DNA of 64,000 nt, from positions 77,001 through 141,000 of the forward strand of contig NC_016586.1 of the NCBI RefSeq assembly GCF_000283655.1, given 5' to 3'. The DNA comes from Azospirillum lipoferum 4B (GTDB lineage Bacteria > Pseudomonadota > Alphaproteobacteria > Azospirillales > Azospirillaceae). Under the pieces are notes generated by a model. It was not told the DNA's origin, did not search any database, and worked only from the letters and a program-made list of their open reading frames with translations. Positions 1-64,000 of the stretch are shown here, piece by piece; the first letter of the stretch is position 1; each line of letters starts with the position of its first letter. A program made the position numbers and the translations under genes.

Positions 1-2
1 TG

Positions 3-989
3 GTCTGGGACCGCTATTTCCCGATTTGGACCGGGGAACCCCGGTCGCCCCGGCGGTGGACACCCATCCAAGTGCGACGGGGAGACAAGCCGGAACCGTC
101 TCCGCTGGCGCTGTTCGTCGCCGCTCGCGAGGGAGCGAAGGCGCAGCAGGTTGCCTGGCTATCGGAACGCACCGCCCGGATGGAACGGACCCTGCGCACC
201 CTGGCGGCGGCGACGGGTCAGGAGTTCCTGCCCGTGGAGGCCCACACCGTCTGGCGCTTCGTCATGGGGCTGGGAGCGGCGCATCCCACCGGCAATGGAT
301 TCGTCTTCGACCCCACCACCGGCCTGCCGGTCATCCCTGGCAGCGCGGTCAAGGGGCTGTGCCGTCAGGCGGCCGCGGAAAGCGGCATCGCCCCCGAAAA
401 GATCGCGAAATGGTTCGGGCCGGAACGCGACCGGACGGACAATGCGGCGGCAATGGGGTGTGTGCGGTTCTTCGACGCCTTTCCCTCCGAATGGCCGCGC
501 TTCACCGTCGATATCGTCAACGGCCACCATGGCGATTGGTATGAGCGTCAAGCCAGGGCACTGGCCGGGGACCGGACGGCGCAGCGGGAGATCGCCTCCG
601 GTCCGGCTGAGACCGAGGATCCCGTGCCGGCGCAGTTCCTGGTGCTGGGTGACGGAGTCACCTTTCGCTTTCCCCTGCTGACCCCGCCCGACATCGTGGC
701 GGACGTGCGGGCGGTGCTGAAGGACGGTCTGGACTGGCTGGGGCTGGGCGCCAAGACGGCCATCGGCTACGGCGCCTTCCGCACCGGTCCGGTGCCGGTC
801 CTGCCGCCAGCCAAAGGACCGGGCGGCGGATCCGGCCAACAGCCGCCACCTCTCGCGCTCAAATATTACTACGAAGGCGACGAGGTGCGGATCCTGGAAC
901 GCTGGAAAGGCGGACTGGTCCTGGTCGCCTATGTCGATGACGATGGCGACCGGTTCGAGGTCGCAGAACGGCATCTGACCGTCCGTTGA
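3..989 (+). CDS. cmr6: Type III-B CRISPR RAMP protein Cmr6 (5' partial)
   Basis: Cmr6 is a RAMP-fold backbone subunit at the end of the Cmr effector complex, which uses crRNA to target RNA. Visible family features are the early motif GNGFVFDPTTGLPVIPGSAV followed by KGLCR (the region that reads ...pGSSlKG.lR in the family), an FFDAFP block, a DIVNGHHGDWY block and a C-terminal GLGAKTAIGYGAF glycine-rich RAMP loop. The frame is open upstream to the window edge and encodes a plausible N-terminal VWDRYFPIW segment, so the GTG at 72, which lacks a clear ribosome site, is probably not the true start. The other cmr genes would lie to the left. No CRISPR repeats follow; the gene is succeeded by insertion-sequence debris. 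About 35 residues after the last RAMP motif form a variable tail. Confidence 0.85.
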   Translation, partial: VWDRYFPIWTGEPRSPRRWTPIQVRRGDKPEPSPLALFVAAREGAKAQQVAWLSERTARMERTLRTLAAATGQEFLPVEAHTVWRFVMGLGAAHPTGNGFVFDPTTGLPVIPGSAVKGLCRQAAAESGIAPEKIAKWFGPERDRTDNAAAMGCVRFFDAFPSEWPRFTVDIVNGHHGDWYERQARALAGDRTAQREIASGPAETEDPVPAQFLVLGDGVTFRFPLLTPPDIVADVRAVLKDGLDWLGLGAKTAIGYGAFRTGPVPVLPPAKGPGGGSGQQPPPLALKYYYEGDEVRILERWKGGLVLVAYVDDDGDRFEVAERHLTVR

Positions 990-998
990 GCGGTGCAC

Positions 999-1027
999 TG
1001 AATTGTGCCGGGTTCGTTGGAGGCTCC
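999..1027 (+). repeat. Decayed IS3-type terminal repeat
   Basis: Starts ten bases after the cmr6 stop. Reads TGAATTGTGCCGGGTTC and then GTTGGAGGCTCC; 22 of 29 positions match the outer end of the intact IS3 element at 4568-4596 (reverse complement). It is probably the terminus of a related, lost IS3 element. Confidence 0.4.
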
Positions 1028-1083
1028 GATGCAGGTAGGCGTGTTCCGAAAATATGGAGCAGCGTGTGCAAACTTGGCCATGA

Positions 1084-1159
1084 TGTTTCATGCTGCCAAT
1101 TTGGGAATTTCGGCTTCAACCAGCCGCAAGAATCGTTGGTTGCGTGCCCCCGCAACCAA
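1084..1159. repeat. Dispersed intergenic repeat with hairpin, copy 1
   Basis: About 75 bp that recur at 20675-20750. The most conserved part is AATCGTTGGTTGCGTGCCCC and the following CGCAACCAA, which forms a 7-bp stem GGTTGCG/CGCAACC (1138-1157) around a TGCCCC loop. No T-run follows, so a terminator is not supported. The short ORFs that cross it look accidental. Confidence 0.6.
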
Positions 1160-1215
1160 CCCTTACGCTATAGCGCGCCATGCTAACCGGAATTACGATC
1201 CAGTACGTCAAATTA

Positions 1216-2382
1216 TACCAGCGGCTTTGAAGTGTGACTCGTCACGGTGGATTCCCTTTTGGTCCGCCCTGTGATTCGCTGCCAGCTCTCGGAAGGAGGC
1301 GGGTATGGCGGCGATTGCGATCACGCGGCTGGAGCTGAGTTCAGCGGAGTTGCGCCAGCGGGCGGTGCGTTTTGGCGATCCGGATGTAGCGCGGCGCCTT
1401 CTCGCCCTAGCTCTGGTTTTGGAGGGGCGATCTCGCGAGGACGCCGCGCGGTCTTGCGGGATGGATCGGCAAACGTTGCGGGATTGGGTTCACCGCTACA
1501 ACGCCCAAGGCGTGGCGGGGCTGCGGGATCGTAAGGCACCGGGAGCCAAGCCGAAGCTGTCGGCGGAGCAGGAAGCGGAGGTGGCGTCCTGGGTCCGCTC
1601 CGGTCCGGACCTCGCCGAGGATGGCGTGGTTCGGTGGCGGCGGTGCGATCTGGCCCGCAAGATCGAGCGCCGGTTCGGCGTGGTGCTGGCCGAGCGCAGC
1701 GTTGGCGGGCTGTTGCGCCGTCTGGGGTTCCGTCGCCTGTCGGTGCGCCCCCAGCATCCTCAGCAGGATGGCGAGGCGCTCGAGGCTCACAAAAAAACTT
1801 TGCCGCTCTGGTTGCCGGCGCCCTCCCCGACACCGCCCGCGGCAAGCCGCTGGAGCTCTGGTGGCAGGACGAAGCCCGGGTCGGCCAGCAAGGGACCCTG
1901 ACCCGGGTGTGGGCCGCCAAGGGCAGCCGGCCACGCGCGCCCCGCGACCAGCGCCATAGCTGGGCCTACCTGTTCGGCGCCGTCTGCCCGAGCCGTGGCG
2001 CCGCCGCGGCCTTGGTCCTGCCCAAGGCCAACGCCGCGGCAATGACCCTGCACATGGCCGAGATCAGCGGCCAAGTGAGCGACGGCCACCATGCGGTGCT
2101 CATCCTCGACGGCGCAGGCTGGCACCAGCCGGGCGACAAGCTGGTCGTGCCCGAAAACATCAGCCTTCTGCATCTCCCGCCCTATTGCCCGGAACTCAAT
2201 CCGGTCGAAAACATCTGGCAGTTCCTGCGACAGAACCACCTCAGCCATCGCGTCTTCGATTCCTATGCCGCCATCGTCGAGGCCTGCTGCGAGGCGTGGA
2301 ACGCTCTCGCCCAGGCACCCGAAATCATTCGCTCAATCGCCTCACGCTCGTGGGCAGCGGTCAATGTCTAAAGCCGCTGGTA
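1216..2382 (+). mobile_element. IS630-family insertion sequence, copy 1 of 3
   Basis: A 1167-bp element with ends TACCAGCGGCTTT and AAAGCCGCTGGTA. Near-identical copies lie at 24414-25580 (minus) and 40988-42154 (plus). It is flanked by TTA on both sides (1213-1215 and 2383-2385). The right flank enters a response-regulator gene fragment. The left flank is unrelated to that gene, so this copy sits at a rearrangement junction rather than a simple insertion. Confidence 0.88.
1305..2371 (+). CDS. IS630-family transposase, two frames joined by -1 frameshift
   Basis: The first frame (1305-1901) carries an N-terminal helix-turn-helix domain (REDAARSCGMDRQTLRDWVH) and a linker. The second frame (about 1790-2371) carries the DDE_3 catalytic domain: first Asp in WWQDEAR, second in LILDGAGWH, Glu in PELNPVENIW. 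The two frames are offset by -1 and overlap across a run of seven A (1791-1797), a typical programmed frameshift site for this family, giving a fusion of about 355 residues. All three copies in the window keep the same offset, which argues for programmed shifting rather than mutation. The protein cuts and joins the ends of its own element. Confidence 0.85.
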
Positions 2383-2550
2383 TTAGTCCACGCCATGGCC
2401 CGCCGCTACACCACCTTCGACAACCGCCACCTCGACGCGGTGGTCAGCCGCCTGCGCCGCAAAATCGCCAAATCCACCGATCTCCCCTCGCCGATCAAGG
2501 TGATCTATGGCACCGGCTATGCCTTCACCAGCCCTGGACGGATCGACTGA
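2383..2550 (+). pseudogene. OmpR-type response regulator, C-terminal fragment
   Basis: Encodes the last 55 residues of a winged-helix DNA-binding domain (ARRYTTFDNRHLDAVVSRLR then KKIYGTGYAF-like ending YGTGYAFTSPGRID). The start is lost at the right end of the IS630 element. A longer version of the same gene is at 26472-26887 on the minus strand. It cannot act as a regulator in this state. Confidence 0.75.
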
Positions 2551-3272
2551 TACCTGCGAGCGGAGCCACTGCTTCACTGAGGGGGAATCCCAAGGCTGGC
2601 AAATCGTGATTCGATTCCTCATTGCGATGGGGAGGAGCGAATGCCAGCGGCGTTGCCGATCCTGTGCGAGGGTGATCGCCGAGCGCTTCGCCAAGACGCT
2701 GCATCCGGCCGCCTGTCGCGCATCGTGCGCCGGCTGAACCTGTCGAAGCAGAAGACGCGGCCCCGCCATCCGCAGTCCGACGCCAATGCCCAGGCTGCCT
2801 TCCAAAAAAGGGGCTGCGCGAAGCCCTGAAGGCCGCGGCAGCCGAACACCTTGAACGCCGCCTCCAGCTCCGGTGCCAGGACGAAGCGCGCATCGGCCAG
2901 AATGGCCGCACCGCGCACCGCTGGTGGGAGCGCGGGCAGTGTCCGGCCGGGCTGTGCGACAAGCGCTTCACCTCAGCCTACCTCTGCGCCGCCGCCTGCC
3001 CAGCAACCGGTGCCGACTTCGCGCTGGTGATGCCGACCGTCTCCACCACCGCCATGAGCCTGTTCCTGGACGGCTTCTCCCGAAGCCTGGAACCAGACGT
3101 CCAGGCGGTGCTCGTTCTCGACCAGGCCGGCTGGCATGGATCGCCGACGCTGGTCGTGCCGGACAACATCACGCTGGTGCCGCTGCCGCCCTACAGTCCG
3201 GAGTTGAACCCGGTCGAGCGAGGCTGGCTGTACCTGCGCGAGCGCTTTCTGTCCCACCCGCTCCTGGACGAC
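2551..3272 (+). pseudogene. Second IS630-type transposase, frameshifted and truncated (copy A)
   Basis: Homologous to 25749-26471 on the minus strand. The middle linker and DDE domain are recognisable (DEARIGQNGRTAHRWW, VLVLDQAGWHGSP, PYSPELNPVERGWLYLRERF), but the N-terminal HTH is missing, a base is deleted near 2710 relative to the other copy, and the 3' end is cut at 3272 where IS3 begins. An A6G4 run near 2804-2813 is the likely native frameshift site. It cannot make a working transposase. Confidence 0.75.
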
Positions 3273-3311
3273 TGAACCGCGCCGGTTTTCCCGGAGACCA
3301 TTTGTGTTGAG

Positions 3312-4217
3312 TCACGCCGCCCTGGCGACGTCCTCGGTTTGGGCATAGTAACGCGCTTCGGCCTCGGCGGGAGGAATGTTGCCGATGGGTTCGAGGAGGC
3401 GCCGGTGGTTGAACCAGTCGACCCATTCCAGAGTGGCGAACTCGACAGCCTCCAAGGTGCGCCATGGCCCGCGGCGCCGGATCACCTCGGTCTTGTAGAG
3501 ACCGTTGATGGTCTCGGCCAACGCGTTATCGTAGGAATCGCCAACGCTGCCCACGGAAGGCTCGACCCCAGCTTCGGTGAGACGCTCGGTGTAGCGAATC
3601 GCAACGTATTGCGATCCCCTGTCGGAGTGATGGATGAGGCCGCAGCCCTTGGCCGGTCGGCGGTCGTGAAGTGCCTGTTCGAGCGCATCCAGAACGAAGC
3701 CGGCGTGGGCTGTGCTGGACACCCGCCAGCCCACGATGCGGCGCGCGAAGGCGTCGATGACGAAGGCCACGTAGACGAAGCCCTGCCATGTCGATACGTA
3801 CGTGAAATCGGCCAACCACAGGGCGTTTGGGCGTGGCGCCTGGAATTGGCGGTTCACCCGGTCAGCAGGGCATGACGCCGCCCGGTCGCTGATCGTGGTG
3901 CGCACCACCTTGCCACGCATCGCTCCTTTCAAGCCCATCTGCTTCATCAGTCGAGCCACTGTGCAGCGTGCCACGTCGATACCCTCCCGCCGCAACTGCC
4001 GCCAAACTTTACGTACCCCATAGACCTGGAAGTTCGCGTCCCAGACCCGCCGGATAGCCTCCCTCAGCACTGCGTCGCTTCGCGAACGGGCCGGCGCCTT
4101 GGACGGATCGGCCTGTCGGGCGGCATGGGCGTAATAGGTGGACGGGGCGATCGGCAGCACTCGGCAGATCGGCTCGACCCCGTGAACGGCGCGGTGCGCG
4201 TCGATGAAGGCGATCAT
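3312..4217 (-). CDS. IS3-family transposase OrfB
   Basis: 301 aa. It has the HTH_21 region at the N-terminus ([20 protein letters not shown]) and an rve integrase core with the DDE triad: Asp in [10 protein letters not shown], Asp in HHSDRGSQY, Glu in the block [20 protein letters not shown]. Its ATG overlaps the orfA stop by four bases (ATGA), so it may be made by translational coupling as well as by frameshift fusion. Length and motifs are complete, so the element may still be active. Confidence 0.9.
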
Positions 4218-4543
4218 TTCTTGAACGGGCGGTCGAGCTCCGCCTGGGCGAAATACGCCGACGCCTTGCGTAGGATCTCATTCGCCTGGCGCAGCTCCCG
4301 CACCTCACGCTCCAAAGCCTTGATCCGTTCCTGCTCGTCCGTTGTCGGCCCCGGCCGCTTGCCCTGGTCACGCTCGGCCTGCCGGACCCAGCCCCGCAGC
4401 GTTTCCGGAGTGCAGCCGATCTTCGCCGCGATCGAACTGATCGCCGCCCACTGCGAGGCATGCTCGCCTTCGTGCTCGAACACCATCCGAACCGCGCGCT
4501 CGCGCACTTCAGGGGCGTATTTGGGTGATGCCTGTTTCGTCAT
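4214..4543 (-). CDS. IS3-family transposase OrfA
   Basis: 109 aa. An HTH domain of the transposase_8 type ([20 protein letters not shown], then [18 protein letters not shown]) is followed by a leucine-zipper-like coiled coil ([20 protein letters not shown]). It recognises the ends of the element and forms the OrfAB transposase with the downstream frame. The start is supported by its position about 50 bp inside the IS end. Confidence 0.9.
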
Positions 4544-4643
4544 GAGGACCCCAGTCTCTCAGAAGATGGGGCCTCCGACAAACCCGGGGCGGTTCAGGAT
4601 AGTCCGGCGAGATGGCGGAACCCGCTGGGGCGGATCGCCGTGC

Positions 4644-7600
4644 TTATCTGGTCTCGTTCTCGATTGCGGCAAGCGCCAGCCAGAGGTTGGGTGCTTGCAA
4701 AAGCGCCGGACCGATTGAGCCTTGCGCCGAATACAGCGACAGCGTGACTACCAGTTGGCCGGTATGGAGGTCGAGCGGATGGCTGTCCTGCCAGCCGATG
4801 AAGGCGTCAGCCAAGGCTTGGGCGAAGGTCGCAACCGTCACCTCGCCGCCGCTGCCGGTGTCCAGCAGCACCGTCCGGCTGAGTGTTACCGGTTGGAACG
4901 CCTGAATGGTCTCGATGCTGCCCTCGGCATCGGTACCGGTGTACTGGCTGAAGCGATAGCCCAAGGTCAGGGCCAGCCGCGGGTGTGCGGCGCTGCCCGC
5001 GACTTCGCTCAGCAGCGCCGCTAGCCAATTGGCGAGGGTCGCATTGACCGGCGTGGCCACCACCTCGGCAAGGTTGTACCCGGTGCCGGTGCCGGTGCCG
5101 GTGATGTATGGCGCCACCGGCTGCGGAAAGGCCACAGTGGCGGTGACGAAGACGTAGGAGCCCTCGGTGGTGTAGCCGGTCAGCAAGCTGGCATTACGGG
5201 TGACGTAGGCTTCGGTGACGGCGTTCTGGTAGAGCCGGAGGTCGAGCCCGTCCAGCGTCACCTGAACCAGAACCGACGCTGCGTCATCCTCCGGTATATA
5301 GGCGATCTGCAGCGGTTCGATGCCGAGGACCGTGGTTGCGGGTTGGGCGGTGCCGTCGGCCGTGAGCGGCAGGGCCGACAGGGTGCCAGGCAGGGTGCCG
5401 TCGCCGGTTGTGGCCACGGTCAGAATCCAGCGTCCCGTAACCTTTCCGTCCTCCTCCTCGGCGGCGAGGGAAAGCGACAGTTCGGTCGACGCCGTCGGGA
5501 TGGCGGCTGCCAGAATCGGAGCGGTCGCCCCTGAACCGGCCCAGTCGCTGTTGATCTGGATCGCCAGCACCAGATCCGCGAGCGCCGCGACGATGTTGGC
5601 GGCGTTGACGTCCGCGGCCAGCAGGTCGGGCAGGACTGGTTCGATTTCGGCATAGCCGGCTTGGAACCGCATCAGCGCCTGAGCCGCGGTCAGAACCGGG
5701 GTGACGGCGGCCATGGCTTTCAGCGCCGCCTGGTCGGCGCTTTGCCGGTTGTAACGGATGGTCAGGGTGGTTGTGTCCTGGGCCACCGGTTCCAGCAGCA
5801 TCCCGGCGGAATAGCGCCATTGGAAAAGCTGGCTAAAATCAGCGTCGGCGACGGTGGTGGCGTCGGCGCTCTGCGTCTGGAGGGTGGGCGCGGTCGGGAA
5901 GAAGCGGTCGATCAGCGGCACTTCGACGTCGCCGGTCCCGATCGATACCGTGGCCGGCAGCGCCAGCGCCAGCCAGATCGAAACTCCGTTGCCGGTGTCG
6001 GTTAGGGCGACATGGGTGACCCGATAGCTCAGGGGGACCGACAGCGACGCATCGGCGGACAGTTCGCCCGGACGGAAATCATAGTAGAGGGTGGTCGCGG
6101 GGCTGGCGCTGTCGTCCAGGGTCAGGCTGGCGGTGGTGGTGACCAGGGCCGTCGACCCGTTGCCTGGGCCGACCTCGCCCCAAAGGGTCAGGCCGGTCGC
6201 CGTGGCTCCCGCCGGCAGCTTGGCCCAGTCGGCATCGAAGGCCAGAACGCCGTCGAGGACATAGGCATTGGCCAACGCATTCTGCAGATTGCTGGAAAAG
6301 CTCTCCCGCGAGCCCCACAGGGTGGGATCGTCGGCCGCGCCGGCCTGCTCGGTGAACAGCCAGGAGAGCTGGTTGTCGCTGTAGAGTTGCGCGATGGCCG
6401 CCCGCCCCTCGACCAGCGTTCGATAGCCGTCTGGATTGGCCCGGAACGCTGCAGCGGCATAGGAGCCGCCGAGAAGCAGGTCGATGGTGCCGCAAATCGA
6501 CTGGAACAATTGGTCGCAATCGACCGCGGCATAGGATTGGTCGGCGCTGGTCCATGAACTGGTGGTGAAGGCGCCGTACTGCGGTACCGGCGTGGTGCCG
6601 GATTGCAGGCTGGTATAGAAGGGCGCCGGCGCGAAATAGGTGGGCGTGCCGGAAATGGCGGGCTGGAGCAGACCGGCGGCGACCGCCCAGAGCTGGTTGC
6701 TGCCGCTGCCGCTGCCGGTGGCCAGGCACAGGTTGGGAAAGGCGGTCTGGAAAATGGTGGCGAACGTGGTCAGCCCGGCCGACAGATCCGCGGTGGCCGG
6801 GGTGGCGATGCTGGCGACTTGGGGCAGCAGGGCCGCGGTGCTGGCGTCGACATGGGCGACCCGTGCCAGGATCAGGGCGACGTCGACCGCCACCGGAGGC
6901 AGAGCGGCGACCGGGCTGGCGATGCCGTAGGTCAACTCCACCGCCGCCGGCAGGGTGGTGCTTGCGCCGTCGAGATAGTCCAGCACCGCCGCGACATAGG
7001 CCGTGATGGCCTGCTGACCGGCCGCAGCCAGCGGCTGGGCGCCGCCGGTATCGAGCGAACTGGACAGCCGGAACTCGATGTCGCCGGTTTCAGCCAGTTG
7101 CCATGCCGCCTGGGCATAGAGCGGCTGGGCGGTGTCGAGATTGTTGTCGAGGGTAGCCTTGTCGACGGCCAGGGTCACGGTGAGGGTGCCCGCCTTGGTG
7201 GTCGGGGTCCAGTTCAGGGTCGAGCCGACCCAGGCTCCCGGCCCGACCAGCACGTCGTTATAAGTCTGCGGCACGGCGAAGGCCGTCAGATTGGTGGTAA
7301 CCGGATTGCCGAAGCAATCGCGGATCTGCGTGGTCACCGTCGGTGTGGTGCCGATGGCGGCATAGGGATTGTCGGATGGGCCGCCAGCCAGCAGGTTGGT
7401 CAATGGCAGCGACAGGAAATAGGTCCAGGTTTCGGCACCGTCGTCGGCCGGACTGCAGGCCGGGGCGTAGCCGAGATCGGCATAGGCGCTGCCGCTGATC
7501 GCCACCGTGAACAGACCATAGAGCTGGTCGAGCCAGCTCTGGTCCTCGTCGCTGTCGGCCGTCTCCGGGTTCGGCCGGGTGACGGTGACCGGCAGCACGC

Positions 7601-10600
7601 CCGGGGGATAGGCCGGCTGATAGCCGACCAGGCTGGTCGAGGTTGCGAACAGGCCCAGGCTGGTGAGATCGGACGCGGCGATCTGGTCAACCAGCAGCAC
7701 GTTGTCGGTGGCGGCCGAACTGGTGGTAGCGGTGCCGTTCACCGCGCTGCCCCGGGCCACCAGCAACGCCGCGGTCGCCGTGTTGCTGGTGGTGAACAGT
7801 CCGGCGAGCCCGGAATCGGCCTCATCCAGCGCCAGATAATAACCGGCGGCATTGGTTTCGCCCAACGCCAGCAGGATCGCCAGGGCGTTGGCGGCGTCGG
7901 TCAGGGCGGCCGCGACGGGATCGGTCCCGCCTGTGGCCGACGCTTCCTCAGTCTGCGACCGTGCTGCGGTGTCGAGTTGGGGCTGGCTTTCGGTGGATAG
8001 GTTGGTGCGCAGCAGGGTGGTGGCGTCCGCCGCGGCCGCGCAGGCGGCGTAGCCGCCATCGCCGGTCGGAACCAGCAGAGTGAGGGTCAGGGCCGTGCCA
8101 GCGGCGCTGGCCACGATGAGCTGCGCGATGACGCCGACCTGACTGGAATCGACCGCAGTCAGGGTATAGACAGTCTGGTCGATGCCGCCACCGGCCGCCA
8201 CCACCTGCCGCAGGGTCAGCGTGAGCAGGCTTGCCCATTGCACGTCGCCGTCGAGGGTGCCGGACTGGCCGGGCACGCCGGTGGCCAGGGTCACGGCGCC
8301 GGGGGCTGCCGCCAGGGCCGGTGGAATCGCCGCCAGGGTCGCGCTTTTGCCGTCGGTGGGGGCATAGGCGGTGAAGCTGCCGAACGGATAGGTGGCCAGG
8401 ATCGCGGTCAAGGCCGTCTGGGTGACCCGCGTGAGCTGGGCGGAGACCGTCAGGCCCAGAATGTCGCTGACGGCCTGCTGGCTGAAGCCCGCCACCGGCT
8501 GGGGGTCGAGGGTGATCCAGCCGCCGCCGCTGCCACGGGCCAGGCTGAGGCTGATCGCCGTCGGCGGGGTGGCGATGGTCGCCAGCGTCATCTGCTGGCC
8601 GGTCAACTGATAGAGCGGGGCCATGTCCTGGCCGGCTTCGCCGTTGGCCGGCAATTGGACGCCGCCACGGAAGCTGACGGTGATCCCGGACGCGGTCTGG
8701 TCGAAGGCCAGGGCCGCCCAATCGGCGGCACCGATCTGGTCCAACCCGGCCGCCCCGGTGAGATCGAGCGCCTCGCCGGCGCCGCCCTGCAGCAGATATT
8801 CGAAATAGGCGAGGAAGGCGTAGGTCGCGAGCGAGGCGGTGCCGTCGTCCTCGGCCATGGCCAGCGGTGCCGTGGTTTCGGGCGCGGCGAACAGCTTGAA
8901 CGTCGCGAAGGTCGCGGCGATCGCATCCTCATAGGAGGTCGGCTGCCGATTATATTGGGCGAAGTCGCACAATGAGCTGCTTGTCCCGCCCTCGACCCCG
9001 CCCCAAGCGACCAGATCCGGGATCATCGGGAAGGCCACGGCGCTGGCGTCGCTCACCGGCACCGTCACGGTCACCGCGCTGAACCAGTCCTGGAGGAACT
9101 GGACCAGCAGATCATAGGTCAGCAGGGTGTCGGGGTCGTCAGCGTCGGCATAAAGCCGCGACTGGCGCGGCTTGGTTTTCAGCCGCCTCGTCAGGCGCTC
9201 CAGCCGGTCGCGGCTCACGGCCGTGGTTTCGCCCGCCTCACCATCCAGCGAAAGCGCCCACTGGAGCAGGCTTTGCACCAGAAGGTTGAACATGCAGCCG
9301 GGGTCGGCTTCGGTATAGGGGATCGCAAGATTGAACAGCATCGCGGGCGTGCCGCTGCCCTTGCCGTCATAGGTGATGGTCAGTTCCGGAATGAACCACA
9401 GCCCGAGCGCAGGCAGCGAGGCACCGGCCGCGGTGGCCGCCATGGTCCGGGAAGAGAGGAGCCGGGAGGAGGGAGTTCCGGCCCAGGCGATCGGCTCAAG
9501 CGGGGAGGTGACAGCGCTGGACGGCATCGCGGTGCTGGGCCAGGGCAGGGTCGCCGGGCCGACGTCGACATGCATCGAGAATTTGAAGCTGATGGTGATC
9601 TTGAACAGGCCAAGCTTGATCCGGACCTTGACCCCTACCGAGACCAGGACGTTCAGCGACAGCGCCACGCTGCTGCCGACGGTCAGGCCGCATCCCATGG
9701 TGCCGGACAGATCGACATGGACCGCGGCGGAAACGATGCCGAAATCCACCGATCCATAAAGCGCCCCCGAGAAGGACAGGGTCAGGGTGCCCTGGAATTC
9801 GGCTGGCTGGCTGGGGTCGATCACCGCGCTGCCGGTCGGGCTCAGGCCCGCGCCATAGCCGGCAATGGCGGTGAACCCACCCTCGTAGGTGAGCGACCAG
9901 CCGCCCGACAGCATCCCCAGATCCAGGCTGCCGTCCAGCGCGATCCGCATCGCCGCCGCCACCCCCAAGGCCAGCGTCACTGGCGACCAGCCGGCCGGCA
10001 ACGAACTGTTGCCCAGGCTGGTGAACTGGAATCCGCCCTGGCCGGAGAATATCGGCGTCACCAGGGCGGCGGACCGGCTCCAGTCGCCATCGTCGGGATA
10101 GCCGTAATCGAAGAGGTAGGTTCCGTCGGTATAGATCGCGATGGTGAGCGCCGGATTGCGAAAGCCGAACGGGCCGAACCCGATCGTGAGCAGCTCGGCC
10201 GAGGACGGCATTTCCAGCGAGAACACCCCCAGGCTGTCGCTCACCCGCTGGTAGGGCATGGTGGCGCTCAGGCCGAATCCCTTGAAACTCAGCGCATAGA
10301 GTCCGGGATCGGCCAGGGCGATGTCCAGGCTGATGGTGTCGAACAGCGAGGCCGCGAATACGCCGCTGACCCCGCTGTCCGGCTGCATGATCGACAGCCA
10401 CTCGCCGGCAGCCACCGCCGGAGCGGCGGTGTTTTCGGTCCAGTCCAGGAGCGTGCTGGGAGCCGTGGCGGTGGTGGCCGGGCCGACCTGCTGGCTGAGC
10501 GCGGCATAGGAGAACTGGATGTGGAACGCCTTGGTCAGGGCGTTGATCAGCAACTCCTCGGCGACCGCGAACACGGCTTTGATCGCGTCGTAGACTTCGT

Positions 10601-13600
10601 CCAGCGTATAGCCGATCTCGGCCATGAGCTGGGCCGCCGCATCATAGGCCGCCCCCAGCGCCTTGAGCGCCGAGGCGGCGGCGGCGGCGGCGAAGCTGAA
10701 CAGGCCGTTGATCATCGCCCGCGCCCACTGGATGAAATCATTCAGCAGGTTTTCGAACAGGGCGCCGGCATTTTTCACCACCCAATCGGCGATGACCGTG
10801 GTCAGGTCGGCCAGATCCGACAGTTTGAAGTCGATGCCGGCGCTGAAGCTCTGATCGCCCCAGTTGAACGAGATCTTACCCTTGAACGCCGCCTGGACGT
10901 TGGAGTCGCCGGAGGTCAGGGGGAAACTGACCGCCAGCGACAGGCCGAAGCCGGTGTTCAGGTGGATCGAGGGAATCACCGTCACCCCGGCCACCTTGAC
11001 CGGGTCGGTGTCGACGTCCAGATCGAGGCTGAGGTCGAAATTTGCGGAAAAGCCCTCATTGGCGACCAGGCAGGTCATCCGGGCATCGAGAACGTCGAGT
11101 GCGGTGGACAGTTCCAGATAAAAGCTGAGCCCGCTGGACAGGATGCTGATCTCGGTGCTGATCTTGGCCATATTGAGCAGGCTGACAGCGGCATCGAGAT
11201 AGAAATGGGGCGGGATGTCGCCAACCTGATACGTGTAGAGCGACACCCGCGGCCCGAGGGTGTCGTCGGTGGCCGCGGTGATGACCAGCAGTGGCGGCAC
11301 CGGGGTGTTGCCGATGGCGGCGGGATAGAGGATCGGTTCCGGCGCGTCGGCATCGACCTTCAGCCCCAGGGTCGGGGCCAACTCGGCAACGATGTCCAGT
11401 TCCAGCCCAGGCAGTTTCAGCCGGCCGCCGAAACCATAGCCCTGCTGATAGGTGACAAGGCCGAGGGTAACCGTGTTGGGCACCACATAGAGCCAGGGAT
11501 CCATGGCCAGGGTGTAGGGCGGGCTGCCGGTGCCGGTCCGTACCAGGTGGAAAATCTGCCCGCTCTGGAAGTCGGCGATGAACCATTCGGTGTTGACGTC
11601 GGGATTGTCGGCGTCGCCGAGAATGACGGTCAGGGTCTGATAAAGCGCGCCGGCCGCAGGCTTCTGCATCGGCTGGCCCAACTCGGCGACCAAGGCGAAA
11701 AAGGCGTTGGGGACGACGTAGTCGTTGAGCTGGGCGAAATCGGCGTCGGTCAGCGTCGTGGTCGCGGTGGACAGGTCGAAGGGGATTGGATAGACGCCAT
11801 AGGTCTCGAGGACGCTTTGCAGCAGCGACGGCACCTCCACTCCGGCGGCGGCCCAGGCCATCATTTCGGCGAACTGCAGGAACGCGACCTCGCTCATGCT
11901 GCCGATGAACAGGCTGTCGTCGGGATTGGCGCCGTCGAAATAGATCGCGACGAACGCCTCGACCCCGGCGGGTGGATAGGCCAGGAAACCCGTCAGGCCG
12001 AAGCTGGGGACCGGCTCGCCGCCCTGTTCCGCCACCCCGAGCAATAGCCCGAGGTCGGCAACCGACAAATCCGGGATGCCGAACGGTTCGTGCCATGTGC
12101 CGGACATGAAGATCGCGGCGAAACCCCCCACCCCGCCGGCGCTGGTCGCCTCGAATTCCAACTGACCGTCGAACAGCAACTGGTCGGACTTGGTGCCATC
12201 GCCGCTATCGACCCACCCCGAACCGGGATCGATCGAAACCAGGATCGAGAACAGCACCTGATAATCGACGTCGATGCCGGTCTCGGTCATGGCCAGGGCC
12301 AGGCTGACGCTCTCGATATCGATCCCGGCGCCCAGATTCAGCGCGATATCGCTCATGGTCCCGGCAAACTGGAATTTCCAGCCTCCGGCGATGTCGTAGA
12401 AACCGATCATGACGCTGATCGCCGACACGCTGCCGGTCATCAGCGACACCGAGGTCCTGGTGAGATCGTCCGGACACTCCGGCCAGCTGAAGGCGGCCGA
12501 GAAGGTCATGCCGGCGCAAACGCCGGGGAAATAGGACTGGGTGGCGATCGGCAGCAGGAAGGACGGGTTGGTGAAATTGGCCACCGTGAAGGCGATCACC
12601 GAGGACAGGCCGAAATCGTCGAAAGGGGCCAGAGCCGAATTCATCCCGGCGAAGAAGCCCGGTGTGAGTTCCACCTGGATACCGGCGGCGAAGCCGGTCT
12701 TGCCGGTGCCGGTATAAAGGGCCGGTACCGCCGAGAAGAAGCCGGCCATGCTGGCGTCGCCGCCGGCCGCGACCCCGGTCAGGGTGAAGACGTCGCTTTC
12801 GAAATCATAGTCGAAGCCCACCGTGATCGGGTCCAGGTCGGGAGCCGTGGGGATCGGTGCCGGCAGCGGCACCTGGGTCGCGCCGAAGGCATCGACGAAG
12901 GCGGTCCAGTCATAGGTCTGGCCGGCGCTGAAGCTGCCTTTCAACAGGCCAAGGCTCGGCCCCCAACTGTAATCCATGCCGAAGGCGATGTCGGCGATGG
13001 TGATGCCGCCGCCGATGGTGCCGGCCCAGCTGCTGCCGGAATCGGGCGAGCTGACGTCGATGGTGAAATCCCCGCCCATCGTCTGGCCGCAGACGGTCAG
13101 GCTCCAGCCGACGGCGCCGCTGACCGCCATGGCGTCGGTGATGGTATCGATCGTAAGCGAAAAGGCTTCCACCGTCAGAGCCAGGGAAAACTGGTCCGGC
13201 GTCACCACCGGCCCCAGCAGCTGGCCGACCACGTCGGAAACCACCACGGTCTGCGCCTGGAGCAATTGGCCGGAAAAGCGCATTCCCGCGGATTCCAGCA
13301 AGGCGCTCAAGCTGAACTGCCAACTGTTGACCGCAAACACGCCGTCGACGGTGAAGACCGCGGCATTCGCCGACCAGCCATAATCCAGATTGAGCGTGGT
13401 CGCCGAAAGACTGATGGCGAGTCCCGCCAGCGTCAACTGGATGTCGGCGGTGGCCTGGAACGACAGGGTGTCGGCGTCCAGGTCGACGGCGATGCCGAAG
13501 CCGCTGAAGGTCAGGGTCCCGACATCGGCATTGGCCGGGGCCTGGACATCCAGCACCGACAGCATGGCGCTGTTGACCTCGGCGAAGGACAGCGTGACCG

Positions 13601-14786
13601 TGTTCTGCAAGGTCCCGGCAAAGGACAACGAAGGATATTCAATATCGAGATCGAAATAATAACCGCCGAGATCCAGCGTGGCGCCGATCGAGCCCGACAG
13701 GCTGGACGGCGGGCCGTAGACATAGCTCCACGTCATTTCCAGGGAGACCACCTGGAAGTCCGGAAAGGCCGGGATCGGAATCCAGGGCTCGATCAGACCG
13801 AGGGAACCGAAGGTGGAGGACATGGCGCCGGTGGACGGATCGCCGGTGGCGCCGAACAGGATGATCCCCGGCACCATCCCCGCAAACAGGCTGGAGGTCA
13901 GGGAACCGGGAAAGCCCGCGCTGTTGGGAAACAGCGGAATCAGAACATCCTGATTGGCCACGGGATTGGAGCCGGCGGCGCCGCTGAAGCTGAGAGTGAC
14001 CACGTTGGTCCGGCTCAGGGTCACGGTCATGACCAGGGTGGTATCGTTGATCGCGCCGCAATCGGCGACGAAGTCGTTGCCGATGCTCGGCAGATAGGCG
14101 GTGTCGGTGGTGTCGGTGTAGGACGATTGCTCATAGCCCAGAGTCAGGCGGTAGCTGGCGTTGGTGAGCGGCAACGGATCGAACATCAACCGGATGGTGC
14201 CGAGCGCGCCGGACAGGGTAAACGCCGGCCCCCACTCGCTCAGAACCACAGGCCCGGAAATCGGCGCCGGGCTCGGCATATCGGCGAGCAGCGGCAAGGG
14301 TGTCAGCGGTCCGGTGGCGAAGATTTCGGCCGACAGGATCAGGCCGTCGGATACCCCGCCGCCGTTGTAGCCGAACACCAGCCCGGGGTATCGCAGGGCA
14401 TCGGTGGTGAAGGTCGTGCCGCTGAAGCCATAGAAGCTGTCGCCCAGCACCCATCCCGCCGGCAGCGCGACCGTCACCTCCAGGCTGGCCTCGTCGCTGC
14501 CGCTGGTGATGATGGTGACGGTGACGCCAAACGCCGCCCCGTCGAGAAAACCGCTGGAGCCGCCCCAGGACTGGACCGTGCCGGCAAGGAAGCCGGAGGT
14601 GCCGGAAAAGACGAGGGTGTCGCCGTCGGGCTGCGGCAGCGCCCCCGGCAACACCACCGCGATCGCCGCCGGCAAGCCGGTGGCGGCCAGCAGCGCATCC
14701 AGTCCGATAGTTCCCAGGCTGGCATCGTCCAGACGGACTGTGCCCCCCTGGGCCGCCAGGGTATCATAGATGGTCTCGATCGCCAT
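4644..14786 (-). CDS. Giant 3380-residue beta-rich protein of unknown function
   Basis: I do not recognise the family. The protein starts MAIETIYDTLAAQGG with no signal peptide; GGGAG precedes the ATG. It is rich in Gly, Ala, Thr, Ser, Leu and Asp and poor in Lys and Cys. Residues 1 to about 1350 are successive amphipathic beta stretches of alternating hydrophobic residues (for example DIQLTLAGLAISLSATTLNL), often ending in FxG/FSG turns. An Ala-rich, apparently helical segment lies near residues 1350-1435 (FSFAAAAAASALKALGAAYD), then more beta-rich modules, a short basic stretch (RLERLTRRLKTKPRQ) near 1855, and long Thr/Ala/Asp-rich modules to the end. No RTX nonapeptides, cadherin repeats, NRPS/PKS motifs or autotransporter ending are visible. 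It is last in a minus-strand operon 18 bp after the EEP gene. A structural, surface or lipid-carrying role is possible but unproven. Confidence 0.75.
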   Translation of the reverse strand: MAIETIYDTLAAQGGTVRLDDASLGTIGLDALLAATGLPAAIAVVLPGALPQPDGDTLVFSGTSGFLAGTVQSWGGSSGFLDGAAFGVTVTIITSGSDEASLEVTVALPAGWVLGDSFYGFSGTTFTTDALRYPGLVFGYNGGGVSDGLILSAEIFATGPLTPLPLLADMPSPAPISGPVVLSEWGPAFTLSGALGTIRLMFDPLPLTNASYRLTLGYEQSSYTDTTDTAYLPSIGNDFVADCGAINDTTLVMTVTLSRTNVVTLSFSGAAGSNPVANQDVLIPLFPNSAGFPGSLTSSLFAGMVPGIILFGATGDPSTGAMSSTFGSLGLIEPWIPIPAFPDFQVVSLEMTWSYVYGPPSSLSGSIGATLDLGGYYFDLDIEYPSLSFAGTLQNTVTLSFAEVNSAMLSVLDVQAPANADVGTLTFSGFGIAVDLDADTLSFQATADIQLTLAGLAISLSATTLNLDYGWSANAAVFTVDGVFAVNSWQFSLSALLESAGMRFSGQLLQAQTVVVSDVVGQLLGPVVTPDQFSLALTVEAFSLTIDTITDAMAVSGAVGWSLTVCGQTMGGDFTIDVSSPDSGSSWAGTIGGGITIADIAFGMDYSWGPSLGLLKGSFSAGQTYDWTAFVDAFGATQVPLPAPIPTAPDLDPITVGFDYDFESDVFTLTGVAAGGDASMAGFFSAVPALYTGTGKTGFAAGIQVELTPGFFAGMNSALAPFDDFGLSSVIAFTVANFTNPSFLLPIATQSYFPGVCAGMTFSAAFSWPECPDDLTRTSVSLMTGSVSAISVMIGFYDIAGGWKFQFAGTMSDIALNLGAGIDIESVSLALAMTETGIDVDYQVLFSILVSIDPGSGWVDSGDGTKSDQLLFDGQLEFEATSAGGVGGFAAIFMSGTWHEPFGIPDLSVADLGLLLGVAEQGGEPVPSFGLTGFLAYPPAGVEAFVAIYFDGANPDDSLFIGSMSEVAFLQFAEMMAWAAAGVEVPSLLQSVLETYGVYPIPFDLSTATTTLTDADFAQLNDYVVPNAFFALVAELGQPMQKPAAGALYQTLTVILGDADNPDVNTEWFIADFQSGQIFHLVRTGTGSPPYTLAMDPWLYVVPNTVTLGLVTYQQGYGFGGRLKLPGLELDIVAELAPTLGLKVDADAPEPILYPAAIGNTPVPPLLVITAATDDTLGPRVSLYTYQVGDIPPHFYLDAAVSLLNMAKISTEISILSSGLSFYLELSTALDVLDARMTCLVANEGFSANFDLSLDLDVDTDPVKVAGVTVIPSIHLNTGFGLSLAVSFPLTSGDSNVQAAFKGKISFNWGDQSFSAGIDFKLSDLADLTTVIADWVVKNAGALFENLLNDFIQWARAMINGLFSFAAAAAASALKALGAAYDAAAQLMAEIGYTLDEVYDAIKAVFAVAEELLINALTKAFHIQFSYAALSQQVGPATTATAPSTLLDWTENTAAPAVAAGEWLSIMQPDSGVSGVFAASLFDTISLDIALADPGLYALSFKGFGLSATMPYQRVSDSLGVFSLEMPSSAELLTIGFGPFGFRNPALTIAIYTDGTYLFDYGYPDDGDWSRSAALVTPIFSGQGGFQFTSLGNSSLPAGWSPVTLALGVAAAMRIALDGSLDLGMLSGGWSLTYEGGFTAIAGYGAGLSPTGSAVIDPSQPAEFQGTLTLSFSGALYGSVDFGIVSAAVHVDLSGTMGCGLTVGSSVALSLNVLVSVGVKVRIKLGLFKITISFKFSMHVDVGPATLPWPSTAMPSSAVTSPLEPIAWAGTPSSRLLSSRTMAATAAGASLPALGLWFIPELTITYDGKGSGTPAMLFNLAIPYTEADPGCMFNLLVQSLLQWALSLDGEAGETTAVSRDRLERLTRRLKTKPRQSRLYADADDPDTLLTYDLLVQFLQDWFSAVTVTVPVSDASAVAFPMIPDLVAWGGVEGGTSSSLCDFAQYNRQPTSYEDAIAATFATFKLFAAPETTAPLAMAEDDGTASLATYAFLAYFEYLLQGGAGEALDLTGAAGLDQIGAADWAALAFDQTASGITVSFRGGVQLPANGEAGQDMAPLYQLTGQQMTLATIATPPTAISLSLARGSGGGWITLDPQPVAGFSQQAVSDILGLTVSAQLTRVTQTALTAILATYPFGSFTAYAPTDGKSATLAAIPPALAAAPGAVTLATGVPGQSGTLDGDVQWASLLTLTLRQVVAAGGGIDQTVYTLTAVDSSQVGVIAQLIVASAAGTALTLTLLVPTGDGGYAACAAAADATTLLRTNLSTESQPQLDTAARSQTEEASATGGTDPVAAALTDAANALAILLALGETNAAGYYLALDEADSGLAGLFTTSNTATAALLVARGSAVNGTATTSSAATDNVLLVDQIAASDLTSLGLFATSTSLVGYQPAYPPGVLPVTVTRPNPETADSDEDQSWLDQLYGLFTVAISGSAYADLGYAPACSPADDGAETWTYFLSLPLTNLLAGGPSDNPYAAIGTTPTVTTQIRDCFGNPVTTNLTAFAVPQTYNDVLVGPGAWVGSTLNWTPTTKAGTLTVTLAVDKATLDNNLDTAQPLYAQAAWQLAETGDIEFRLSSSLDTGGAQPLAAAGQQAITAYVAAVLDYLDGASTTLPAAVELTYGIASPVAALPPVAVDVALILARVAHVDASTAALLPQVASIATPATADLSAGLTTFATIFQTAFPNLCLATGSGSGSNQLWAVAAGLLQPAISGTPTYFAPAPFYTSLQSGTTPVPQYGAFTTSSWTSADQSYAAVDCDQLFQSICGTIDLLLGGSYAAAAFRANPDGYRTLVEGRAAIAQLYSDNQLSWLFTEQAGAADDPTLWGSRESFSSNLQNALANAYVLDGVLAFDADWAKLPAGATATGLTLWGEVGPGNGSTALVTTTASLTLDDSASPATTLYYDFRPGELSADASLSVPLSYRVTHVALTDTGNGVSIWLALALPATVSIGTGDVEVPLIDRFFPTAPTLQTQSADATTVADADFSQLFQWRYSAGMLLEPVAQDTTTLTIRYNRQSADQAALKAMAAVTPVLTAAQALMRFQAGYAEIEPVLPDLLAADVNAANIVAALADLVLAIQINSDWAGSGATAPILAAAIPTASTELSLSLAAEEEDGKVTGRWILTVATTGDGTLPGTLSALPLTADGTAQPATTVLGIEPLQIAYIPEDDAASVLVQVTLDGLDLRLYQNAVTEAYVTRNASLLTGYTTEGSYVFVTATVAFPQPVAPYITGTGTGTGYNLAEVVATPVNATLANWLAALLSEVAGSAAHPRLALTLGYRFSQYTGTDAEGSIETIQAFQPVTLSRTVLLDTGSGGEVTVATFAQALADAFIGWQDSHPLDLHTGQLVVTLSLYSAQGSIGPALLQAPNLWLALAAIENETR

Positions 14787-14804
14787 CGGGGGCTCCCGGC
14801 TTAT

Positions 14805-16031
14805 TCAGAAGGAGAGGACCAAAGGCAGATGGTCAGAGGCGCCTAAGCGCTGCTGGCTGGCTCCCGTGGCGATTCGGATGGCGATATGGCCGAAATTGTC
14901 CCAACCGCGGAAGCTGTTGGTGGCATTCGCACCATAATTTCCGATCTGCGTCTGCAATTCGGATGCCCATGGCGTTCCATTGAAGATGCTCCCGGAAACC
15001 TGATCAATAATCCCAAAATTGTTAAAGACGATTCCGTTTGATCGATAGAATATATTATCAATTGATCCTCTGTTCCAATTCAAATAATTGAAATCATCTG
15101 GCCTGGGATTTCCAGTATTGAATAAAGTGGGTGTGCCAACCGCCTCGAAACCGTTGTTTCCAATGGCCGCAAGGTATTGATTGGCAAAGAATCCGGCATA
15201 GGCGCCGCCCGCATTGTTGGTGGGCACATTGAAATCACCCAAGACCAGCTTGGCGCCGTTGGCTCCCGGCGCGGCGGTCACCTCGGCCAGGCCGGCGACC
15301 GCCGCGGTCCCCAGCGTCGCTTGGTTGACGTCATCGACGGTCGACGGCGAGGTGTGGACGGCAAAGATATCGAGAGTGTTGATGGCGGCGCCATTTGGAT
15401 AGGTCAAAAGAAACCGGACCGGACTCCGATTCCAGGGGTAGGGGAAACCGACAAAACTCGTATTCAGGGCATCGGGATAAAATATCTGAGGTGCCGGCAA
15501 CGCGACGCCCAAATCCTGGAACGGCCCGACATCCCAGGGATTCGGATAGGCCGCCAGCTGGAAGGTTGGATTGACGGCCCCCTGGTTGATCGCTCCCTGA
15601 AGAAACCGGTTCCAGGGTGGCGTTGCGGTGGCAAAGTTACAGCCGATCTCGGTCGCTGGCACGGGGCCGAAATTGCTCCAGACATGCGGCCCCTGAAAGG
15701 TGAAGATCGCACTGTTGTATATCAGGCCCACGGCTTCGCTGTAATATCCGGTGCCGGTGCTGACCGGGGGGACGCACTGGTAGTTGTTGTCGATCGCGGC
15801 CATCAGTCCGGCGATCAGGCTCAAGCCGGTCGTGCCGTCGGTCTGGTAGATTTGCCCCGGCTGTTGGTTGGCCGCCCGGGTATGGACCTCCACGATGACG
15901 ATGATGTCGGGAACCCAGGCGAAAGGCGGGCCGACCCCTGGCAGCAGGGCGTTGGAGATCACGGTCTGAACGTCGGCTTCCTGATATTTTTCGGCGCTCA
16001 GATTCTGGATGTTCCAGTAGAGCAGATTCAT
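14805..16031 (-). CDS. Endonuclease/exonuclease/phosphatase-family protein
   Basis: 408 aa with the full set of EEP-fold motifs: WNIQN near residue 6, the metal-binding Glu in IIVIVEVHTRA, a SEAVGLIYNS block, the catalytic His in IFAVHTS, GDFNVP, SIDNIFYR and the terminal SDHLPLVLSF with the catalytic Asp-His pair. The family cleaves phosphodiester or phosphomonoester bonds in DNA, RNA, inositol phosphates or sphingomyelin under Mg2+; the substrate cannot be told here. There is no signal peptide. It contains Pro/Asn/Phe-rich insertions (residues about 105-190) beyond the minimal fold. It lies 22 bp after the 1083-aa gene and 18 bp before the giant gene, so it is almost certainly co-transcribed. 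GC is locally lower (14.9-15.2 kb) than in its neighbours. Confidence 0.88.
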   Translation of the reverse strand: MNLLYWNIQNLSAEKYQEADVQTVISNALLPGVGPPFAWVPDIIVIVEVHTRAANQQPGQIYQTDGTTGLSLIAGLMAAIDNNYQCVPPVSTGTGYYSEAVGLIYNSAIFTFQGPHVWSNFGPVPATEIGCNFATATPPWNRFLQGAINQGAVNPTFQLAAYPNPWDVGPFQDLGVALPAPQIFYPDALNTSFVGFPYPWNRSPVRFLLTYPNGAAINTLDIFAVHTSPSTVDDVNQATLGTAAVAGLAEVTAAPGANGAKLVLGDFNVPTNNAGGAYAGFFANQYLAAIGNNGFEAVGTPTLFNTGNPRPDDFNYLNWNRGSIDNIFYRSNGIVFNNFGIIDQVSGSIFNGTPWASELQTQIGNYGANATNSFRGWDNFGHIAIRIATGASQQRLGASDHLPLVLSF

Positions 16032-16053
16032 CGGCGTGGTCCCGTGCCTGCGG

Positions 16054-19000
16054 TCATAGGGAGGTTGCGGGCACGGCGTCGCCGAACCACAGCAGCGTTT
16101 GCGAGGGGTAGGGAGGGGCGCCGAACAGGGTGAGGGTGAAGGGGCGGGCGCTGCCCGGGATCGCCGCCCCCATGAAGGACAGGCTGCATTGTTGAAGCAG
16201 CAGCACCGTCCGGTTGGTGCCGTCGGAGGCCATCGTGTCGATCCCGGCCACGCCGATGGCGAGTTTCATCACCCCTTGCAGGGTCAGGCTGCAGGTCTGG
16301 TCGATGCCGGAGATCAGCAGGCCCAGGCTGTAGCTGCCGGAGGCGCCCCAGCCGAGATAGACGGTGCCGGTCAGGCTGCCGGCCTGGCTTGACAGCAGGC
16401 CCGGGCTGCCCAGGGTGATGGCGAAGACCAGGGCATAATCGAACCCGTCCACCGGCGGGGTCCAGCCGGTGGGCACCTGAAACGCGATGGCCCCCAGGTC
16501 CGACAGGCTGCCCGCTCCCGACAGCGATTGGGCGGTCAGCGGCAGGTCGGTGACCAGGCCCTGGCGCAGGCCGCTGGTCGGGGTGGGAAAGCGAACCTGG
16601 GCGACGTCGAAGGAATAGACCAGATCGACGCCGCTGCCGGTCATGACGATGCCCAGATCGGAATAGGCGAGAGCGTCGAAGTCGAACAGGTCGGTCGTGG
16701 GCGGGGAGCCGAGATAGAGATAAGGGTCTTCCGGTGCGGACGCGGGCGGATTGAAGACCAGGGCGCCGTTCAGTGAAAAACGCGACTGGTTGTCGTTGAC
16801 CTGAACGAATTGCAGGTTGGTGACGTTGACCGTCTTGAGAATCTGTGCAGTCGCTTGGCCGTCGAAATAATCATAGGCGATCCGGAATTCCGCCGGCCCG
16901 GCGGCGCTGAAGGCGTAATAGCCCGTGGCATCATCGCCGACCGGCTGCAGATACCGGCCGTCGATGGCGACGATATTGCTGGTGGCGTCCCCTCCGTCAT
17001 TCTGGAGAGCCGCGGGCAGACCGAACAATTGATTGATTTCCAACCGGCCGCCGGCGGTGAAACTGGTCAGGGTGCCGTTGATGAAGCCGGCGCGCAGGCT
17101 GTCCAGGGTGTAGCCGTAGGCGCCGCCAGCGGCGGGCGAGGCGGCCTGATCCGGGTTGGCATAATCGACCACGGCGAACGGTGCGCTGGCGGCCACCGCC
17201 GGGCTTTCGTCGCCGCCGCCGGACAGATCATTGACTTGGAGCCCGACCGCCAGCGCCGACAGCGTGCTGCCCAGGCTGTATTCCATGCTGGCGACGATTT
17301 CGGGCAGCGTGTTTGCCGGCGCCGACAGCGCCAGCAGACCATTCCAGGCCGGATCGGAAAGCGCGCTCCAAAGAGTGGTGTAGAGGGTGTCGCCCCCCTC
17401 GGCCGCAGCCTGGACGGTGGCGATGAGCGAGAGCAACGCCGCCTGGACCGCGGCGGGATCGGCATTGAAGGTGGCGGCCTCGGCCCAGTTGGCGAGGCTG
17501 CCGGCCAGGGTCGCGATATCGGTGCCGGCATATTTGAAGATCAGGAACTGGCCGTCCGCTCCGATCCCGGGTTCGAAGGACCAGTCGGAGAAGGCGACGT
17601 CGCCCGACAGCGAGAACAGGATGTCGCCGTCGCTGCCGGCGGTTCGCGAGACGACCAGGAAGCAATCATTGGTCATCAAGGCGGTTTGCAATGCCGGTGA
17701 GATGTCTTCGGCCACCCAGCTATGGGTTTTGCCCCCGGCATCGACAGTGGCCGCCAGTTGCACCGACAGCAGCACCTCTCCGTCGACCGTTGCCACCAAT
17801 CCGCTGTTGGTGACATAGGTGCTCGTGGTGTCCGCCGCGGGGGCTGGGGCGCTCGCCGTCCGGGCGGCGGCTTTGGCCGCCAGCGCCGCCTTGGTCGCCG
17901 TCGCCATGGTCTGGGCGCGCACCGGCGCCAGCACGTGGTTTTCGAAGGCCCGATAGGGCGTGGCCGCGACCTTGGCGATCTGGCTGTTGATCAGCCCATA
18001 GGCCGCCATTGGTACCGGCGACAGGGTGGTGCCGGCCACGAGCGGAAACGCCGCGCCGGTAAACAGATAGTCCGGCAGACCGGCGCCCCCCTGGAACAGC
18101 GCCGATTGGGCGGGCTGGCAGCGGTACTGGGCGCTGCCGTCGGCGGCCGAAACCGCGACCCAGGCGGTGACCGCCGCCCCGCCGCGATCGTCGAGCGGGT
18201 CGCTCTGGTCGCTGGCGGTGGCGGTCGTCGGATCGAGCGGGCAATAGGCCGCACCGGCGATGAAGCTCAGCACCGATCCGGCGGCTCCCCCCAGCCCCTC
18301 GGTGCCGACCGAACCGCACAGCAGCGCCACCGAGCCGTCGGACATGGCCGGACTCAAGCTGGCGGTGAAATCGCCGTCGGGCTCGAGGCAACTTTCGCCC
18401 CCGGTTCCCCACAGGGAGCGGATCACCAGCCCGGCGCCGCTCCTGGGGGTCAGACACACGGTCTGGCCCAGCGGGCTGGTGAAGCCGGCCCCCAGGGTCG
18501 TCGCGGGCTGGGTGAAGCTGAACCGGGTCCGGGCGCCGTCGAAGGGCGCGGCTGGATCCAGGCTGACATGGTAGCCGATCTTTGGTCCCGCCGCCCCGAC
18601 GTCGAACAGCGGATAATTCAGGACCGTGACCGCGGCGCCGCTTGACTGGTAAAGATAATGAATTCCGAGATTGGCGGACGACGGGCTGGGGTCGAAGGAT
18701 AGGGTGGCGCCCAAGATCAGAAGGCCGGCGTCGCTGCCGGTCAGGGCCAGGGTCAGGCTGGGATCGAATCCGGTGATGCCCGAACCCCGGATGTTGAAGA
18801 TGAACTTTCCCTGGGCGGTAATGGTCAGGGTGTCGCTGGCAGAATTCCGGGTGAACGGGCTGCCGCTGGGAATGAAGAAGGCGAAATTATTGCCGAAGCC
18901 GATGTTGGCGCTGCTCAGGATCAGCGGGCCCGTGGTCGATCCCGTAGCCAGCCATTGCAGCCCGTTGGAGAGATCGTCGGCATTCCGGCACCAGACCGGA

Positions 19001-19305
19001 ACCGTGGTGCCGGTGAAGACCGCCGCCGCCGGACTGCCCCACAGGGCTTCGGCAAAGCTGGGCAGATCGGCCGGCGCGGCCGGGGCGAAAACCCAGAATC
19101 CCGGGACTGGCGGAATCATCGACGGGGTTTGGGACGAAGCTTGGTCGAGCCAGGCCCAATCGCTGAGGATTTGCGGGACGGCGGTCAGCGACACGCCCTC
19201 GGGCAGAACCAGAGCGACCCAGGGGCCGGCCAAGGGGCTGGATGGAGTCGAAACCGGCAGATAGACTGACGGGCACGCTGCGCTTGCCTGGAGTTGGATC
19301 GTCAT
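16054..19305 (-). CDS. 1083-residue beta-rich protein of unknown function
   Basis: Not recognised. Starts MTIQLQASAACPSVYLPVST, with no signal peptide. It shares the style of the 3380-aa product: long Gly/Ala/Ser/Thr/Asp-rich beta stretches with FxLxG and LxFxG turns, several Cys, and an aromatic-rich N-terminal third. Residues about 480-500 are Ala-rich and helical (MATATKAALAAKAAARTASA). The C-terminal 250 residues contain regular strands ending in LTLFGAPPYPSQTLLWFGDA. The start is four bases after the stop of the 147-aa gene, indicating coupling. With the giant protein it may form one large assembly; that is inference from adjacency and composition only. Confidence 0.75.
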   Translation of the reverse strand: MTIQLQASAACPSVYLPVSTPSSPLAGPWVALVLPEGVSLTAVPQILSDWAWLDQASSQTPSMIPPVPGFWVFAPAAPADLPSFAEALWGSPAAAVFTGTTVPVWCRNADDLSNGLQWLATGSTTGPLILSSANIGFGNNFAFFIPSGSPFTRNSASDTLTITAQGKFIFNIRGSGITGFDPSLTLALTGSDAGLLILGATLSFDPSPSSANLGIHYLYQSSGAAVTVLNYPLFDVGAAGPKIGYHVSLDPAAPFDGARTRFSFTQPATTLGAGFTSPLGQTVCLTPRSGAGLVIRSLWGTGGESCLEPDGDFTASLSPAMSDGSVALLCGSVGTEGLGGAAGSVLSFIAGAAYCPLDPTTATASDQSDPLDDRGGAAVTAWVAVSAADGSAQYRCQPAQSALFQGGAGLPDYLFTGAAFPLVAGTTLSPVPMAAYGLINSQIAKVAATPYRAFENHVLAPVRAQTMATATKAALAAKAAARTASAPAPAADTTSTYVTNSGLVATVDGEVLLSVQLAATVDAGGKTHSWVAEDISPALQTALMTNDCFLVVSRTAGSDGDILFSLSGDVAFSDWSFEPGIGADGQFLIFKYAGTDIATLAGSLANWAEAATFNADPAAVQAALLSLIATVQAAAEGGDTLYTTLWSALSDPAWNGLLALSAPANTLPEIVASMEYSLGSTLSALAVGLQVNDLSGGGDESPAVAASAPFAVVDYANPDQAASPAAGGAYGYTLDSLRAGFINGTLTSFTAGGRLEINQLFGLPAALQNDGGDATSNIVAIDGRYLQPVGDDATGYYAFSAAGPAEFRIAYDYFDGQATAQILKTVNVTNLQFVQVNDNQSRFSLNGALVFNPPASAPEDPYLYLGSPPTTDLFDFDALAYSDLGIVMTGSGVDLVYSFDVAQVRFPTPTSGLRQGLVTDLPLTAQSLSGAGSLSDLGAIAFQVPTGWTPPVDGFDYALVFAITLGSPGLLSSQAGSLTGTVYLGWGASGSYSLGLLISGIDQTCSLTLQGVMKLAIGVAGIDTMASDGTNRTVLLLQQCSLSFMGAAIPGSARPFTLTLFGAPPYPSQTLLWFGDAVPATSL

Positions 19306-19309
19306 TGCA

Positions 19310-19753
19310 TCACGGCCCTTCAGCCGGGATCGACCAGTAGAACAGCCCGCCTCGGAAAGGCTGATCCGGCTGGCCGGCGGTCGAGATCACCACATCGGCG
19401 CCGACCGACGACAACTGGCCGGGGGGCATGAACGCCGCCGTCACCATGCCCTTGGCCGAACTAGTGCCCACGATTACGTCGAAGCTGTATCGAGGAACCG
19501 AGGCGGTTAAGGAGGCCGCGGCCACGACCTGGTTTTGCAACTGGATGACCACCGTGGCCGTGCGGTTGTCCGAGTCCACGGAGCTGGTGATGGCCAGGGG
19601 GCCAAGGGCGACCGGCTGGGCTATGGTCGGCACGGCGGTTGCCGCCCAAGCCCGTCCAGCCGGCCCCATGCCGATTGGAGCGATCTCGATCGGCCCGAGC
19701 GTTGCGAGGATCACCCCCAGAACCGCAGGAGCCCATCGTCGCGTCATGGCCAT
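19310..19753 (-). CDS. Small exported beta-rich protein
   Basis: 147 aa. A basic, hydrophobic N-terminus (MAMTRRWAPAVLGVILATLG) and AWA-A motif near residue 37 suggest a signal peptide, which the other members of the operon lack. The mature part is beta-rich and ends with FRGGLFYWSIPAEGP, resembling the FAGTIFSWASDGTLYIPT ending of the neighbouring 118-aa product, so the two may be paralogues. AGGAAGAGG precedes the ATG. Function unknown. Confidence 0.7.
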   Translation of the reverse strand: MAMTRRWAPAVLGVILATLGPIEIAPIGMGPAGRAWAATAVPTIAQPVALGPLAITSSVDSDNRTATVVIQLQNQVVAAASLTASVPRYSFDVIVGTSSAKGMVTAAFMPPGQLSSVGADVVISTAGQPDQPFRGGLFYWSIPAEGP

Positions 19754-19802
19754 GGCCTCTTCCTGGCGTCACCTGTGGAAATAGACGGATGGCTGCGTGA
19801 CG

Positions 19803-20159
19803 TCAGGTGGGAATGTAGAGGGTGCCGTCGCTGGCCCATGAGAAGATCGTTCCGGCAAACGAGGTGTTCGGCTGCCCGTTTACCGTCAAAACTCCGGAGG
19901 AAATGACGATCGTGCCGACATTGGCGCCGGTGGGCGGCGCGTAGGTGGCAAGATAGCTGACCGTCGTAGTGCCGACCTGGGCATTCGTCACCTGCCACTG
20001 GTTAAAGCCCGGGGAGAATTTGAAAATTCCGACCTGAACATTATTGAGCGACGATATGAGGGTCGCAGAATTTCCATAACTGTTGGTCGGATCGATCGTA
20101 ACGTTCCAAGTCAATGACCCGAGATAATTAACTGCGGTGATCGGGCTGGTATTGGTCAT
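19803..20159 (-). CDS. Small beta-rich protein, first gene of the giant-protein operon
   Basis: 118 aa, MTNTSPITAVNYLGSLTWNV, rich in Thr, Asn, Val and Gly, without Cys or a signal peptide. A single beta-sandwich domain is likely; the ending FAGTIFSWASDGTLYIPT resembles that of the 147-aa product downstream. GAGGACAACCT before the ATG gives a reasonable ribosome site. It directly follows a 500-bp AT-rich region and so is the promoter-proximal gene. Function unknown. Confidence 0.7.
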   Translation of the reverse strand: MTNTSPITAVNYLGSLTWNVTIDPTNSYGNSATLISSLNNVQVGIFKFSPGFNQWQVTNAQVGTTTVSYLATYAPPTGANVGTIVISSGVLTVNGQPNTSFAGTIFSWASDGTLYIPT

Positions 20160-20674
20160 AGGTTGTCCTCGTCATTCCATAAATGAGGTTGCGTGTCTGA
20201 ATCTGGCGGACATACAACAAGAAGCTACCGTAAGTTTGCATAAAAAACAACCTCGAATTCATTCAGCCATGCTGTGTCATAACAAATGGCGTTAATCATA
20301 TAAAAAATCTCCCATAAAGGGCATTTCTAGGAAATATCCCTTATTAGTTGTTAATGATTTTAGCCGTGCACTAATTTATCGGTTTGGCTGTAAAAACCAA
20401 TTACAAGGAAATTACCCCAGTAATTTTTGTATTTGATAGGTCAATTCACAGTATATTATGAGCAGGTTCCGCAGTTTTATTTTGGAATGTTTTCTATCAG
20501 GACTCAAAGAGCACGGCGAGAAGCGCTGATCTGAACCGTGTCATCATCATATTTCAGATTTTTAATCATACCATAGGCATTGAAGATTGATCTTTTGGCC
20601 CGTCACCCCCATGAAGGCGCATAGGCGCTGACTTACGCCCTCTCCCCCCATGGCGATGGTTGGGTGCATATGGT
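20160..20674. other. AT-rich intergenic region upstream of the giant-protein operon
   Basis: Much lower GC than its surroundings, with no plausible gene. It contains A- and T-tracts and an imperfect palindrome at 20316-20343, and should hold the promoter for the minus-strand operon. I could not assign a -35/-10 pair with confidence. Confidence 0.6.
20316..20343. promoter_or_regulatory. Imperfect palindrome, candidate operator
   Basis: AAGGG-C-ATTTC, short centre, GGAAAT-A-TCCCTT: outer AAGGG/CCCTT and inner ATTTC/GAAAT arms about 27 bp overall, 157 bp before the first ATG of the operon. It could be an operator or an RNA hairpin in a long leader. Confidence 0.35.
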
Positions 20675-20750
20675 TGTTTCATGCCGCGAGCTTGGGAATT
20701 TGAGCCTGAACCAATCGCAAGAATCGTTGGTTGCGTGCCCCCGCAACCAA
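20675..20750. repeat. Dispersed intergenic repeat with hairpin, copy 2
   Basis: Same orientation and same core as 1084-1159, including the GGTTGCG/CGCAACC stem with a TGCCCC loop. Identity is highest over the last 30 bp and weaker in the first 45. Confidence 0.6.
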
Positions 20751-20769
20751 ACGATGCTTGCGATCCTCG

Positions 20770-20881
20770 ATCGCAGACAAGCCCGGTCTCCCGACGGAGG
20801 CCGGGCTTCTTCGTGTTCGTCGCAAAGCTCAGCAGCGCCGCCAGATCGCCGCGCAGCACGATCGCCAGCCCCTTGCCCTCG
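20770..20881 (-). pseudogene. Possible site-specific recombinase C-terminal fragment
   Basis: The minus strand reads GKGLAIVLRGDLAALLSFAT followed by NTKKPGLRRETG, which resembles the far C-terminus of large serine recombinases. It is cut exactly at the IS66 left end (20882), so only a tail of about 37 codons remains. The family call is tentative. Confidence 0.35.
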
Positions 20882-20933
20882 GTAAGCGGGGCGTGATTGC
20901 ACCGGATCAGGCGTTGACGGCGGGCTTCCAGTT

Positions 20934-22460
20934 TCAGGGGAGGATATCGGCGAGGCGTGCGGCGGGGTAGCCGTTCACCATGCGCTCCAGGACGTCGCGC
21001 AGGTAGGCGAACGGCTCGACAGCGTTGAGCTTGCAGGTCTCAACCAGCGAGGCGATCACCGCCCAGCGATGGCCGCCGCCCTCCGAGCCGGCGAAGAGGC
21101 TATTCTTCCGGCCAAGGGCTACCGGTCTGATGCAGCGCTCCACCGTGTTGGTATCCATCTCCACCCGGCCGTCATCCAGGTAGACGCACAGCGCCTTCCA
21201 GCGGCCGAGCGCATAGCGGATCGCCTCGGCCAGCTTGGAGCGGCCCGGCAGGCGGGGAAGTTCGTGCTCCAGCCACGCCTTCAGCTCCGCCACCTGGGAA
21301 GCGGCTTCGGCTTGCCGAAGCTGCCGGCGCTCATCGGCCGTGCGGCCGCGGATGCGCTCCTCGATCGCGTAGAGCCGGGCGATGCGGCGCAGCGCCTCGG
21401 CGGCGGCCGGCGAGCCGGCCTCGGCCAAGTCGTAGAAGCGTCGACGCGCATGGCTCCAGCACGCCGCCAGCACGACCCGGTTGCTGGCAGCCAGCCGTTC
21501 GAACCCGGCATAACCGTCCACCTGCAGCACCCCGCGGAACTCCCGCAGATGGGCAGCTGGGCGTTCGCCTTTGCGATCGCTGGTGTAGGCGTAAATCACC
21601 GCCGGCGGGTCCAGCCCCTGCCAGGGCCGGTCATCGCGGGCATAAGCCCACAGCCGTCCGGTCTTCACCCGCCCGGTTCCCGGCGCCAGCGTCGGCATTG
21701 GCGTGTCGTCGGCGAACAGCTTGGCCGAGGCGAACAGGGCCTTGGCCAGCTCCTCATGCAGCGCCTCCAGCCACCAGCACGCCTGTCCCGCCCAGCCCGC
21801 CAGAACCGAGCGGTCGACGGGGAAGCCGTTGCGGGCCAGGATCTGCGCCTGGCGGTAGAAGGGCAGATGATCGCAGTAGCGGCTGGTGATGACGTGCGCC
21901 AGCATCGCCGGCGTCGCCATGCCTTTGGCGATCGGCTTCTCCGGAGCCGGCGCCTGATGCAGCGAGCCGCAGCCGCGGCAGGCGTATTTGGGCCGGCGGA
22001 TGCGCAGCACCCGCACCTGGGCCGGCACGTAGTCGATCATCCGGGCCACCGTCTCGCCGGCCTCATGCAAAGCCCCGCCGCAGCAGGGGCAAACCCCGGC
22101 GCCGGACTCCAGCCCGGGCGGCTCGAGCGTGAGATCGTGATGCGGCAGATCATCGGGCAAGTCGCGGCCACGGCTGGGCGGTTCCGCAGGGGCCGACGGT
22201 TCCAGTTCAGGGGCTGCGAGTTTGGCCTCGACCCGGGCGATGTCCGCCTCCAGCTCCTCCAACCCGAGATCGAGCTGATCGGGATCGAGCCGTTCGGAGC
22301 GGCGCCCGAAGACGGTGCGCTGCATCTGCCGGAGTTGCTGACGCAGAGCCTCCAACTCCGCCAGATCGGCTTTCTGGCGCTCCACAACCTCGGCCAAATC
22401 GCGCACCATCTGCTGCAGCAGGGCCGGATCGGCGGGCAGGTTGTCGAGGTCGAAGCGCAT
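20934..22460 (-). CDS. tnpC: IS66-family transposase TnpC
   Basis: 508 aa, full length for the family. N-terminal coiled coil (residues 15-85), a Cys-rich zinc-binding domain (VCPCCGGAL near 122 and YACRGCGSLHQAP near 160), and the DDE core with FADDTPMPTLAPG, VLQVDGYAGFERL and a C-terminal Glu in the block MDTNTVERCIRPVALGRKNS. It catalyses IS66 transposition together with TnpA and TnpB. All motifs are present, so it appears intact. Confidence 0.92.
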   Translation of the reverse strand: MRFDLDNLPADPALLQQMVRDLAEVVERQKADLAELEALRQQLRQMQRTVFGRRSERLDPDQLDLGLEELEADIARVEAKLAAPELEPSAPAEPPSRGRDLPDDLPHHDLTLEPPGLESGAGVCPCCGGALHEAGETVARMIDYVPAQVRVLRIRRPKYACRGCGSLHQAPAPEKPIAKGMATPAMLAHVITSRYCDHLPFYRQAQILARNGFPVDRSVLAGWAGQACWWLEALHEELAKALFASAKLFADDTPMPTLAPGTGRVKTGRLWAYARDDRPWQGLDPPAVIYAYTSDRKGERPAAHLREFRGVLQVDGYAGFERLAASNRVVLAACWSHARRRFYDLAEAGSPAAAEALRRIARLYAIEERIRGRTADERRQLRQAEAASQVAELKAWLEHELPRLPGRSKLAEAIRYALGRWKALCVYLDDGRVEMDTNTVERCIRPVALGRKNSLFAGSEGGGHRWAVIASLVETCKLNAVEPFAYLRDVLERMVNGYPAARLADILP

Positions 22461-22529
22461 GGCCGATTGTACCTCGGCTCACGGTCTCAGGCCAGCCAAG
22501 CCCCCGGTTTTCCTCACTTTTTCTTCCAT

Positions 22530-22886
22530 TCATCCCGCTGCGGTCGGCCGCGACACCGGCACGGTGTGACGCCAGTCCAGCCCCTCCAGAAGCAGGGATA
22601 ACTCCGCCGGCGTCAGTACCACCGTGCCGCCCGGCGTCCGCGTCGTTGGCCAAACGAAACGGCCACGCTCCAGCCTCTTGGCGAACAGGCACATGCCGTT
22701 CTGATCGGCGTAGAGAATTTTCACGCGTCCAGCCCCTTTCCCTCGGAAGATGTAGAGGTGGCCGCAGAACGGATCCTTGCCCAGCGCCTGCTGCACCAGC
22801 AGGGCCAGTCCGTCGAAGCCGCGGCGCATGTCGCAGGGCTCCAGCGCCAGGTAAATGCGCACACCGGCCGGGATCGACAGCATCAT
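22530..22886 (-). CDS. tnpB: IS66 accessory protein TnpB
   Basis: 118 aa. The start MMLSIPAGVRIYLALEPCDM was chosen because its ATG overlaps the tnpA stop (ATGA coupling); the longer open frame upstream runs back through tnpA. Family hallmarks are DMRRGFDGLALLVQQALGKD, GHLYIFRGKGAGRVKIL and the RFVWP block. Required for IS66 transposition by an undefined role. Confidence 0.92.
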   Translation of the reverse strand: MMLSIPAGVRIYLALEPCDMRRGFDGLALLVQQALGKDPFCGHLYIFRGKGAGRVKILYADQNGMCLFAKRLERGRFVWPTTRTPGGTVVLTPAELSLLLEGLDWRHTVPVSRPTAAG

Positions 22887-23458
22887 GGCCGCTCCAGCAC
22901 GCTGATCACCCGGCGCAATGCTTCGGCATCGACATCCCGCCCGACCCGCAGCCGCCGTCCGCCGGCCAACTCGATCTCGATCATGCCGGCACCGCATGGA
23001 GTTGGCGGCGTGAGGGGAAGAGCGGACGTGGTGTCCGCCACCTCCACCGGCGCGAAGATGGGCGTCGGCTCGGCCGGAGTGAGCATCCGGCGGCGCCAGC
23101 GGAACAGCTGGCTGGGATCGACCCCGCGCCGGCGGGCGACCAGCGACACGCTCACGCCAGGCTCGCAGGTTTCCGCCACCAGCTGCTCTTTCTCCGCCTG
23201 TGACCAATACCGCCGGCGGGGGGCCGCCTCGACGATCTCCATCACCAAGGGAGCGCTCGCCGTCATAGGGACAGCACCAGGACTATCCCTATGACGGCGA
23301 GCGCTCACCTCCTGCGCAGCGGCAAAGCGGCGCGACCACCGCCCCAGAGCCCACCGCCCAATGCCATGGGCTTCAGCATAGGCTTTCAGCGTCAGTCCGC
23401 TACCCTTCCAGACCTCGACATGACCGCGCCAAGAGCTCTCAAGATCCTGACCCGACAT
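22883..23458 (-). CDS. tnpA: IS66 accessory protein TnpA
   Basis: 191 aa, longer than many TnpA proteins because of an N-terminal WxGHVEVWKGSGLTLKAYAE segment with its own HTH look. A second HTH-like region (WSQAEKEQLVAETCEPGVSV then VARRRGVDPSQLFRWRRRM) is the typical TnpA DNA-binding domain. It is the first gene of the element and is translationally coupled to tnpB. Confidence 0.88.
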   Translation of the reverse strand: MSGQDLESSWRGHVEVWKGSGLTLKAYAEAHGIGRWALGRWSRRFAAAQEVSARRHRDSPGAVPMTASAPLVMEIVEAAPRRRYWSQAEKEQLVAETCEPGVSVSLVARRRGVDPSQLFRWRRRMLTPAEPTPIFAPVEVADTTSALPLTPPTPCGAGMIEIELAGGRRLRVGRDVDAEALRRVISVLERP

Positions 23459-23539
23459 CCTCTTACCCCGCTGAGCTGCGACCAGCGGAATATTTCATGA
23501 ACCAGGGTCATGTCGGATGTGTCGTCACGCAACGCTTAC

Positions 23540-24384
23540 CCAGCAACTCGGGCTTCCGATAGACCGGATGACGGAGCTGGTCGCGACGCTCCCGAACCTC
23601 GTCATGCCCGGCCAACAGGCGGTACATGGTGCGGATGGAGCAATGATAGACGCCTTCATCGAGCAGGGTGGCATAGACCTCCGCCGGTGCCAGATCGACG
23701 AAGCGCGGCTCGCGCAAAAGGGCGAGCACCGTCTGGCATTCCTGAGCCGCAAGCGCCCGGGGCGGGCGAGGTCGGGGGGGCGGCGCCGGCTCCCGGCCGG
23801 CGAGCCGGGTTCGATGCCGATGGAGGCCGGCGCGGGCGACGCTCACGACGGCGCAGGCCGCGCTCACAAGACCGCGGCCAGGCGGCAAGGCGGCAACCGC
23901 GCTCATCGCGGTGTCTCGTCGCTGTCGGCGGGAGGCAAGGCAATCCCCAGAAGGGCCGAGAATTTTTTTGGACATCGATGACCGCCTCGGCCCGCTCCAG
24001 GCGGCGCTGGAGACGAGCAATGTCCTGGCGGGCCTTGGTCAGCTCCGCCTCCAGCGGGTGGGCGGGCGCTGCCTTCGGTCCGCGCTTGAGCGGCTTGAGC
24101 GGCTCGAAGGCGCCGGCGTCGCGTTGCCGGCGCCAGTCGGTCAGGGCCGACGAGTACAGACCTTCCCGGCGCAGGATGGCCGCGATCCCGCCGGTGCCCG
24201 CCGCCCGATCCGTCTCGGCCAGGATCCGCAGCTTCTCCGCCGCCGTGAAGGTGCGGCGTTTCGGGCGAACCGACAATTCCGGGGAGACTGCAGCAGGCGC
24301 GGCGACAACCCGCGGTTTCTCTCCTGCGTCAGGGACGGCGCCAGCTTCAACCGCTGGCAAGGGCGTCTTGTTGGGCATGACCAC
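23540..24384 (-). pseudogene. IS3-family orfA/orfB remnant cut by IS66
   Basis: orfA starts at 24384 (MVMPNKTPLPAVEAG) with an HTH domain RRTFTAAEKLRILAETDRAA and a coiled coil (KARQDIARLQRRLERAEAVI). A run of seven A at 23961-23967 lacks one base relative to the frame that would read KFSALLGIALPPADSDETPR and stop at an ATGA overlap with orfB. orfB begins at 23906 (MSAVAALPPGRGLVSAACAV) and retains VYATLLDEGVYHCSIRTMYR, then ends where IS66 starts. Only the N-terminal part of orfB remains, without the DDE core. Confidence 0.8.
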
Positions 24385-24413
24385 GAAATGAATTTCCTAC
24401 GCCCTCGATCTTA

Positions 24414-25580
24414 TACCAGCGGCTTTAGACATTGACCGCTGCCCACGAGCGTGAGGCGATTGAGCGAATGATTTCGGGTGCCTGGGCGAGAGCGTTCCAC
24501 GCCTCGCAGCAGGCCTCGACGATGGCGGCATAGGAATCGAAGACGCGATGGCTGAGGTGGTTCTGTCGCAGGAACTGCCAGATGTTTTCGACCGGATTGA
24601 GTTCCGGGCAATAGGGCGGGAGATGCAGAAGGCTGATGTTTTCGGGCACGACCAGCTTGTCGCCCGGCTGGTGCCAGCCTGCGCCGTCGAGGATGAGCAC
24701 CGCATGGTGGCCGTCGCTCACTTGGCCGCTGATCTCGGCCATGTGCAGGGTCATTGCCGCGGCGTTGGCCTTGGGCAGGACCAAGGCCGCGGCGGCGCCA
24801 CGGCTCGGGCAGACGGCGCCGAACAGGTAGGCCCAGCTATGGCGCTGGTCGCGGGGCGCGCGTGGCCGGCTGCCCTTGGCGGCCCACACCCGGGTCAGGG
24901 TCCCTTGCTGGCCGACCCGGGCTTCGTCCTGCCACCAGAGCTCCAGCGGCTTGCCGCGGGCGGTGTCGGGGAGGGCGCCGGCAACCAGAGCGGCAAAGTT
25001 TTTTTGTGAGCCTCGAGCGCCTCGCCATCCTGCTGAGGATGCTGGGGGCGCACCGACAGGCGACGGAACCCCAGACGGCGCAACAGCCCGCCAACGCTGC
25101 GCTCGGCCAGCACCACGCCGAACCGGCGCTCGATCTTGCGGGCCAGATCGCACCGCCGCCACCGAACCACGCCATCCTCGGCGAGGTCCGGACCGGAGCG
25201 GACCCAGGACGCCACCTCCGCTTCCTGCTCCGCCGACAGCTTCGGCTTGGCTCCCGGTGCCTTACGATCCCGCAGCCCCGCCACGCCTTGGGCGTTGTAG
25301 CGGTGAACCCAATCCCGCAACGTTTGCCGATCCATCCCGCAAGACCGCGCGGCGTCCTCGCGAGATCGCCCCTCCAAAACCAGAGCTAGGGCGAGAAGGC
25401 GCCGCGCTACATCCGGATCGCCAAAACGCACCGCCCGCTGGCGCAACTCCGCTGAACTCAGCTCCAGCCGCGTGATCGCAATCGCCGCCATACCCGCCTC
25501 CTTCCGAGAGCTGGCAGCGAATCACAGGGCGGACCAAAAGGGAATCCACCGTGACGAGTCACACTTCAAAGCCGCTGGTA
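24414..25580 (-). mobile_element. IS630-family insertion sequence, copy 2 of 3
   Basis: 1167 bp, same ends as copy 1 in inverted orientation; flanked by TTA on both sides (24411-24413, 25581-25583). It lies between the start of the truncated IS3 orfA and the 3' side of a second, different IS630-type transposase. Confidence 0.88.
24425..25491 (-). CDS. IS630-family transposase, two frames joined by -1 frameshift
   Basis: Both frames match copy 1 residue for residue over their whole length. The first frame runs 25491-24895 and the second 25162-24425, meeting at the run of seven A (24999-25005 in plus-strand T). HTH, linker and the DDE_3 triad are all intact. Identity between copies indicates recent transposition or gene conversion. 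Confidence 0.85.
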
Positions 25581-25637
25581 TTAAACTTCCGGGGAGATGA
25601 TGTCTCACCGTCATTGGCACGGAGGGTACCGCCGCGC

Positions 25638-26471
25638 TTAAGCGTTGACACATGGGAGCCGCGGATAGCTGGTGAGGGAGCGTAGGCGCTCCGGTGTGGC
25701 GGTGAGGGCGCTCCAGGCGTTACAGCAGGCCTGGACGACGGCGTCGTAGTCGTCCAGGAGCGGGTGGGACAGAAAGCGCTCGCGCAGGTACAGCCAGCCT
25801 CGCTCGACCGGGTTCAACTCCGGACTGTAGGGCGGCAGCGGCACCAGCGTGATGTTGTCCGGCACGACCAGCGTCGGCGATCCATGCCAGCCGGCCTGGT
25901 CGAGAACGAGCACCGCCTGGACGTCTGGTTCCAGGCTTCGGGAGAAGCCGTCCAGGAACAGGCTCATGGCGGTGGTGGAGACGGTCGGCATCACCAGCGC
26001 GAAGTCGGCACCGGTTGCTGGGCAGGCGGCGGCGCAGAGGTAGGCTGAGGTGAAGCGCTTGTCGCACAGCCCGGCCGGACACTGCCCGCGCTCCCACCAG
26101 CGGTGCGCGGTGCGGCCATTCTGGCCGATGCGCGCTTCGTCCTGGCACCGGAGCTGGAGGCGGCGTTCAAGGTGTTCGGCTGCCGCGGCCTTCAGGGCTT
26201 CGCGCAGCCCCTTTTTTGGAAGGCAGCCTGGGCATTGGCGTCGGATTGCGGATGGCGGGGCCGCGTCTTCTGCTTCGACAGGTTCAGCCGGCGCACGATG
26301 CGCGACAGGCTGGCCGGGTGCAGCGTCTTGGCGAAGCGCTCGGCGATCACCCTCGCACAGGATCGGCAACGCCGCTGGCATTCGCTCCTCCCCATCGCAA
26401 TGAGGAATCGAATCACGATTTGCCAGCCTTGGGATTCCCCCTCAGTGAAGCAGTGGCTCCGCTCACAGGTA
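25638..26471 (-). pseudogene. Second IS630-type transposase lacking its N-terminus (copy B)
   Basis: The upstream frame reads ERFAKTLHPASLSRIVRRLN then LSKQKTRPRHPQSD and passes by a -1 shift at an A6G4 run (26210-26220) into the DDE domain (CQDEARIGQNGRTAHRWWER, VLVLDQAGWHGSP, PYSPELNPVERGW) that ends in PRLPCVNA. The HTH domain expected before residue 1 is absent; instead the sequence fuses to the end of a response-regulator gene. The 3' end is more complete than in copy A. Probably inactive. Confidence 0.7.
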
Positions 26472-26887
26472 TCAGTCGATCCGTCCAGGGCTGGTGAAGG
26501 CATAGCCGGTGCCATAGATCACCTTGATCGGCGAGGGGAGATCGGTGGATTTGGCGATTTTGCGGCGCAGGCGGCTGACCACCGCGTCGAGGTGGCGGTT
26601 GTCGAAGGTGGTGTAGCGGCGGGCCATGGCGTGGACTAAGTCGTCGCGCAGGCAGGTCTCGTTGATGGTGTTCATCAGCACGGTCAGAAATGCCACTTCG
26701 GTGGCGGTCAGCTTCACCGCGCTGAGATCGGGAGCGATCAGGCTCCAGCTCGGCCGGTGAAGGACCCAGGGCCGGGGGGGGGACGGCTTTGTCCGGTGAG
26801 ACGGTTCCTGGATACGGCGGAGCAGGCTGTTGATCGCCGCCTCGATCTCCCGCAACGAGGTGTGCTTGACCATGTAGATGTCGGCAC
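26472..26887 (-). pseudogene. OmpR-type response regulator lacking most of its receiver domain
   Basis: Retains the last receiver helix and linker (ADIYMVKHTSLREIEAAINS) and a full winged-helix output domain (LTATEVAFLTVLMNT, ARRYTTFDNRHLDAVVSRLR, YGTGYAFTSPGRID). The phospho-acceptor Asp and the first 90 or so residues are lost where the IS3-derived element begins at 26888; the apparent Met start lies inside that element. No histidine kinase is nearby. Confidence 0.75.
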
Positions 26888-27234
26888 TGATCTTGCCCCG
26901 GTTCGGTGGACACGGGTTCACGCAGATCTTAGCTCGGCCTTTTCGGGGGTGATGTATCCGATGGCCGAGTGGGCGCGTTGGCGATTTCAGTAGGTTTCGA
27001 TGTAGGCGAACACCTCCCGGTGGCCTTGGACTACCCGCCGCCAGTTCCGCAGCACCGAAGCCTGCAGGCCTAACTCCCGCGCCACATGCTCCAGCGGCCG
27101 GCCGCTCCCTTCCAGCAGGGCTACAGCCTCACGCTTGAACTCGTCCGTGAAGGATCGCCTTGTCTTCGTCATCAGACACCCTCCCGCTCCGCTCGGAGCT
27201 TGGCTGAGGTGTCCACCGAACCGGGGCAAGATCA
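26888..27234 (-). mobile_element. IS3-derived internally deleted element, copy 1
   Basis: 347 bp with 26-bp perfect inverted ends beginning TGATCTTGCCCCGGTTCGG. Inside, the start of an IS3 orfA (MTKTRRSFTDEFKREAVALL then HVARELGLQ) is joined directly to the end of orfB (VFAYIETY, stop, NRQRAHSAIGYITPEKAELR). The central catalytic region is missing. The same joined form occurs at 52009-52382, so the deletion product itself has spread, probably mobilised in trans. Confidence 0.8.
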
Positions 27235-27401
27235 AGATGCAGCGGTTCAAATCAATGGGTTCCGCCCAGCGCTTCGTCTCTCTTCATGTCGCCGTCTACA
27301 ACACCTTCAACCTTCAACGTCACCTGGTCTCCCGCCGCACCCTTCGCACCTTCCGGGCACAGGCCGTGGCCGACCGGCAGGCCGCGACCGCTGCAGCATG
27401 A
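27235..27401 (+). pseudogene. IS6-family transposase, C-terminal fragment
   Basis: Reads KMQRFKSMGSAQRFVSLHVA followed by VYNTFNLQRHLVSRRTLRTF, the conserved C-terminus of IS6/IS26-type transposases. Everything upstream is replaced by the IS3-derived element, so no DDE core remains. Confidence 0.75.
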
Positions 27402-27941
27402 ACCAGTTGCGGATTTCGCACCTTCCATTTGCCGCCTCGGTTGCCGTGACAAAGCCCCGACGCCGAGCGCGTCCTTCGCGGCGGGTCCTGGATTCACGAC
27501 GCGCGTTACGCCTGTGCCGCGTACCGCCTTCGGTTTCACCCGGATTTCTGCAACGACTTCATTAGCTGTCGGTGTGCCCGAGTTCAGACATGAGGCCATC
27601 CAGGGGGGAAGCGGCGACGGGCTTGCACCTTGGTCACCCTAAGCGAAGCGGCGAGGGGCGTTGGGCGTCGCGGAAGTCGGTCTTGGTGAATGATACCATT
27701 AGCAGGACGACGAGGGTGGACATCAGGCGCAGCGGCTCGTAGCCCTCGAAGAAAGATCCCGAAGATTATTTCACCGGCACCGTCCAGATCGACACGCCTT
27801 CATCGGTGACGAAAACTACAAATGTATTCATTAATCATCTTTGTTCCTGTAATGAATACCTGTAAATTATGAAAACTCATATTGACTGCCGTCAGTTGCG
27901 CGAGAAGTCTTTCTTTTTAGATTTCATTGAGGGAGCACTCG
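27402..27941. other. Intergenic region upstream of the SIR2 gene, with a cupin-like scrap
   Basis: No intact gene. At 27755-27800 the plus strand can be read DYFTGTVQIDTP, which resembles the start of a cupin-domain protein and is probably a decayed fragment. From about 27810 the DNA becomes AT-rich and contains a clear inverted repeat; the promoter of the SIR2 gene is expected here. Confidence 0.5.
27824..27859. promoter_or_regulatory. Inverted repeat, candidate operator of the SIR2/patatin locus
   Basis: Perfect 10-bp arms GTATTCATTA and TAATGAATAC separated by 16 bp, ending 82 bp before the chosen ATG. The 26-bp centre-to-centre spacing would place both half-sites on nearly the same DNA face (about 2.5 turns apart), as for a dimeric or tetrameric repressor. 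An RNA hairpin is the alternative. Confidence 0.5.
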
Positions 27942-30900
27942 ATGCCTTCTTTGGACCGCGAGGGGTATTGGCCATGTCTTAATGACTCCGATTCGGACTG
28001 GACCGACCCACAGGCGATCGAAAGACGTGGTCAGTCAATGCTCTACTGGGCTTTGAAGACCAGGAACCTCGTCGCGTTTCTCGGTTCCGGCAGTTCGATG
28101 TCTTATGGGCGGATGTCCTGGACCGATCTTGCATTGACCCACGCCAAAGCGGTCCAGTCCTTTCTGAAGGCGCATCCTGGACAATTTGACACCGAGACGT
28201 TCGGAAATCGCTTTGACTTTCATCGAAAGTCGCTCGAATCAGGCCAAGGCGATCAGCAGCTTCTTCTCGACCTGTGTGAGCAGGTCTGGACCGCCCTTGA
28301 TGAAAACTGCATCTCCGACCTGGCCCAATCCAAATTCGGTATCGGCGAAGCGTTCCTGACGGAGGCGAAGAAGCTCGGCAGGCAGGAGTTCGCGCGAGCC
28401 TGCTTCCAGGAAGCGATCAAGCAGGAAACGGTGGACGAGTGCGCTCACGTCCGCCGCATCCTGCAGGGCGAGATGGAGGTGAAGGCGTCCGGGAACAGAA
28501 AGAAACCCAAAAAAGGGATCGAATGCGACCTCTATGACCTGATCAGCCGGAAGTGCCAGGATTCCAATCCACCCGATGATCAGGCCACGGCTTGGCAGAA
28601 GATATTCGAGGATGTCTGGAGACCTTCGCCGCTCGACCGTGCCGCGCTGACCGACCTGCGCCCGCACCTGGCCTTCTTTCGGAGCGACATACTGAACAGC
28701 ATAAAGAAGGCTATCGAGGGGGCCACCGGAAAGACCGCCATCAATCGAAGGGCGACGCAGCACGGCCCATCGGCCGGCGATTCCGTTGTGGCGGAATTGC
28801 TGCGGCATGCCGCCGGCATCGTCGACGTGATGACGAAGGCGGTTGAGACCAGTGACGAGAAGCAGGTCGGCACCGTTCACCCGACGCTGTATTACGCTTT
28901 GTCCCTGGCCCTCGACCTCGTCCGGGCCTGCGACGATCAACATCAGACCATCGTCAAGGCCGTGGTGGACGCCATGATCAGCCGGTCGCCGATCGGCGAG
29001 TGTGGCCGCGCGGCGTTCGTCGAGCCTGCAAGGGATCCGATCAACACGCTGACGAAGAGGCTGCACATCCGCCGCTTCGCGACCACGAATTACGACCTCG
29101 AACTGGAACGCTATCTGAAGGATTTCGGCTTCGAACCGAAGACGCCCTCCGGCGGTGCCCTTCAGGACGGCAGGGAACGGGTCGGCGCCCTCGGCGAACA
29201 GGCCCGCGACATCGCGCTCGACGGCGTCGGGGCGGCCGATCTGATCGGGTTCGCATTATCCTCCGACGAATATGTCGCGCAGGTCGTGCATCTGCACGGG
29301 CGTGCGACGCGCGATTCCCGGATCGTGGTGACTGAGCGGGACTACCGCGACATCTATATCGACAAGACCCACTCCGCGGAAACCTACCGGCGGGGATTGT
29401 CCATTCTGTTCGGCGGAAATCCTGTCCTTTTTCTCGGTGTCGGGCTAAGCGAGGCCGACCTGCTGCGCCCGCTGCGCGAGCTTCTGGCCCTGTCATCCGA
29501 CTCCAACCCGCCCGTGCTGGCGCTGATGCCGGCACAGCACGAACCCCCGGCGTGCGACGCGAAAACGCTGGCGGCCGGTAACCGTCACCGCATTTGCATC
29601 CTGCATTATGGCACGGAGGGCTTCACCCCCCAGTCCAGGCAAAAGCTCTTCCAGTGCCTCGATACGATGAAAACCATCAAACAGGCGATCGACAGGTCCC
29701 CGGTGACGGTCCCCCCCGCAGGCAGGCTGCCTGACCTGGATCATGACGACGGGCACCTGAAGGAACTGGCCAGGCACATCGCGGACATTGCGACGGACGT
29801 GCTGCCGAACCTGCCGGATCGACACATCAGGGACGCTCTGAAGAAGGTTCTTCTTACCGCGGCCATGCGGACGGAAACCGCGATCAGGACGGCCGCCTTC
29901 AACGCCGCCCTGATCGAGGTGCAGCGCTTGTATGGTGTCTGGCGGACTGAATGGAACCGGGATCCCGAAGCGCGCGGGCAGTACATCCGCTACCAGCCTA
30001 TCCCGTCGCGGGGCGCCCGTCCGTTCAAATGCCGCACATGGGTCCGCCACTTCTCGTCCATGACCGAGCATGCGGCCGATGGCGGTTCGGTGGCTGGCTT
30101 CCTGGCGCAAAGGGACCGCAATTACCCTGGGCGCAGGATCCTGGTCGTTTCCGGCGGCGTCGGCGCCGGGAAGGGGAGCATCTTCTCGCGCCTGATCCAG
30201 ACCATGGCCGAGCAGCCGGAGGAAGGTGCTCTGTACAAGGCACACTTCTTCGCAGGTTTCAGCTTTTCCTGCGAAGTGGCATCGGTCTGGGATGCCTTGA
30301 TCGACTTCCTGCTCTGGCCCGACCGGTTCGGTGAGTCCAGAAGCAAGCTCCTTAGCGAAGCGGATCCCTTGGGAGGCGGCGTCGGGCCGGGCTATACCGC
30401 GATGCGGCGCCTGGACCGTCTCGCCGCGGCATTGAAATTGGCGTCGGAATGGCCAACCGGTGAGCGGCTGCTGATCGGTTTCAATGCCTTCGACATGCTG
30501 TTTCACGCAAACGGCGAGGCGAAGAACGCGGAAATCCGCGAGGTGATGCGCCTTCTGTTCAGCGAGGCGACGGACGCGCCGATAGACTTCGTCGTCATGG
30601 TTCGCGACAGCCGCCTCCCCGATTTCATCGAGGAGCAGACAGGCACGGACCCGCCGGCCGGCGGCACGGCAGGTCCCAAGACATCCGGAGCGGACATGTG
30701 CCGGCATCGCTATGAAAGGCCGATCTCACCGCTCAAGGTTACAGCCGTCGATCCCGCCGGCGGGTCATTCCTTTCGGATGCAGCGGTGACCAACGCCGAT
30801 GTGCTGATCAGGCTCCGTGACCGACGGCGGCAGCATGGCGGCTCCGGCCCGGTCCAAAGCTACGCCGAGATCATCCTGAAGCGGCTGCGGGAGAGCTGCT

Positions 30901-32654
30901 CGCAAAACCCCGCCCCTTCCGGAATCCCGGCGGAAGACGAGGACGGCACCCCGCGTCCCCTCCATGATTTGCTCGACCAGGTGTTTGACGTCCGGGAAGA
31001 GCGGGCCGGGAAGAAGCCTGCGGAAGATCCGTTCCTGCACGAAGCCCTGATCCGCCATCTTGCCTTGATTTCGATACCGGCCGGAGCGTTGGTCCTTGCG
31101 CGGTGTCCCCAGGTGAAGGCGCTGGCGGAGCGCGCCTGGAGGAGGCATGAGAGAGCGGGGGATGCAGACGGTTCCGCCGTCGGGCAGGATATTATCGACG
31201 ACGTGGTGAAAGATGCCCTGAAGTGCTTGGCTTTGGATTATCTCATATTAAAGATCGACAATCATGATATTCGTGCGAAAAGCAAGAAAGATCCAAATCA
31301 GGAAAAACGTTACCAGCTGCATCGGTCGGTCCAATACTACGTATATCGCAAGCTTGGCTCGCAGGTTATGGAGCCTGTAGAGTTTCTCTACTTCACGCCG
31401 ACGCTGTATGGCAGCCAGGCAAGCAGCCTGCCGCAGCTGCACGCCAATGCCTACGTCTTCCTCTATGAACTCGTCGATGGACTGACCGAATATCCCGAAC
31501 CCTCGGGCAGACCTGAGAAAGCCGGTTCGCCCCCGATGCCCGCCGCCGTCCGGTTCAAGAGCCTGCGCGCCTCGCTGGGCATCGTCCGGACGCTCCTGAC
31601 GCTGGGCATCGTGTCACGTCTTGGCGATACCAGCGCCCTTCCGGTCAGAACGCGCGGGATGGGCTGCCTCGAACACCACAAGCTCGTGCTGCGATGGATG
31701 CTGCACGCCGCCCTGATCAGCGACAGTCCGCACAACCTGGTGGAAACCCCGCCGCCGTTCTATGCCGACGAGACGGTCTGGCTGCTGAACGAAGTCGGCG
31801 TGTTCGCGCTGGCGCAGGGATGCTGCCGCGAGGCGGAAAGCTATTTCGCCCGGGCCGTCCGGGCCAACCGGATGGCCGAGGGCGAACCCGGCGGCGCCAT
31901 GTACCGGCGCATCCTGCTGAATCGCGGCCTGTGCGCGATGGACATGGGGCGTCTGGAAGTGGCACGTCGGATCTTCCGCGAGGTACAGCAGGCGCCGGAC
32001 GAGGAACTTCTTCTGCGCGCTCTCGCCCGTGGCTATCTGGGGCAGGTCGAGCATCTGGCCGGGCGCTACGATGAGGCCGACCTGCTGTTCCGCGATGCCT
32101 TGAGGGGGCTTGATGCCCTCCACCATCTTCGTCCGACCAGCCAGCTGCGGCGGTACCGTGCCCACATGCTGTGCAAGATGGGCCGCACGGACGACGCGCG
32201 CCGCGAACTGGACGCTGCCGTGCAGGCGGCCGAGGCCGGAGGATTTTCCGATTTCATCCACCTTGCCCAGGTGTCGGAGGCGCGGCTTGGCCTGGCCCGC
32301 GGCGCGGGCCTGGCGGAACTGCTTCCCGGTCTCGATTCGGCGGAGGCGTATGCCGACCGCATGGACATGCCACGGCTCAAGGTCGACCTGCTGCGCATCC
32401 GGGCGGAAATCTTCCTGAGCCAGGGGGAGACCCGCCTGCCGGCCGACCTTGTCACGGAGGCCTTGCGCGTTGCCAACCTGAACGATCTCGTCCCCAGACG
32501 GATTGCCGGGACGGAACTCCTGTCCCGCATCTACCGGGCGCAGGGCAACCTCGAGGGCGCTGCGCGCCTGCTGGCTTCGGCGCGTCGCACGGCCCGCTCC
32601 TGCGGCTATTTCCTGGCAGCGGACACGAAAGGATCGGGGGCCACGGTCGTCTGA
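27942..32654 (+). CDS. SIR2-domain, P-loop and TPR protein (putative antiphage NADase sensor)
   Basis: 1570 aa from the ATG at 27942, chosen because GAGGGAG sits 6 bp before it (an in-frame TTG at 27927 is less likely). A SIR2-like NAD-hydrolase domain spans about residues 40-540: LVAFLGSGSSMSYGRMSWTD near 42, ATTNYDLELERYL near 378, the His-containing VVHLHGRATRDSRIVVTERD near 447, and NPVLFLGVGLSEADLLRPLR near 492. Residues about 600-1000 hold a P-loop NTPase: Walker A GGVGAGKGS near 737 and a Walker-B-like LLIGFNAFDML near 842. From about 1265 to the end are TPR-type helical repeats. This SIR2-STAND-like layout is typical of defence proteins that sense phage parts and deplete NAD+. The patatin gene follows closely. 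The central region is divergent, so the exact STAND subclass is uncertain. Confidence 0.82.
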   Translation: MPSLDREGYWPCLNDSDSDWTDPQAIERRGQSMLYWALKTRNLVAFLGSGSSMSYGRMSWTDLALTHAKAVQSFLKAHPGQFDTETFGNRFDFHRKSLESGQGDQQLLLDLCEQVWTALDENCISDLAQSKFGIGEAFLTEAKKLGRQEFARACFQEAIKQETVDECAHVRRILQGEMEVKASGNRKKPKKGIECDLYDLISRKCQDSNPPDDQATAWQKIFEDVWRPSPLDRAALTDLRPHLAFFRSDILNSIKKAIEGATGKTAINRRATQHGPSAGDSVVAELLRHAAGIVDVMTKAVETSDEKQVGTVHPTLYYALSLALDLVRACDDQHQTIVKAVVDAMISRSPIGECGRAAFVEPARDPINTLTKRLHIRRFATTNYDLELERYLKDFGFEPKTPSGGALQDGRERVGALGEQARDIALDGVGAADLIGFALSSDEYVAQVVHLHGRATRDSRIVVTERDYRDIYIDKTHSAETYRRGLSILFGGNPVLFLGVGLSEADLLRPLRELLALSSDSNPPVLALMPAQHEPPACDAKTLAAGNRHRICILHYGTEGFTPQSRQKLFQCLDTMKTIKQAIDRSPVTVPPAGRLPDLDHDDGHLKELARHIADIATDVLPNLPDRHIRDALKKVLLTAAMRTETAIRTAAFNAALIEVQRLYGVWRTEWNRDPEARGQYIRYQPIPSRGARPFKCRTWVRHFSSMTEHAADGGSVAGFLAQRDRNYPGRRILVVSGGVGAGKGSIFSRLIQTMAEQPEEGALYKAHFFAGFSFSCEVASVWDALIDFLLWPDRFGESRSKLLSEADPLGGGVGPGYTAMRRLDRLAAALKLASEWPTGERLLIGFNAFDMLFHANGEAKNAEIREVMRLLFSEATDAPIDFVVMVRDSRLPDFIEEQTGTDPPAGGTAGPKTSGADMCRHRYERPISPLKVTAVDPAGGSFLSDAAVTNADVLIRLRDRRRQHGGSGPVQSYAEIILKRLRESCSQNPAPSGIPAEDEDGTPRPLHDLLDQVFDVREERAGKKPAEDPFLHEALIRHLALISIPAGALVLARCPQVKALAERAWRRHERAGDADGSAVGQDIIDDVVKDALKCLALDYLILKIDNHDIRAKSKKDPNQEKRYQLHRSVQYYVYRKLGSQVMEPVEFLYFTPTLYGSQASSLPQLHANAYVFLYELVDGLTEYPEPSGRPEKAGSPPMPAAVRFKSLRASLGIVRTLLTLGIVSRLGDTSALPVRTRGMGCLEHHKLVLRWMLHAALISDSPHNLVETPPPFYADETVWLLNEVGVFALAQGCCREAESYFARAVRANRMAEGEPGGAMYRRILLNRGLCAMDMGRLEVARRIFREVQQAPDEELLLRALARGYLGQVEHLAGRYDEADLLFRDALRGLDALHHLRPTSQLRRYRAHMLCKMGRTDDARRELDAAVQAAEAGGFSDFIHLAQVSEARLGLARGAGLAELLPGLDSAEAYADRMDMPRLKVDLLRIRAEIFLSQGETRLPADLVTEALRVANLNDLVPRRIAGTELLSRIYRAQGNLEGAARLLASARRTARSCGYFLAADTKGSGATVV

Positions 32655-32732
32655 CGTGACCTGATGGCCGGCTCTCATGCCGGACACCGGTGCGGGCGCG
32701 GGATCACGAAAGTGCTTGGTATGGAGGATGGC

Positions 32733-35267
32733 ATGGCGTTCCTTGTGTCGGTCGGAAAGGGATTGCGATCTCTCGGGTGCATGTGGGAAGCGATGAAGAT
32801 CGTCGCCGTGCTGTTGTGGCCGGCCCGCTTCACCATCCTTGTTTTGCTAGCCGTCTGGGTGGTCCTGCTGCTGGTCGGGCAGGCGCAGGACGTACTCTAT
32901 TCGCTGATCGCCGATGAAGGCGGCACGGGCCGGAAGCTGTGGTTCCTGGCCGGGCTTTGGGCGTGGGCGATCCAGTCCTGGTACTGGACCCGCCTGTTGT
33001 TCTACCTGCCATCCCGGCCGATGCCCCAATGCCTCTACATCCTGGCGCCGTCCGACTATTCGGATTTTCTCGATGCGCTGCTGCCGCGCCTGCTGGGCGT
33101 CGGCCCGTTCGTTGCCGTGGCGACGTCGCTGCTGTTCTGCGGCCCCTGGGAGGAGACGCTGCCGTGGGCTGGATTCCTTCTGGGCAACGGCCTGATCTTC
33201 TACACCCTGACGGCGGTGCGGCGATACTGGCTCAACGGTGCGCAGCAGGGCGGACCGCGCGGACAGACCGGCCTGCAGCGGGCGCATGGTGTGCCGCGGC
33301 ACGCCACCGGTACGCTGGCCCAACAGCCCGGCGCCGCGCTTCAGGGGAGCGGCATGCCTTCCGGCTGGCCGTCGCCGAAGGCCGGCACCCTCCAGACGGT
33401 CGGCATCGCGGTGGTCGCCTGGTCGGTCGCCGTGGTGGCGGTGGCCCTTACGGCGTTCCTGCCTGCGGAGACCCCGATTGTCCGGCCGCTGCTGGTCGGC
33501 CTTCTCGTCACCACGTCGGCGGCGGGGGTGCTGTGTCTGCTGTGGCGGCTGAACATCGGAACCGGCACCCGCCGGGCTGTGGCCATACTGCTGCTGCTCA
33601 CGCTGGCCAGCTTCGTCGTCAGTCTGCTGGCGCCGGTGCCGGTCGGAACGGCCATCGGACCCGGCGGTGCGCTGATGCTGGCGGCTGCCGCCTGGGTGGG
33701 GACGAGCAGCTTCTTCCTCGCCTATCCGGGCGAGCGGCTGCGCCTGCCGGTAACGCTGCTGTTGCTGGTGCTCACCACATTCGGAGCCGGGATCGGCGAG
33801 TTCTGGGGTCACGATCATCACGAGGTGCGGCTCTTGCCCGCCAGCGGGCCGGCACCCGAGGCGCGCCAGACCCTGAAGGCGCTGTTCGACGAGTGGTATG
33901 CTCAGGCTCCCTGCCCAGGTCCCGGTTCCAACCTCACGAACTGCTGGGAAAAGCCCATGATCCTCGTCGCGGCGGAAGGAGGTGCCAGCCGGTCGGCGTT
34001 CTGGACCGCGACCGTGTTGGGCGACCTGGAGGACATGCATCCCGGATTCCACAAGCGGATCTTCGCATTGAGCGGCGTTTCCGGCGGGTCGCTGGGCGTC
34101 ACGGTCTACCGCCAGCTTTTGCTGTCCGGCGGCGGCAAGGGGCCGTCCTGCGTGGATCGCGACGGGCATCCGGCAGAGGGATTCGGCCGCTGCGCGCAGG
34201 CCATCCTGGGCACCGACTTCCTGGGGCCGACCTTCTTCAGGCTGTTCCACACCGACCTGATGCACTGGTTGCTGCCCGGCAATCTGTTGCCCGACCGCGC
34301 TGCCGCGCTTGAAGAGGCGTGGGAACAGGCCTGGGACGACCGGATGAAGGAAGAAGCCAAGGGGGCGTTCGACAAGCCCTTCGTCCGACCGTCCGGCCCC
34401 GGCTGGAGCCCGCTGCTGCTGCTGAACGGGGCCTCGGTCAAGACCGGGCGGCGGATCGTCACCAGCGATGCGCTGCTCACCCCCTGTCCCGGCCTCGACG
34501 GTGCCGAGCGCGGTTCGCATGCCAGCGATTTGCCGGACACGGTCGACTTCCACTGTCTCGTCAACCGGCCGGTGCGGGTCAGCACGGCCGTGCACAACTC
34601 CGCCCGCTTCCCTTATGTTTCGCCGGCCGGCACCATCTGGGTGTCCGGCCACAAGGCCGACCGCATCGTTGACGGCGGCTATGTGGAAGCCCTTGGCGCT
34701 TCCACCCTGTTCGACCTGCTGCCGGGGATCCGGGCGGCTGCGAAGGTGCCCGACATGCCGTCCAGGGTCCGCATCGTGGTTCTCGTCATCAAGAACGCCC
34801 CGCCTCCTCCTCTGCCCAAGGGAAGCACACGTCGTCCGCCCCTGGTGGAGGCCATCGGCGATGAAGCCGAAGCCATGCGGTGGTCGATGAAACTGTCGCC
34901 GGAGCTGCTGTCGCCGCCCATGGGACTGGCGGCCAGCCGCGGGGGCCGCGGGACCGCAGCCGGAGCCAGCCTGGAACGCGAGGTCCTGGCCGGGCAGGGC
35001 GCCCATATCCGCTTCAATCTGCGCAGCCGCGACGAGGCGGAACGCTGGGCCGATCCGGCCATGAGCTGGTTCCTGTCGGAGCGCTCGCTGCGCGACATGT
35101 GGAATGACTGGTGCGACCAACAGGATAAGACCAAGCCTGAACGCGGCAAGGGAAACGCCGACTACCTGAGGGATCTCGGCCTTGCCATCGACGGCGTGCC
35201 GTGGGCAGTGGACCAAAGCGCCGGCGTATGCTTCGACTGGCACTCCCGCATGATGGCCCGGAGGTGA
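32733..35267 (+). CDS. Multi-spanning membrane protein with patatin phospholipase domain
   Basis: 844 aa from the ATG at 32733, preceded by GGAGG at a 5-bp distance; an upstream in-frame ATG at 32664 lacks a site. The N-terminal 370 residues contain about nine hydrophobic segments (for example FTILVLLAVWVVLLLVG and AVAILLLLTLASFVVSLLAP). A patatin-like lipase follows: oxyanion loop EGGASRSAFW near 414, nucleophile elbow GVSGGSLG near 447 (Ser in GxSxG) and the DGGY motif near 646 giving the catalytic Asp. It should hydrolyse membrane phospholipids from within the inner membrane. It lies 78 bp after the SIR2 gene on the same strand, consistent with an effector that damages the membrane when the SIR2 protein senses infection. 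That link is inference. Confidence 0.82.
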   Translation: MAFLVSVGKGLRSLGCMWEAMKIVAVLLWPARFTILVLLAVWVVLLLVGQAQDVLYSLIADEGGTGRKLWFLAGLWAWAIQSWYWTRLLFYLPSRPMPQCLYILAPSDYSDFLDALLPRLLGVGPFVAVATSLLFCGPWEETLPWAGFLLGNGLIFYTLTAVRRYWLNGAQQGGPRGQTGLQRAHGVPRHATGTLAQQPGAALQGSGMPSGWPSPKAGTLQTVGIAVVAWSVAVVAVALTAFLPAETPIVRPLLVGLLVTTSAAGVLCLLWRLNIGTGTRRAVAILLLLTLASFVVSLLAPVPVGTAIGPGGALMLAAAAWVGTSSFFLAYPGERLRLPVTLLLLVLTTFGAGIGEFWGHDHHEVRLLPASGPAPEARQTLKALFDEWYAQAPCPGPGSNLTNCWEKPMILVAAEGGASRSAFWTATVLGDLEDMHPGFHKRIFALSGVSGGSLGVTVYRQLLLSGGGKGPSCVDRDGHPAEGFGRCAQAILGTDFLGPTFFRLFHTDLMHWLLPGNLLPDRAAALEEAWEQAWDDRMKEEAKGAFDKPFVRPSGPGWSPLLLLNGASVKTGRRIVTSDALLTPCPGLDGAERGSHASDLPDTVDFHCLVNRPVRVSTAVHNSARFPYVSPAGTIWVSGHKADRIVDGGYVEALGASTLFDLLPGIRAAAKVPDMPSRVRIVVLVIKNAPPPPLPKGSTRRPPLVEAIGDEAEAMRWSMKLSPELLSPPMGLAASRGGRGTAAGASLEREVLAGQGAHIRFNLRSRDEAERWADPAMSWFLSERSLRDMWNDWCDQQDKTKPERGKGNADYLRDLGLAIDGVPWAVDQSAGVCFDWHSRMMARR

Positions 35268-35326
35268 TCTCGACTTTGCGATCTCCGGGCGCTGAGGAAC
35301 CTTGGACGGCCAACGCCGAGGTCGTG

Positions 35327-35521
35327 TTACCGGTTCTTGAACAGCCGCTGCACCCGTTCGACGGCCCGGTTGGTGTCGGCGATGATGGTGTCGAGTGCGG
35401 CGTAATCCAACTCCAGGCGATCGAGCCGAGCCGGCATGGCCGGGGCCGGGACCAGGGGTGTGCGGGCCTTGAAAGGGCAGGGCAGGACCCGGCCCTGGGA
35501 TGGCAAGCCCTGGACGCCCAA
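35327..35521 (-). pseudogene. Short unrecognised C-terminal fragment
   Basis: The minus strand reads MPARLDRLELDYAALDTIIA followed by DTNRAVERVQRLFKNR and a stop. The helical, charged character suggests a real protein tail, but the upstream part overlaps the recombinase fragment on the other strand and the family is unknown to me. It may equally be chance. Confidence 0.25.
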
Positions 35522-35803
35522 ACGCCTGATCCGGGCGGTGCGCCGGCTGGCGGCGGCGGGGCTGGTGCGTCAGGAGGTTCTCGATGCGGCGCCCAAACGG
35601 ATCGACAGCGGCGATCTCGTTCTGATGGTGGCCGGCTTGGCACGCTCGGAACCCGGCGTTACGTTGGACGGCATCGCCCGCCGGCTGCAAAGCATGGGGC
35701 AGCGCACGCCGCGCGGCGGCCTGCGCTGAAGTCGGTCGTCGGTGAAGAACCTGCTGGACCGCACCAGGGAGCAGGGGCTGCTGCGGGACGCGGAGCGTGC
35801 GTA
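35506..35803 (+). pseudogene. Serine-recombinase-like C-terminal fragment, copy 1
   Basis: Reads RRLAAAGLVRQEVLDAAPKR, then GVTLDGIARRLQSMGQRTPR and GGLR, stop, SRSSVKNLLDRTREQGLL. The pattern LDGIARRL...G.RTPRGG.RW..SSVKNLLDR is the recombinase domain of large serine recombinases. The Trp codon expected after GGLR is TGA here and TGG in the related copy at 42290-42543, so this copy carries a nonsense change. No resolvase catalytic domain is nearby. Confidence 0.5.
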
Positions 35804-36026
35804 GAGGGTGGTCCGCACTTGCGTCTGCCCGAAGCGGCATGGCCTCCGGAATCCAACCCATGGTTCGCTCATTGACAACCGCTTGCGCGCCCGCAGAGAT
35901 GAGAATCGCGGCATTGCGGCCATCATCGCCGGCACCCTGTTCGATCCTGTGTCCGGCCTGACACGCTCACCCAACCTCCTATGACGTGGAGAAGCTCGGG
36001 CACAGGCGCAGCCCGGCCTCGCCTGG
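35804..36026. other. Junction sequence between recombinase and glycosyltransferase fragments
   Basis: No intact gene. A frame at 35869-35982 reads LIDNRLRARRDENRGIAAII then AGTLFDPVSGLTRSPNLL and stops; it could be a further recombinase-like scrap, but I cannot confirm it. Confidence 0.3.
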
Positions 36027-36584
36027 GTGGATAGTCCACAACCCTATCGCGGCTTTCCATCCTTCATGCGGGCGATCCCCCACATCCTCGACAAGCACCC
36101 CGACGCCGTCATCCTGATCATGGGTGACGACAGCACCAGCTATGGCGCCTCCTCTGCGGACGGAGGCACATGGCGGGAAACCATGCTGCGGGAGGTGCCG
36201 GTCGACCCCGGCCGCGTCCATTTCCTGGGCCGCCTGCCCTATGACCGGTACCGTTCCGTTCTCCAGCTTTCCCGCGTCCATGTGTATCTGACCTATCCCT
36301 TCGTCCTGTCCTGGTCGGTGCTGGAAGCCATGGCGACCGGATGCGTTGTCGTGGGATCGGATACCGGTCCGGTGCGTGAGGTGATCAGCCATGGCGAAAA
36401 CGGCCTTCTGACCGACTTCTTCGATTCGCGTTCCATCGCCCATCGGGTGGGAGAGATTCTGGCCGAACCGGCCGCCTTCGCAGACCTGCGCAAAGCTGCC
36501 CGGCAGAGCGTCATCGACTCCTACGATCTGCCGATCTGCCTGGATCGCGAGCAGCGGCTGCTCAGACAGCTCATGAATGCATAG
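36027..36584 (+). pseudogene. GT4-family glycosyltransferase, C-terminal half
   Basis: About 185 codons of the nucleotide-sugar-binding Rossmann domain: YRGFPSFMRAIPHIL, the core VHVYLTYPFVLSWSVLEAMA, then TGCVVVGSDTGPVREVISHG and ENGLLTDFFD, which is the EX7E-type motif region of GT4 enzymes. The acceptor-binding N-terminal half (about 180 residues) is absent; the apparent GTG start lies within a longer open frame that begins at the rearranged junction. Probably once involved in polysaccharide synthesis and now inactive. Confidence 0.75.
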
Positions 36585-36719
36585 ATTTCAAAGTAATAAT
36601 AAATTTCGGACGGTATATAAGAACCGATTAACACATTATGGCGAGTATCGTTAGAATAAGCACGCTGATTTCGAGTGCGGACCACTCTTCCTCACCTGCC
36701 GAAACCCCAGGGGATCGCC

Positions 36720-37811
36720 ATGTCTCTCAATCCGAACAACCTGTTCTCAGCCGTATCCGCCAGCCAGGCCGGAACATGGAAGCCGGTGACCACGGGTGGC
36801 GGTTCAGGCAAAAGTCTGGTTTCCACAGCCTTTTCGGCCCCTTCGGCACAAGGCGCGGACAGTGTCGATGTCAGTCCGCTCGGCAAGGCGCTGACGGGTG
36901 TTGCTGCCAAAGTCTTCGAGAAGTTGGACGGCAAGGCGCGTGGCATGCTGGAAGGCTATGTCAAGGCCGGCGTCATGACGGCTGAAGAGGTTGTCGGCGG
37001 CTTGCGGGCCATCGGTAAAGAAGCCGTACAAAGCCACTATATGAACAAGTTATCGGAAGAGAACGGCGGACCGGCGGCCTCGGGCAGCGATGTGCGAAAG
37101 GATCTCTACAACAAGCAGATGAAGTTCATGGACGGTGCGACCGATCTCATGAGGAATCTAGAGAAATCCGGAGCAGAGGACTCCAACGAGACCACTTCAA
37201 AAGCAAAAGAGGATTTCCAATCGCTGGCCAACTTTGAGCAGGATTTTGTCGGTAAAAACGGTGAATTCGAGAAGCTGGATTACAACCAGGACCAAAGCTA
37301 CATCGCGAGGTCAGTCAATGATCTTAAAAGCTCAAACTTGTTTTCGGATGAAGGTGACGGTGATTTCTTCTCGAAATCTGATACGACATCCTTAAGCAAG
37401 TTGATAGATCTCGGATTCGATACGTCAGTCTACACGAGTGCCGCAAAAGCGGCTGTCAATGACGTCGACCTGAGTGGGGTGCAACGGACCTCTTCCGCCA
37501 GTTCCGGCACGCCAGCGGCGAACGCAGACCCATCAATGAAGGCAAAGCACGCCTCGTCGCAGCTGTCCACATCACGGACGGATGCGGGGTTGGGCGGTCT
37601 GGCTGCCCCTACGATGAAAACTTCGGAAAACGACGCGATGCTGGCGTTGTTGAAAGCCAACGCCGAAAACACACCAGACCGGCAGGGCACTTCAGCGACC
37701 GGCAAGAACGGCAACGATGGCGTTCTGACGGCCTTGACCCAAGCGCTGAAGACTGGCGACAAAGCCGCCGGAAGCGGAGCCGGGACCGGCCGGACCGACA
37801 CCATCGTTTGA
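36720..37811 (+). CDS. Hypothetical Ser/Ala/Lys-rich protein next to secretion-gene remnants
   Basis: 363 aa from the ATG at 36720, preceded by AGGGGATCGCC; an ATG 45 bp upstream is less likely. It has no signal peptide or membrane segment. Residues 1-60 are low-complexity, 60-270 look helical (KALTGVAAKVFEKLDGKARG), and the C-terminal 100 residues are Ser/Gly/Thr-rich and probably disordered. Not recognised. It precedes a short ORF and the head of a type I secretion ABC gene on the same strand, so a secreted cargo is possible. Its general layout (disordered head, Val/Asp-Leu strand, helical core) resembles the 264-aa product at 38839-39633 beside the TolC fragment. Confidence 0.65.
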   Translation: MSLNPNNLFSAVSASQAGTWKPVTTGGGSGKSLVSTAFSAPSAQGADSVDVSPLGKALTGVAAKVFEKLDGKARGMLEGYVKAGVMTAEEVVGGLRAIGKEAVQSHYMNKLSEENGGPAASGSDVRKDLYNKQMKFMDGATDLMRNLEKSGAEDSNETTSKAKEDFQSLANFEQDFVGKNGEFEKLDYNQDQSYIARSVNDLKSSNLFSDEGDGDFFSKSDTTSLSKLIDLGFDTSVYTSAAKAAVNDVDLSGVQRTSSASSGTPAANADPSMKAKHASSQLSTSRTDAGLGGLAAPTMKTSENDAMLALLKANAENTPDRQGTSATGKNGNDGVLTALTQALKTGDKAAGSGAGTGRTDTIV

Positions 37812-37873
37812 CCCATCTCCGCCGGCATGGATTTGAAGAGACCGGACGTGACGCAATCCGAAGGGGTGTTTTG

Positions 37874-37981
37874 ATGGCCGACATTGGCCTGTCGGCCACT
37901 CCAGCCCTGGCGTCGGAGCGCGACGGCACGCAGCGCATCGGCGACGCCGCCCGACCAGCCGGAATTCCGCATGACCGATGA
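37874..37981 (+). CDS. Short ORF coupled to the type I secretion ABC gene
   Basis: 35 codons ([20 protein letters not shown]...), with GAAGGGGTGTTTTG before the ATG. Its stop overlaps the start of the following ABC gene by 11 bases, which suggests translational coupling. It may be a leader peptide or the relic of a longer gene; no family is recognised. Confidence 0.4.
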
Positions 37982-38195
37982 CATCAAGCCGGCGCAGGCG
38001 CTGGCCCGGTGCCGTGCAGCGCTGGGGTGGGCCGCCGCCTTCAGCCTGCCGATCAACCTGTTGGCGCTGACCACTTCGCTCTACATGATGCAGGTGTATG
38101 ATCGGGTGCTCGCATCCGGCAGCATGGCGACGCTGACCTGCCTGTCGCTGGTCGCGCTGGCCGCCACCGTCGCCTTCAGCCGAAGCTGCGCATAG
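37971..38195 (+). pseudogene. Type I secretion ABC permease/ATPase, N-terminal fragment
   Basis: [20 protein letters not shown] then [20 protein letters not shown] and [20 protein letters not shown] match the first membrane helices of PrtD/HlyB-type transporters. Homology ends near 38175, where the DNA joins an outer-membrane-protein gene in the opposite orientation. About 500 residues, including the whole ATPase, are missing. Confidence 0.75.
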
Positions 38196-38731
38196 CGTTC
38201 CTGCAGGCGGGCCTGGCGCAGCGGCGCCGTCGCGGCGTCGATGCCGGCTCCTTTCAACAGCGGCTGGACCAACGATGCGTTCAGGGCCGATATCCCCGCA
38301 ATCGTGCCGCTGTCCGGCTGCCGGCTTCCGCGCTGGCGCATGTCCCATCCGAACTGGATGGTGGTGCCCAGCGGCATCAGCATCTGCACGGTCGGGGCGA
38401 TCCCGTCGGCGCCGGTGCGGGTGGAGCCCGTGCGGTCGACCCCGACGGAGCCGATGATGGAGCCGACCGGGGAGAAGCGCGATTCCGCAACATGCAGATC
38501 GAACTGGTCGAGAACGCGTTCGAGATAGGCACCGCAAACCGAAGGGTTGCGGCGAAGGCCCAGATACACCGCTTCCGGCAGGGTCAGCCGGACCTCCGGT
38601 TCATCGGCCGGAAGTTCGGCGGCCGGAAGTTCGGCGTCCGTACGCTCCGCGGATGTCGCGCCGCTTCCGACGTAGGACCGCACCGGCGGCATCTGGGCAT
38701 GTGCCGCCCCGGCGCCCAGCAGGACAATCAT
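38176..38731 (-). pseudogene. TolC-family outer-membrane protein, N-terminal fragment
   Basis: Begins at 38731 with a truncated-looking signal segment (MIVLLGAGAAHAQ), then VRLTLPEAVYLGLRRNPSVC and VQPLLKGAGIDAATAPLRQA, which is the OEP-family start with the first helical hairpin. Homology stops near 38176; the open frame continues to 38081 only through the antisense of the ABC fragment. The gene encoded the outer-membrane channel of a type I system. Confidence 0.72.
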
Positions 38732-38838
38732 GGCCGTTCAGCAGCCGACCGTTCGCTCCCGTCCCCTCACCGGCACCAAGCCCCCGTTGCGTCAATCCCA
38801 GCCCGGCAATCCATGTCCGGCAATCCATGTCCGGCCGA

Positions 38839-39633
38839 TCAGGCCTTGATGTCGAGCGGCCTTTCCGCACCGGCCGCAACCGGCGGCACGCCGTTGCGGA
38901 ACAGCGGCATATCCTTCAGATCCTTGACATAGCCGCCGGTGGCGACGGCGCCGGGCGCCTTGTCCTTCAGGCCGTCCAGGGCGCCCTTGATCATGCGGAC
39001 CAGCGGGCTGTCGCTGTCGAGGGCATCGGGTTCCTGGCCGCTGTCGCGCATCGACTGCTCATACCCGAACTGGACGGCGGCACGTTGGACGGCCCAGTTG
39101 TTGGACGTCTTCTCCTCGTCGCTGACGCCGTCCAGAAAGGATGCTCCGGCGCGATAGCGGGCTGCGGGATTGTTGCCCGTCGGGTCGGCGGCCATCATGG
39201 CCTGCCCTTGCTGTTGGGACATGATCGACTGGGCGGTATCCTGTTCATCCTTCGAAAAGCTGCCGTCGCTGTTGCTGGCGATGGCGTAGAGGGAGCGGCG
39301 GTCCAGTCCGCCGAAGACGGTGTCCCAACTCTCCTGCGTCGCGTGCATATAGTCCATCGGCTTGCCCTGGGCGGCCAGCTCGGCGTATTTGGCATCGATG
39401 GTCGCCCGGGCGTCCTTGGCGACGGCCGCGAAATCCTTTTTCCCGGCGGCCTGACCGGAGAGGGATGTCTGGGCCGTCTTCGACAGCGTGACGACCGCGG
39501 CGGTGTCGCGCGCACTGCCGGTGGAGCCGCCGCTTTCGCCCGTTGCCTCTGACGTGCCCTTGGGGATGGGCGGCGTGTTGGCGAACTGAACAGGTGGCTG
39601 CCGATTTGTGCCCGTGGAGTTCAGTACGTTCAT
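38839..39633 (-). CDS. Hypothetical protein upstream of the TolC fragment
   Basis: 264 aa, MNVLNSTGTNRQPPVQFANT, with no signal peptide. The N-terminal 40 residues are Ser/Gly/Thr-rich; VVTLSKTAQTSLSG follows, then a helical region with YAIASNSDGSFSKDEQDTAQ, an EF-hand-like Asp/Ser-rich loop (DGSFSKDE), and a helical C-terminus. It is 107 bp upstream of the TolC fragment on the same strand, so it may have been a cargo or partner of that secretion system. Not assigned to a named family. Confidence 0.65.
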   Translation of the reverse strand: MNVLNSTGTNRQPPVQFANTPPIPKGTSEATGESGGSTGSARDTAAVVTLSKTAQTSLSGQAAGKKDFAAVAKDARATIDAKYAELAAQGKPMDYMHATQESWDTVFGGLDRRSLYAIASNSDGSFSKDEQDTAQSIMSQQQGQAMMAADPTGNNPAARYRAGASFLDGVSDEEKTSNNWAVQRAAVQFGYEQSMRDSGQEPDALDSDSPLVRMIKGALDGLKDKAPGAVATGGYVKDLKDMPLFRNGVPPVAAGAERPLDIKA

Positions 39634-39748
39634 CGGTCACTCTCCCGCTGCCGCCGACTTGCCAGCGCCTTGAGGTACCGGCAAGCCATGCCACTTATCA
39701 GTAATGATACAGCCTGTATACTGTACCGCAGGCTGTGTTATGGGTCGA

Positions 39749-40186
39749 TCAATAAATTCGGAAGTTGGCGGTCCAGTTGCCGTTGCTGCTGACGCTGCTC
39801 GCGGTGCCGGAGCAGTTCACGCCCGTGGCGCTGGGGGTCGCGTTGGTCGTCGGCCAGTTCCAGACGGAGCCGGACATGGTACGCGACGGCACGAAGAAGC
39901 ACCGCTTCAGATTGTCCTGGCGGCGATAGTAGAAGCTGCCGCCCGTGGAGGTCGGGTAGGGGCTGGTCACGCTGATCGCGGCGGTCGTGCCGCTTGGAAT
40001 GATGGTCGTCGGAAAACTGGGCGACGGAACGCCCTGGAAACCGCCGCCGGCCTGGAACTCCACCGTCGACGTGGTGTCGTTCTTCACATAGACCGTCATG
40101 GTCGCAGCCATCGCCGACGTGGTGGCGACGGCCATGGTCGTCATGGCGGCCAGCCCAAGCAGCGTCCGGCGCAGATTCTGTTTCAT
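39749..40186 (-). CDS. Small secreted beta-rich protein
   Basis: 145 aa with a clear signal peptide (MKQNLRRTLLGLAAMTTMAV, cleavage likely after SAMA). The mature domain starts ATMTVYVKNDTTSTVEFQAG and is rich in Thr, Ser, Gly, Asn and aromatic residues, with two Cys (KRCFFVP and VNCSGT) that could form a disulfide. The composition suggests a beta-sandwich, but no family is recognised. A 500-bp AT-rich stretch upstream should hold its promoter. Confidence 0.65.
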   Translation of the reverse strand: MKQNLRRTLLGLAAMTTMAVATTSAMAATMTVYVKNDTTSTVEFQAGGGFQGVPSPSFPTTIIPSGTTAAISVTSPYPTSTGGSFYYRRQDNLKRCFFVPSRTMSGSVWNWPTTNATPSATGVNCSGTASSVSSNGNWTANFRIY

Positions 40187-40695
40187 CTTGCACCCGTCAT
40201 ATCGATTTCAGAATTATTGCATGTCGCACGTCAGGGCTTTGAATATCCTGGCATGTCGATTCCGTTTCTGGAAAACAAGCAACTCATGATCTTGTACATT
40301 ATTGCTTTGGATAGTCAAAGAAAGAATCTCCAATTTTTCAAGATTATTATATTTAGTTTTCTAATTAACACTCTGATGTTTTCGTATGTATGCTTAGATG
40401 CAAAATGATTACTTGTTGAACCTTCTTGTGAATACGGTGGGAGTTTGTTCCAACCTCTTCATGGCAGAAAGGACTGAGGGCTAAAAGGCGCCAAATTCGG
40501 CCTTCTCTCCGCTGATGCGGCGGAAAGCCGAATGCGGTCGTTTACGGTTGCAGAATACCGCCATGTGGACGAATAGGGGTGACGCCATGGATACCCTGGT
40601 GTTTGTAAAGCGGAATGGGGCCAGACCCAGGGCCATTCAAAGAAAGCCGGGCGGATTCAAGCGGTCGTCGTAACAGCTTGACGCAGGAGGTTGCG
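40187..40695. other. Intergenic region, AT-rich then IS30 left flank
   Basis: 40190-40440 is AT-rich and probably holds the promoter of the secreted protein on the minus strand. 40440-40636 has no gene. A 28-codon ORF at 40588-40674 (MDTLVFVKRNGARPRAIQRK...) overlaps what looks like the left end of an IS30-type element and is probably not real. Confidence 0.4.
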
Positions 40696-40987
40696 ATGAA
40701 GAAGCGGAAGCGGCGCTCGGATCGATCTGGACGGGTTTCTCTGCGGTCACCCGGTCGGCCCCCCTCGGCTCAGCGTGAGGATCACCGGCGGTTCTGGGCG
40801 GCGATTGCGACGGGACAATCGAGCGAGGATGCGGCATCCCTGGGAGGCGTGTCGCCCGCGGGGGGGACGTCGGTTCCGAGAGGCGGGGGGTATGCCACCA
40901 GCGAAGTCTGCATCGTCGGCGAAGCTGCCGTCGAAGCGGTATTTGCAATTTGCGGAGCGGGAGGAGATCGCTCGGCAGTTGGAGTGA

Positions 40988-42154
40988 TACCAGCGGCTTT
41001 GAAGTGTGACTCGTCACGGTGGATTCCCTTTTGGTCCGCCCTGTGATTCGCTGCCAGCTCTCGGAAGGAGGCGGGTATGGCGGCGATTGCGATCACGCGG
41101 CTGGAGCTGAGTTCAGCGGAGTTGCGCCAGCGGGCGGTGCGTTTTGGCGATCCGGATGTAGCGCGGCGCCTTCTCGCCCTAGCTCTGGTTTTGGAGGGGC
41201 GATCTCGCGAGGACGCCGCGCGGTCTTGCGGGATGGATCGGCAAACGTTGCGGGATTGGGTTCACCGCTACAACGCCCAAGGCGTGGCGGGGCTGCGGGA
41301 TCGTAAGGCACCGGGAGCCAAGCCGAAGCTGTCGGCGGAGCAGGAAGCGGAGGTGGCGTCCTGGGTCCGCTCCGGTCCGGACCTCGCCGAGGATGGCGTG
41401 GTTCGGTGGCGGCGGTGCGATCTGGCCCGCAAGATCGAGCGCCGGTTCGGCGTGGTGCTGGCCGAGCGCAGCGTTGGCGGGCTGTTGCGCCGTCTGGGGT
41501 TCCGTCGCCTGTCGGTGCGCCCCCAGCATCCTCAGCAGGATGGCGAGGCGCTCGAGGCTCACAAAAAAACTTTGCCGCTCTGGTTGCCGGCGCCCTCCCC
41601 GACACCGCCCGCGGCAAGCCGCTGGAGCTCTGGTGGCAGGACGAAGCCCGGGTCGGCCAGCAAGGGACCCTGACCCGGGTGTGGGCCGCCAAGGGCAGCC
41701 GGCCACGCGCGCCCCGCGACCAGCGCCATAGCTGGGCCTACCTGTTCGGCGCCGTCTGCCCGAGCCGTGGCGCCGCCGCGGCCTTGGTCCTGCCCAAGGC
41801 CAACGCCGCGGCAATGACCCTGCACCTGGCCGAGATCAGCGGCCAAGTGAGCGACGGCCACCATGCGGTGCTCATCCTCGACGGCGCAGGCTGGCACCAG
41901 CCGGGCGACAAGCTGGTCGTGCCCGAAAACATCAGCCTTCTGCATCTGCCGCCCTATTGCCCGGAACTCAATCCGGTCGAAAACATCTGGCAGTTCCTGC
42001 GACAGAACCACCTTAGCCATCGCGTCTTCGATTCCTATGCCGCCATCGTCGAGGCCTGCTGCGAGGCGTGGAACGCTCTCGCCCAGGCACCCGAAATCAT
42101 TCGCTCAATCGCCTCACGCTCGTGGGCAGCGGTCAATGTCTAAAGCCGCTGGTA
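40988..42154 (+). mobile_element. IS630-family insertion sequence, copy 3 of 3
   Basis: 1167 bp, ends TACCAGCGGCTTT and AAAGCCGCTGGTA, flanked by TGA on both sides (40985-40987, 42155-42157). Inserted within an IS30-type transposase gene. It differs from copies 1 and 2 by a few bases. Confidence 0.9.
41077..42143 (+). CDS. IS630-family transposase, two frames joined by -1 frameshift
   Basis: Same architecture as the other two copies: first frame 41077-41673, second frame about 41562-42143, with the run of seven A at 41563-41569. One residue differs from the other copies in the DDE domain (TLHLAEISG instead of TLHMAEISG); catalytic Asp, Asp and Glu are unchanged. Confidence 0.85.
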
Positions 42155-42289
42155 TGAGCCGTCTCGACCATTTCCCGGGAGCTGCGGCGCAATGCCGCCA
42201 CCCGATCGGGCGGGTTGGAGTATCGGGCAACAACGGCGCAATGGCATGCCGACCGCTCAGCTCGCTGGCCCAAGCCGGCCAAGCTGGTG

Positions 42290-42543
42290 GTCAATCTGCA
42301 GCTGGTGCGCCAGGACGTCCTCGATGCGTCGCCCAAACGGATCGACAGCGGCGACCTCGTTCTGATGGTGGTCGGCCTGGCGCGCTCGGAACCCGGCACA
42401 CGCTGGACGGCATCGCCCGCCGATTGCAAAGCATGGGGCAGGGCTCCCTGCGCGGCGGCCTGCGCTGGAGTCGGTCGTCAGTCAAGAACCTGCTGGACCG
42501 CGCCAGGGAGCAGGGGCTGTTGCGGGAGGCGGATGCAGCATAG
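42290..42543 (+). pseudogene. Serine-recombinase-like C-terminal fragment, copy 2
   Basis: LVRQDVLDASPKRIDSGDLV, LMVVGLARSEPG, then after a 2-base loss IARRLQSMGQ-like sequence and RWSRSSVKNLLDRAREQGLL. It is homologous to 35506-35803 but broken at a different point. It abuts the IS30 remnant. Confidence 0.5.
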
Positions 42544-42610
42544 CGATTGGGAAGCCACCCACACCATGCGCTGATGGAAAGCCGCTACTGCGTCTGTTTC
42601 AACCTGCACT

Positions 42611-42636
42611 CCCTCCGATAAGCCTGGGGCGGTTCA
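42611..42636 (-). repeat. Solitary IS3-type terminal repeat
   Basis: CCCTCCGATAAGCCTGGGGC followed by GGTTCA closely matches the right end of the intact IS3 element (4571-4596). Its outermost TGA, read on the minus strand, is the stop codon of the Fe/2OG oxygenase gene. Confidence 0.6.
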
Positions 42637-43332
42637 GTCTTGCGGAACCATGTGGGTAGGGCGCTGGCCGAGGATCGCCTTCGCAGTGTCCGGGAGGATG
42701 TCTCCGGTGACGGCGAAACGGAAATCCAGACTGACTCGCGTCATGCCGGCGTCGTTGGCGACGGTGCCATGCTCCAGCAGACCGCCGTCGAACACCAGCG
42801 CCTCACCATAGGCCACATCGATGGGCCGGAAGTCGCGCAGCCCGTAATCGGTTTCCGACCACAGGGTCCCTCCTTCGCGGCAGTCGGTGAAGGGGAGCCA
42901 GACGGTGATCTGGTCGTATCGCCCGGTCACGTCGGCGTCACGGTGCCAAGCGCTGACCGAACCGGTGTCCGGAAGATGGACCCGCATCTTCGGACGGTTG
43001 GAGTAGGAGATCCGCCCGCCGAAGACGGGGGCGATCACCTGACGGACGAACCGGTGGTAGAGCTGGAAAAGCGGCGAGGCATCGGGGAGGTTCTGCATCA
43101 GTGCCCGCAGGGCCAGATTGTCCGCATAGGTCGGCGCGGTGTCCTGCCCCTGGCGCTCACGGTGGCGTTGCCAAGCCTCGTGGAGCCGCTCCAGGGAGCG
43201 GACCTTGAAGACCGTCGCGGCCGTCACCTTGGCGAACGGATAGCGGCCTGTGTCGTACCGCAGAAGCGATGCCGTCCGCACCGCCGCCACCGGGATCAGC
43301 GGAGTCCGCGCCTCTATGCCGTCCACCATCAT
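42634..43332 (-). CDS. Fe(II)/2-oxoglutarate-dependent oxygenase
   Basis: 232 aa from the ATG at 43332 (MMVDGIEARTPL), preceded by AAGGACGG; the longer open frame overlaps the methyltransferase gene. The double-stranded beta-helix shows the metal motif HxD...H: AWHRDADVTGRYDQITVWLP, then the second His in LLEHGTVAND and the 2-oxoglutarate Arg in MTRVSLDFRF. It resembles phytanoyl-CoA-hydroxylase/StrG-like enzymes that hydroxylate small molecules or peptides. It begins 41 bp after the borosin-type methyltransferase and is the last gene of that operon, so hydroxylation of the same product is likely. Its TGA stop lies in an IS3 terminal repeat, so the native C-terminus may have been slightly longer. 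Confidence 0.8.
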   Translation of the reverse strand: MMVDGIEARTPLIPVAAVRTASLLRYDTGRYPFAKVTAATVFKVRSLERLHEAWQRHRERQGQDTAPTYADNLALRALMQNLPDASPLFQLYHRFVRQVIAPVFGGRISYSNRPKMRVHLPDTGSVSAWHRDADVTGRYDQITVWLPFTDCREGGTLWSETDYGLRDFRPIDVAYGEALVFDGGLLEHGTVANDAGMTRVSLDFRFAVTGDILPDTAKAILGQRPTHMVPQD

Positions 43333-43373
43333 GTCTTCCGTCCTTCCAGACCGGTTCGCCCGGATCAGGGGAA

Positions 43374-45770
43374 TCAGGGGAGCAGGCGGGCGAGGGCGGT
43401 GTTGACCACCGTCGCCGCGAGATTCGCCTTCTCCCACTTGTGCCAGAGCAGGAACTCGCCGTCGGGCCGTCCCGCCAGATCGACCAGCTGCCGCCAGGCC
43501 GCGGCTTGCAGCCCGAATTCCGGCTCAGGCCGGTTCGCCTGGGTCGGCGCTGCTGCGCGGCCGATACAGCGGACGGTGCCGGCAGGCGTTTCCACCGTCC
43601 CGAACAGTGCGGGACACAAGGTGATCGGATCCAGCAGCAAAGTCACCTGCCCGGCGGAGCAGTGCGCCGGCCCGCCCGACCAGGAAACGATGGACCCGTC
43701 GAGATCGATCGTGCCGGCCGCCTGTCCGTCCAGCAGCAGGCCGCCCGCCGCGTAGGAGAGGGAGCGCAGCCCGCCGTCGGCGGCGCGCACGACGTAACTG
43801 CCGGTCAGAGGGGCGAGCCCCGGTTCCGGCATCCAGGCGCCGGTCGGCGCATCGGCGGAACCGCCCAGGACGAAGCTGAGATCGCCGACGCTGAGCGTTC
43901 GCCCGCCGACCACGATGGCTCCATCCAGGGGCCGGCCGTCCAGCGTGACGCACAGATGGCGGCCGCGCTCCGGCGTTTCGGCCACGCCGACCTCCAGGCA
44001 TTGCGGCCCCTCGGCGCCCTTGCGGGTGTAGCGTCCGGCCAGCGAGGACGGGTGCCGATGTCCGGGCCGCCCCTCGACGGCGACGAGCCCGTGTTCGGCC
44101 GGAACCGGCTCCCCCGCGGGCCAGATGGAACCGATCAGGCGGCGCCCGCCCTGCACGTCGACGTCCACCCGCAGGAATCCGTTGTCGGCACGGCCGGCTC
44201 CGGCCTTCCATTGCAGGATGCCACGCCGGAAGGAGAAGCGGCGGACCGGTTGTCCATCGACGAACAGCCGCGCCCGGTCGCCGTCCCCGGTCAGGACGAT
44301 CAGGCGCCCGTCCTCTCCGGTCTCGCCCCGCACCTCGTAGACGCCTGCCCAGGGGAACAGGCGGTCGCGCAGCACCCCGTTGACGTCGGTGCGCATGCGG
44401 TCCCAATCCAGCGCAAGCCCCTGACCGGCCGACCACTCGGCCAGGGCGCCGGTGGCCGTTTCGGGACGCACGCCACGCAGGACCGCCAGCAGGCTGCGCA
44501 TCACCGGTTTGCGGTCGAACAGCTGGAACAGGAAATCGCGGTTGCCGGGGTGGGCGACGCCGGTGCCCTTGGCCGCGATCTGGATCGCGCCGTGATCGCG
44601 GGTCGCCAGCAAGGAGCGCTCGCGGTCGGTCAGGCCGGGGAAGGACTCCGGCGCGACGGCGGCGCGCGGGTCGCGTTCATAGCGTTCCTGCAAGGCCGGA
44701 TTGCTGCGCAGGGCGATGAGGAAGCGGCTGGCGCCGGTGTCCTCCTGCCATTGGTAGTCGCGGGAGACCTTGAACCGGCGGAAGGCGCGGAACGCCTTGC
44801 GCTCGCGCGGGCCGTACAGCCCGATTTCGCGCAGCGGCCCGTCCGATGTCCGGACCTCCTGTCCGGGCTGGATCAGGCCGAGCCGGATCAGCATGTCGAG
44901 ATCGGCGGCCGCGGCGTTCTTGGGCGGCACGTAGAAGGTCGACACCCCGGTGACCCGGGTCTGGATCTGCGGATCGTGCAGCGCGCTCAGCGGATAGACT
45001 TCGATGGTCGGCGGGATGGTCGGATACCGGGAGGCGATGTAATGCGTCACCGGATAGTCGTCACCGTAGTATTTCTGGAGATACTCGACGAAAACCGAGA
45101 AGTTGTTGTTGATGTAGCCGCGGCGGCGGAACCCCATTTCTCCGATCAGGCCGACCTGCCATAGCACGACGTGCAGGCTGGTGTCGGGGATACGCCCCCG
45201 GATCAGCATGTCGGTCGCCTCATGGGTCTGCATGCCCGGATGGCAGGGGTCCACCCCCAGGTCGGCGCACAGGCAGTCCAGCGCGCAGACGCCCGGCCGC
45301 ATCACCGCCTTATGCCCCTCGCGCCGGGCGATCATGATGCAGCGGTGGGTGGACAGCACGAAGATGCCGGGATGGCCGTAATAGACCGCCACCACCTTCT
45401 TGCCCTGGCGGACGTGATGCAGCATCGCCTCCGACATCTGCATGTAGGTGGTGTAGCGGACCTTGGTGTCGTCGTAGAGCACATAGAGGTCGTAGGCGTC
45501 CGGCCGGATCGACTTCAGCCAGACCACCGTGGCCGGATCGGCGACGCAGAAGAAGACCGCATCCGCACCGCGGATCAACTCTTCGTCGCCGATGGTGAAT
45601 CCCATCGTCTCGATGCCGGAGCCGATGATGGTCAGTTCCCCCGGACGTGCCGGTGGATGTGCCGGCGCGTCCTGTGAAACGCTGTCCGCCGATGCAGCGA
45701 TGGCTTGGGCCAGTTCCTCCCAGGCGCGGGCATGCTGCTCCCGGGTGGGGAAGTGTATGGTGTCGGTCAC
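43374..45770 (-). CDS. Borosin-type peptide alpha-N-methyltransferase with large C-terminal extension
   Basis: 798 aa, GTG start with GAGGG upstream. Residues about 44-300 match the SAM-dependent peptide-backbone N-methyltransferase of borosins (OphMA/SonM type; tetrapyrrole-methylase fold): ELTIIGSGIETMGFTI, KVRYTTYMQMSEAM with the catalytic Arg105/Tyr109 pair, YYGHPGIFVLSTHRCIMIAR, MRPGVCALDCLCADLGVDP, HEATDMLI, VVLWQVGLIGEMGF and GVSTFYVPPKNA. Residues about 340-415 (ASRFLIALRSNPALQERYER, then LTDRERSLLATRDHGAIQIA) look like the borosin-binding/clasp helical domain seen in precursors. Residues about 440-798 are beta-rich, without a typical hydrophobic core peptide; the last residues are NLAATVVNTALARLLP. 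It is preceded by three paralogous beta-rich proteins and followed by an Fe/2OG oxygenase. The enzyme family is clear; the substrate is not. Confidence 0.9.
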   Translation of the reverse strand: MTDTIHFPTREQHARAWEELAQAIAASADSVSQDAPAHPPARPGELTIIGSGIETMGFTIGDEELIRGADAVFFCVADPATVVWLKSIRPDAYDLYVLYDDTKVRYTTYMQMSEAMLHHVRQGKKVVAVYYGHPGIFVLSTHRCIMIARREGHKAVMRPGVCALDCLCADLGVDPCHPGMQTHEATDMLIRGRIPDTSLHVVLWQVGLIGEMGFRRRGYINNNFSVFVEYLQKYYGDDYPVTHYIASRYPTIPPTIEVYPLSALHDPQIQTRVTGVSTFYVPPKNAAAADLDMLIRLGLIQPGQEVRTSDGPLREIGLYGPRERKAFRAFRRFKVSRDYQWQEDTGASRFLIALRSNPALQERYERDPRAAVAPESFPGLTDRERSLLATRDHGAIQIAAKGTGVAHPGNRDFLFQLFDRKPVMRSLLAVLRGVRPETATGALAEWSAGQGLALDWDRMRTDVNGVLRDRLFPWAGVYEVRGETGEDGRLIVLTGDGDRARLFVDGQPVRRFSFRRGILQWKAGAGRADNGFLRVDVDVQGGRRLIGSIWPAGEPVPAEHGLVAVEGRPGHRHPSSLAGRYTRKGAEGPQCLEVGVAETPERGRHLCVTLDGRPLDGAIVVGGRTLSVGDLSFVLGGSADAPTGAWMPEPGLAPLTGSYVVRAADGGLRSLSYAAGGLLLDGQAAGTIDLDGSIVSWSGGPAHCSAGQVTLLLDPITLCPALFGTVETPAGTVRCIGRAAAPTQANRPEPEFGLQAAAWRQLVDLAGRPDGEFLLWHKWEKANLAATVVNTALARLLP

Positions 45771-45837
45771 GATGGGGTCTACCCTCGTTGCAGTCCGGCG
45801 GATGCGGAGCGATGTGGAAAAGACCGGGAGCCGCGGA

Positions 45838-47736
45838 TCAGGCGTTCTTCCCGGAGATCTGCTTCAGGTATTCCAGGGCGACGTTGCAGGCGACCTTCAC
45901 CGGCAGCGGCTTGCCGTCATAGGTGTAGGAGGCCAGCACCTGATACGCCTGGTACTGGGTGGCGGCGCTGCCGTACTGGGCCAGTTGGTTGACCAGGGCG
46001 ACCTCGGTCGCCTGCGGCCAGTTCCACCCGGACTGCGCGGAATCGGCGGCGGGATCCTTGGTCATCACGATGGTGGTCAGAACCATCTGCTGGGTGCCGG
46101 TCGAAGGCACGTCCGCAGCCACCGAACCGGCCTGGACATAGTCGGCGAAGGTGGTCCAGCGGGTTGCGATCGGGTTGTTCTCGTTCAGCATGTAGTTGAT
46201 CAGCAGGCCGAGCCCGGTGCTCTGCTGCGGCGCCATGTTCTGGAGGTCCTGCGAGGCGGCCTGCTGCCAGACCTGGAGCAGCTTCTGCGCCGAGGTGAAG
46301 GCGACCATGATCGCCAGGTTCTTGACCAGCGCCGGGAAGCCCTTGCTGACGATCCAGCTGCCGAGGTTGGACAGTGCCCCCTTGATCATGCCGGGCTGGA
46401 CGTTTACGTCGGTGTCGATGTCGGTGTCGGTATCGACGTCGGTGACGTTGTCGGTGTCCGTAACGTTGTCCGTGTCGGTGACCACGTCGGTGTCCACATC
46501 GACGTCGACGTCCACATCCACGTCGATGACCGCGAAGACGTCGTCGTCGATGTCGATGTCGATGTCGATGTCCACATCCACGTCGGTGTCGGTGACGTTG
46601 TCGGTGTCCTCGACGTTGTCGGTGTCGGTGTCGATGTCCACATCGACGTCGACGTCCACATCCACGTTGATCGGCTCCGCCTCCTCACCGATGGCGGAAG
46701 CCGGGCTGGCCGTGCCGCTCTGGGCGCTCAGCGCGCTGTTGCCCGAGCTGATGAAGCTGGAGATCTTGGACGACAGATAGCCGATCCCGTTGGCGACGCC
46801 CCCCAGAACCGTGACCGCCATGTCCAGCGCCATCGCCAGCTGTACGGTCTGGAAAGCGCCATAGGCGAGATCGTAGGCGGCGATCCACCAGGGGATGGAC
46901 GGATTCTGGTAAGGCTGGGCCACCAGCGTCTGTCCGTTCAGCGTGCCGACGAAGCACAGGACGACGCTGTCCGGCTGTCCTTCCCAGGCGAGGCTGCGCG
47001 GCACGGCCGTCAGCAGCAGGCCGGCGGCCGCGGATGCGCCGTCGGACGACAGGGTGCTGTGGGAGAAGGTCAGCGGCCCCGTCGACGGGGTTCCGGCCGC
47101 GGGCGTGAAGGTCGCCGTGCCGTTCGCGACGGTCAGGGTTCCGCAATCGGACGGCGGGATGACGAAACCGGAGCTGCTGGTCTGCGGCTGGTAGCAGTAA
47201 TAGGTCCCGGGCCAGGCGTTCAGCGAATTGGTCGCCCAATAGCTGACGATCGACCAATGGCCGTAGGTCGCACCGTTCATGCCGTTGGTGCTGAAGAAGG
47301 TGGCAACGGCGGATTCTAGCGTCGAGACGTCGGTGACGTTGACGAACAGCTCGTTGAACTGGAGCGAGGCCGGGGCGTAGGGCTGGCTCATCACCTGCTG
47401 GTAGAAGCTCAGCACGGTCTGGCAGGTCTGCAGGTCCGTCTGCGCGACCGTGGTCGCGGCACTCTCGGCCAGAATCGACGGGATGAAGAGTTGGAGCGGG
47501 AAATCGTCGCTCGCCCGGCAGATCACCATGCGGCACAGCGCGTCCGGGGTCGTGAAGCTCTGGGCGCCGTTTGCGGGAACCGTGGCGATCTGCGTGTAGA
47601 CCGGCAGGTAATCCGCCGGGTTGGTGCTGGGCGGGCTGCTGGGAGGCGTGGGCGTCACCGTGGAATAGACCACGAGCGGAAACGAAAGCTGATTGGTGAC
47701 GGTGACCGGAATGCCGGCCGCGACGGCGTTGGACAT
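45838..47736 (-). CDS. Beta-rich membrane-associated protein with Asp-Val repeat (paralogue 3)
   Basis: 632 aa from the ATG at 47736 (MSNAVAAGIPVTVTNQ), preceded by GGAGCAGAC. Residues 1-280 are the beta-rich domain shared with the two upstream genes (VTVTNQLSFPLVVYST, LFIPSILAES, FYQQVMS, PGTYYCYQP, GPLTFSHSTLSSDG). About 282-320 are hydrophobic (WWIAAYDLAYGAFQTVQLAM). About 356-446 are an extraordinary run of alternating Asp and Val/Ile/Thr/Asn. A second amphipathic region (LSNLGSWIVSKGFPALVKNL) and a helical C-terminal domain follow. No signal peptide. It is 67 bp upstream of the methyltransferase gene. It is the leading candidate substrate; function is otherwise unknown. Confidence 0.72.
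   Translation of the reverse strand: MSNAVAAGIPVTVTNQLSFPLVVYSTVTPTPPSSPPSTNPADYLPVYTQIATVPANGAQSFTTPDALCRMVICRASDDFPLQLFIPSILAESAATTVAQTDLQTCQTVLSFYQQVMSQPYAPASLQFNELFVNVTDVSTLESAVATFFSTNGMNGATYGHWSIVSYWATNSLNAWPGTYYCYQPQTSSSGFVIPPSDCGTLTVANGTATFTPAAGTPSTGPLTFSHSTLSSDGASAAAGLLLTAVPRSLAWEGQPDSVVLCFVGTLNGQTLVAQPYQNPSIPWWIAAYDLAYGAFQTVQLAMALDMAVTVLGGVANGIGYLSSKISSFISSGNSALSAQSGTASPASAIGEEAEPINVDVDVDVDVDIDTDTDNVEDTDNVTDTDVDVDIDIDIDIDDDVFAVIDVDVDVDVDVDTDVVTDTDNVTDTDNVTDVDTDTDIDTDVNVQPGMIKGALSNLGSWIVSKGFPALVKNLAIMVAFTSAQKLLQVWQQAASQDLQNMAPQQSTGLGLLINYMLNENNPIATRWTTFADYVQAGSVAADVPSTGTQQMVLTTIVMTKDPAADSAQSGWNWPQATEVALVNQLAQYGSAATQYQAYQVLASYTYDGKPLPVKVACNVALEYLKQISGKNA
46400..46669 (-). repeat. Asp-(Val/Ile/Thr) repeat-coding tract
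   Basis: About 270 bp coding for some 90 residues in which nearly every second one is Asp. It divides into two similar halves of about 43 residues, each with a VDVDVDVDVD ladder and DTDN(V)xDTDNV units, separated by DDDVFAVI. Synonymous codons vary (gtc/gtg/gac/gat mixed), so the pattern is kept at protein level and is not a simple recent DNA expansion. Confidence 0.9.
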
Positions 47737-47817
47737 GCTGTCTGCTCCGATGTTCTGGGGGATGATCGGCGTGGTGTGCGGAGGCGCGGAGGCGTTGTCG
47801 CGATCCGGGAAGACCAC

Positions 47818-49527
47818 TCATTCGTTCCCGGAAATCTCTCCGTCCTTGATCATCGAGCTTTCCTCTTCCAGTGCCTTGTCCTGGGATTCGAGATCGGTCT
47901 GCACGGCCTTGTCCTGCATCAGCGTCTTCGCGGCCTGACCGGCGAGCCGCGAGCCTACGGCGGCGGTGATCTTGTCGATCAAGGCCTGGTTCTGGGACAG
48001 GTTGTCCGCGATGGCCTCGAGGTTTCCCGAAGCGCCGCTGTTGCCGGGCTGAATTTGCTGAAGCTGGCTTGCGGTGTTCCGCAGGGTGTTTGCCGCCGAA
48101 CTCATGTCGCTGTTGTTGCTGAACTGGCTGAGAACCCCAAGCTCGCCTCCCTGTTCCCCGATAATGTTCGTCTGGTTCTGCACCACGATGGAATTGCTGC
48201 TTTCAACCAGCCCGCCCCGCAGCGCAAGCGCGTCGGCACTGATGTCGGCCGGTGCGGAAATTCGTACACCGGCGTTCATGTTCTGCAATTCCAGAACGAT
48301 GCCGTTCTGCCGGTTGATTTCGGCGACGGAAAGGTCGCTCCGGTCCTGGTTGACCTGCGCCTGCGTGGGCGGCGCCCCGCCGTTGGCGGCCTCGTTCGAG
48401 CGGAAGCGGTTTCTCAGCCAGCGGACACCGTCCGCCAGCAGCTTGATGCTGAACGCCACGCCGATCAGGGCGAGGGAAAGCTGCACATACTGGTTGGCGA
48501 GGATGGTCCCGAGATTATTGAGGAAGTCCTGCCAGCCGCTCTGCTCTTGATCGACGCCGACCATCTGCTGCCCGTTCGCGGTGCCGTTCAGCGTCAGGAT
48601 GATGGTGCCGTAGTCGTCGGAATTGCCCGTGAAGGTGCTGAGCGGCGTATAGCTCGGCACGAGACTGATCGTCTGCACCGCGTCGGTCGTGCTCGATACC
48701 AGCACCCCGTTCGAGAAGGTGAGCGGCGTCGGGGTGCCGTCGCCGTCGAAATACGTGACCGTATAGCCGGCATCGGGATCGGTCACGGACGGCACGCCGG
48801 CGGGCTGGTTCCGCAGGAAGGTAACCTTGCCGCAGGCCTGTGCCTCCGTTCCCTTGCCGGCGCTGGTGTAAAGGTAATAGGTGAAGCTGTCCTGGAAACC
48901 GGCCCAGGCCGTCGCGAAGGTGGCGACGTAGGTCGATACCGCGACATAGGCGTCCAGCGTGACCGTCTGGTAAGCTGGATATTGCTGGAAGAACTGGTTG
49001 ACCGTCGAATCGACCCCGTTCGAACTGGCCGAACCGCTGCGCGCCGCGTTGAGAGCGGCGGTAAAGCCGGTTGCCAGGTTGGACGTCGGATAGGCGGTGA
49101 TGGTCTGGTAGAACTGCAACGCACTGACGAAGGGATCGGCGCCGTTGCCCGATGCCGCGACGGTGATCTTCGGGTAGATGGGCGGATCGTCGGACGACAG
49201 CATTTCCGACACGACCTGGACCGGGAACAGGTTGTCGGCCTGCGCGACGATCAGGTCGTAAACGGTCATCGGGACGCCGTTCAGCACGTCGTCCAGCGTT
49301 ATGCTGTCTGTGGCCGAAGGAGCCAGCGTGTCGCCGCCCATGAACGGCAGGAGCTCGAGCGTCTGCTCGTAGCCCTGCTGGGTTCCGTCGGGATCGCTGT
49401 TGTAGGCGTTTATGACCACGATGTCGCCGTTCCAGCCGGTCTGCGGCTGGGCGGGGTTGGCGGGTACTGCCAGGGAATTGGAGACGATGCAGCTGGTGCT
49501 GCTGGTACCGGTCGTGGCTTGAGCCAT
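47818..49527 (-). CDS. Beta-rich protein with membrane segment and helical tail (paralogue 2)
   Basis: 569 aa, AGGGGAAAGCC before the ATG. Residues 1-330 are beta-rich and near-identical in plan to paralogue 1 (NGDIVVINAYNSDPDGTQQG, LPFMGGDTLAPSATDSITLD, FPVQVVSEML). A hydrophobic segment near 340-365 (YVQLSLALIGVAFSIKLLAD) is followed by a Gln/Asn/Ser-rich helical tail ending LESQDKALEEESSMIKDGE. No signal peptide. Second gene of the borosin operon, 81 bp before paralogue 3. Not recognised as a known family. Confidence 0.72.
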   Translation of the reverse strand: MAQATTGTSSTSCIVSNSLAVPANPAQPQTGWNGDIVVINAYNSDPDGTQQGYEQTLELLPFMGGDTLAPSATDSITLDDVLNGVPMTVYDLIVAQADNLFPVQVVSEMLSSDDPPIYPKITVAASGNGADPFVSALQFYQTITAYPTSNLATGFTAALNAARSGSASSNGVDSTVNQFFQQYPAYQTVTLDAYVAVSTYVATFATAWAGFQDSFTYYLYTSAGKGTEAQACGKVTFLRNQPAGVPSVTDPDAGYTVTYFDGDGTPTPLTFSNGVLVSSTTDAVQTISLVPSYTPLSTFTGNSDDYGTIILTLNGTANGQQMVGVDQEQSGWQDFLNNLGTILANQYVQLSLALIGVAFSIKLLADGVRWLRNRFRSNEAANGGAPPTQAQVNQDRSDLSVAEINRQNGIVLELQNMNAGVRISAPADISADALALRGGLVESSNSIVVQNQTNIIGEQGGELGVLSQFSNNSDMSSAANTLRNTASQLQQIQPGNSGASGNLEAIADNLSQNQALIDKITAAVGSRLAGQAAKTLMQDKAVQTDLESQDKALEEESSMIKDGEISGNE

Positions 49528-49629
49528 GGCTTTCCCCTGTTTCCTCGAATTGACGGCGTCGCAGGCGGCGAAAGCGGCGGCGGCGCCCCCGCCGGGGGGA
49601 CGCCGCCGCCGGCAATCATGCTCCGCGCA

Positions 49630-51342
49630 TCAGCGGAAGACGTCCTCCACGTCCTCCCCGAACTCGCCGTCTTCGAGGTCCGAATCCTCCGTGTTTTCTT
49701 CCTTCTCTTCTTCCTCTTCCGTTTCCTCTTCTTCTTCGGCGGCCTGGACCGTAGCCTTTTCGTTGCTGGCCATACCCGCAGAATCCTGCTCGTTCTGCTT
49801 GGTGAGGTCAGTCTGGATATTGCTCAGAGACGTCTCATCCGCTGCCAGCTTCTGCGGAGCCTGCGGGTCGGTGGGGCTCAGGCTGTTCACGTCGCCGGCG
49901 ACCTGGCGAAGGTTGCTGGCATCCGTTTCGACACCGGTGTTGACGCTGACCTCCGCATCGTCCTGGAGTTCGGTCTGCTCCTTCGCGATCCCGTCCTTGA
50001 CCTCGGTGATCTGGTCTTCGGTGTTGTTCTGGACCATTTGGGACTGAAGGTTGGTCTGCGCCTCGGGCATGGCGGACGGTGCGGGAACCGTCCCGCCGCT
50101 GCCGACGTCGTTCAGCTTGGTCTGCAACTCGGTCTGGATACCCTGCTGCACCTCGGGAAGCTGGCCCTTGATTTCCGAGACCTGTTCCTGGGTGGGAGGG
50201 GTCCCCTTGTTGGCGGCCTGCGTGGAGGCGAGCTTGCCCTTCAGCCAGGCCACGCCGTCCACAACCGTCTTGATGCCCATCGCGACGCCGGTGATCTGGA
50301 CGAACAGCTGGACATACTGGTTGTTGAGAACGGTGCCGAGGAAGTTCAGGAAGTCCTGCCAGTCGCTCTGCTGCTCATTGACGCCGACCACCTGCTGGCC
50401 ATTCACGATGCCGCTCGTCATCGGCATGATCGTGTTGTAGTCGCTGGACTGGCCGGTGAAGGTGCTGAGCGGCGAATAGGCCATCTGCAGGCAGATCGGC
50501 GGGTTGTCCTGGGTGGTGCTGGAGACCAGCTGCCCCTTGGAGAAATAGAGCGGGGTCGTGTTGCCGCTGGTGTCGGTGTAGGTGATGGTGTAGCCGCTGC
50601 TCGGGTCGGTCGGCGAAGGCAAGCCGGAGGCCTGGTTCAGGACGAAGGCAACCGAGCCGTAGGCCTTCGCCTCGGTCCCCTCGCCGCCGCTGACGTAGAG
50701 ATAATAGGTGTAGCTGTTCTGGAAATTGGCCCACGGCGCGGCAAAGCTCGTGAGGTAGGTCGACACCGCGACATAGGACGCGAACGTGACGTTCTGGTAG
50801 CTCTGCGTTCCCTTGAAGAACTGGTTGACCGTGGAATCGACGTCGCTGGACTGTGCGGCGGACGAACTGGCGGAATTGCAGGCGGCGGTGAAGCCCGTCG
50901 CCAGATTGCAGGACGGATCCGCGGTGATGATCTGGTAGAACTGCCAGGCGCCGATGAAGGGATCCGCATTCGCGGCCGACGGCTCCACCGTGATTGCCTG
51001 ATAGTCGAAGGTGGTGAAGGACATCATCTCCGACACGACCTGGACCGGGAACAGGTTGTTGGCCTGCGCGATGAGCAGGTCGTAGATGCTCATCGGCACG
51101 CCGTTCAGGACCTGATCCAGCGTGATGCTGTCGGTGGCGGAGGGCGCCAGCGTGTTGCCGCCCGTGAACGGCAGCAGCGCAAGCGTCTGCTCGTAACCCT
51201 GCTGGGTACCGCTGGGAGCGCTGTTGTAGGCATTGATGACCACGATGTCACCGTTCCAGCCGGTCTGCGGCTGGGCGGGAGTGGCGGGCGCGACCAAGCA
51301 ATTGGTGACGCTGCAGCTATTTGCAGAATTCGTATCAGACAT
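49630..51342 (-). CDS. Beta-rich protein with membrane segment and acidic tail (paralogue 1)
   Basis: 570 aa, TGAGGAATATTAAAA before the ATG. Shares with paralogue 2 the opening CLVAPATPAQPQTGWNGDIV, LPFTGGNTLAPSATDSITLD and FPVQVVSEMM, the middle SYTYYLYVSGGEGTEAKAYG, and a hydrophobic segment near 337-362 (YVQLFVQITGVAMGIKTVVD). The C-terminal 200 residues are Gln/Asn/Asp-rich and helical, ending in a Glu run (AAEEEEETEEEEEKEENTED) and DLEDGEFGEDVEDVFR. First gene of the five-gene operon, next to a lower-GC upstream region. Likely anchored in or inserted into a membrane; role unknown. Confidence 0.72.
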   Translation of the reverse strand: MSDTNSANSCSVTNCLVAPATPAQPQTGWNGDIVVINAYNSAPSGTQQGYEQTLALLPFTGGNTLAPSATDSITLDQVLNGVPMSIYDLLIAQANNLFPVQVVSEMMSFTTFDYQAITVEPSAANADPFIGAWQFYQIITADPSCNLATGFTAACNSASSSAAQSSDVDSTVNQFFKGTQSYQNVTFASYVAVSTYLTSFAAPWANFQNSYTYYLYVSGGEGTEAKAYGSVAFVLNQASGLPSPTDPSSGYTITYTDTSGNTTPLYFSKGQLVSSTTQDNPPICLQMAYSPLSTFTGQSSDYNTIMPMTSGIVNGQQVVGVNEQQSDWQDFLNFLGTVLNNQYVQLFVQITGVAMGIKTVVDGVAWLKGKLASTQAANKGTPPTQEQVSEIKGQLPEVQQGIQTELQTKLNDVGSGGTVPAPSAMPEAQTNLQSQMVQNNTEDQITEVKDGIAKEQTELQDDAEVSVNTGVETDASNLRQVAGDVNSLSPTDPQAPQKLAADETSLSNIQTDLTKQNEQDSAGMASNEKATVQAAEEEEETEEEEEKEENTEDSDLEDGEFGEDVEDVFR

Positions 51343-51919
51343 TTTTAATATTCCTCAGGTACAGATGGGAGTTATTCTTCAGGGCGCGGGCGATAGACGC
51401 ACACGTCAAACGCATGCATCCGTATGCAATTATGAACAACGGCTACTACGCCGCATATTTTGTACGAAATACTACGATAGGCAATGGTTATTATTCGGAT
51501 GTCGGTGACATTTACGACATTGTCCCCCTGCCGCTCCTCCTTACACAACTATAGGTAAAGGAAATTGGGGGCATTTTCCCCAGCTCCAGGCCGGGCAGGG
51601 GCAGCGTCAAGTCGGGGTTGGTTTGGTGGCTGGGATGCCAGTATCTGGCGGTCGTGACGACGCGCCCTGTCAATCGGCTTGAGATAGGGGGCTCTTCCAA
51701 GTTTTGTGTGACCAAGCAGAGGTTGAGCCGGCGGAGCTGAATCGCTGCTGGATCACGTCGATCAAAGCTTCCATCGGATCACCGTGCGTGCACAGCCAGT
51801 TCCTGTCTCAGTATCCTGCACTGGCTGCGGCACACCCTCACGCCGCGTTCACGGCGCCTACTGGCCGCAGCCTTGGTGTTGTGGCGTGCTTCGGACGCCC
51901 CACCGTGCTGCTGATCCGC
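51343..51919. other. Upstream region of the borosin operon, then unassigned IS-like debris
   Basis: 51343-51555 is lower in GC and probably holds the operon promoter on the minus strand; a Tyr-rich ORF (51432-51554) crosses it on the plus strand. 51560-51715 reads, on the minus strand, toward GGAAGAGCCCCC and contains LPLPGLEL, which hints at an ISL3-type end but is not proven. 51716-51919 shows nothing I can name. Confidence 0.4.
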
Positions 51920-52008
51920 GTCCTCCACCCGCTCACCGGGCTTGACGCCGAGATGATCGAGCACCGCCTGCCGCAGCGTCACCTGTCCCTTAGCCGTCAC
52001 CGTCAGAC
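51920..52008 (-). pseudogene. AbrB/MazE-type antitoxin N-terminal fragment
   Basis: The minus strand reads SLTVTAKGQVTLRQAVLDHL then GVKPGERVE, the swapped-hairpin DNA-binding start of AbrB-family antitoxins. The 5' end is cut by the IS3-derived element and the continuation is out of register, so only the first 30 residues survive. No partner toxin is seen. Confidence 0.6.
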
Positions 52009-52382
52009 TGATCTTGCCCCGGTTTGGTGGACACCTCAGCCAAGCTCCGATTGGAGCGGGAAGGTGTCTGATGACGAAGACAAGGCGATCCTTCACGGAC
52101 GAGTTCAAGCGTGAGGCTGTAGCCCTGCTGGAAGGGAGCGGCCGGCCGCTGGAGCATGTGGCGCGGGAGTTAGGCCTGCAGGATTCGGTACTGCGGAACT
52201 GGCGGCGGGTAGCCCAAGGCCACCGGGACGTGTTCGCCTAAATCGAAACCTACTACAATCGCCAAAATCGCCAAAATCGCCAAAATCGCCAACGCGCCCA
52301 CTCGGCCATCGGATACATCACCCCCGAAAAGACCGAGCTAAGATCTGCGTGAACCCGTGTCCACCGAACCGGAGCAAGATCA
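52009..52382 (+). mobile_element. IS3-derived internally deleted element, copy 2
   Basis: 374 bp, same inverted ends and same orfA-orfB junction as 26888-27234, in the opposite orientation. It is exactly 27 bp longer because of three extra 9-bp repeat units. The fused frame carries a stop after VFA. No target duplication is evident. Confidence 0.8.
52257..52292 (+). repeat. Four tandem copies of AATCGCCAA
   Basis: A 9-bp unit repeated four times where the other copy of this element has one. In the orfB-derived frame it encodes (Asn-Arg-Gln)x4 before RAHSAIGYITPEK, so the expansion keeps the frame. Confidence 0.9.
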
Positions 52383-52465
52383 TCCGTAAAGATCCGCCGT
52401 GTCGTCGTCATTCTTGACCTCTCCGCTCCATCTGGAGCTTAGCAGAGGTGTCCACTGATTCGGAG
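52383..52465 (-). pseudogene. Left end of another IS3-type element
   Basis: The minus strand reads GTGGACACCTCTGCTAAGCT and, after a ribosome-site-like AGAGGTCAAGA, ATG with MTTTRRIFTD, a divergent version of the orfA start MTKTRRSFTDEF. It is cut by the IS3-derived element at 52382. Confidence 0.5.
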
Positions 52466-52483
52466 GAGGGCCACCCTCGGGAA

Positions 52484-52553
52484 GAGCCGGGTGCGGGAAA
52501 GCCGCAAGCCCGGATCTGTGAGGGCGAGAGCCGAATGGCTGAGCTACTCGACC
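52484..52553 (+). ncRNA. Group II intron 3' end: domain V and domain VI remnant
   Basis: 52484-52517 is a 34-nt domain-V hairpin: GAGCCGGG pairs with CCCGGATC, a two-base AG bulge, then TGCGG/CCGCA capped by a GAAA-type loop; the AGC catalytic triad is at 52485-52487. It is followed by GTGAGGGCGAGAGCCG and a domain-VI-like stem ending CTACTCGACC, the usual 3' end of bacterial introns. No reverse transcriptase precedes it; IS3 debris lies upstream, so only the 3' end survives. Confidence 0.65.
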
Positions 52554-52566
52554 GCGACCTTGGCGG

Positions 52567-54396
52567 TCATGGCAACCCCGACGGGGGCACCGTTCGATTT
52601 TCTCCGTCCGGTATCGCAACGGGACTGTGGCGGGCGGAAGCCATGAGATCCGCATACAGTCCGCCAAGGGTCAGCAACTCGTCGTGCCTCCCCTGCTCGA
52701 CGATCCGCCCGGCGTCGAGGACGATGATGCGGTCGGCTTGCCGGATGGTCGACGGCCGGTGGGCAATGACCAGTACCGCATGATCCCGCTTTATGGTGGC
52801 AAACGCCTTGTGAAGAGCCTGCTCGTTCTCTGCATCGAGATTGGAGGAGGCTTCGTCGAGCAGCAGGATCGGGGCCCGCGTCAGCAGCGCTCGGGCAATC
52901 GCCAGACGTTGGCGCTGCCCCCCGGAAAGGCGCATGCCGCGCTCGCCGCACATCGTCCGGTATCCCTCGGGAAGCCCGGCCACGACGTCGGCGGCCTGCG
53001 CCAACCGCACCGCCCGCTCGACCTCGTCCATCGCCGCATCCGGGGCGCCGAGCCTCAGATTGTCGGCGACAGTCTCATTGAACAGGTGGACATCCTGCGG
53101 CACATAGGCGACGAGCCGGCGCAGGGCGTCGACCGGCAGGGTCCGGATGTCGCATCCGCCGATGCTGATCCGCCCCGATCCGACGTCCCAGAAACGCAGC
53201 AGCAGATTGGCGGCCGTGCTCTTGCCGGCCCCGGAGCGACCGACCAGCGCCACCATCTCCCCGGGCGAGAGGCTGAGATCGAAGCCGTCCAGCACGTCGC
53301 CCCGGCCGTTGCCATACCCGAAGCCGACATGCTCGAAACGGACCGTCGCATCCTGCGGAACCGTCTGGCGGCCTTGATCGGCAATCCGCGCCGGCTGGTG
53401 GAAGATGGTCAGCACGCGGGCGGCCCCGGCACGCAGTTCGCCCAGCTTGCGCGCCGTCTGCGTCACCTCGGCGATGGGGGTGAGCGCGCCACCCGCCAGA
53501 ACCAGGGCCAGCGGGAAAAGCGCCCGGTCCAGCCCTGCTCCGGCGACAAGAACGCTGCCGACGAGAGCGGCAGTCAACACCGCGAGCGTCGTCAACCCGT
53601 CGATCATCGCCAACTCCAGGCCGGCGCGCGATCCATAGCGACGTTGCGCGGCGGACAGCAGCTCGGTTTGCCGCGCCAGCCGCGCCAGGAAGTCGCGTCC
53701 CCGACCGAAGATCGCCAGCTCGCGCAGCCCCTGAACGATCTCCACCGTCCGGGCATTGAGGCGGCCGAGTTCCGCCAATGCCAGCGCGCCCTGTTCCCCG
53801 GCGCGACGGGCCAGCCAATAGGGGACGCTGGCGACCAGGACCAGGAAGGGAAACAGCGCCGCCGCCATGACCGGGTGGATCGCGCAAAGACCGGCCAGGG
53901 CCGCAAGCGGCACCAGAAGGGCGCCGACATAGTCCGCCAGGGTATGGGCGTAGAAATGCTCCATCAACTCGGCGTCGCTGGTGGCGATGGCCGCGAGTTC
54001 TCCTGTCTGCCGCCCGAGTACGGAATCCGGAGCCGCCCTTTCCAGCCCGTCATAAATGCCGATCTGCAACGTCTCGATCAGCGCGAAAGCCAAGGCATGG
54101 GAGATGTGGGCCTGCCACCAGCGCGCCCCGGCGGCGGCCACGACCACGATGCCGAACAGCCAGAAGCCGGAAACACCAAAGCCGGGAAGGGGGTCGGGCA
54201 GCGCGGCCCCCGTCACCGCCCGGCCGACCAGCCAGGCGCCGCATGCCAGACTGGCGAGCGTGCCGCCCTGGGCGAGGACGCCGGACAGCATCGTCAGAGC
54301 CAGCAGCCGGCGGCGCCCTTTCAGGAGCGGCAGCAGCCCGAGAATACCGGCAGCACCCTGTCTCGCCGCCAATCCGGAAAAGATCCTGGCAATCAT
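52567..54396 (-). CDS. Half-size ABC transporter, siderophore-associated (second of pair)
   Basis: 609 aa. Six hydrophobic segments in residues 25-330 are followed by an ATPase: Walker A GRSGAGKST near 388, signature LSGGQRQ near 490, Walker B ILLLDEASSNLD near 510. The start overlaps the stop of the first transporter by four bases, so the two are coupled and probably form a heterodimer. In sequence alone it resembles CydC, but its place at the end of a siderophore uptake operon favours the YbtPQ/IrtAB type, which moves or releases iron from siderophores in the inner membrane. The tail after the ATPase (VAIPDGENRTVPPSGLP) is short and variable. Confidence 0.8.
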   Translation of the reverse strand: MIARIFSGLAARQGAAGILGLLPLLKGRRRLLALTMLSGVLAQGGTLASLACGAWLVGRAVTGAALPDPLPGFGVSGFWLFGIVVVAAAGARWWQAHISHALAFALIETLQIGIYDGLERAAPDSVLGRQTGELAAIATSDAELMEHFYAHTLADYVGALLVPLAALAGLCAIHPVMAAALFPFLVLVASVPYWLARRAGEQGALALAELGRLNARTVEIVQGLRELAIFGRGRDFLARLARQTELLSAAQRRYGSRAGLELAMIDGLTTLAVLTAALVGSVLVAGAGLDRALFPLALVLAGGALTPIAEVTQTARKLGELRAGAARVLTIFHQPARIADQGRQTVPQDATVRFEHVGFGYGNGRGDVLDGFDLSLSPGEMVALVGRSGAGKSTAANLLLRFWDVGSGRISIGGCDIRTLPVDALRRLVAYVPQDVHLFNETVADNLRLGAPDAAMDEVERAVRLAQAADVVAGLPEGYRTMCGERGMRLSGGQRQRLAIARALLTRAPILLLDEASSNLDAENEQALHKAFATIKRDHAVLVIAHRPSTIRQADRIIVLDAGRIVEQGRHDELLTLGGLYADLMASARHSPVAIPDGENRTVPPSGLP

Positions 54397-56126
54397 GCGG
54401 CTGCCCCCTGAAGTGCGGCAAGCCGGGCATAGACGCCGCCGTTCCGTTCGAGATCGGGACGCGCGCCGTCTTCGACCAGCCGGCCACCGTCGAAGACGAG
54501 GATCCGGTCCGCATCGGCGACGGCCGACAGCCGATGGGCGATGAGCAGGGTGGTGCGCCGGCCGGACTGCCTGGCGAGCGCCTCCCGGATCGCCTGCTCG
54601 CTTGCGGGGTCGAGGCTGGAGGTGGCCTCGTCCAGGATCAGGATCGGCGCGTTCTTGAGAAGCGCGCGTGCGATGGCGATACGCTGACGCTGCCCGCCGG
54701 ACAGCGTCGCTCCGCGTTCCCCGATCCGGGTCGCATAGCCGAGCGGCAGGCTTTCGATGAAGGCGTCGATGTGAGCGGCCTGGGCCGCGGCCCGGATCTC
54801 CTCATCCGTCGCGTCCGGTTTCGCCAGTTTGAGATTGTCGGCGACCGTGCCCTCGAACAGCACCGTATCCTGGGAAACGACGCTGATGAGCGAGCGCAGC
54901 GTCTCCAGCGGCAAGGAGCGGATGTCGGTTCCGCCGATGCGGATCGTACCGGCGTCCGGATCGAAGAAGCGAAGCAGCAGGGCGACGACGGTGGACTTGC
55001 CCGCTCCCGAGGGTCCGACCAGCGCGACATGTTCCCGTGCCGCGACATGGAAGGACACGGCATCGAGCGAAGGCGCTCCCCCGCCCGCATAGCTGAAGCG
55101 GACATCCTCGAACCGGATGTCGTGGGCGGGCGGTGCCGGCAGCGGCCGGTCCGCTTCGCGCACCGGCGGATCCATCGCCAGGAATTCCATGATCGGCGCG
55201 ACGGCTCCGCCGACCGCCCAAGCGCTGTGGAACTCACGCTCCAGTCGTTCGAGCGGCCGGAACGCCTCCCGCGCCAGGAAAAGCGTGACCAGCATCGCGA
55301 AGGGATCGAGAGTGCCGGACGATACACGCCATGCGCCTGCCGAGAGAACGAGCGCCATACCCGACAGCATGACCAGGCCGGTCAGGCCGGTTCGCATCAG
55401 GGTGACCGCCAGGGTGGTCATCGATTCCCGCCGCAACGCGGCCGCATGGTCCGCCAGCACCGCCCGCCGCCGTGCCGAGGCGCCGAAGGCCTTCACCGTG
55501 ACGATGCCCTGCAGGCTGTCGAGCAGATAGGCACCGAGCGCACCCAGAGCCGCGAAGATTCCGGAGGTCCGCGGCATCCGCCACCGCAACCACAGCCGGT
55601 CGAGCACGGGAAAGCCGCCGACGAACAGGCACAGCAGGGCGGCCGAAGGCCAATCGACGGCGGCGATGGCGGCGAGAATGCCGCAGCATCCGAGAACGGC
55701 GTTCCAAAGAGCCGGCAGATAGCGGCTGTGATAGGTTTCCAACGCCTCGACGCCGCCGACCAGGATCGCCTGAAGCTCGCCGGTCCGCCGGCGAAGCGTG
55801 ACGCCCGGACCGAGATCGAACAGGTGCCGCAGCAGCCGGCCGCGCAGCGTCTCCTTCACCGTGCGCGCCGTCGCCTGGGCAGCGATCTCCGCCCCCCACA
55901 GCAGCAGCGCACGCGCCAGCAGGACGGCGCCAAGTGCCAGAAGCAAGGGCATGATATGCTGAACCATGACGCGCGGATCGGGATCGCCGCCGACCGCATG
56001 CGCGAGCAGCAACGCCAGGAGTCCGCCCTGAAGACCATAGCATGCGGTGACGGCAAGGCCGATGACGACACTCACCGCGATGGGCCAGCGGACGGAGCCG
56101 CCCACGGCCAATGCTTTCCCCGGCAT
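54393..56126 (-). CDS. Half-size ABC transporter, siderophore-associated (first of pair)
   Basis: 577 aa from the ATG at 56126; GAAAGG lies 9-10 bp upstream, whereas the in-frame GTG at 56135 directly abuts it. N-terminal membrane domain (residues 10-310), then Walker A GPSGAGKST, signature LSGGQRQ and Walker B ILILDEATSSLD in the last 240 residues. It follows the FecE-like ATPase gene by about 100 bp and is coupled to the second transporter. Candidate role: import of ferric siderophore across the inner membrane, or export of the apo-siderophore; the sequence does not decide. Confidence 0.8.
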   Translation of the reverse strand: MPGKALAVGGSVRWPIAVSVVIGLAVTACYGLQGGLLALLLAHAVGGDPDPRVMVQHIMPLLLALGAVLLARALLLWGAEIAAQATARTVKETLRGRLLRHLFDLGPGVTLRRRTGELQAILVGGVEALETYHSRYLPALWNAVLGCCGILAAIAAVDWPSAALLCLFVGGFPVLDRLWLRWRMPRTSGIFAALGALGAYLLDSLQGIVTVKAFGASARRRAVLADHAAALRRESMTTLAVTLMRTGLTGLVMLSGMALVLSAGAWRVSSGTLDPFAMLVTLFLAREAFRPLERLEREFHSAWAVGGAVAPIMEFLAMDPPVREADRPLPAPPAHDIRFEDVRFSYAGGGAPSLDAVSFHVAAREHVALVGPSGAGKSTVVALLLRFFDPDAGTIRIGGTDIRSLPLETLRSLISVVSQDTVLFEGTVADNLKLAKPDATDEEIRAAAQAAHIDAFIESLPLGYATRIGERGATLSGGQRQRIAIARALLKNAPILILDEATSSLDPASEQAIREALARQSGRRTTLLIAHRLSAVADADRILVFDGGRLVEDGARPDLERNGGVYARLAALQGAAA

Positions 56127-56224
56127 TCGGGACACCCTTTCAGAATGATCGCAACGAGACTTTCCGGTCGCACGCGCATCGGCCCGGCGCGGACACCGGC
56201 GGCCATCCTCGATGACCGGCGGTA

Positions 56225-57013
56225 TCAGGCCAGGCCGTCCACCGCGAGATAGGCTCCGCCGCCCGCCGCCCGGCCGACGCGGGCACTGACGCGATAGACG
56301 CTTCGCAACAGGTCGGACGTGAGCACATCGGCCGGTGTTCCGGCATCGGCGACACGCCCGTCATGCAGGAAGATCAACTGGTCCGCCCAGTTCGCCGCCA
56401 GGGAAAGATCGTGCAGAACCACGATGACGATGCGGCCTTCCCGCGCCACGGACTTTATCGCCGACATCACCTCGACCTGATGGCGCAGATCGAGCGCGCT
56501 CGTCGGTTCGTCCAGAAGCAGGATCTGCGGCCTGCGGACCAGCGACTGGGCAAGGCTGGCCATTTGCCGCTGCCCGCCCGACAGCTGACCGAGCGGCCGC
56601 ATCGCCAGGTGGAGGATGCCGATCCGTTCCAATGCCGACAAGGCGGCGTCCTGGCTGCGCCGGGCGGAGATGCCGGGCGAGAACAGCCGCAACGAGGCCA
56701 GGACGCTGTCGAGCACCGTCAGCCCATTGGTTGCGGCGATGGATTGCGGCATGAAGCCGACCAGCTCCGCCCGCCTGTGCGCAGTCAGGTCCAGCAGGTT
56801 GCGACCGTCATAGAGGATCTCTCCCGACGCCCTGATCATGCCGGCAAGGGCGCGCAGCAGGGTCGATTTGCCGGCGCCGTTGGGTCCGGCGAAGACACTG
56901 ACCTCTCCCGGCCGGATCGTGGGAAGGTCGACGCTGTCGAAAATGACGGTCGTGCCGTAGCGGACGGTCAGCCCCCGCACGCCCAGGGGTCCTTTCGCGG
57001 GATTGTCGGTCAT
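56225..57013 (-). CDS. Iron-siderophore ABC transporter ATP-binding protein (FecE/FhuC family)
   Basis: 262 aa from the ATG at 57013, which overlaps the permease stop (ATGA). Walker A AGPNGAGKST near 43, Q-loop GFMPQSIAA, signature LSGGQRQ near 143, Walker B ILLLDEPTSALD and the H-loop VIVVLHDLSLAANWAD. It powers uptake through the FecCD-type permease. The longer open frame upstream is antisense-like read-through of the permease gene. Confidence 0.9.
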   Translation of the reverse strand: MTDNPAKGPLGVRGLTVRYGTTVIFDSVDLPTIRPGEVSVFAGPNGAGKSTLLRALAGMIRASGEILYDGRNLLDLTAHRRAELVGFMPQSIAATNGLTVLDSVLASLRLFSPGISARRSQDAALSALERIGILHLAMRPLGQLSGGQRQMASLAQSLVRRPQILLLDEPTSALDLRHQVEVMSAIKSVAREGRIVIVVLHDLSLAANWADQLIFLHDGRVADAGTPADVLTSDLLRSVYRVSARVGRAAGGGAYLAVDGLA

Positions 57014-58077
57014 CGCAGCCCCCGTCCCCCCAGCAGCAGCGCGACGAAGCAGGGCAGCCCGACCAGCGACGTGACGATTCCGATCGGCAGAAGCACACCG
57101 GGCAGGAGTGTCTTGGAGGCGATGCTCGAAAACGACATGACCACCGCGCCGGCGAGGATCGACGCCGGCAGGAAGAAGCGATGATCCTCCCCAACCAGCA
57201 GCCGCGCGATGTGCGGACCGACCAGTCCGACGAAGCCGATGGTGCCGGCGACCGCGACCGCGACCGCCGACAGCAGGCTCGCCCGCAACAGGCAGCCGAC
57301 CCGCAGCCATCGCGGATTGACACCGAGGCTCTGCGCCCGTTCCTCGCCCAGCGCCAGCAGGGTGAGCGACCATGCCGCGCGCATGGAGAACGGGATGGCG
57401 CCGGCGAGAACCAGGGCCAGCACGGCGACGGAGGTGCCGTCGGCCCGGTTCAGGCTTCCCATGGTCCAGAAGACCAGATGCTGCAGCGAGTCCGCTGGTG
57501 CTATGAACTGGATGACGGCGACCAGCGCGTTGAAGCCGAAGACCAGAACGATCCCGAACAGCACCAGCGGCATCGCCCCCTGTCCCATGGCCGCGAGGGC
57601 CTGGATCAGCATCACCGATCCGATGGCGAAGAGAAAGGCGTTGACCGGCACCGCCAGCACCGGCGGCACGAATGGAACGGCGATGCCGAGCACGATGGCC
57701 AGGGCGGCGCCGAACGCGGCCGCAGAGGAAATGCCCAGCGTAAACGGGCTGGCCAGCGGGTTGTGCAGGATCGTCTGCATCTCCGCGCCCGCCAGCGCGA
57801 GGCTGGCACCGACCAGCACCGCCAGCACCGCCGCCGGCAGACGGATCTGCCACATGATGACCGCAGGCAACCCCTGGTCGCCACCGGCACCGAACAATCC
57901 GTCCAGGATATCCCGCAGGGACAGACCGGCCGGACCCGTCATCAGGTCCGCCAACAGGCCGGCAAGCATCAGAACCGCCAGAACGGCGATGCGGACCGAT
58001 CGCCGTTTCAAGCCGTCCGAATACTGGGCGGCGATCCCGGCCCTCGATACCGCTTCGCCGGCTCCGATTCCGCTCAT
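57010..58077 (-). CDS. Iron-siderophore ABC transporter permease (FecCD/BtuC family)
   Basis: 355 aa from the ATG at 58077, coupled to the binding-protein stop. About nine to ten membrane segments. Family motifs include IRLPAAVLAVLVGASLALAG, MQTILHNPLASPFTLGISSA, and the ATPase-contacting VGLVGPHIARLLVGEDHR region near 270. A single permease gene, so it probably works as a homodimer. Confidence 0.9.
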   Translation of the reverse strand: MSGIGAGEAVSRAGIAAQYSDGLKRRSVRIAVLAVLMLAGLLADLMTGPAGLSLRDILDGLFGAGGDQGLPAVIMWQIRLPAAVLAVLVGASLALAGAEMQTILHNPLASPFTLGISSAAAFGAALAIVLGIAVPFVPPVLAVPVNAFLFAIGSVMLIQALAAMGQGAMPLVLFGIVLVFGFNALVAVIQFIAPADSLQHLVFWTMGSLNRADGTSVAVLALVLAGAIPFSMRAAWSLTLLALGEERAQSLGVNPRWLRVGCLLRASLLSAVAVAVAGTIGFVGLVGPHIARLLVGEDHRFFLPASILAGAVVMSFSSIASKTLLPGVLLPIGIVTSLVGLPCFVALLLGGRGLR

Positions 58078-59240
58078 CTGGCGGCACTCTTGGCATCGAC
58101 CCAGAAGGTGCCCTCGAGCGGAAAGGCCAGCAGGGTCCGGTTGATCTCGGCCATCGTCCTGTCGGGGTCGAGATCGGCGAACGCCGCCGGATGCAGCATT
58201 GCGGCGATCTTTTCGACGCCGACGAAGAACAGGGGCGTGTCGAAGAAGAAAAGCCAGACCCCGCCAGCGCGACCGTTCTCGACCGCCGCCAGCTTGGCGA
58301 TGCCCGGCGCCTTCAGAATGGTCGCCATCGTCTGACGCGCGGCATCGGGAGTCACGCCGGGACCGACCTGCAACCCGTTGAGAGCCACGGCCGAACCGCC
58401 GCCGGCCAGATAGAAGTCCGGGGCGTGCGTCAGCAGATATTCGAGATTGATCTTGCCGATGGCGCCCGGAACGATGTCGGCGCCGATGTTGTGTCCCCCT
58501 GCGGCGGCGATGAAGTCGCTCATGTTGCCGGGACCTGAGGTATAGCAGCAATCCTTGCCGTCGGGATTCAGATGAAAGAACACCCGTTTCGGCCCGCCGG
58601 TCTTTGCAAGACGCGCGGCGACGGCGGCCATATGGCTCTCATAATAGGCGATGAAGCTTTCCGCTTCCCGTTCACGGTCGAGCAGCGCGCCCAGCATCCG
58701 CATGCTCGGAACGATGTTGGTCAGCGGCTTCTGGAAGAAATCGACGAAGACATAGGGAATTCCGGCGGCATCGAGCCTGTCCAGGCCATCCGGCGGCGGG
58801 CCGTAGAGCGTGAAGATCACGAGATCGGGCTTGGCGGCGATCGTCGCCTCCATCGAGAAGGAACCGGCCGTCGTTCCGCCGACGTCGGGTATGCTGTCCG
58901 CCTTGGGGAAGCGCTTGCGCAGCACCTCGAAGGTTGCGGGGGAATAGCGCTTGAAATCGTTGCCCCAGGCGACGACGAAGGACAGAGGATCCTTGTCGAG
59001 GAGACCGAGGGTCAGGACATGCCGCCCTTCCGGAAGGACGATCCTTTTGGCGGGCGACGGCAGCGTTACCTTGCGGCCGAGCATGTCCGTCACGGCGATC
59101 GCGGACTGGCCGGCGGCCAGCGCCTGCTCACCGCCGGCGCCAAGCAGCCAGACCGCCAGGAGGGCCAGCAGGAGGAGTGCCCGGCGCGCGATCCGGCGAA
59201 CCGCATCCGCTCCGCCGGGAAAATGGGAGAATGTCGGCAT
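58074..59240 (-). CDS. Periplasmic siderophore-binding protein
   Basis: 388 aa from the ATG at 59240. Signal peptide with a hydrophobic core (ARRALLLLALLAVWLLGAGG) ending near ALA-A. The TroA-type two-lobed domain begins VTDMLGRKVTLPSPAKRIVL; helical backbone region MRMLGALLDREREAESFIAY; C-terminal lobe with VEKIAAMLHPAAFADLDPDR. There is no lipobox Cys, so it is soluble. It delivers the ferric siderophore to the permease encoded next. A CC pair (GKDCCYTSGPGN) is unusual for the family. Confidence 0.88.
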   Translation of the reverse strand: MPTFSHFPGGADAVRRIARRALLLLALLAVWLLGAGGEQALAAGQSAIAVTDMLGRKVTLPSPAKRIVLPEGRHVLTLGLLDKDPLSFVVAWGNDFKRYSPATFEVLRKRFPKADSIPDVGGTTAGSFSMEATIAAKPDLVIFTLYGPPPDGLDRLDAAGIPYVFVDFFQKPLTNIVPSMRMLGALLDREREAESFIAYYESHMAAVAARLAKTGGPKRVFFHLNPDGKDCCYTSGPGNMSDFIAAAGGHNIGADIVPGAIGKINLEYLLTHAPDFYLAGGGSAVALNGLQVGPGVTPDAARQTMATILKAPGIAKLAAVENGRAGGVWLFFFDTPLFFVGVEKIAAMLHPAAFADLDPDRTMAEINRTLLAFPLEGTFWVDAKSAAR

Positions 59241-59251
59241 TCTTGGCGTCC

Positions 59252-61489
59252 TTACCAGCGGTAGCTGAGAGTGGTCAGAACCGATCGCCCGTATCCCTGA
59301 TTGCAGGACGTCGCGGAGCAGGTCGAGTAATAGTGCTTGTCGAACAGATTGGTGGCGTTGACGGCGAGTTTCGCCCCCTTCAGCGCCGGCTTCAGCGCGC
59401 CCAGGTCGTAATGGACAGCGGCATCGACAAGCGTGAATTCCGGAACCTTGATGGTGTTGGCGGTATCGGCATAGGTCGATCCGACATAGCGCAGACCGGA
59501 GCCGAACCCGAACCCGGCCATCGGCCCGTCCTGGATCGTATAGTCGCCCCAGAAAGAGGCCATATGCTTGGGCTGCCCGGTCGGCGCCTTGCCGCGCGCG
59601 GCGGCGACCGTCGTGCTGGTGGTCTCGCTGTCGATGTAGGTGTAGCTCGCCCGCGCCTTCAAGGACGGGGTGAGGTTGGCGACCGCCGACAGTTCGGCCC
59701 CCTTGGAGGTCACTTCGCCGGTCTGGATCGAGTTCAGCGAATTGTTGGGATCCGTCGTCCGCACATTGGTCTGAACCAGGTGGAACCAGGCCGCCGTGAA
59801 CAGAGCGTCCCAACCTGCCGGCTGGACCTTCACGCCGGCCTCGACCTGCTTGCCGGTGGTCGGCTTGTAGGCTTCGCCGTAGAAATCGGTGCCGAGGATC
59901 GGGCTGAACGAGGTGGCGTAGCTGACATATGGGGCGACACCGATGTCGGTGAGATAGGTCAGGCCGACGCGATAGGTGAAGTCCTGATCGTTCTGCGACG
60001 TGCTGCCGCCCCGGAGCTTGTTCTTGGTATCGACGGAAGCCCAGTCCTGCCGCCCCGCGAGATCGAGCACGACACGGTCGGCGAGAGTCAGGCTGTGCGC
60101 GGTGTAGAGACCGATCTCATCGGCGCTCTGATAGGTCTTCGCGCTGGGCGACAGCGTGCCGAGGGTCGCCGTGTAGGTCGGGTTGTAGATGTCGATGCTG
60201 GCCGCCCGGCCGGCATTCAGATAATAGTCCTCGCCCGTTCTGCGCCAGGAAACGCCGAAAACCGACGTGGCACGGACCGGTCCCGCCCGCCATTCGGCCT
60301 TGGCGTAATTGTCCGTGGAGAAGATGTTGCCTTTGATGTCGAATTCGTATGCGGCGCGATTGAGCGTGCGCATGTCGGCGGCAAGACTCAAGCCGGACAG
60401 CGTCTGGGTGTAGAGATCGGTATAGCTGTAGCGGCTGCCGGAATGGAGCGACCAGACGCCGTCGATGCGATGGTCGAGGATGTATCCGATGCTGGCCTGG
60501 ATCATGTGATTGTCCAGATCCTTGCCATCGAGATAGGTGTTCCAGGGAATCTTTCCGTTGCGGTTGGCCAGCAGCGTGCCATTGATCGGCACCATCGGGC
60601 GCGGCGGTCCGAATTCGTTGCGGCTGTAGGAGCCGAGGACCGTCAGCGTGGTGTCTGCATCGGGCCGCCAGGTGAAGGACGGGGCGATGTAGCCCGTGTT
60701 GTCGGGGACGTGGTCGAATTGCGTGTCGGCCTTCCGGCCAACGCCGACGATCCTGTAGAGCAGCGTCTTGTCGTCGTTCGCCGGACCGGAGAAATCGAAC
60801 TGCCCCTGGAAACGGTTGTCGCTGCCGTACTGAATGCCGACCTCACGCAGCGTCTCTTCCGTCGGGCGCTTGTTGATCATGTTGACCACGCCGCCCGGCG
60901 AACCCGCTCCATAGAGGAAGCCGTTCGGACCGTTCAGGACCTCGATGCGCTCCATGCCGTACGGCTCGTAGCGCACATAGGACTGTGCCGTCGTCGACCT
61001 CAGGCCGTCCAGAAGGATGCCGCTCAAAGTCGCATCGAAGCCACGGATCGTGAAGCTGTCGTAGCGTTGAGACACCGCCGAGGTCGAGGCGAAGACGCCC
61101 GGAACATAACCGAGCGCCTGGGTCGTCGACTGAACGGCGCGGTCGGACAGTTCCTCGCGTCCGATGACGCTGACGGATTGCGGCGTTTCGAGAATGGAAG
61201 CCCCGGTCTTGCTGGCCGTACTGCTCCGGTTCGCCACATAGCCCGTGACGGCCCCATCGGGCTGTTCGCCAGAAACCGAAATCGTTGGAAGCGAAGTCGC
61301 TCCGTCGCCGTTTTGCCGGGCTGACGATTGATCGTTCCGCGTTTCCGTCTGCGCCGAAACAGCCGACGGGATCGCCGCGATCATCAGAATCGCGACCGAA
61401 CCGGCGACATGAGCCTCCAGACGATGCTTGCGCCTGCTTCTGGGCAAACTGCCTCTCCCCAATTTGCGAATGAAAATCAGTTGCCACAT
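59252..61489 (-). CDS. TonB-dependent ferric-siderophore receptor
   Basis: 745 aa from the ATG at 61489, preceded by GGAAGGC. A basic N-terminus and signal core (SVAILMIAAIPSAVSAQ) lead into a plug domain (ETPQSVSVIGREELSDRAVQ, then LNGPNGFLYGAGSPGGVVNM near 200) and a 22-strand barrel to the terminal aromatic in LTTLSYRW. FhuA/FoxA-like class. First gene of the uptake operon; candidate AraC-type direct repeats lie 40-70 bp upstream. It imports ferric siderophore across the outer membrane with TonB energy. Confidence 0.92.
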   Translation of the reverse strand: MWQLIFIRKLGRGSLPRSRRKHRLEAHVAGSVAILMIAAIPSAVSAQTETRNDQSSARQNGDGATSLPTISVSGEQPDGAVTGYVANRSSTASKTGASILETPQSVSVIGREELSDRAVQSTTQALGYVPGVFASTSAVSQRYDSFTIRGFDATLSGILLDGLRSTTAQSYVRYEPYGMERIEVLNGPNGFLYGAGSPGGVVNMINKRPTEETLREVGIQYGSDNRFQGQFDFSGPANDDKTLLYRIVGVGRKADTQFDHVPDNTGYIAPSFTWRPDADTTLTVLGSYSRNEFGPPRPMVPINGTLLANRNGKIPWNTYLDGKDLDNHMIQASIGYILDHRIDGVWSLHSGSRYSYTDLYTQTLSGLSLAADMRTLNRAAYEFDIKGNIFSTDNYAKAEWRAGPVRATSVFGVSWRRTGEDYYLNAGRAASIDIYNPTYTATLGTLSPSAKTYQSADEIGLYTAHSLTLADRVVLDLAGRQDWASVDTKNKLRGGSTSQNDQDFTYRVGLTYLTDIGVAPYVSYATSFSPILGTDFYGEAYKPTTGKQVEAGVKVQPAGWDALFTAAWFHLVQTNVRTTDPNNSLNSIQTGEVTSKGAELSAVANLTPSLKARASYTYIDSETTSTTVAAARGKAPTGQPKHMASFWGDYTIQDGPMAGFGFGSGLRYVGSTYADTANTIKVPEFTLVDAAVHYDLGALKPALKGAKLAVNATNLFDKHYYSTCSATSCNQGYGRSVLTTLSYRW

Positions 61490-61526
61490 GGAAAGCCTTC
61501 CCGGCGCCTCCAGGCAACGCCGCCGC

Positions 61527-61558
61527 CTTTCGATGGCCGCACTTTTTCTTTCGATAGC
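61527..61558 (-). promoter_or_regulatory. Direct repeats, candidate PchR-type activator site
   Basis: CTTTCGATGGC (61527-61537) and CTTTCGATAGC (61548-61558), spaced 21 bp, two helical turns, 38 bp upstream of the receptor ATG. AraC-family regulators such as PchR bind paired direct repeats, and a gene for one lies just upstream. Confidence 0.45.
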
Positions 61559-61728
61559 GGCGCATGGGTTTGGGAGCACGGTGAGCGGATGCCCGATGGA
61601 AAACCCCACCGAAGGCTCACCCGGAAACGGCCTCACCCGGATCGGAGCGCTGATGGTCCGGTCCGGGCGAGACGTGTGCCTTGCGGGAATCCCCGCCCCT
61701 CATCCATGGGCGGAGTTGGGACATGCCT

Positions 61729-62625
61729 TCAGAGACACACCTGCTTCGGCGAAACGCCGAACTTCTTTCGGAAGGCGACGGAGAAATGTGCCGGGCTGTA
61801 GCCGACGGAATAGGCGGCGCAGGAGACGCTCATCTCCCCCTCCACCAGCAGGCGATAGGCAGCATCGAGCTTCGCCGATCGCAGATAGCCGAAGACGCTG
61901 TCGCCGAAGACGCGGCGGAAACCGACCGTCAGCTTTCGGGGATTGAGGCCGACACTTTGCCCCAGTTCTGCCAGTGAAGGCGGCTGGCGCATGCGTGCCG
62001 TCAGGATGTCACGCGCATGCTGGAGCTTCTCGATGTCCGCCGTCGAAAAATGCAGGTCTTTGGCATTCGATGGGGTGGCCTGCAAACTGTCCAGGGCATG
62101 CGCGGCGATCTCCAGCGCCTTTCCGGACAGATAAAGTGTGCGCGACAGCCCGCGAAGGGGGCAGGCGCCAACCTGCGCGCAAAGCGCCCTCACGGCGGCC
62201 GATGCACTGGTCACGGCAAGGCTGGGGCCGGATGCGCCCTTCGACGCATCGCTCAACCGTTCGAACGCCGTGGGGAGGCGATCCTTGACGGTCGACGCCG
62301 ACAGGCTGATCGCGGTGAACTGCATCCGGCTTCCGGCTGGAAAGGACTGCATCCCCTCGCAGTCGCTCTCGTTCCAGATCGCGCAGATGCAGGGGCCGAC
62401 AATCCTGGTTTTTTCGCAGTTGGGCAGCTTGCACAGCAATTCGCTGTTGTCGACGACGACCAGCTTCAACCCTTTGGTGAGAGGTTCCGATTCCCAAGCG
62501 GTGGATTGAGCGCAGATGTGGCCGCATGTCAGAGAGACCGTGCCGTCATAGAAGGATGCGACACTGCCGCCGATGGACACCGCTGGACGGATCGTCTTGC
62601 CGATTTCGGGCGCTTTCTCAACCAT
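61729..62625 (-). CDS. AraC-family regulator, PchR-like
   Basis: 298 aa from the ATG at 62625, chosen because GGGGAAAGG precedes it; the upstream GTG at 62652 has no site. The last 95 residues hold the two HTH motifs (PPSLAELGQSVGLNPRKLTV and MSVSCAAYSVGYSPAHFSVA) and end FRKKFGVSPKQVCL. The N-terminal sensor domain is typical of PchR-like proteins, which activate receptor and siderophore genes on binding their ferric siderophore. A perfect Fur palindrome lies upstream. The gene is 240 bp upstream of the receptor gene on the same strand. Confidence 0.88.
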   Translation of the reverse strand: MVEKAPEIGKTIRPAVSIGGSVASFYDGTVSLTCGHICAQSTAWESEPLTKGLKLVVVDNSELLCKLPNCEKTRIVGPCICAIWNESDCEGMQSFPAGSRMQFTAISLSASTVKDRLPTAFERLSDASKGASGPSLAVTSASAAVRALCAQVGACPLRGLSRTLYLSGKALEIAAHALDSLQATPSNAKDLHFSTADIEKLQHARDILTARMRQPPSLAELGQSVGLNPRKLTVGFRRVFGDSVFGYLRSAKLDAAYRLLVEGEMSVSCAAYSVGYSPAHFSVAFRKKFGVSPKQVCL

Positions 62626-62703
62626 AAAGCCTTTCCCCACATCCAAAGACACCCATCCAAGGGACGAGGTGCCTCAATCATGTTCATTGCGCATCATATT
62701 GCG

Positions 62704-62722
62704 ATTGATAATCATTATCAAT
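62704..62722. promoter_or_regulatory. Fur box upstream of the AraC-type regulator
   Basis: ATTGATAATCATTATCAAT, a perfect 19-bp palindrome about a central C and a close match to the Fur consensus. Located 79 bp before the regulator ATG; implies iron-dependent repression. Confidence 0.85.
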
Positions 62723-63012
62723 TGTAAACTCTTTTCCCAAGCTCGCGTGCCGGTTCCGATGGGAGAAATCCCGTATTTCCATCGGAAAATTCGTCAAAAC
62801 ACAATTTTAAGAAAACAAACAACAGAGCACTGTGCGATTTCTTTAAAATCCAGAAAACATTCTACAATATAATCACGAGCTATATGTAAAAACGCCAATC
62901 CAACTTCGATAAATCATAAAATGGCAGTCAACCAATGGTGCCATGATGATTCGGAACCATCCTACAGCAAAGGAACCCGCATTCGATCGAAAGAATGAGT
63001 GCGGCAATCTAA

Positions 63013-63031
63013 AATGATAATCATTCTCATT
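63013..63031. promoter_or_regulatory. Fur box upstream of the DHB-AMP ligase gene
   Basis: AATGATAATCATTCTCATT, a near-perfect Fur site, 159 bp before the ligase ATG. The 460-bp divergent region between the two genes is otherwise AT-rich without a gene. Confidence 0.8.
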
Positions 63032-63189
63032 TACAAGTGATGCCGATACACAGGGGCTGAAGGCGGAATTGCCTGTATCGAGCGCATTCGCGCCGATCCC
63101 TCCCGGCCCCGCAATGGTCCCGCGCTCTCCGGGTGGGCGGCTTTGCAGATCGCAAGCGGATGCCTTCAATCCAAATCGGAGACGCTGCC

Positions 63190-64000
63190 ATGTCCGCTCC
63201 TGTCACGGCCACGATGCACCCAACTGCGCCGGATTGGCCCCCCGAATTCGTGGAACGCTATGTTTCCGCTGGCTTCTGGAGATCCGAGACCTTCGGCGGG
63301 GTCCTGAAGACCGTGGCCGGGCGGATGGGGGCACAGATCGCGCTGGTCGATGGGGACCGGCGCCTGTCGTTCGAGGAGCTCGACCGTTCCGTCGATGAAC
63401 TGGCCGCCGGATTTGCCGGGTTGGGGCTTGGCAAAGGCGATGTCGTCGTCGTCCAGCTTCCGAACCGCGCGGCGTTCGTCGAGGTCGTCTTCGCCCTGTT
63501 CAGGCTGGGCTCGGTTCCGGTTTTCGCGCTGCCCGCCCACCGATCCGTCGAGATCGGGGCATTCTGCAGCTTCACCGGGGCAAAGGCCTACATCGTGGCC
63601 GATGTCGTCGGCGGCTTCGATTATCGGGAGCTGGCCGCCGACATCCGCGCCCGCGCGCCCTCGCTTGCCCATGTCATCGTCGACGGCGAGCCCGGCCCTT
63701 TCCTGGCGCTCGACGGGTTGCGGCGGCCGCCTGTCGACTTGCCGGCCATCGACGCCGGCGATCTGGCCTGTTTCCAGCTTTCCGGCGGGACGACCGGCAT
63801 TCCCAAGCTGATCGCACGCCGTCATCGCGACTATCTCTATAATGTCAGGGCGAGTGTGGAGGCGTGCGACTTCAACGAACGCACGGTCTACCTCGCCGCT
63901 TTGCCGATGGGGCATAATTTCCCGATGGCGTGCCCCGGCTTCCTGGGCACCCTTCTTGCCGGCGGACGGGTGGTGGTGACGGACCGGCCGACCCCGGACG
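63190..64000 (+). CDS. entE: 2,3-dihydroxybenzoate-AMP ligase (3' partial)
   Basis: The first 270 codons of an EntE/DhbE-type adenylating enzyme, from the ATG at 63190 with GGAG 8 bp upstream. Visible: PEFVERYVSAGFWRSETFGG, the A3 core FQLSGGTTGIPKLIARRHRD (P-loop-like SGGTTG.PK), and ALPMGHNFPMACPGFLGTLL. It activates 2,3-dihydroxybenzoate (or salicylate) as the acyl-AMP for a catechol siderophore. The enzyme continues past the window. A Fur box upstream and the divergent uptake genes support a siderophore locus. Choice of symbol rests on family; salicylate-specific DhbE/YbtE relatives are possible. Confidence 0.88.
   Translation, partial: MSAPVTATMHPTAPDWPPEFVERYVSAGFWRSETFGGVLKTVAGRMGAQIALVDGDRRLSFEELDRSVDELAAGFAGLGLGKGDVVVVQLPNRAAFVEVVFALFRLGSVPVFALPAHRSVEIGAFCSFTGAKAYIVADVVGGFDYRELAADIRARAPSLAHVIVDGEPGPFLALDGLRRPPVDLPAIDAGDLACFQLSGGTTGIPKLIARRHRDYLYNVRASVEACDFNERTVYLAALPMGHNFPMACPGFLGTLLAGGRVVVTDRPTPD

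What the first reader, a model, noticed from the sequence alone, without database searches (positions are those of the whole stretch)
42634..51342. Five-gene operon built around a borosin-type backbone N-methyltransferase
One minus-strand transcription unit encodes three paralogous beta-rich proteins, a clear borosin alpha-N-methyltransferase (YYGHPG, LWQVG, GVSTFYVPPK, Arg105/Tyr109) and an Fe/2OG oxygenase. Known borosins act on a short hydrophobic core fused to, or separate from, the enzyme. Here no ordinary core peptide is visible and the likely partners are 570-630 residue proteins. This could be a new borosin architecture that methylates, and perhaps hydroxylates, large proteins.
Basis: partly seen in the sequence, partly recalled or inferred. 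Interest (0 to 1): 0.92.

Follow-up and report, generated by a model that had tools for sequence, protein, structure and literature searches.

The report
Split borosin operon with internal core

Summary
The five genes are present. The methyltransferase is a borosin alpha-N-methyltransferase by sequence (OphMA-like over residues 41-402, E 8.5e-78), and nine of nine SonM active-site and lock residues checked are in register. The claim that no core is visible is wrong. The 632-residue protein just upstream of the enzyme carries a 91-residue alternating Asp-X tract, the pattern published for type III cores (PMC11395268). The tract-bearing protein adjoins the enzyme in 8 of 8 long-enzyme loci. The tract is the best-conserved part of it: window against L004, 97% versus 66% for both flanks. 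The enzyme carries its own clasp/BBD, and the carrier keeps 186 residues after the tract: the published class 2 split layout with a type VIII-like follower. An Fe/2OG oxygenase follows in 6 of 7 testable loci; core-less paralogues occur in 7 of 7. Best reading: a split borosin whose substrate is the internal tract, then hydroxylated; a new member of a known kind. Still unusual: the core is buried inside a protein, and no protease or exporter was seen in the shared cassette. Methylation itself is untested, and the papers defining types V-X could not be read.

The parts
49630..51342 (-). paralogue A, 570 aa: N-terminal domain shared with the carrier, hydrophobic helix, then a Gln/Glu-rich stretch (coiled coil presumed) with acidic tail; no Asp-X tract
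   Evidence: a homologue in 7 of 7 testable loci
47818..49527 (-). paralogue B, 569 aa, 50% identical to A; no Asp-X tract
45838..47736 (-). core carrier (precursor), 632 aa: N-terminal domain, long helix, Asp-X tract, long helix, helical C-terminal part
   Evidence: the helix layout comes from a low-confidence model (mean pLDDT 44.5)
46399..46671 (-). candidate core: 91-residue alternating Asp-X tract (INVDVDVDV...DIDTDVNV)
   Evidence: seen in 8 of 8 loci (seven, the eighth)
43374..45770 (-). borosin alpha-N-methyltransferase, 798 aa, long form
44871..45650 (-). catalytic domain (about residues 41-300) with Y96, Y99, R105, Y109, Y131, W204, Q205, E211
44565..44870 (-). clasp/BBD-like region (about residues 301-402), aligned to OphMA up to its residue 376
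   Evidence: sequence only
43377..44564 (-). C-terminal extension (residues 403-798) of unknown fold, in part shared with the fused enzyme of L029
42634..43332 (-). Fe/2OG oxygenase, 232 aa
49576..49610 (-). 15-bp G+C-rich hairpin between paralogues A and B; role unknown
   Evidence: z -2.18 for the 108-nt stretch; 4 of 200 shuffles fold as well

Best explanation
This is a split borosin cassette. The 798-aa enzyme brings its own binding domain and methylates backbone amides of the Asp-X tract inside the adjacent 632-aa carrier, preferentially at the aliphatic X residues (Val, Ile, perhaps Thr). The alternation fits the every-second-residue register (i and i-2) seen in SonM-SonA. The Fe/2OG oxygenase then probably hydroxylates residues of the same tract, perhaps Asp beta-carbons. 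The core-less paralogues probably assemble with the carrier. Shown here: the enzyme family and its active-site residues, the tract, its conservation, and the linkage. Inferred: that the tract is the substrate, the methylation register, the oxygenase target, and the role of the paralogues.
For: The enzyme matches OphMA over catalytic domain and clasp. Nine of nine SonM residues named in the passages read of PMC8429565 fall on identical residues at one constant offset of 38. The tract-bearing carrier is next to the enzyme in 8 of 8 loci (window, L001, L002, L003, L004, L010, L028, L036). In five pairwise comparisons the tract is 97/73/87/74/67% identical, against 66/60/51/45/31% on the N side and 66/58/53/51/38% on the C side, with 32-70% of its identical residues using another codon. 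An alternating acidic core is published for type III, and KchMA methylates Ala, Val, Leu and some Asp between positions 742 and 796. A related enzyme in L029, within the same tree clade, is one fused 1174-aa protein ending in a D/I/V-rich acidic tail. B. arboris L011 has an enzyme, a TEVTTEVT-repeat protein and a homologous oxygenase in a row. The oxygenase is present in 6 of 7 testable loci.
Against: No methylation data exist here. No shared domain links carrier and enzyme (hhalign probability 0.1%), so docking is unexplained. L028 has no oxygenase match, so hydroxylation cannot be obligatory. The Ser that the KchMA study assigns to SAM binding is Cys in seven of the eight long enzymes (Cys162 in the window) and Ser only in L036 and in the fused L029. 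The offset of 38 to SonM was inferred from spacing, not read from a printed alignment. The structure model is too poor to place the tract. By KchMA-TEV preferences acidic residues are poor substrates, so about half of the tract may stay unmodified. The primary papers on types V-X were not available.
Confidence: 0.77

Rival explanations
1. OphMA-style self-methylation: the core is the enzyme's own hydrophobic C-tail (KANLAATVVNTALARLLP) and the carrier is only a partner.
For: The tail is hydrophobic and ends the protein, as in fused borosins; the (L/F)W...K part just before it is kept in the seven enzymes aligned.
Against: The tail varies among the seven enzymes aligned, contains Arg/His/Asn, and looks like an amphipathic helix by eye; the tract-bearing carrier adjoins the enzyme in 8 of 8 loci.
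Confidence: 0.08
2. The Asp-X tract is a metal-binding structural repeat (DxDxD, calcium or other ions) and not a methylation substrate; the enzyme acts elsewhere.
For: 37 Asp in 91 residues; NCBIfam matches the tract to Asp-rich Sdr/Clf adhesin repeats (best E 2.8e-7, 29 bits against a cut-off of 1700). An oxygenase could make beta-hydroxy-Asp.
Against: Type III cores are described with the same pattern; full matches to the carrier profile lay only beside borosin enzymes in the seven genomes or records searched, and in 398 genomes the three matches outside the centre were tract-only and weak (best E 7.2e-6).
Confidence: 0.1
3. The core-less paralogues (Gln/Glu-rich acidic tails) are the main substrates.
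For: Present in 7 of 7 testable loci and acidic.
Against: Their C-terminal parts vary in length and sequence and show no alternating pattern; the carrier tract is far better conserved.
Confidence: 0.05

Closest known systems
Class 2 split borosins, type VIII in particular (as described in PMC11395268; primary papers not held)
   Same: BBD on the enzyme, core on a separate protein (class 2); a stretch after the core (about 160 aa published for type VIII, 186 here)
   Different: No sequence comparison with PmoM/PruM was possible, and whether type VIII belongs to class 2 could not be read (it is in the figure); paralogues and an oxygenase are not mentioned in the passages I read
Type III borosins (AboMA, KchMA)
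   Same: Alternating acidic/other core; a long enzyme; KchMA modified between positions 742 and 796
   Different: Core fused to the enzyme there; on a separate protein here
OphMA (type I, fused)
   Same: Catalytic domain and clasp aligned over residues 41-402, E 8.5e-78
   Different: Short hydrophobic C-terminal core (recalled); no comparable ~395-aa extension (the OphMA-type PDB chains matched are 386-420 aa)
SonM/SonA (type IV, split)
   Same: Active-site residues; separate precursor
   Different: The BBD sits on the small precursor SonA (PMC8429565); in the tree the window's enzyme lies apart from 15 other borosin-like enzymes that match it mainly over the catalytic domain. SonM itself was not in the tree

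Membership tests
borosin alpha-N-methyltransferases | OphMA/SonM-like catalytic domain with the Tyr/Arg/Tyr/Tyr set | tested here: met
   one KchMA SAM-binding Ser is Cys162
borosin alpha-N-methyltransferases | backbone N-methylation of a core peptide | not testable with these tools
   needs mass spectrometry
class 2 split borosin (PMC11395268) | methyltransferase and BBD in one protein | tested here: met
   alignment to OphMA runs through the clasp to residue 402; sequence level only
class 2 split borosin (PMC11395268) | core on a separate protein | tested here: inconclusive
   the Asp-X tract is on the carrier and not on the enzyme in 8 of 8 loci; that it is the core is inferred
type VIII borosin | about 160 residues after the core | tested here: met
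   186 in the window; 175-189 in five of the six other loci measured, 576 in L028
type VIII borosin | sequence kinship with PmoM/PruM and their precursors | not testable with these tools
   papers not held; no sequences at hand
type III borosin | alternating acidic/other core | tested here: met
   for the pattern; that it is a core is inferred
type III borosin | core fused to the enzyme | tested here: not met
   separate ORF
type IV borosin | BBD on a small precursor | tested here: not met
   BBD-like region on the enzyme; no similarity between carrier and enzyme profiles; carrier is 632 aa

The most novel reading that the evidence does not exclude
The end product is not a released small peptide but the whole modified protein assembly: an internal ~90-residue segment, N-methylated at alternate residues and hydroxylated, held between two long helices of a ~630-residue protein that works together with its core-less paralogues. 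No protease or exporter was seen among the genes shared by the loci, and one relative (L028) extends the carrier by a C-terminal domain with repeated propeller-like motifs (by eye), as if for binding or delivery.
Probability: 0.3. Interest if true: 0.8.

Novelty: new member of a known kind. Interest (0 to 1): 0.5.

Why it matters
[quoted passage not shown] This cassette offers a clear, testable substrate with an extreme alternating pattern, a recurrent oxygenase and core-less paralogues, in eight loci from an Azospirillum-like window and from Beta- and Gammaproteobacteria. If the tract is methylated inside an intact protein, it would be a natural case of long-range backbone N-methylation within a protein and not of a small peptide, and a useful enzyme for making N-methylated polypeptides.

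Tried and rejected
Structure: one AlphaFold job on the carrier gave mean pLDDT 44.5, so it is used only for a rough helix layout. The job for the enzyme and the fold search were not accepted in any attempt because the machine was busy. PDB sequence searches with the carrier and paralogue profiles gave only weak hits (best E 0.39 and 0.0093, the latter a designed coiled coil; haemolysin II C-domain at 0.023), and none is taken as evidence; the oxygenase had no hit up to E 1. Pfam and PHROGs gave nothing for the carrier or paralogues. NCBIfam gave only matches far below its cut-offs: carrier to Sdr/Clf adhesins from 2.8e-7, and single hits at 0.092 and 0.062 for the paralogues. Homology of the B. 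arboris repeat protein with the enzyme extension looked tempting by eye but BLAST gives E 0.042-0.046: not shown. Genome sampling with P0001 at E<=1e-50 found 1 of 369 (class of G004), 1 of 151 (family of G004), 1 of 330 (order of G002) and 2 of 298 genomes (genus of G003), each count including the centre itself. In a phylum sample 15 of 398 matched at E<=1e-15, of which the centre and G030 match along most of the enzyme. So the cassette is rare and scattered in these samples.

Full report
Observation. On the minus strand of 42634-51342 five ORFs follow one another: paralogue A (570 aa), paralogue B (569 aa), a 632-aa protein (ATG 47736), a 798-aa methyltransferase and a 232-aa Fe/2OG oxygenase (ATG 43332). 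A and B are 50% identical. The 632-aa protein is a remote relative of both (hhalign probability 98.3%, E 1.1e-14, 269 columns), and the shared domain stops before the Asp tract. A 15-bp G+C-rich hairpin lies between A and B, so a single transcript is not shown.

The enzyme. phmmer against the PDB gives OphMA at 8.5e-78 over residues 41-402, MroMA at ~1e-67 and SonM at ~2e-42. Pfam sees only TP_methylase. Nine residues that the passages read of PMC8429565 name in SonM (Y58, R67, Y71, Y93, F99, E146, W166, Q167, E173) coincide with identical residues at a constant offset of 38 (9 of 9); the offset was inferred from spacing, not read from a printed alignment. The KchMA positions given in PMC11395268 are met by spacing at Y96, Y99, R105, Y109, Y131 and Q205, but the Ser assigned to SAM binding is Cys162. 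That Cys is shared by seven of the eight long enzymes; L036 and the fused L029 have Ser. After the clasp region comes a ~395-residue extension without a Pfam hit.

The missing core. Residues 383-473 of the carrier's mechanical ORF (window 46399-46671) are an alternating Asp-X tract: 41% Asp, X mostly Val, Thr, Ile. In each of the seven loci analysed, 0 of 2000 shuffles of the tract reached the observed number of Asp-Asp gaps of two. The eighth, L036, was fetched later and its tract was read by eye. PMC11395268 (first two of five parts, the figure legends and passages read; [quoted passage not shown] The window's carrier has 186; five of the other six loci measured have 175-189 and L028 has 576.

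Conservation. Against L004, L001, L002, L003 and L010 the tract is 97, 73, 87, 74 and 67% identical over aligned positions. The N-terminal part is 66, 60, 51, 45 and 31% identical and the C-terminal part 66, 58, 53, 51 and 38%. Within the tract 59, 69, 70, 32 and 52% of identical residues use a different codon. The tract is therefore kept at the protein level; its length varies (71-129 residues), as expected for a repeat. The low composition diversity of the tract will itself raise its identity somewhat.

Linkage. The carrier is adjacent in 8 of 8. The oxygenase matches in 6 of 7 testable loci (none in L028; L002's contig ends). A core-less paralogue matches in 7 of 7 testable loci (L002's contig starts about 300 bases before the carrier); in L036 it lies after the oxygenase. 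In five genomes (G001-G004, G030) and two plasmid records, the carrier and paralogue profiles hit only these loci, apart from opposite-strand tract echoes there. In a 398-genome phylum sample the carrier profile found, besides the centre, three genomes with weak tract-only matches.

Kin with other layouts. A tree of 25 methyltransferase rows puts the eight long enzymes, the L029 enzyme and the B. arboris L011 enzyme in one supported group (100/100), apart from 15 other borosin-like enzymes that match mainly over the catalytic domain. L029 is a single 1174-aa protein, 37% identical to the window's enzyme over residues 7-746, that ends in an acidic D/I/V-rich tail: a fused arrangement within the same clade, its exact place unresolved. 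A Cupin_8/JmjC-type protein, a fold of Fe/2OG oxygenases, lies about 3.3 kb downstream of it. L011 has a 450-aa enzyme, a 308-aa protein with TEVTTEVT repeats and an oxygenase homologous to the window's (E 4e-23).

Mechanism. The enzyme probably docks the carrier through an interface not yet identified (no shared domain), threads the tract through its active site and methylates alternate amides. SonM methylates Leu63 and Ile65 (PMC11285071, passage), i.e. i and i-2, the same spacing as the Asp-X register. The oxygenase probably acts next. These steps are inferred. Among the genes shared by the loci I saw neither protease nor transporter. The flanking ORFs were read by eye and not scanned systematically; L004, for one, has a VanY-like (by eye) reading frame on the other strand at 13337-13978, and ABC exporter genes of a presumed siderophore locus lie next to the window's operon. 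So the modified segment may stay in the protein, but a protease or exporter encoded elsewhere is not excluded.

Compared with what is known. The layout equals class 2 of PMC11395268, and the stretch after the core equals its description of type VIII. I could not read the primary papers that define types V-X (recalled as Imani 2022, Cho 2022 and Lee 2024; not held), so kinship with PmoM/PruM is untested and the cassette may already be listed there. Borosin papers were sought. The finding is filed as a new member of a known kind.

Origin of the window. DNA matches point to Azospirillum and kin, mostly through insertion sequences; no genome is held.

Noticed in passing
4644-19753: A 3380-aa ORF without any Pfam match, followed by a 408-aa endonuclease/exonuclease/phosphatase-like ORF (below the Pfam cut-off), a 1083-aa ORF and a 147-aa ORF without matches: an unexplained giant-protein cluster.
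   Followed up: partly
52567-62652: Two ABC exporter-type genes, a further ABC-type gene, a periplasmic-binding-protein gene, a TonB-dependent receptor and an AraC regulator: looks like a siderophore locus, probably unrelated.
   Followed up: partly
41077-42143 and 52014-52383: An IS630-like transposase frame and matches to IS3-family transposases flank the operon; an IS66 transposase lies at 20934-22460.
   Followed up: no
L028:6186-9461: The core carrier is extended to 1091 aa by a C-terminal stretch with repeated LYLAxTGxDxxxYxxSSxDG-like motifs, propeller-like by eye; no Pfam match.
   Followed up: partly
52257-52292: Four perfect copies of a 9-bp unit.
   Followed up: no
L029:3931-6900: A 989-aa protein with PQQ-propeller and phospholipase D-like domains beside the fused borosin enzyme.
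   Followed up: no
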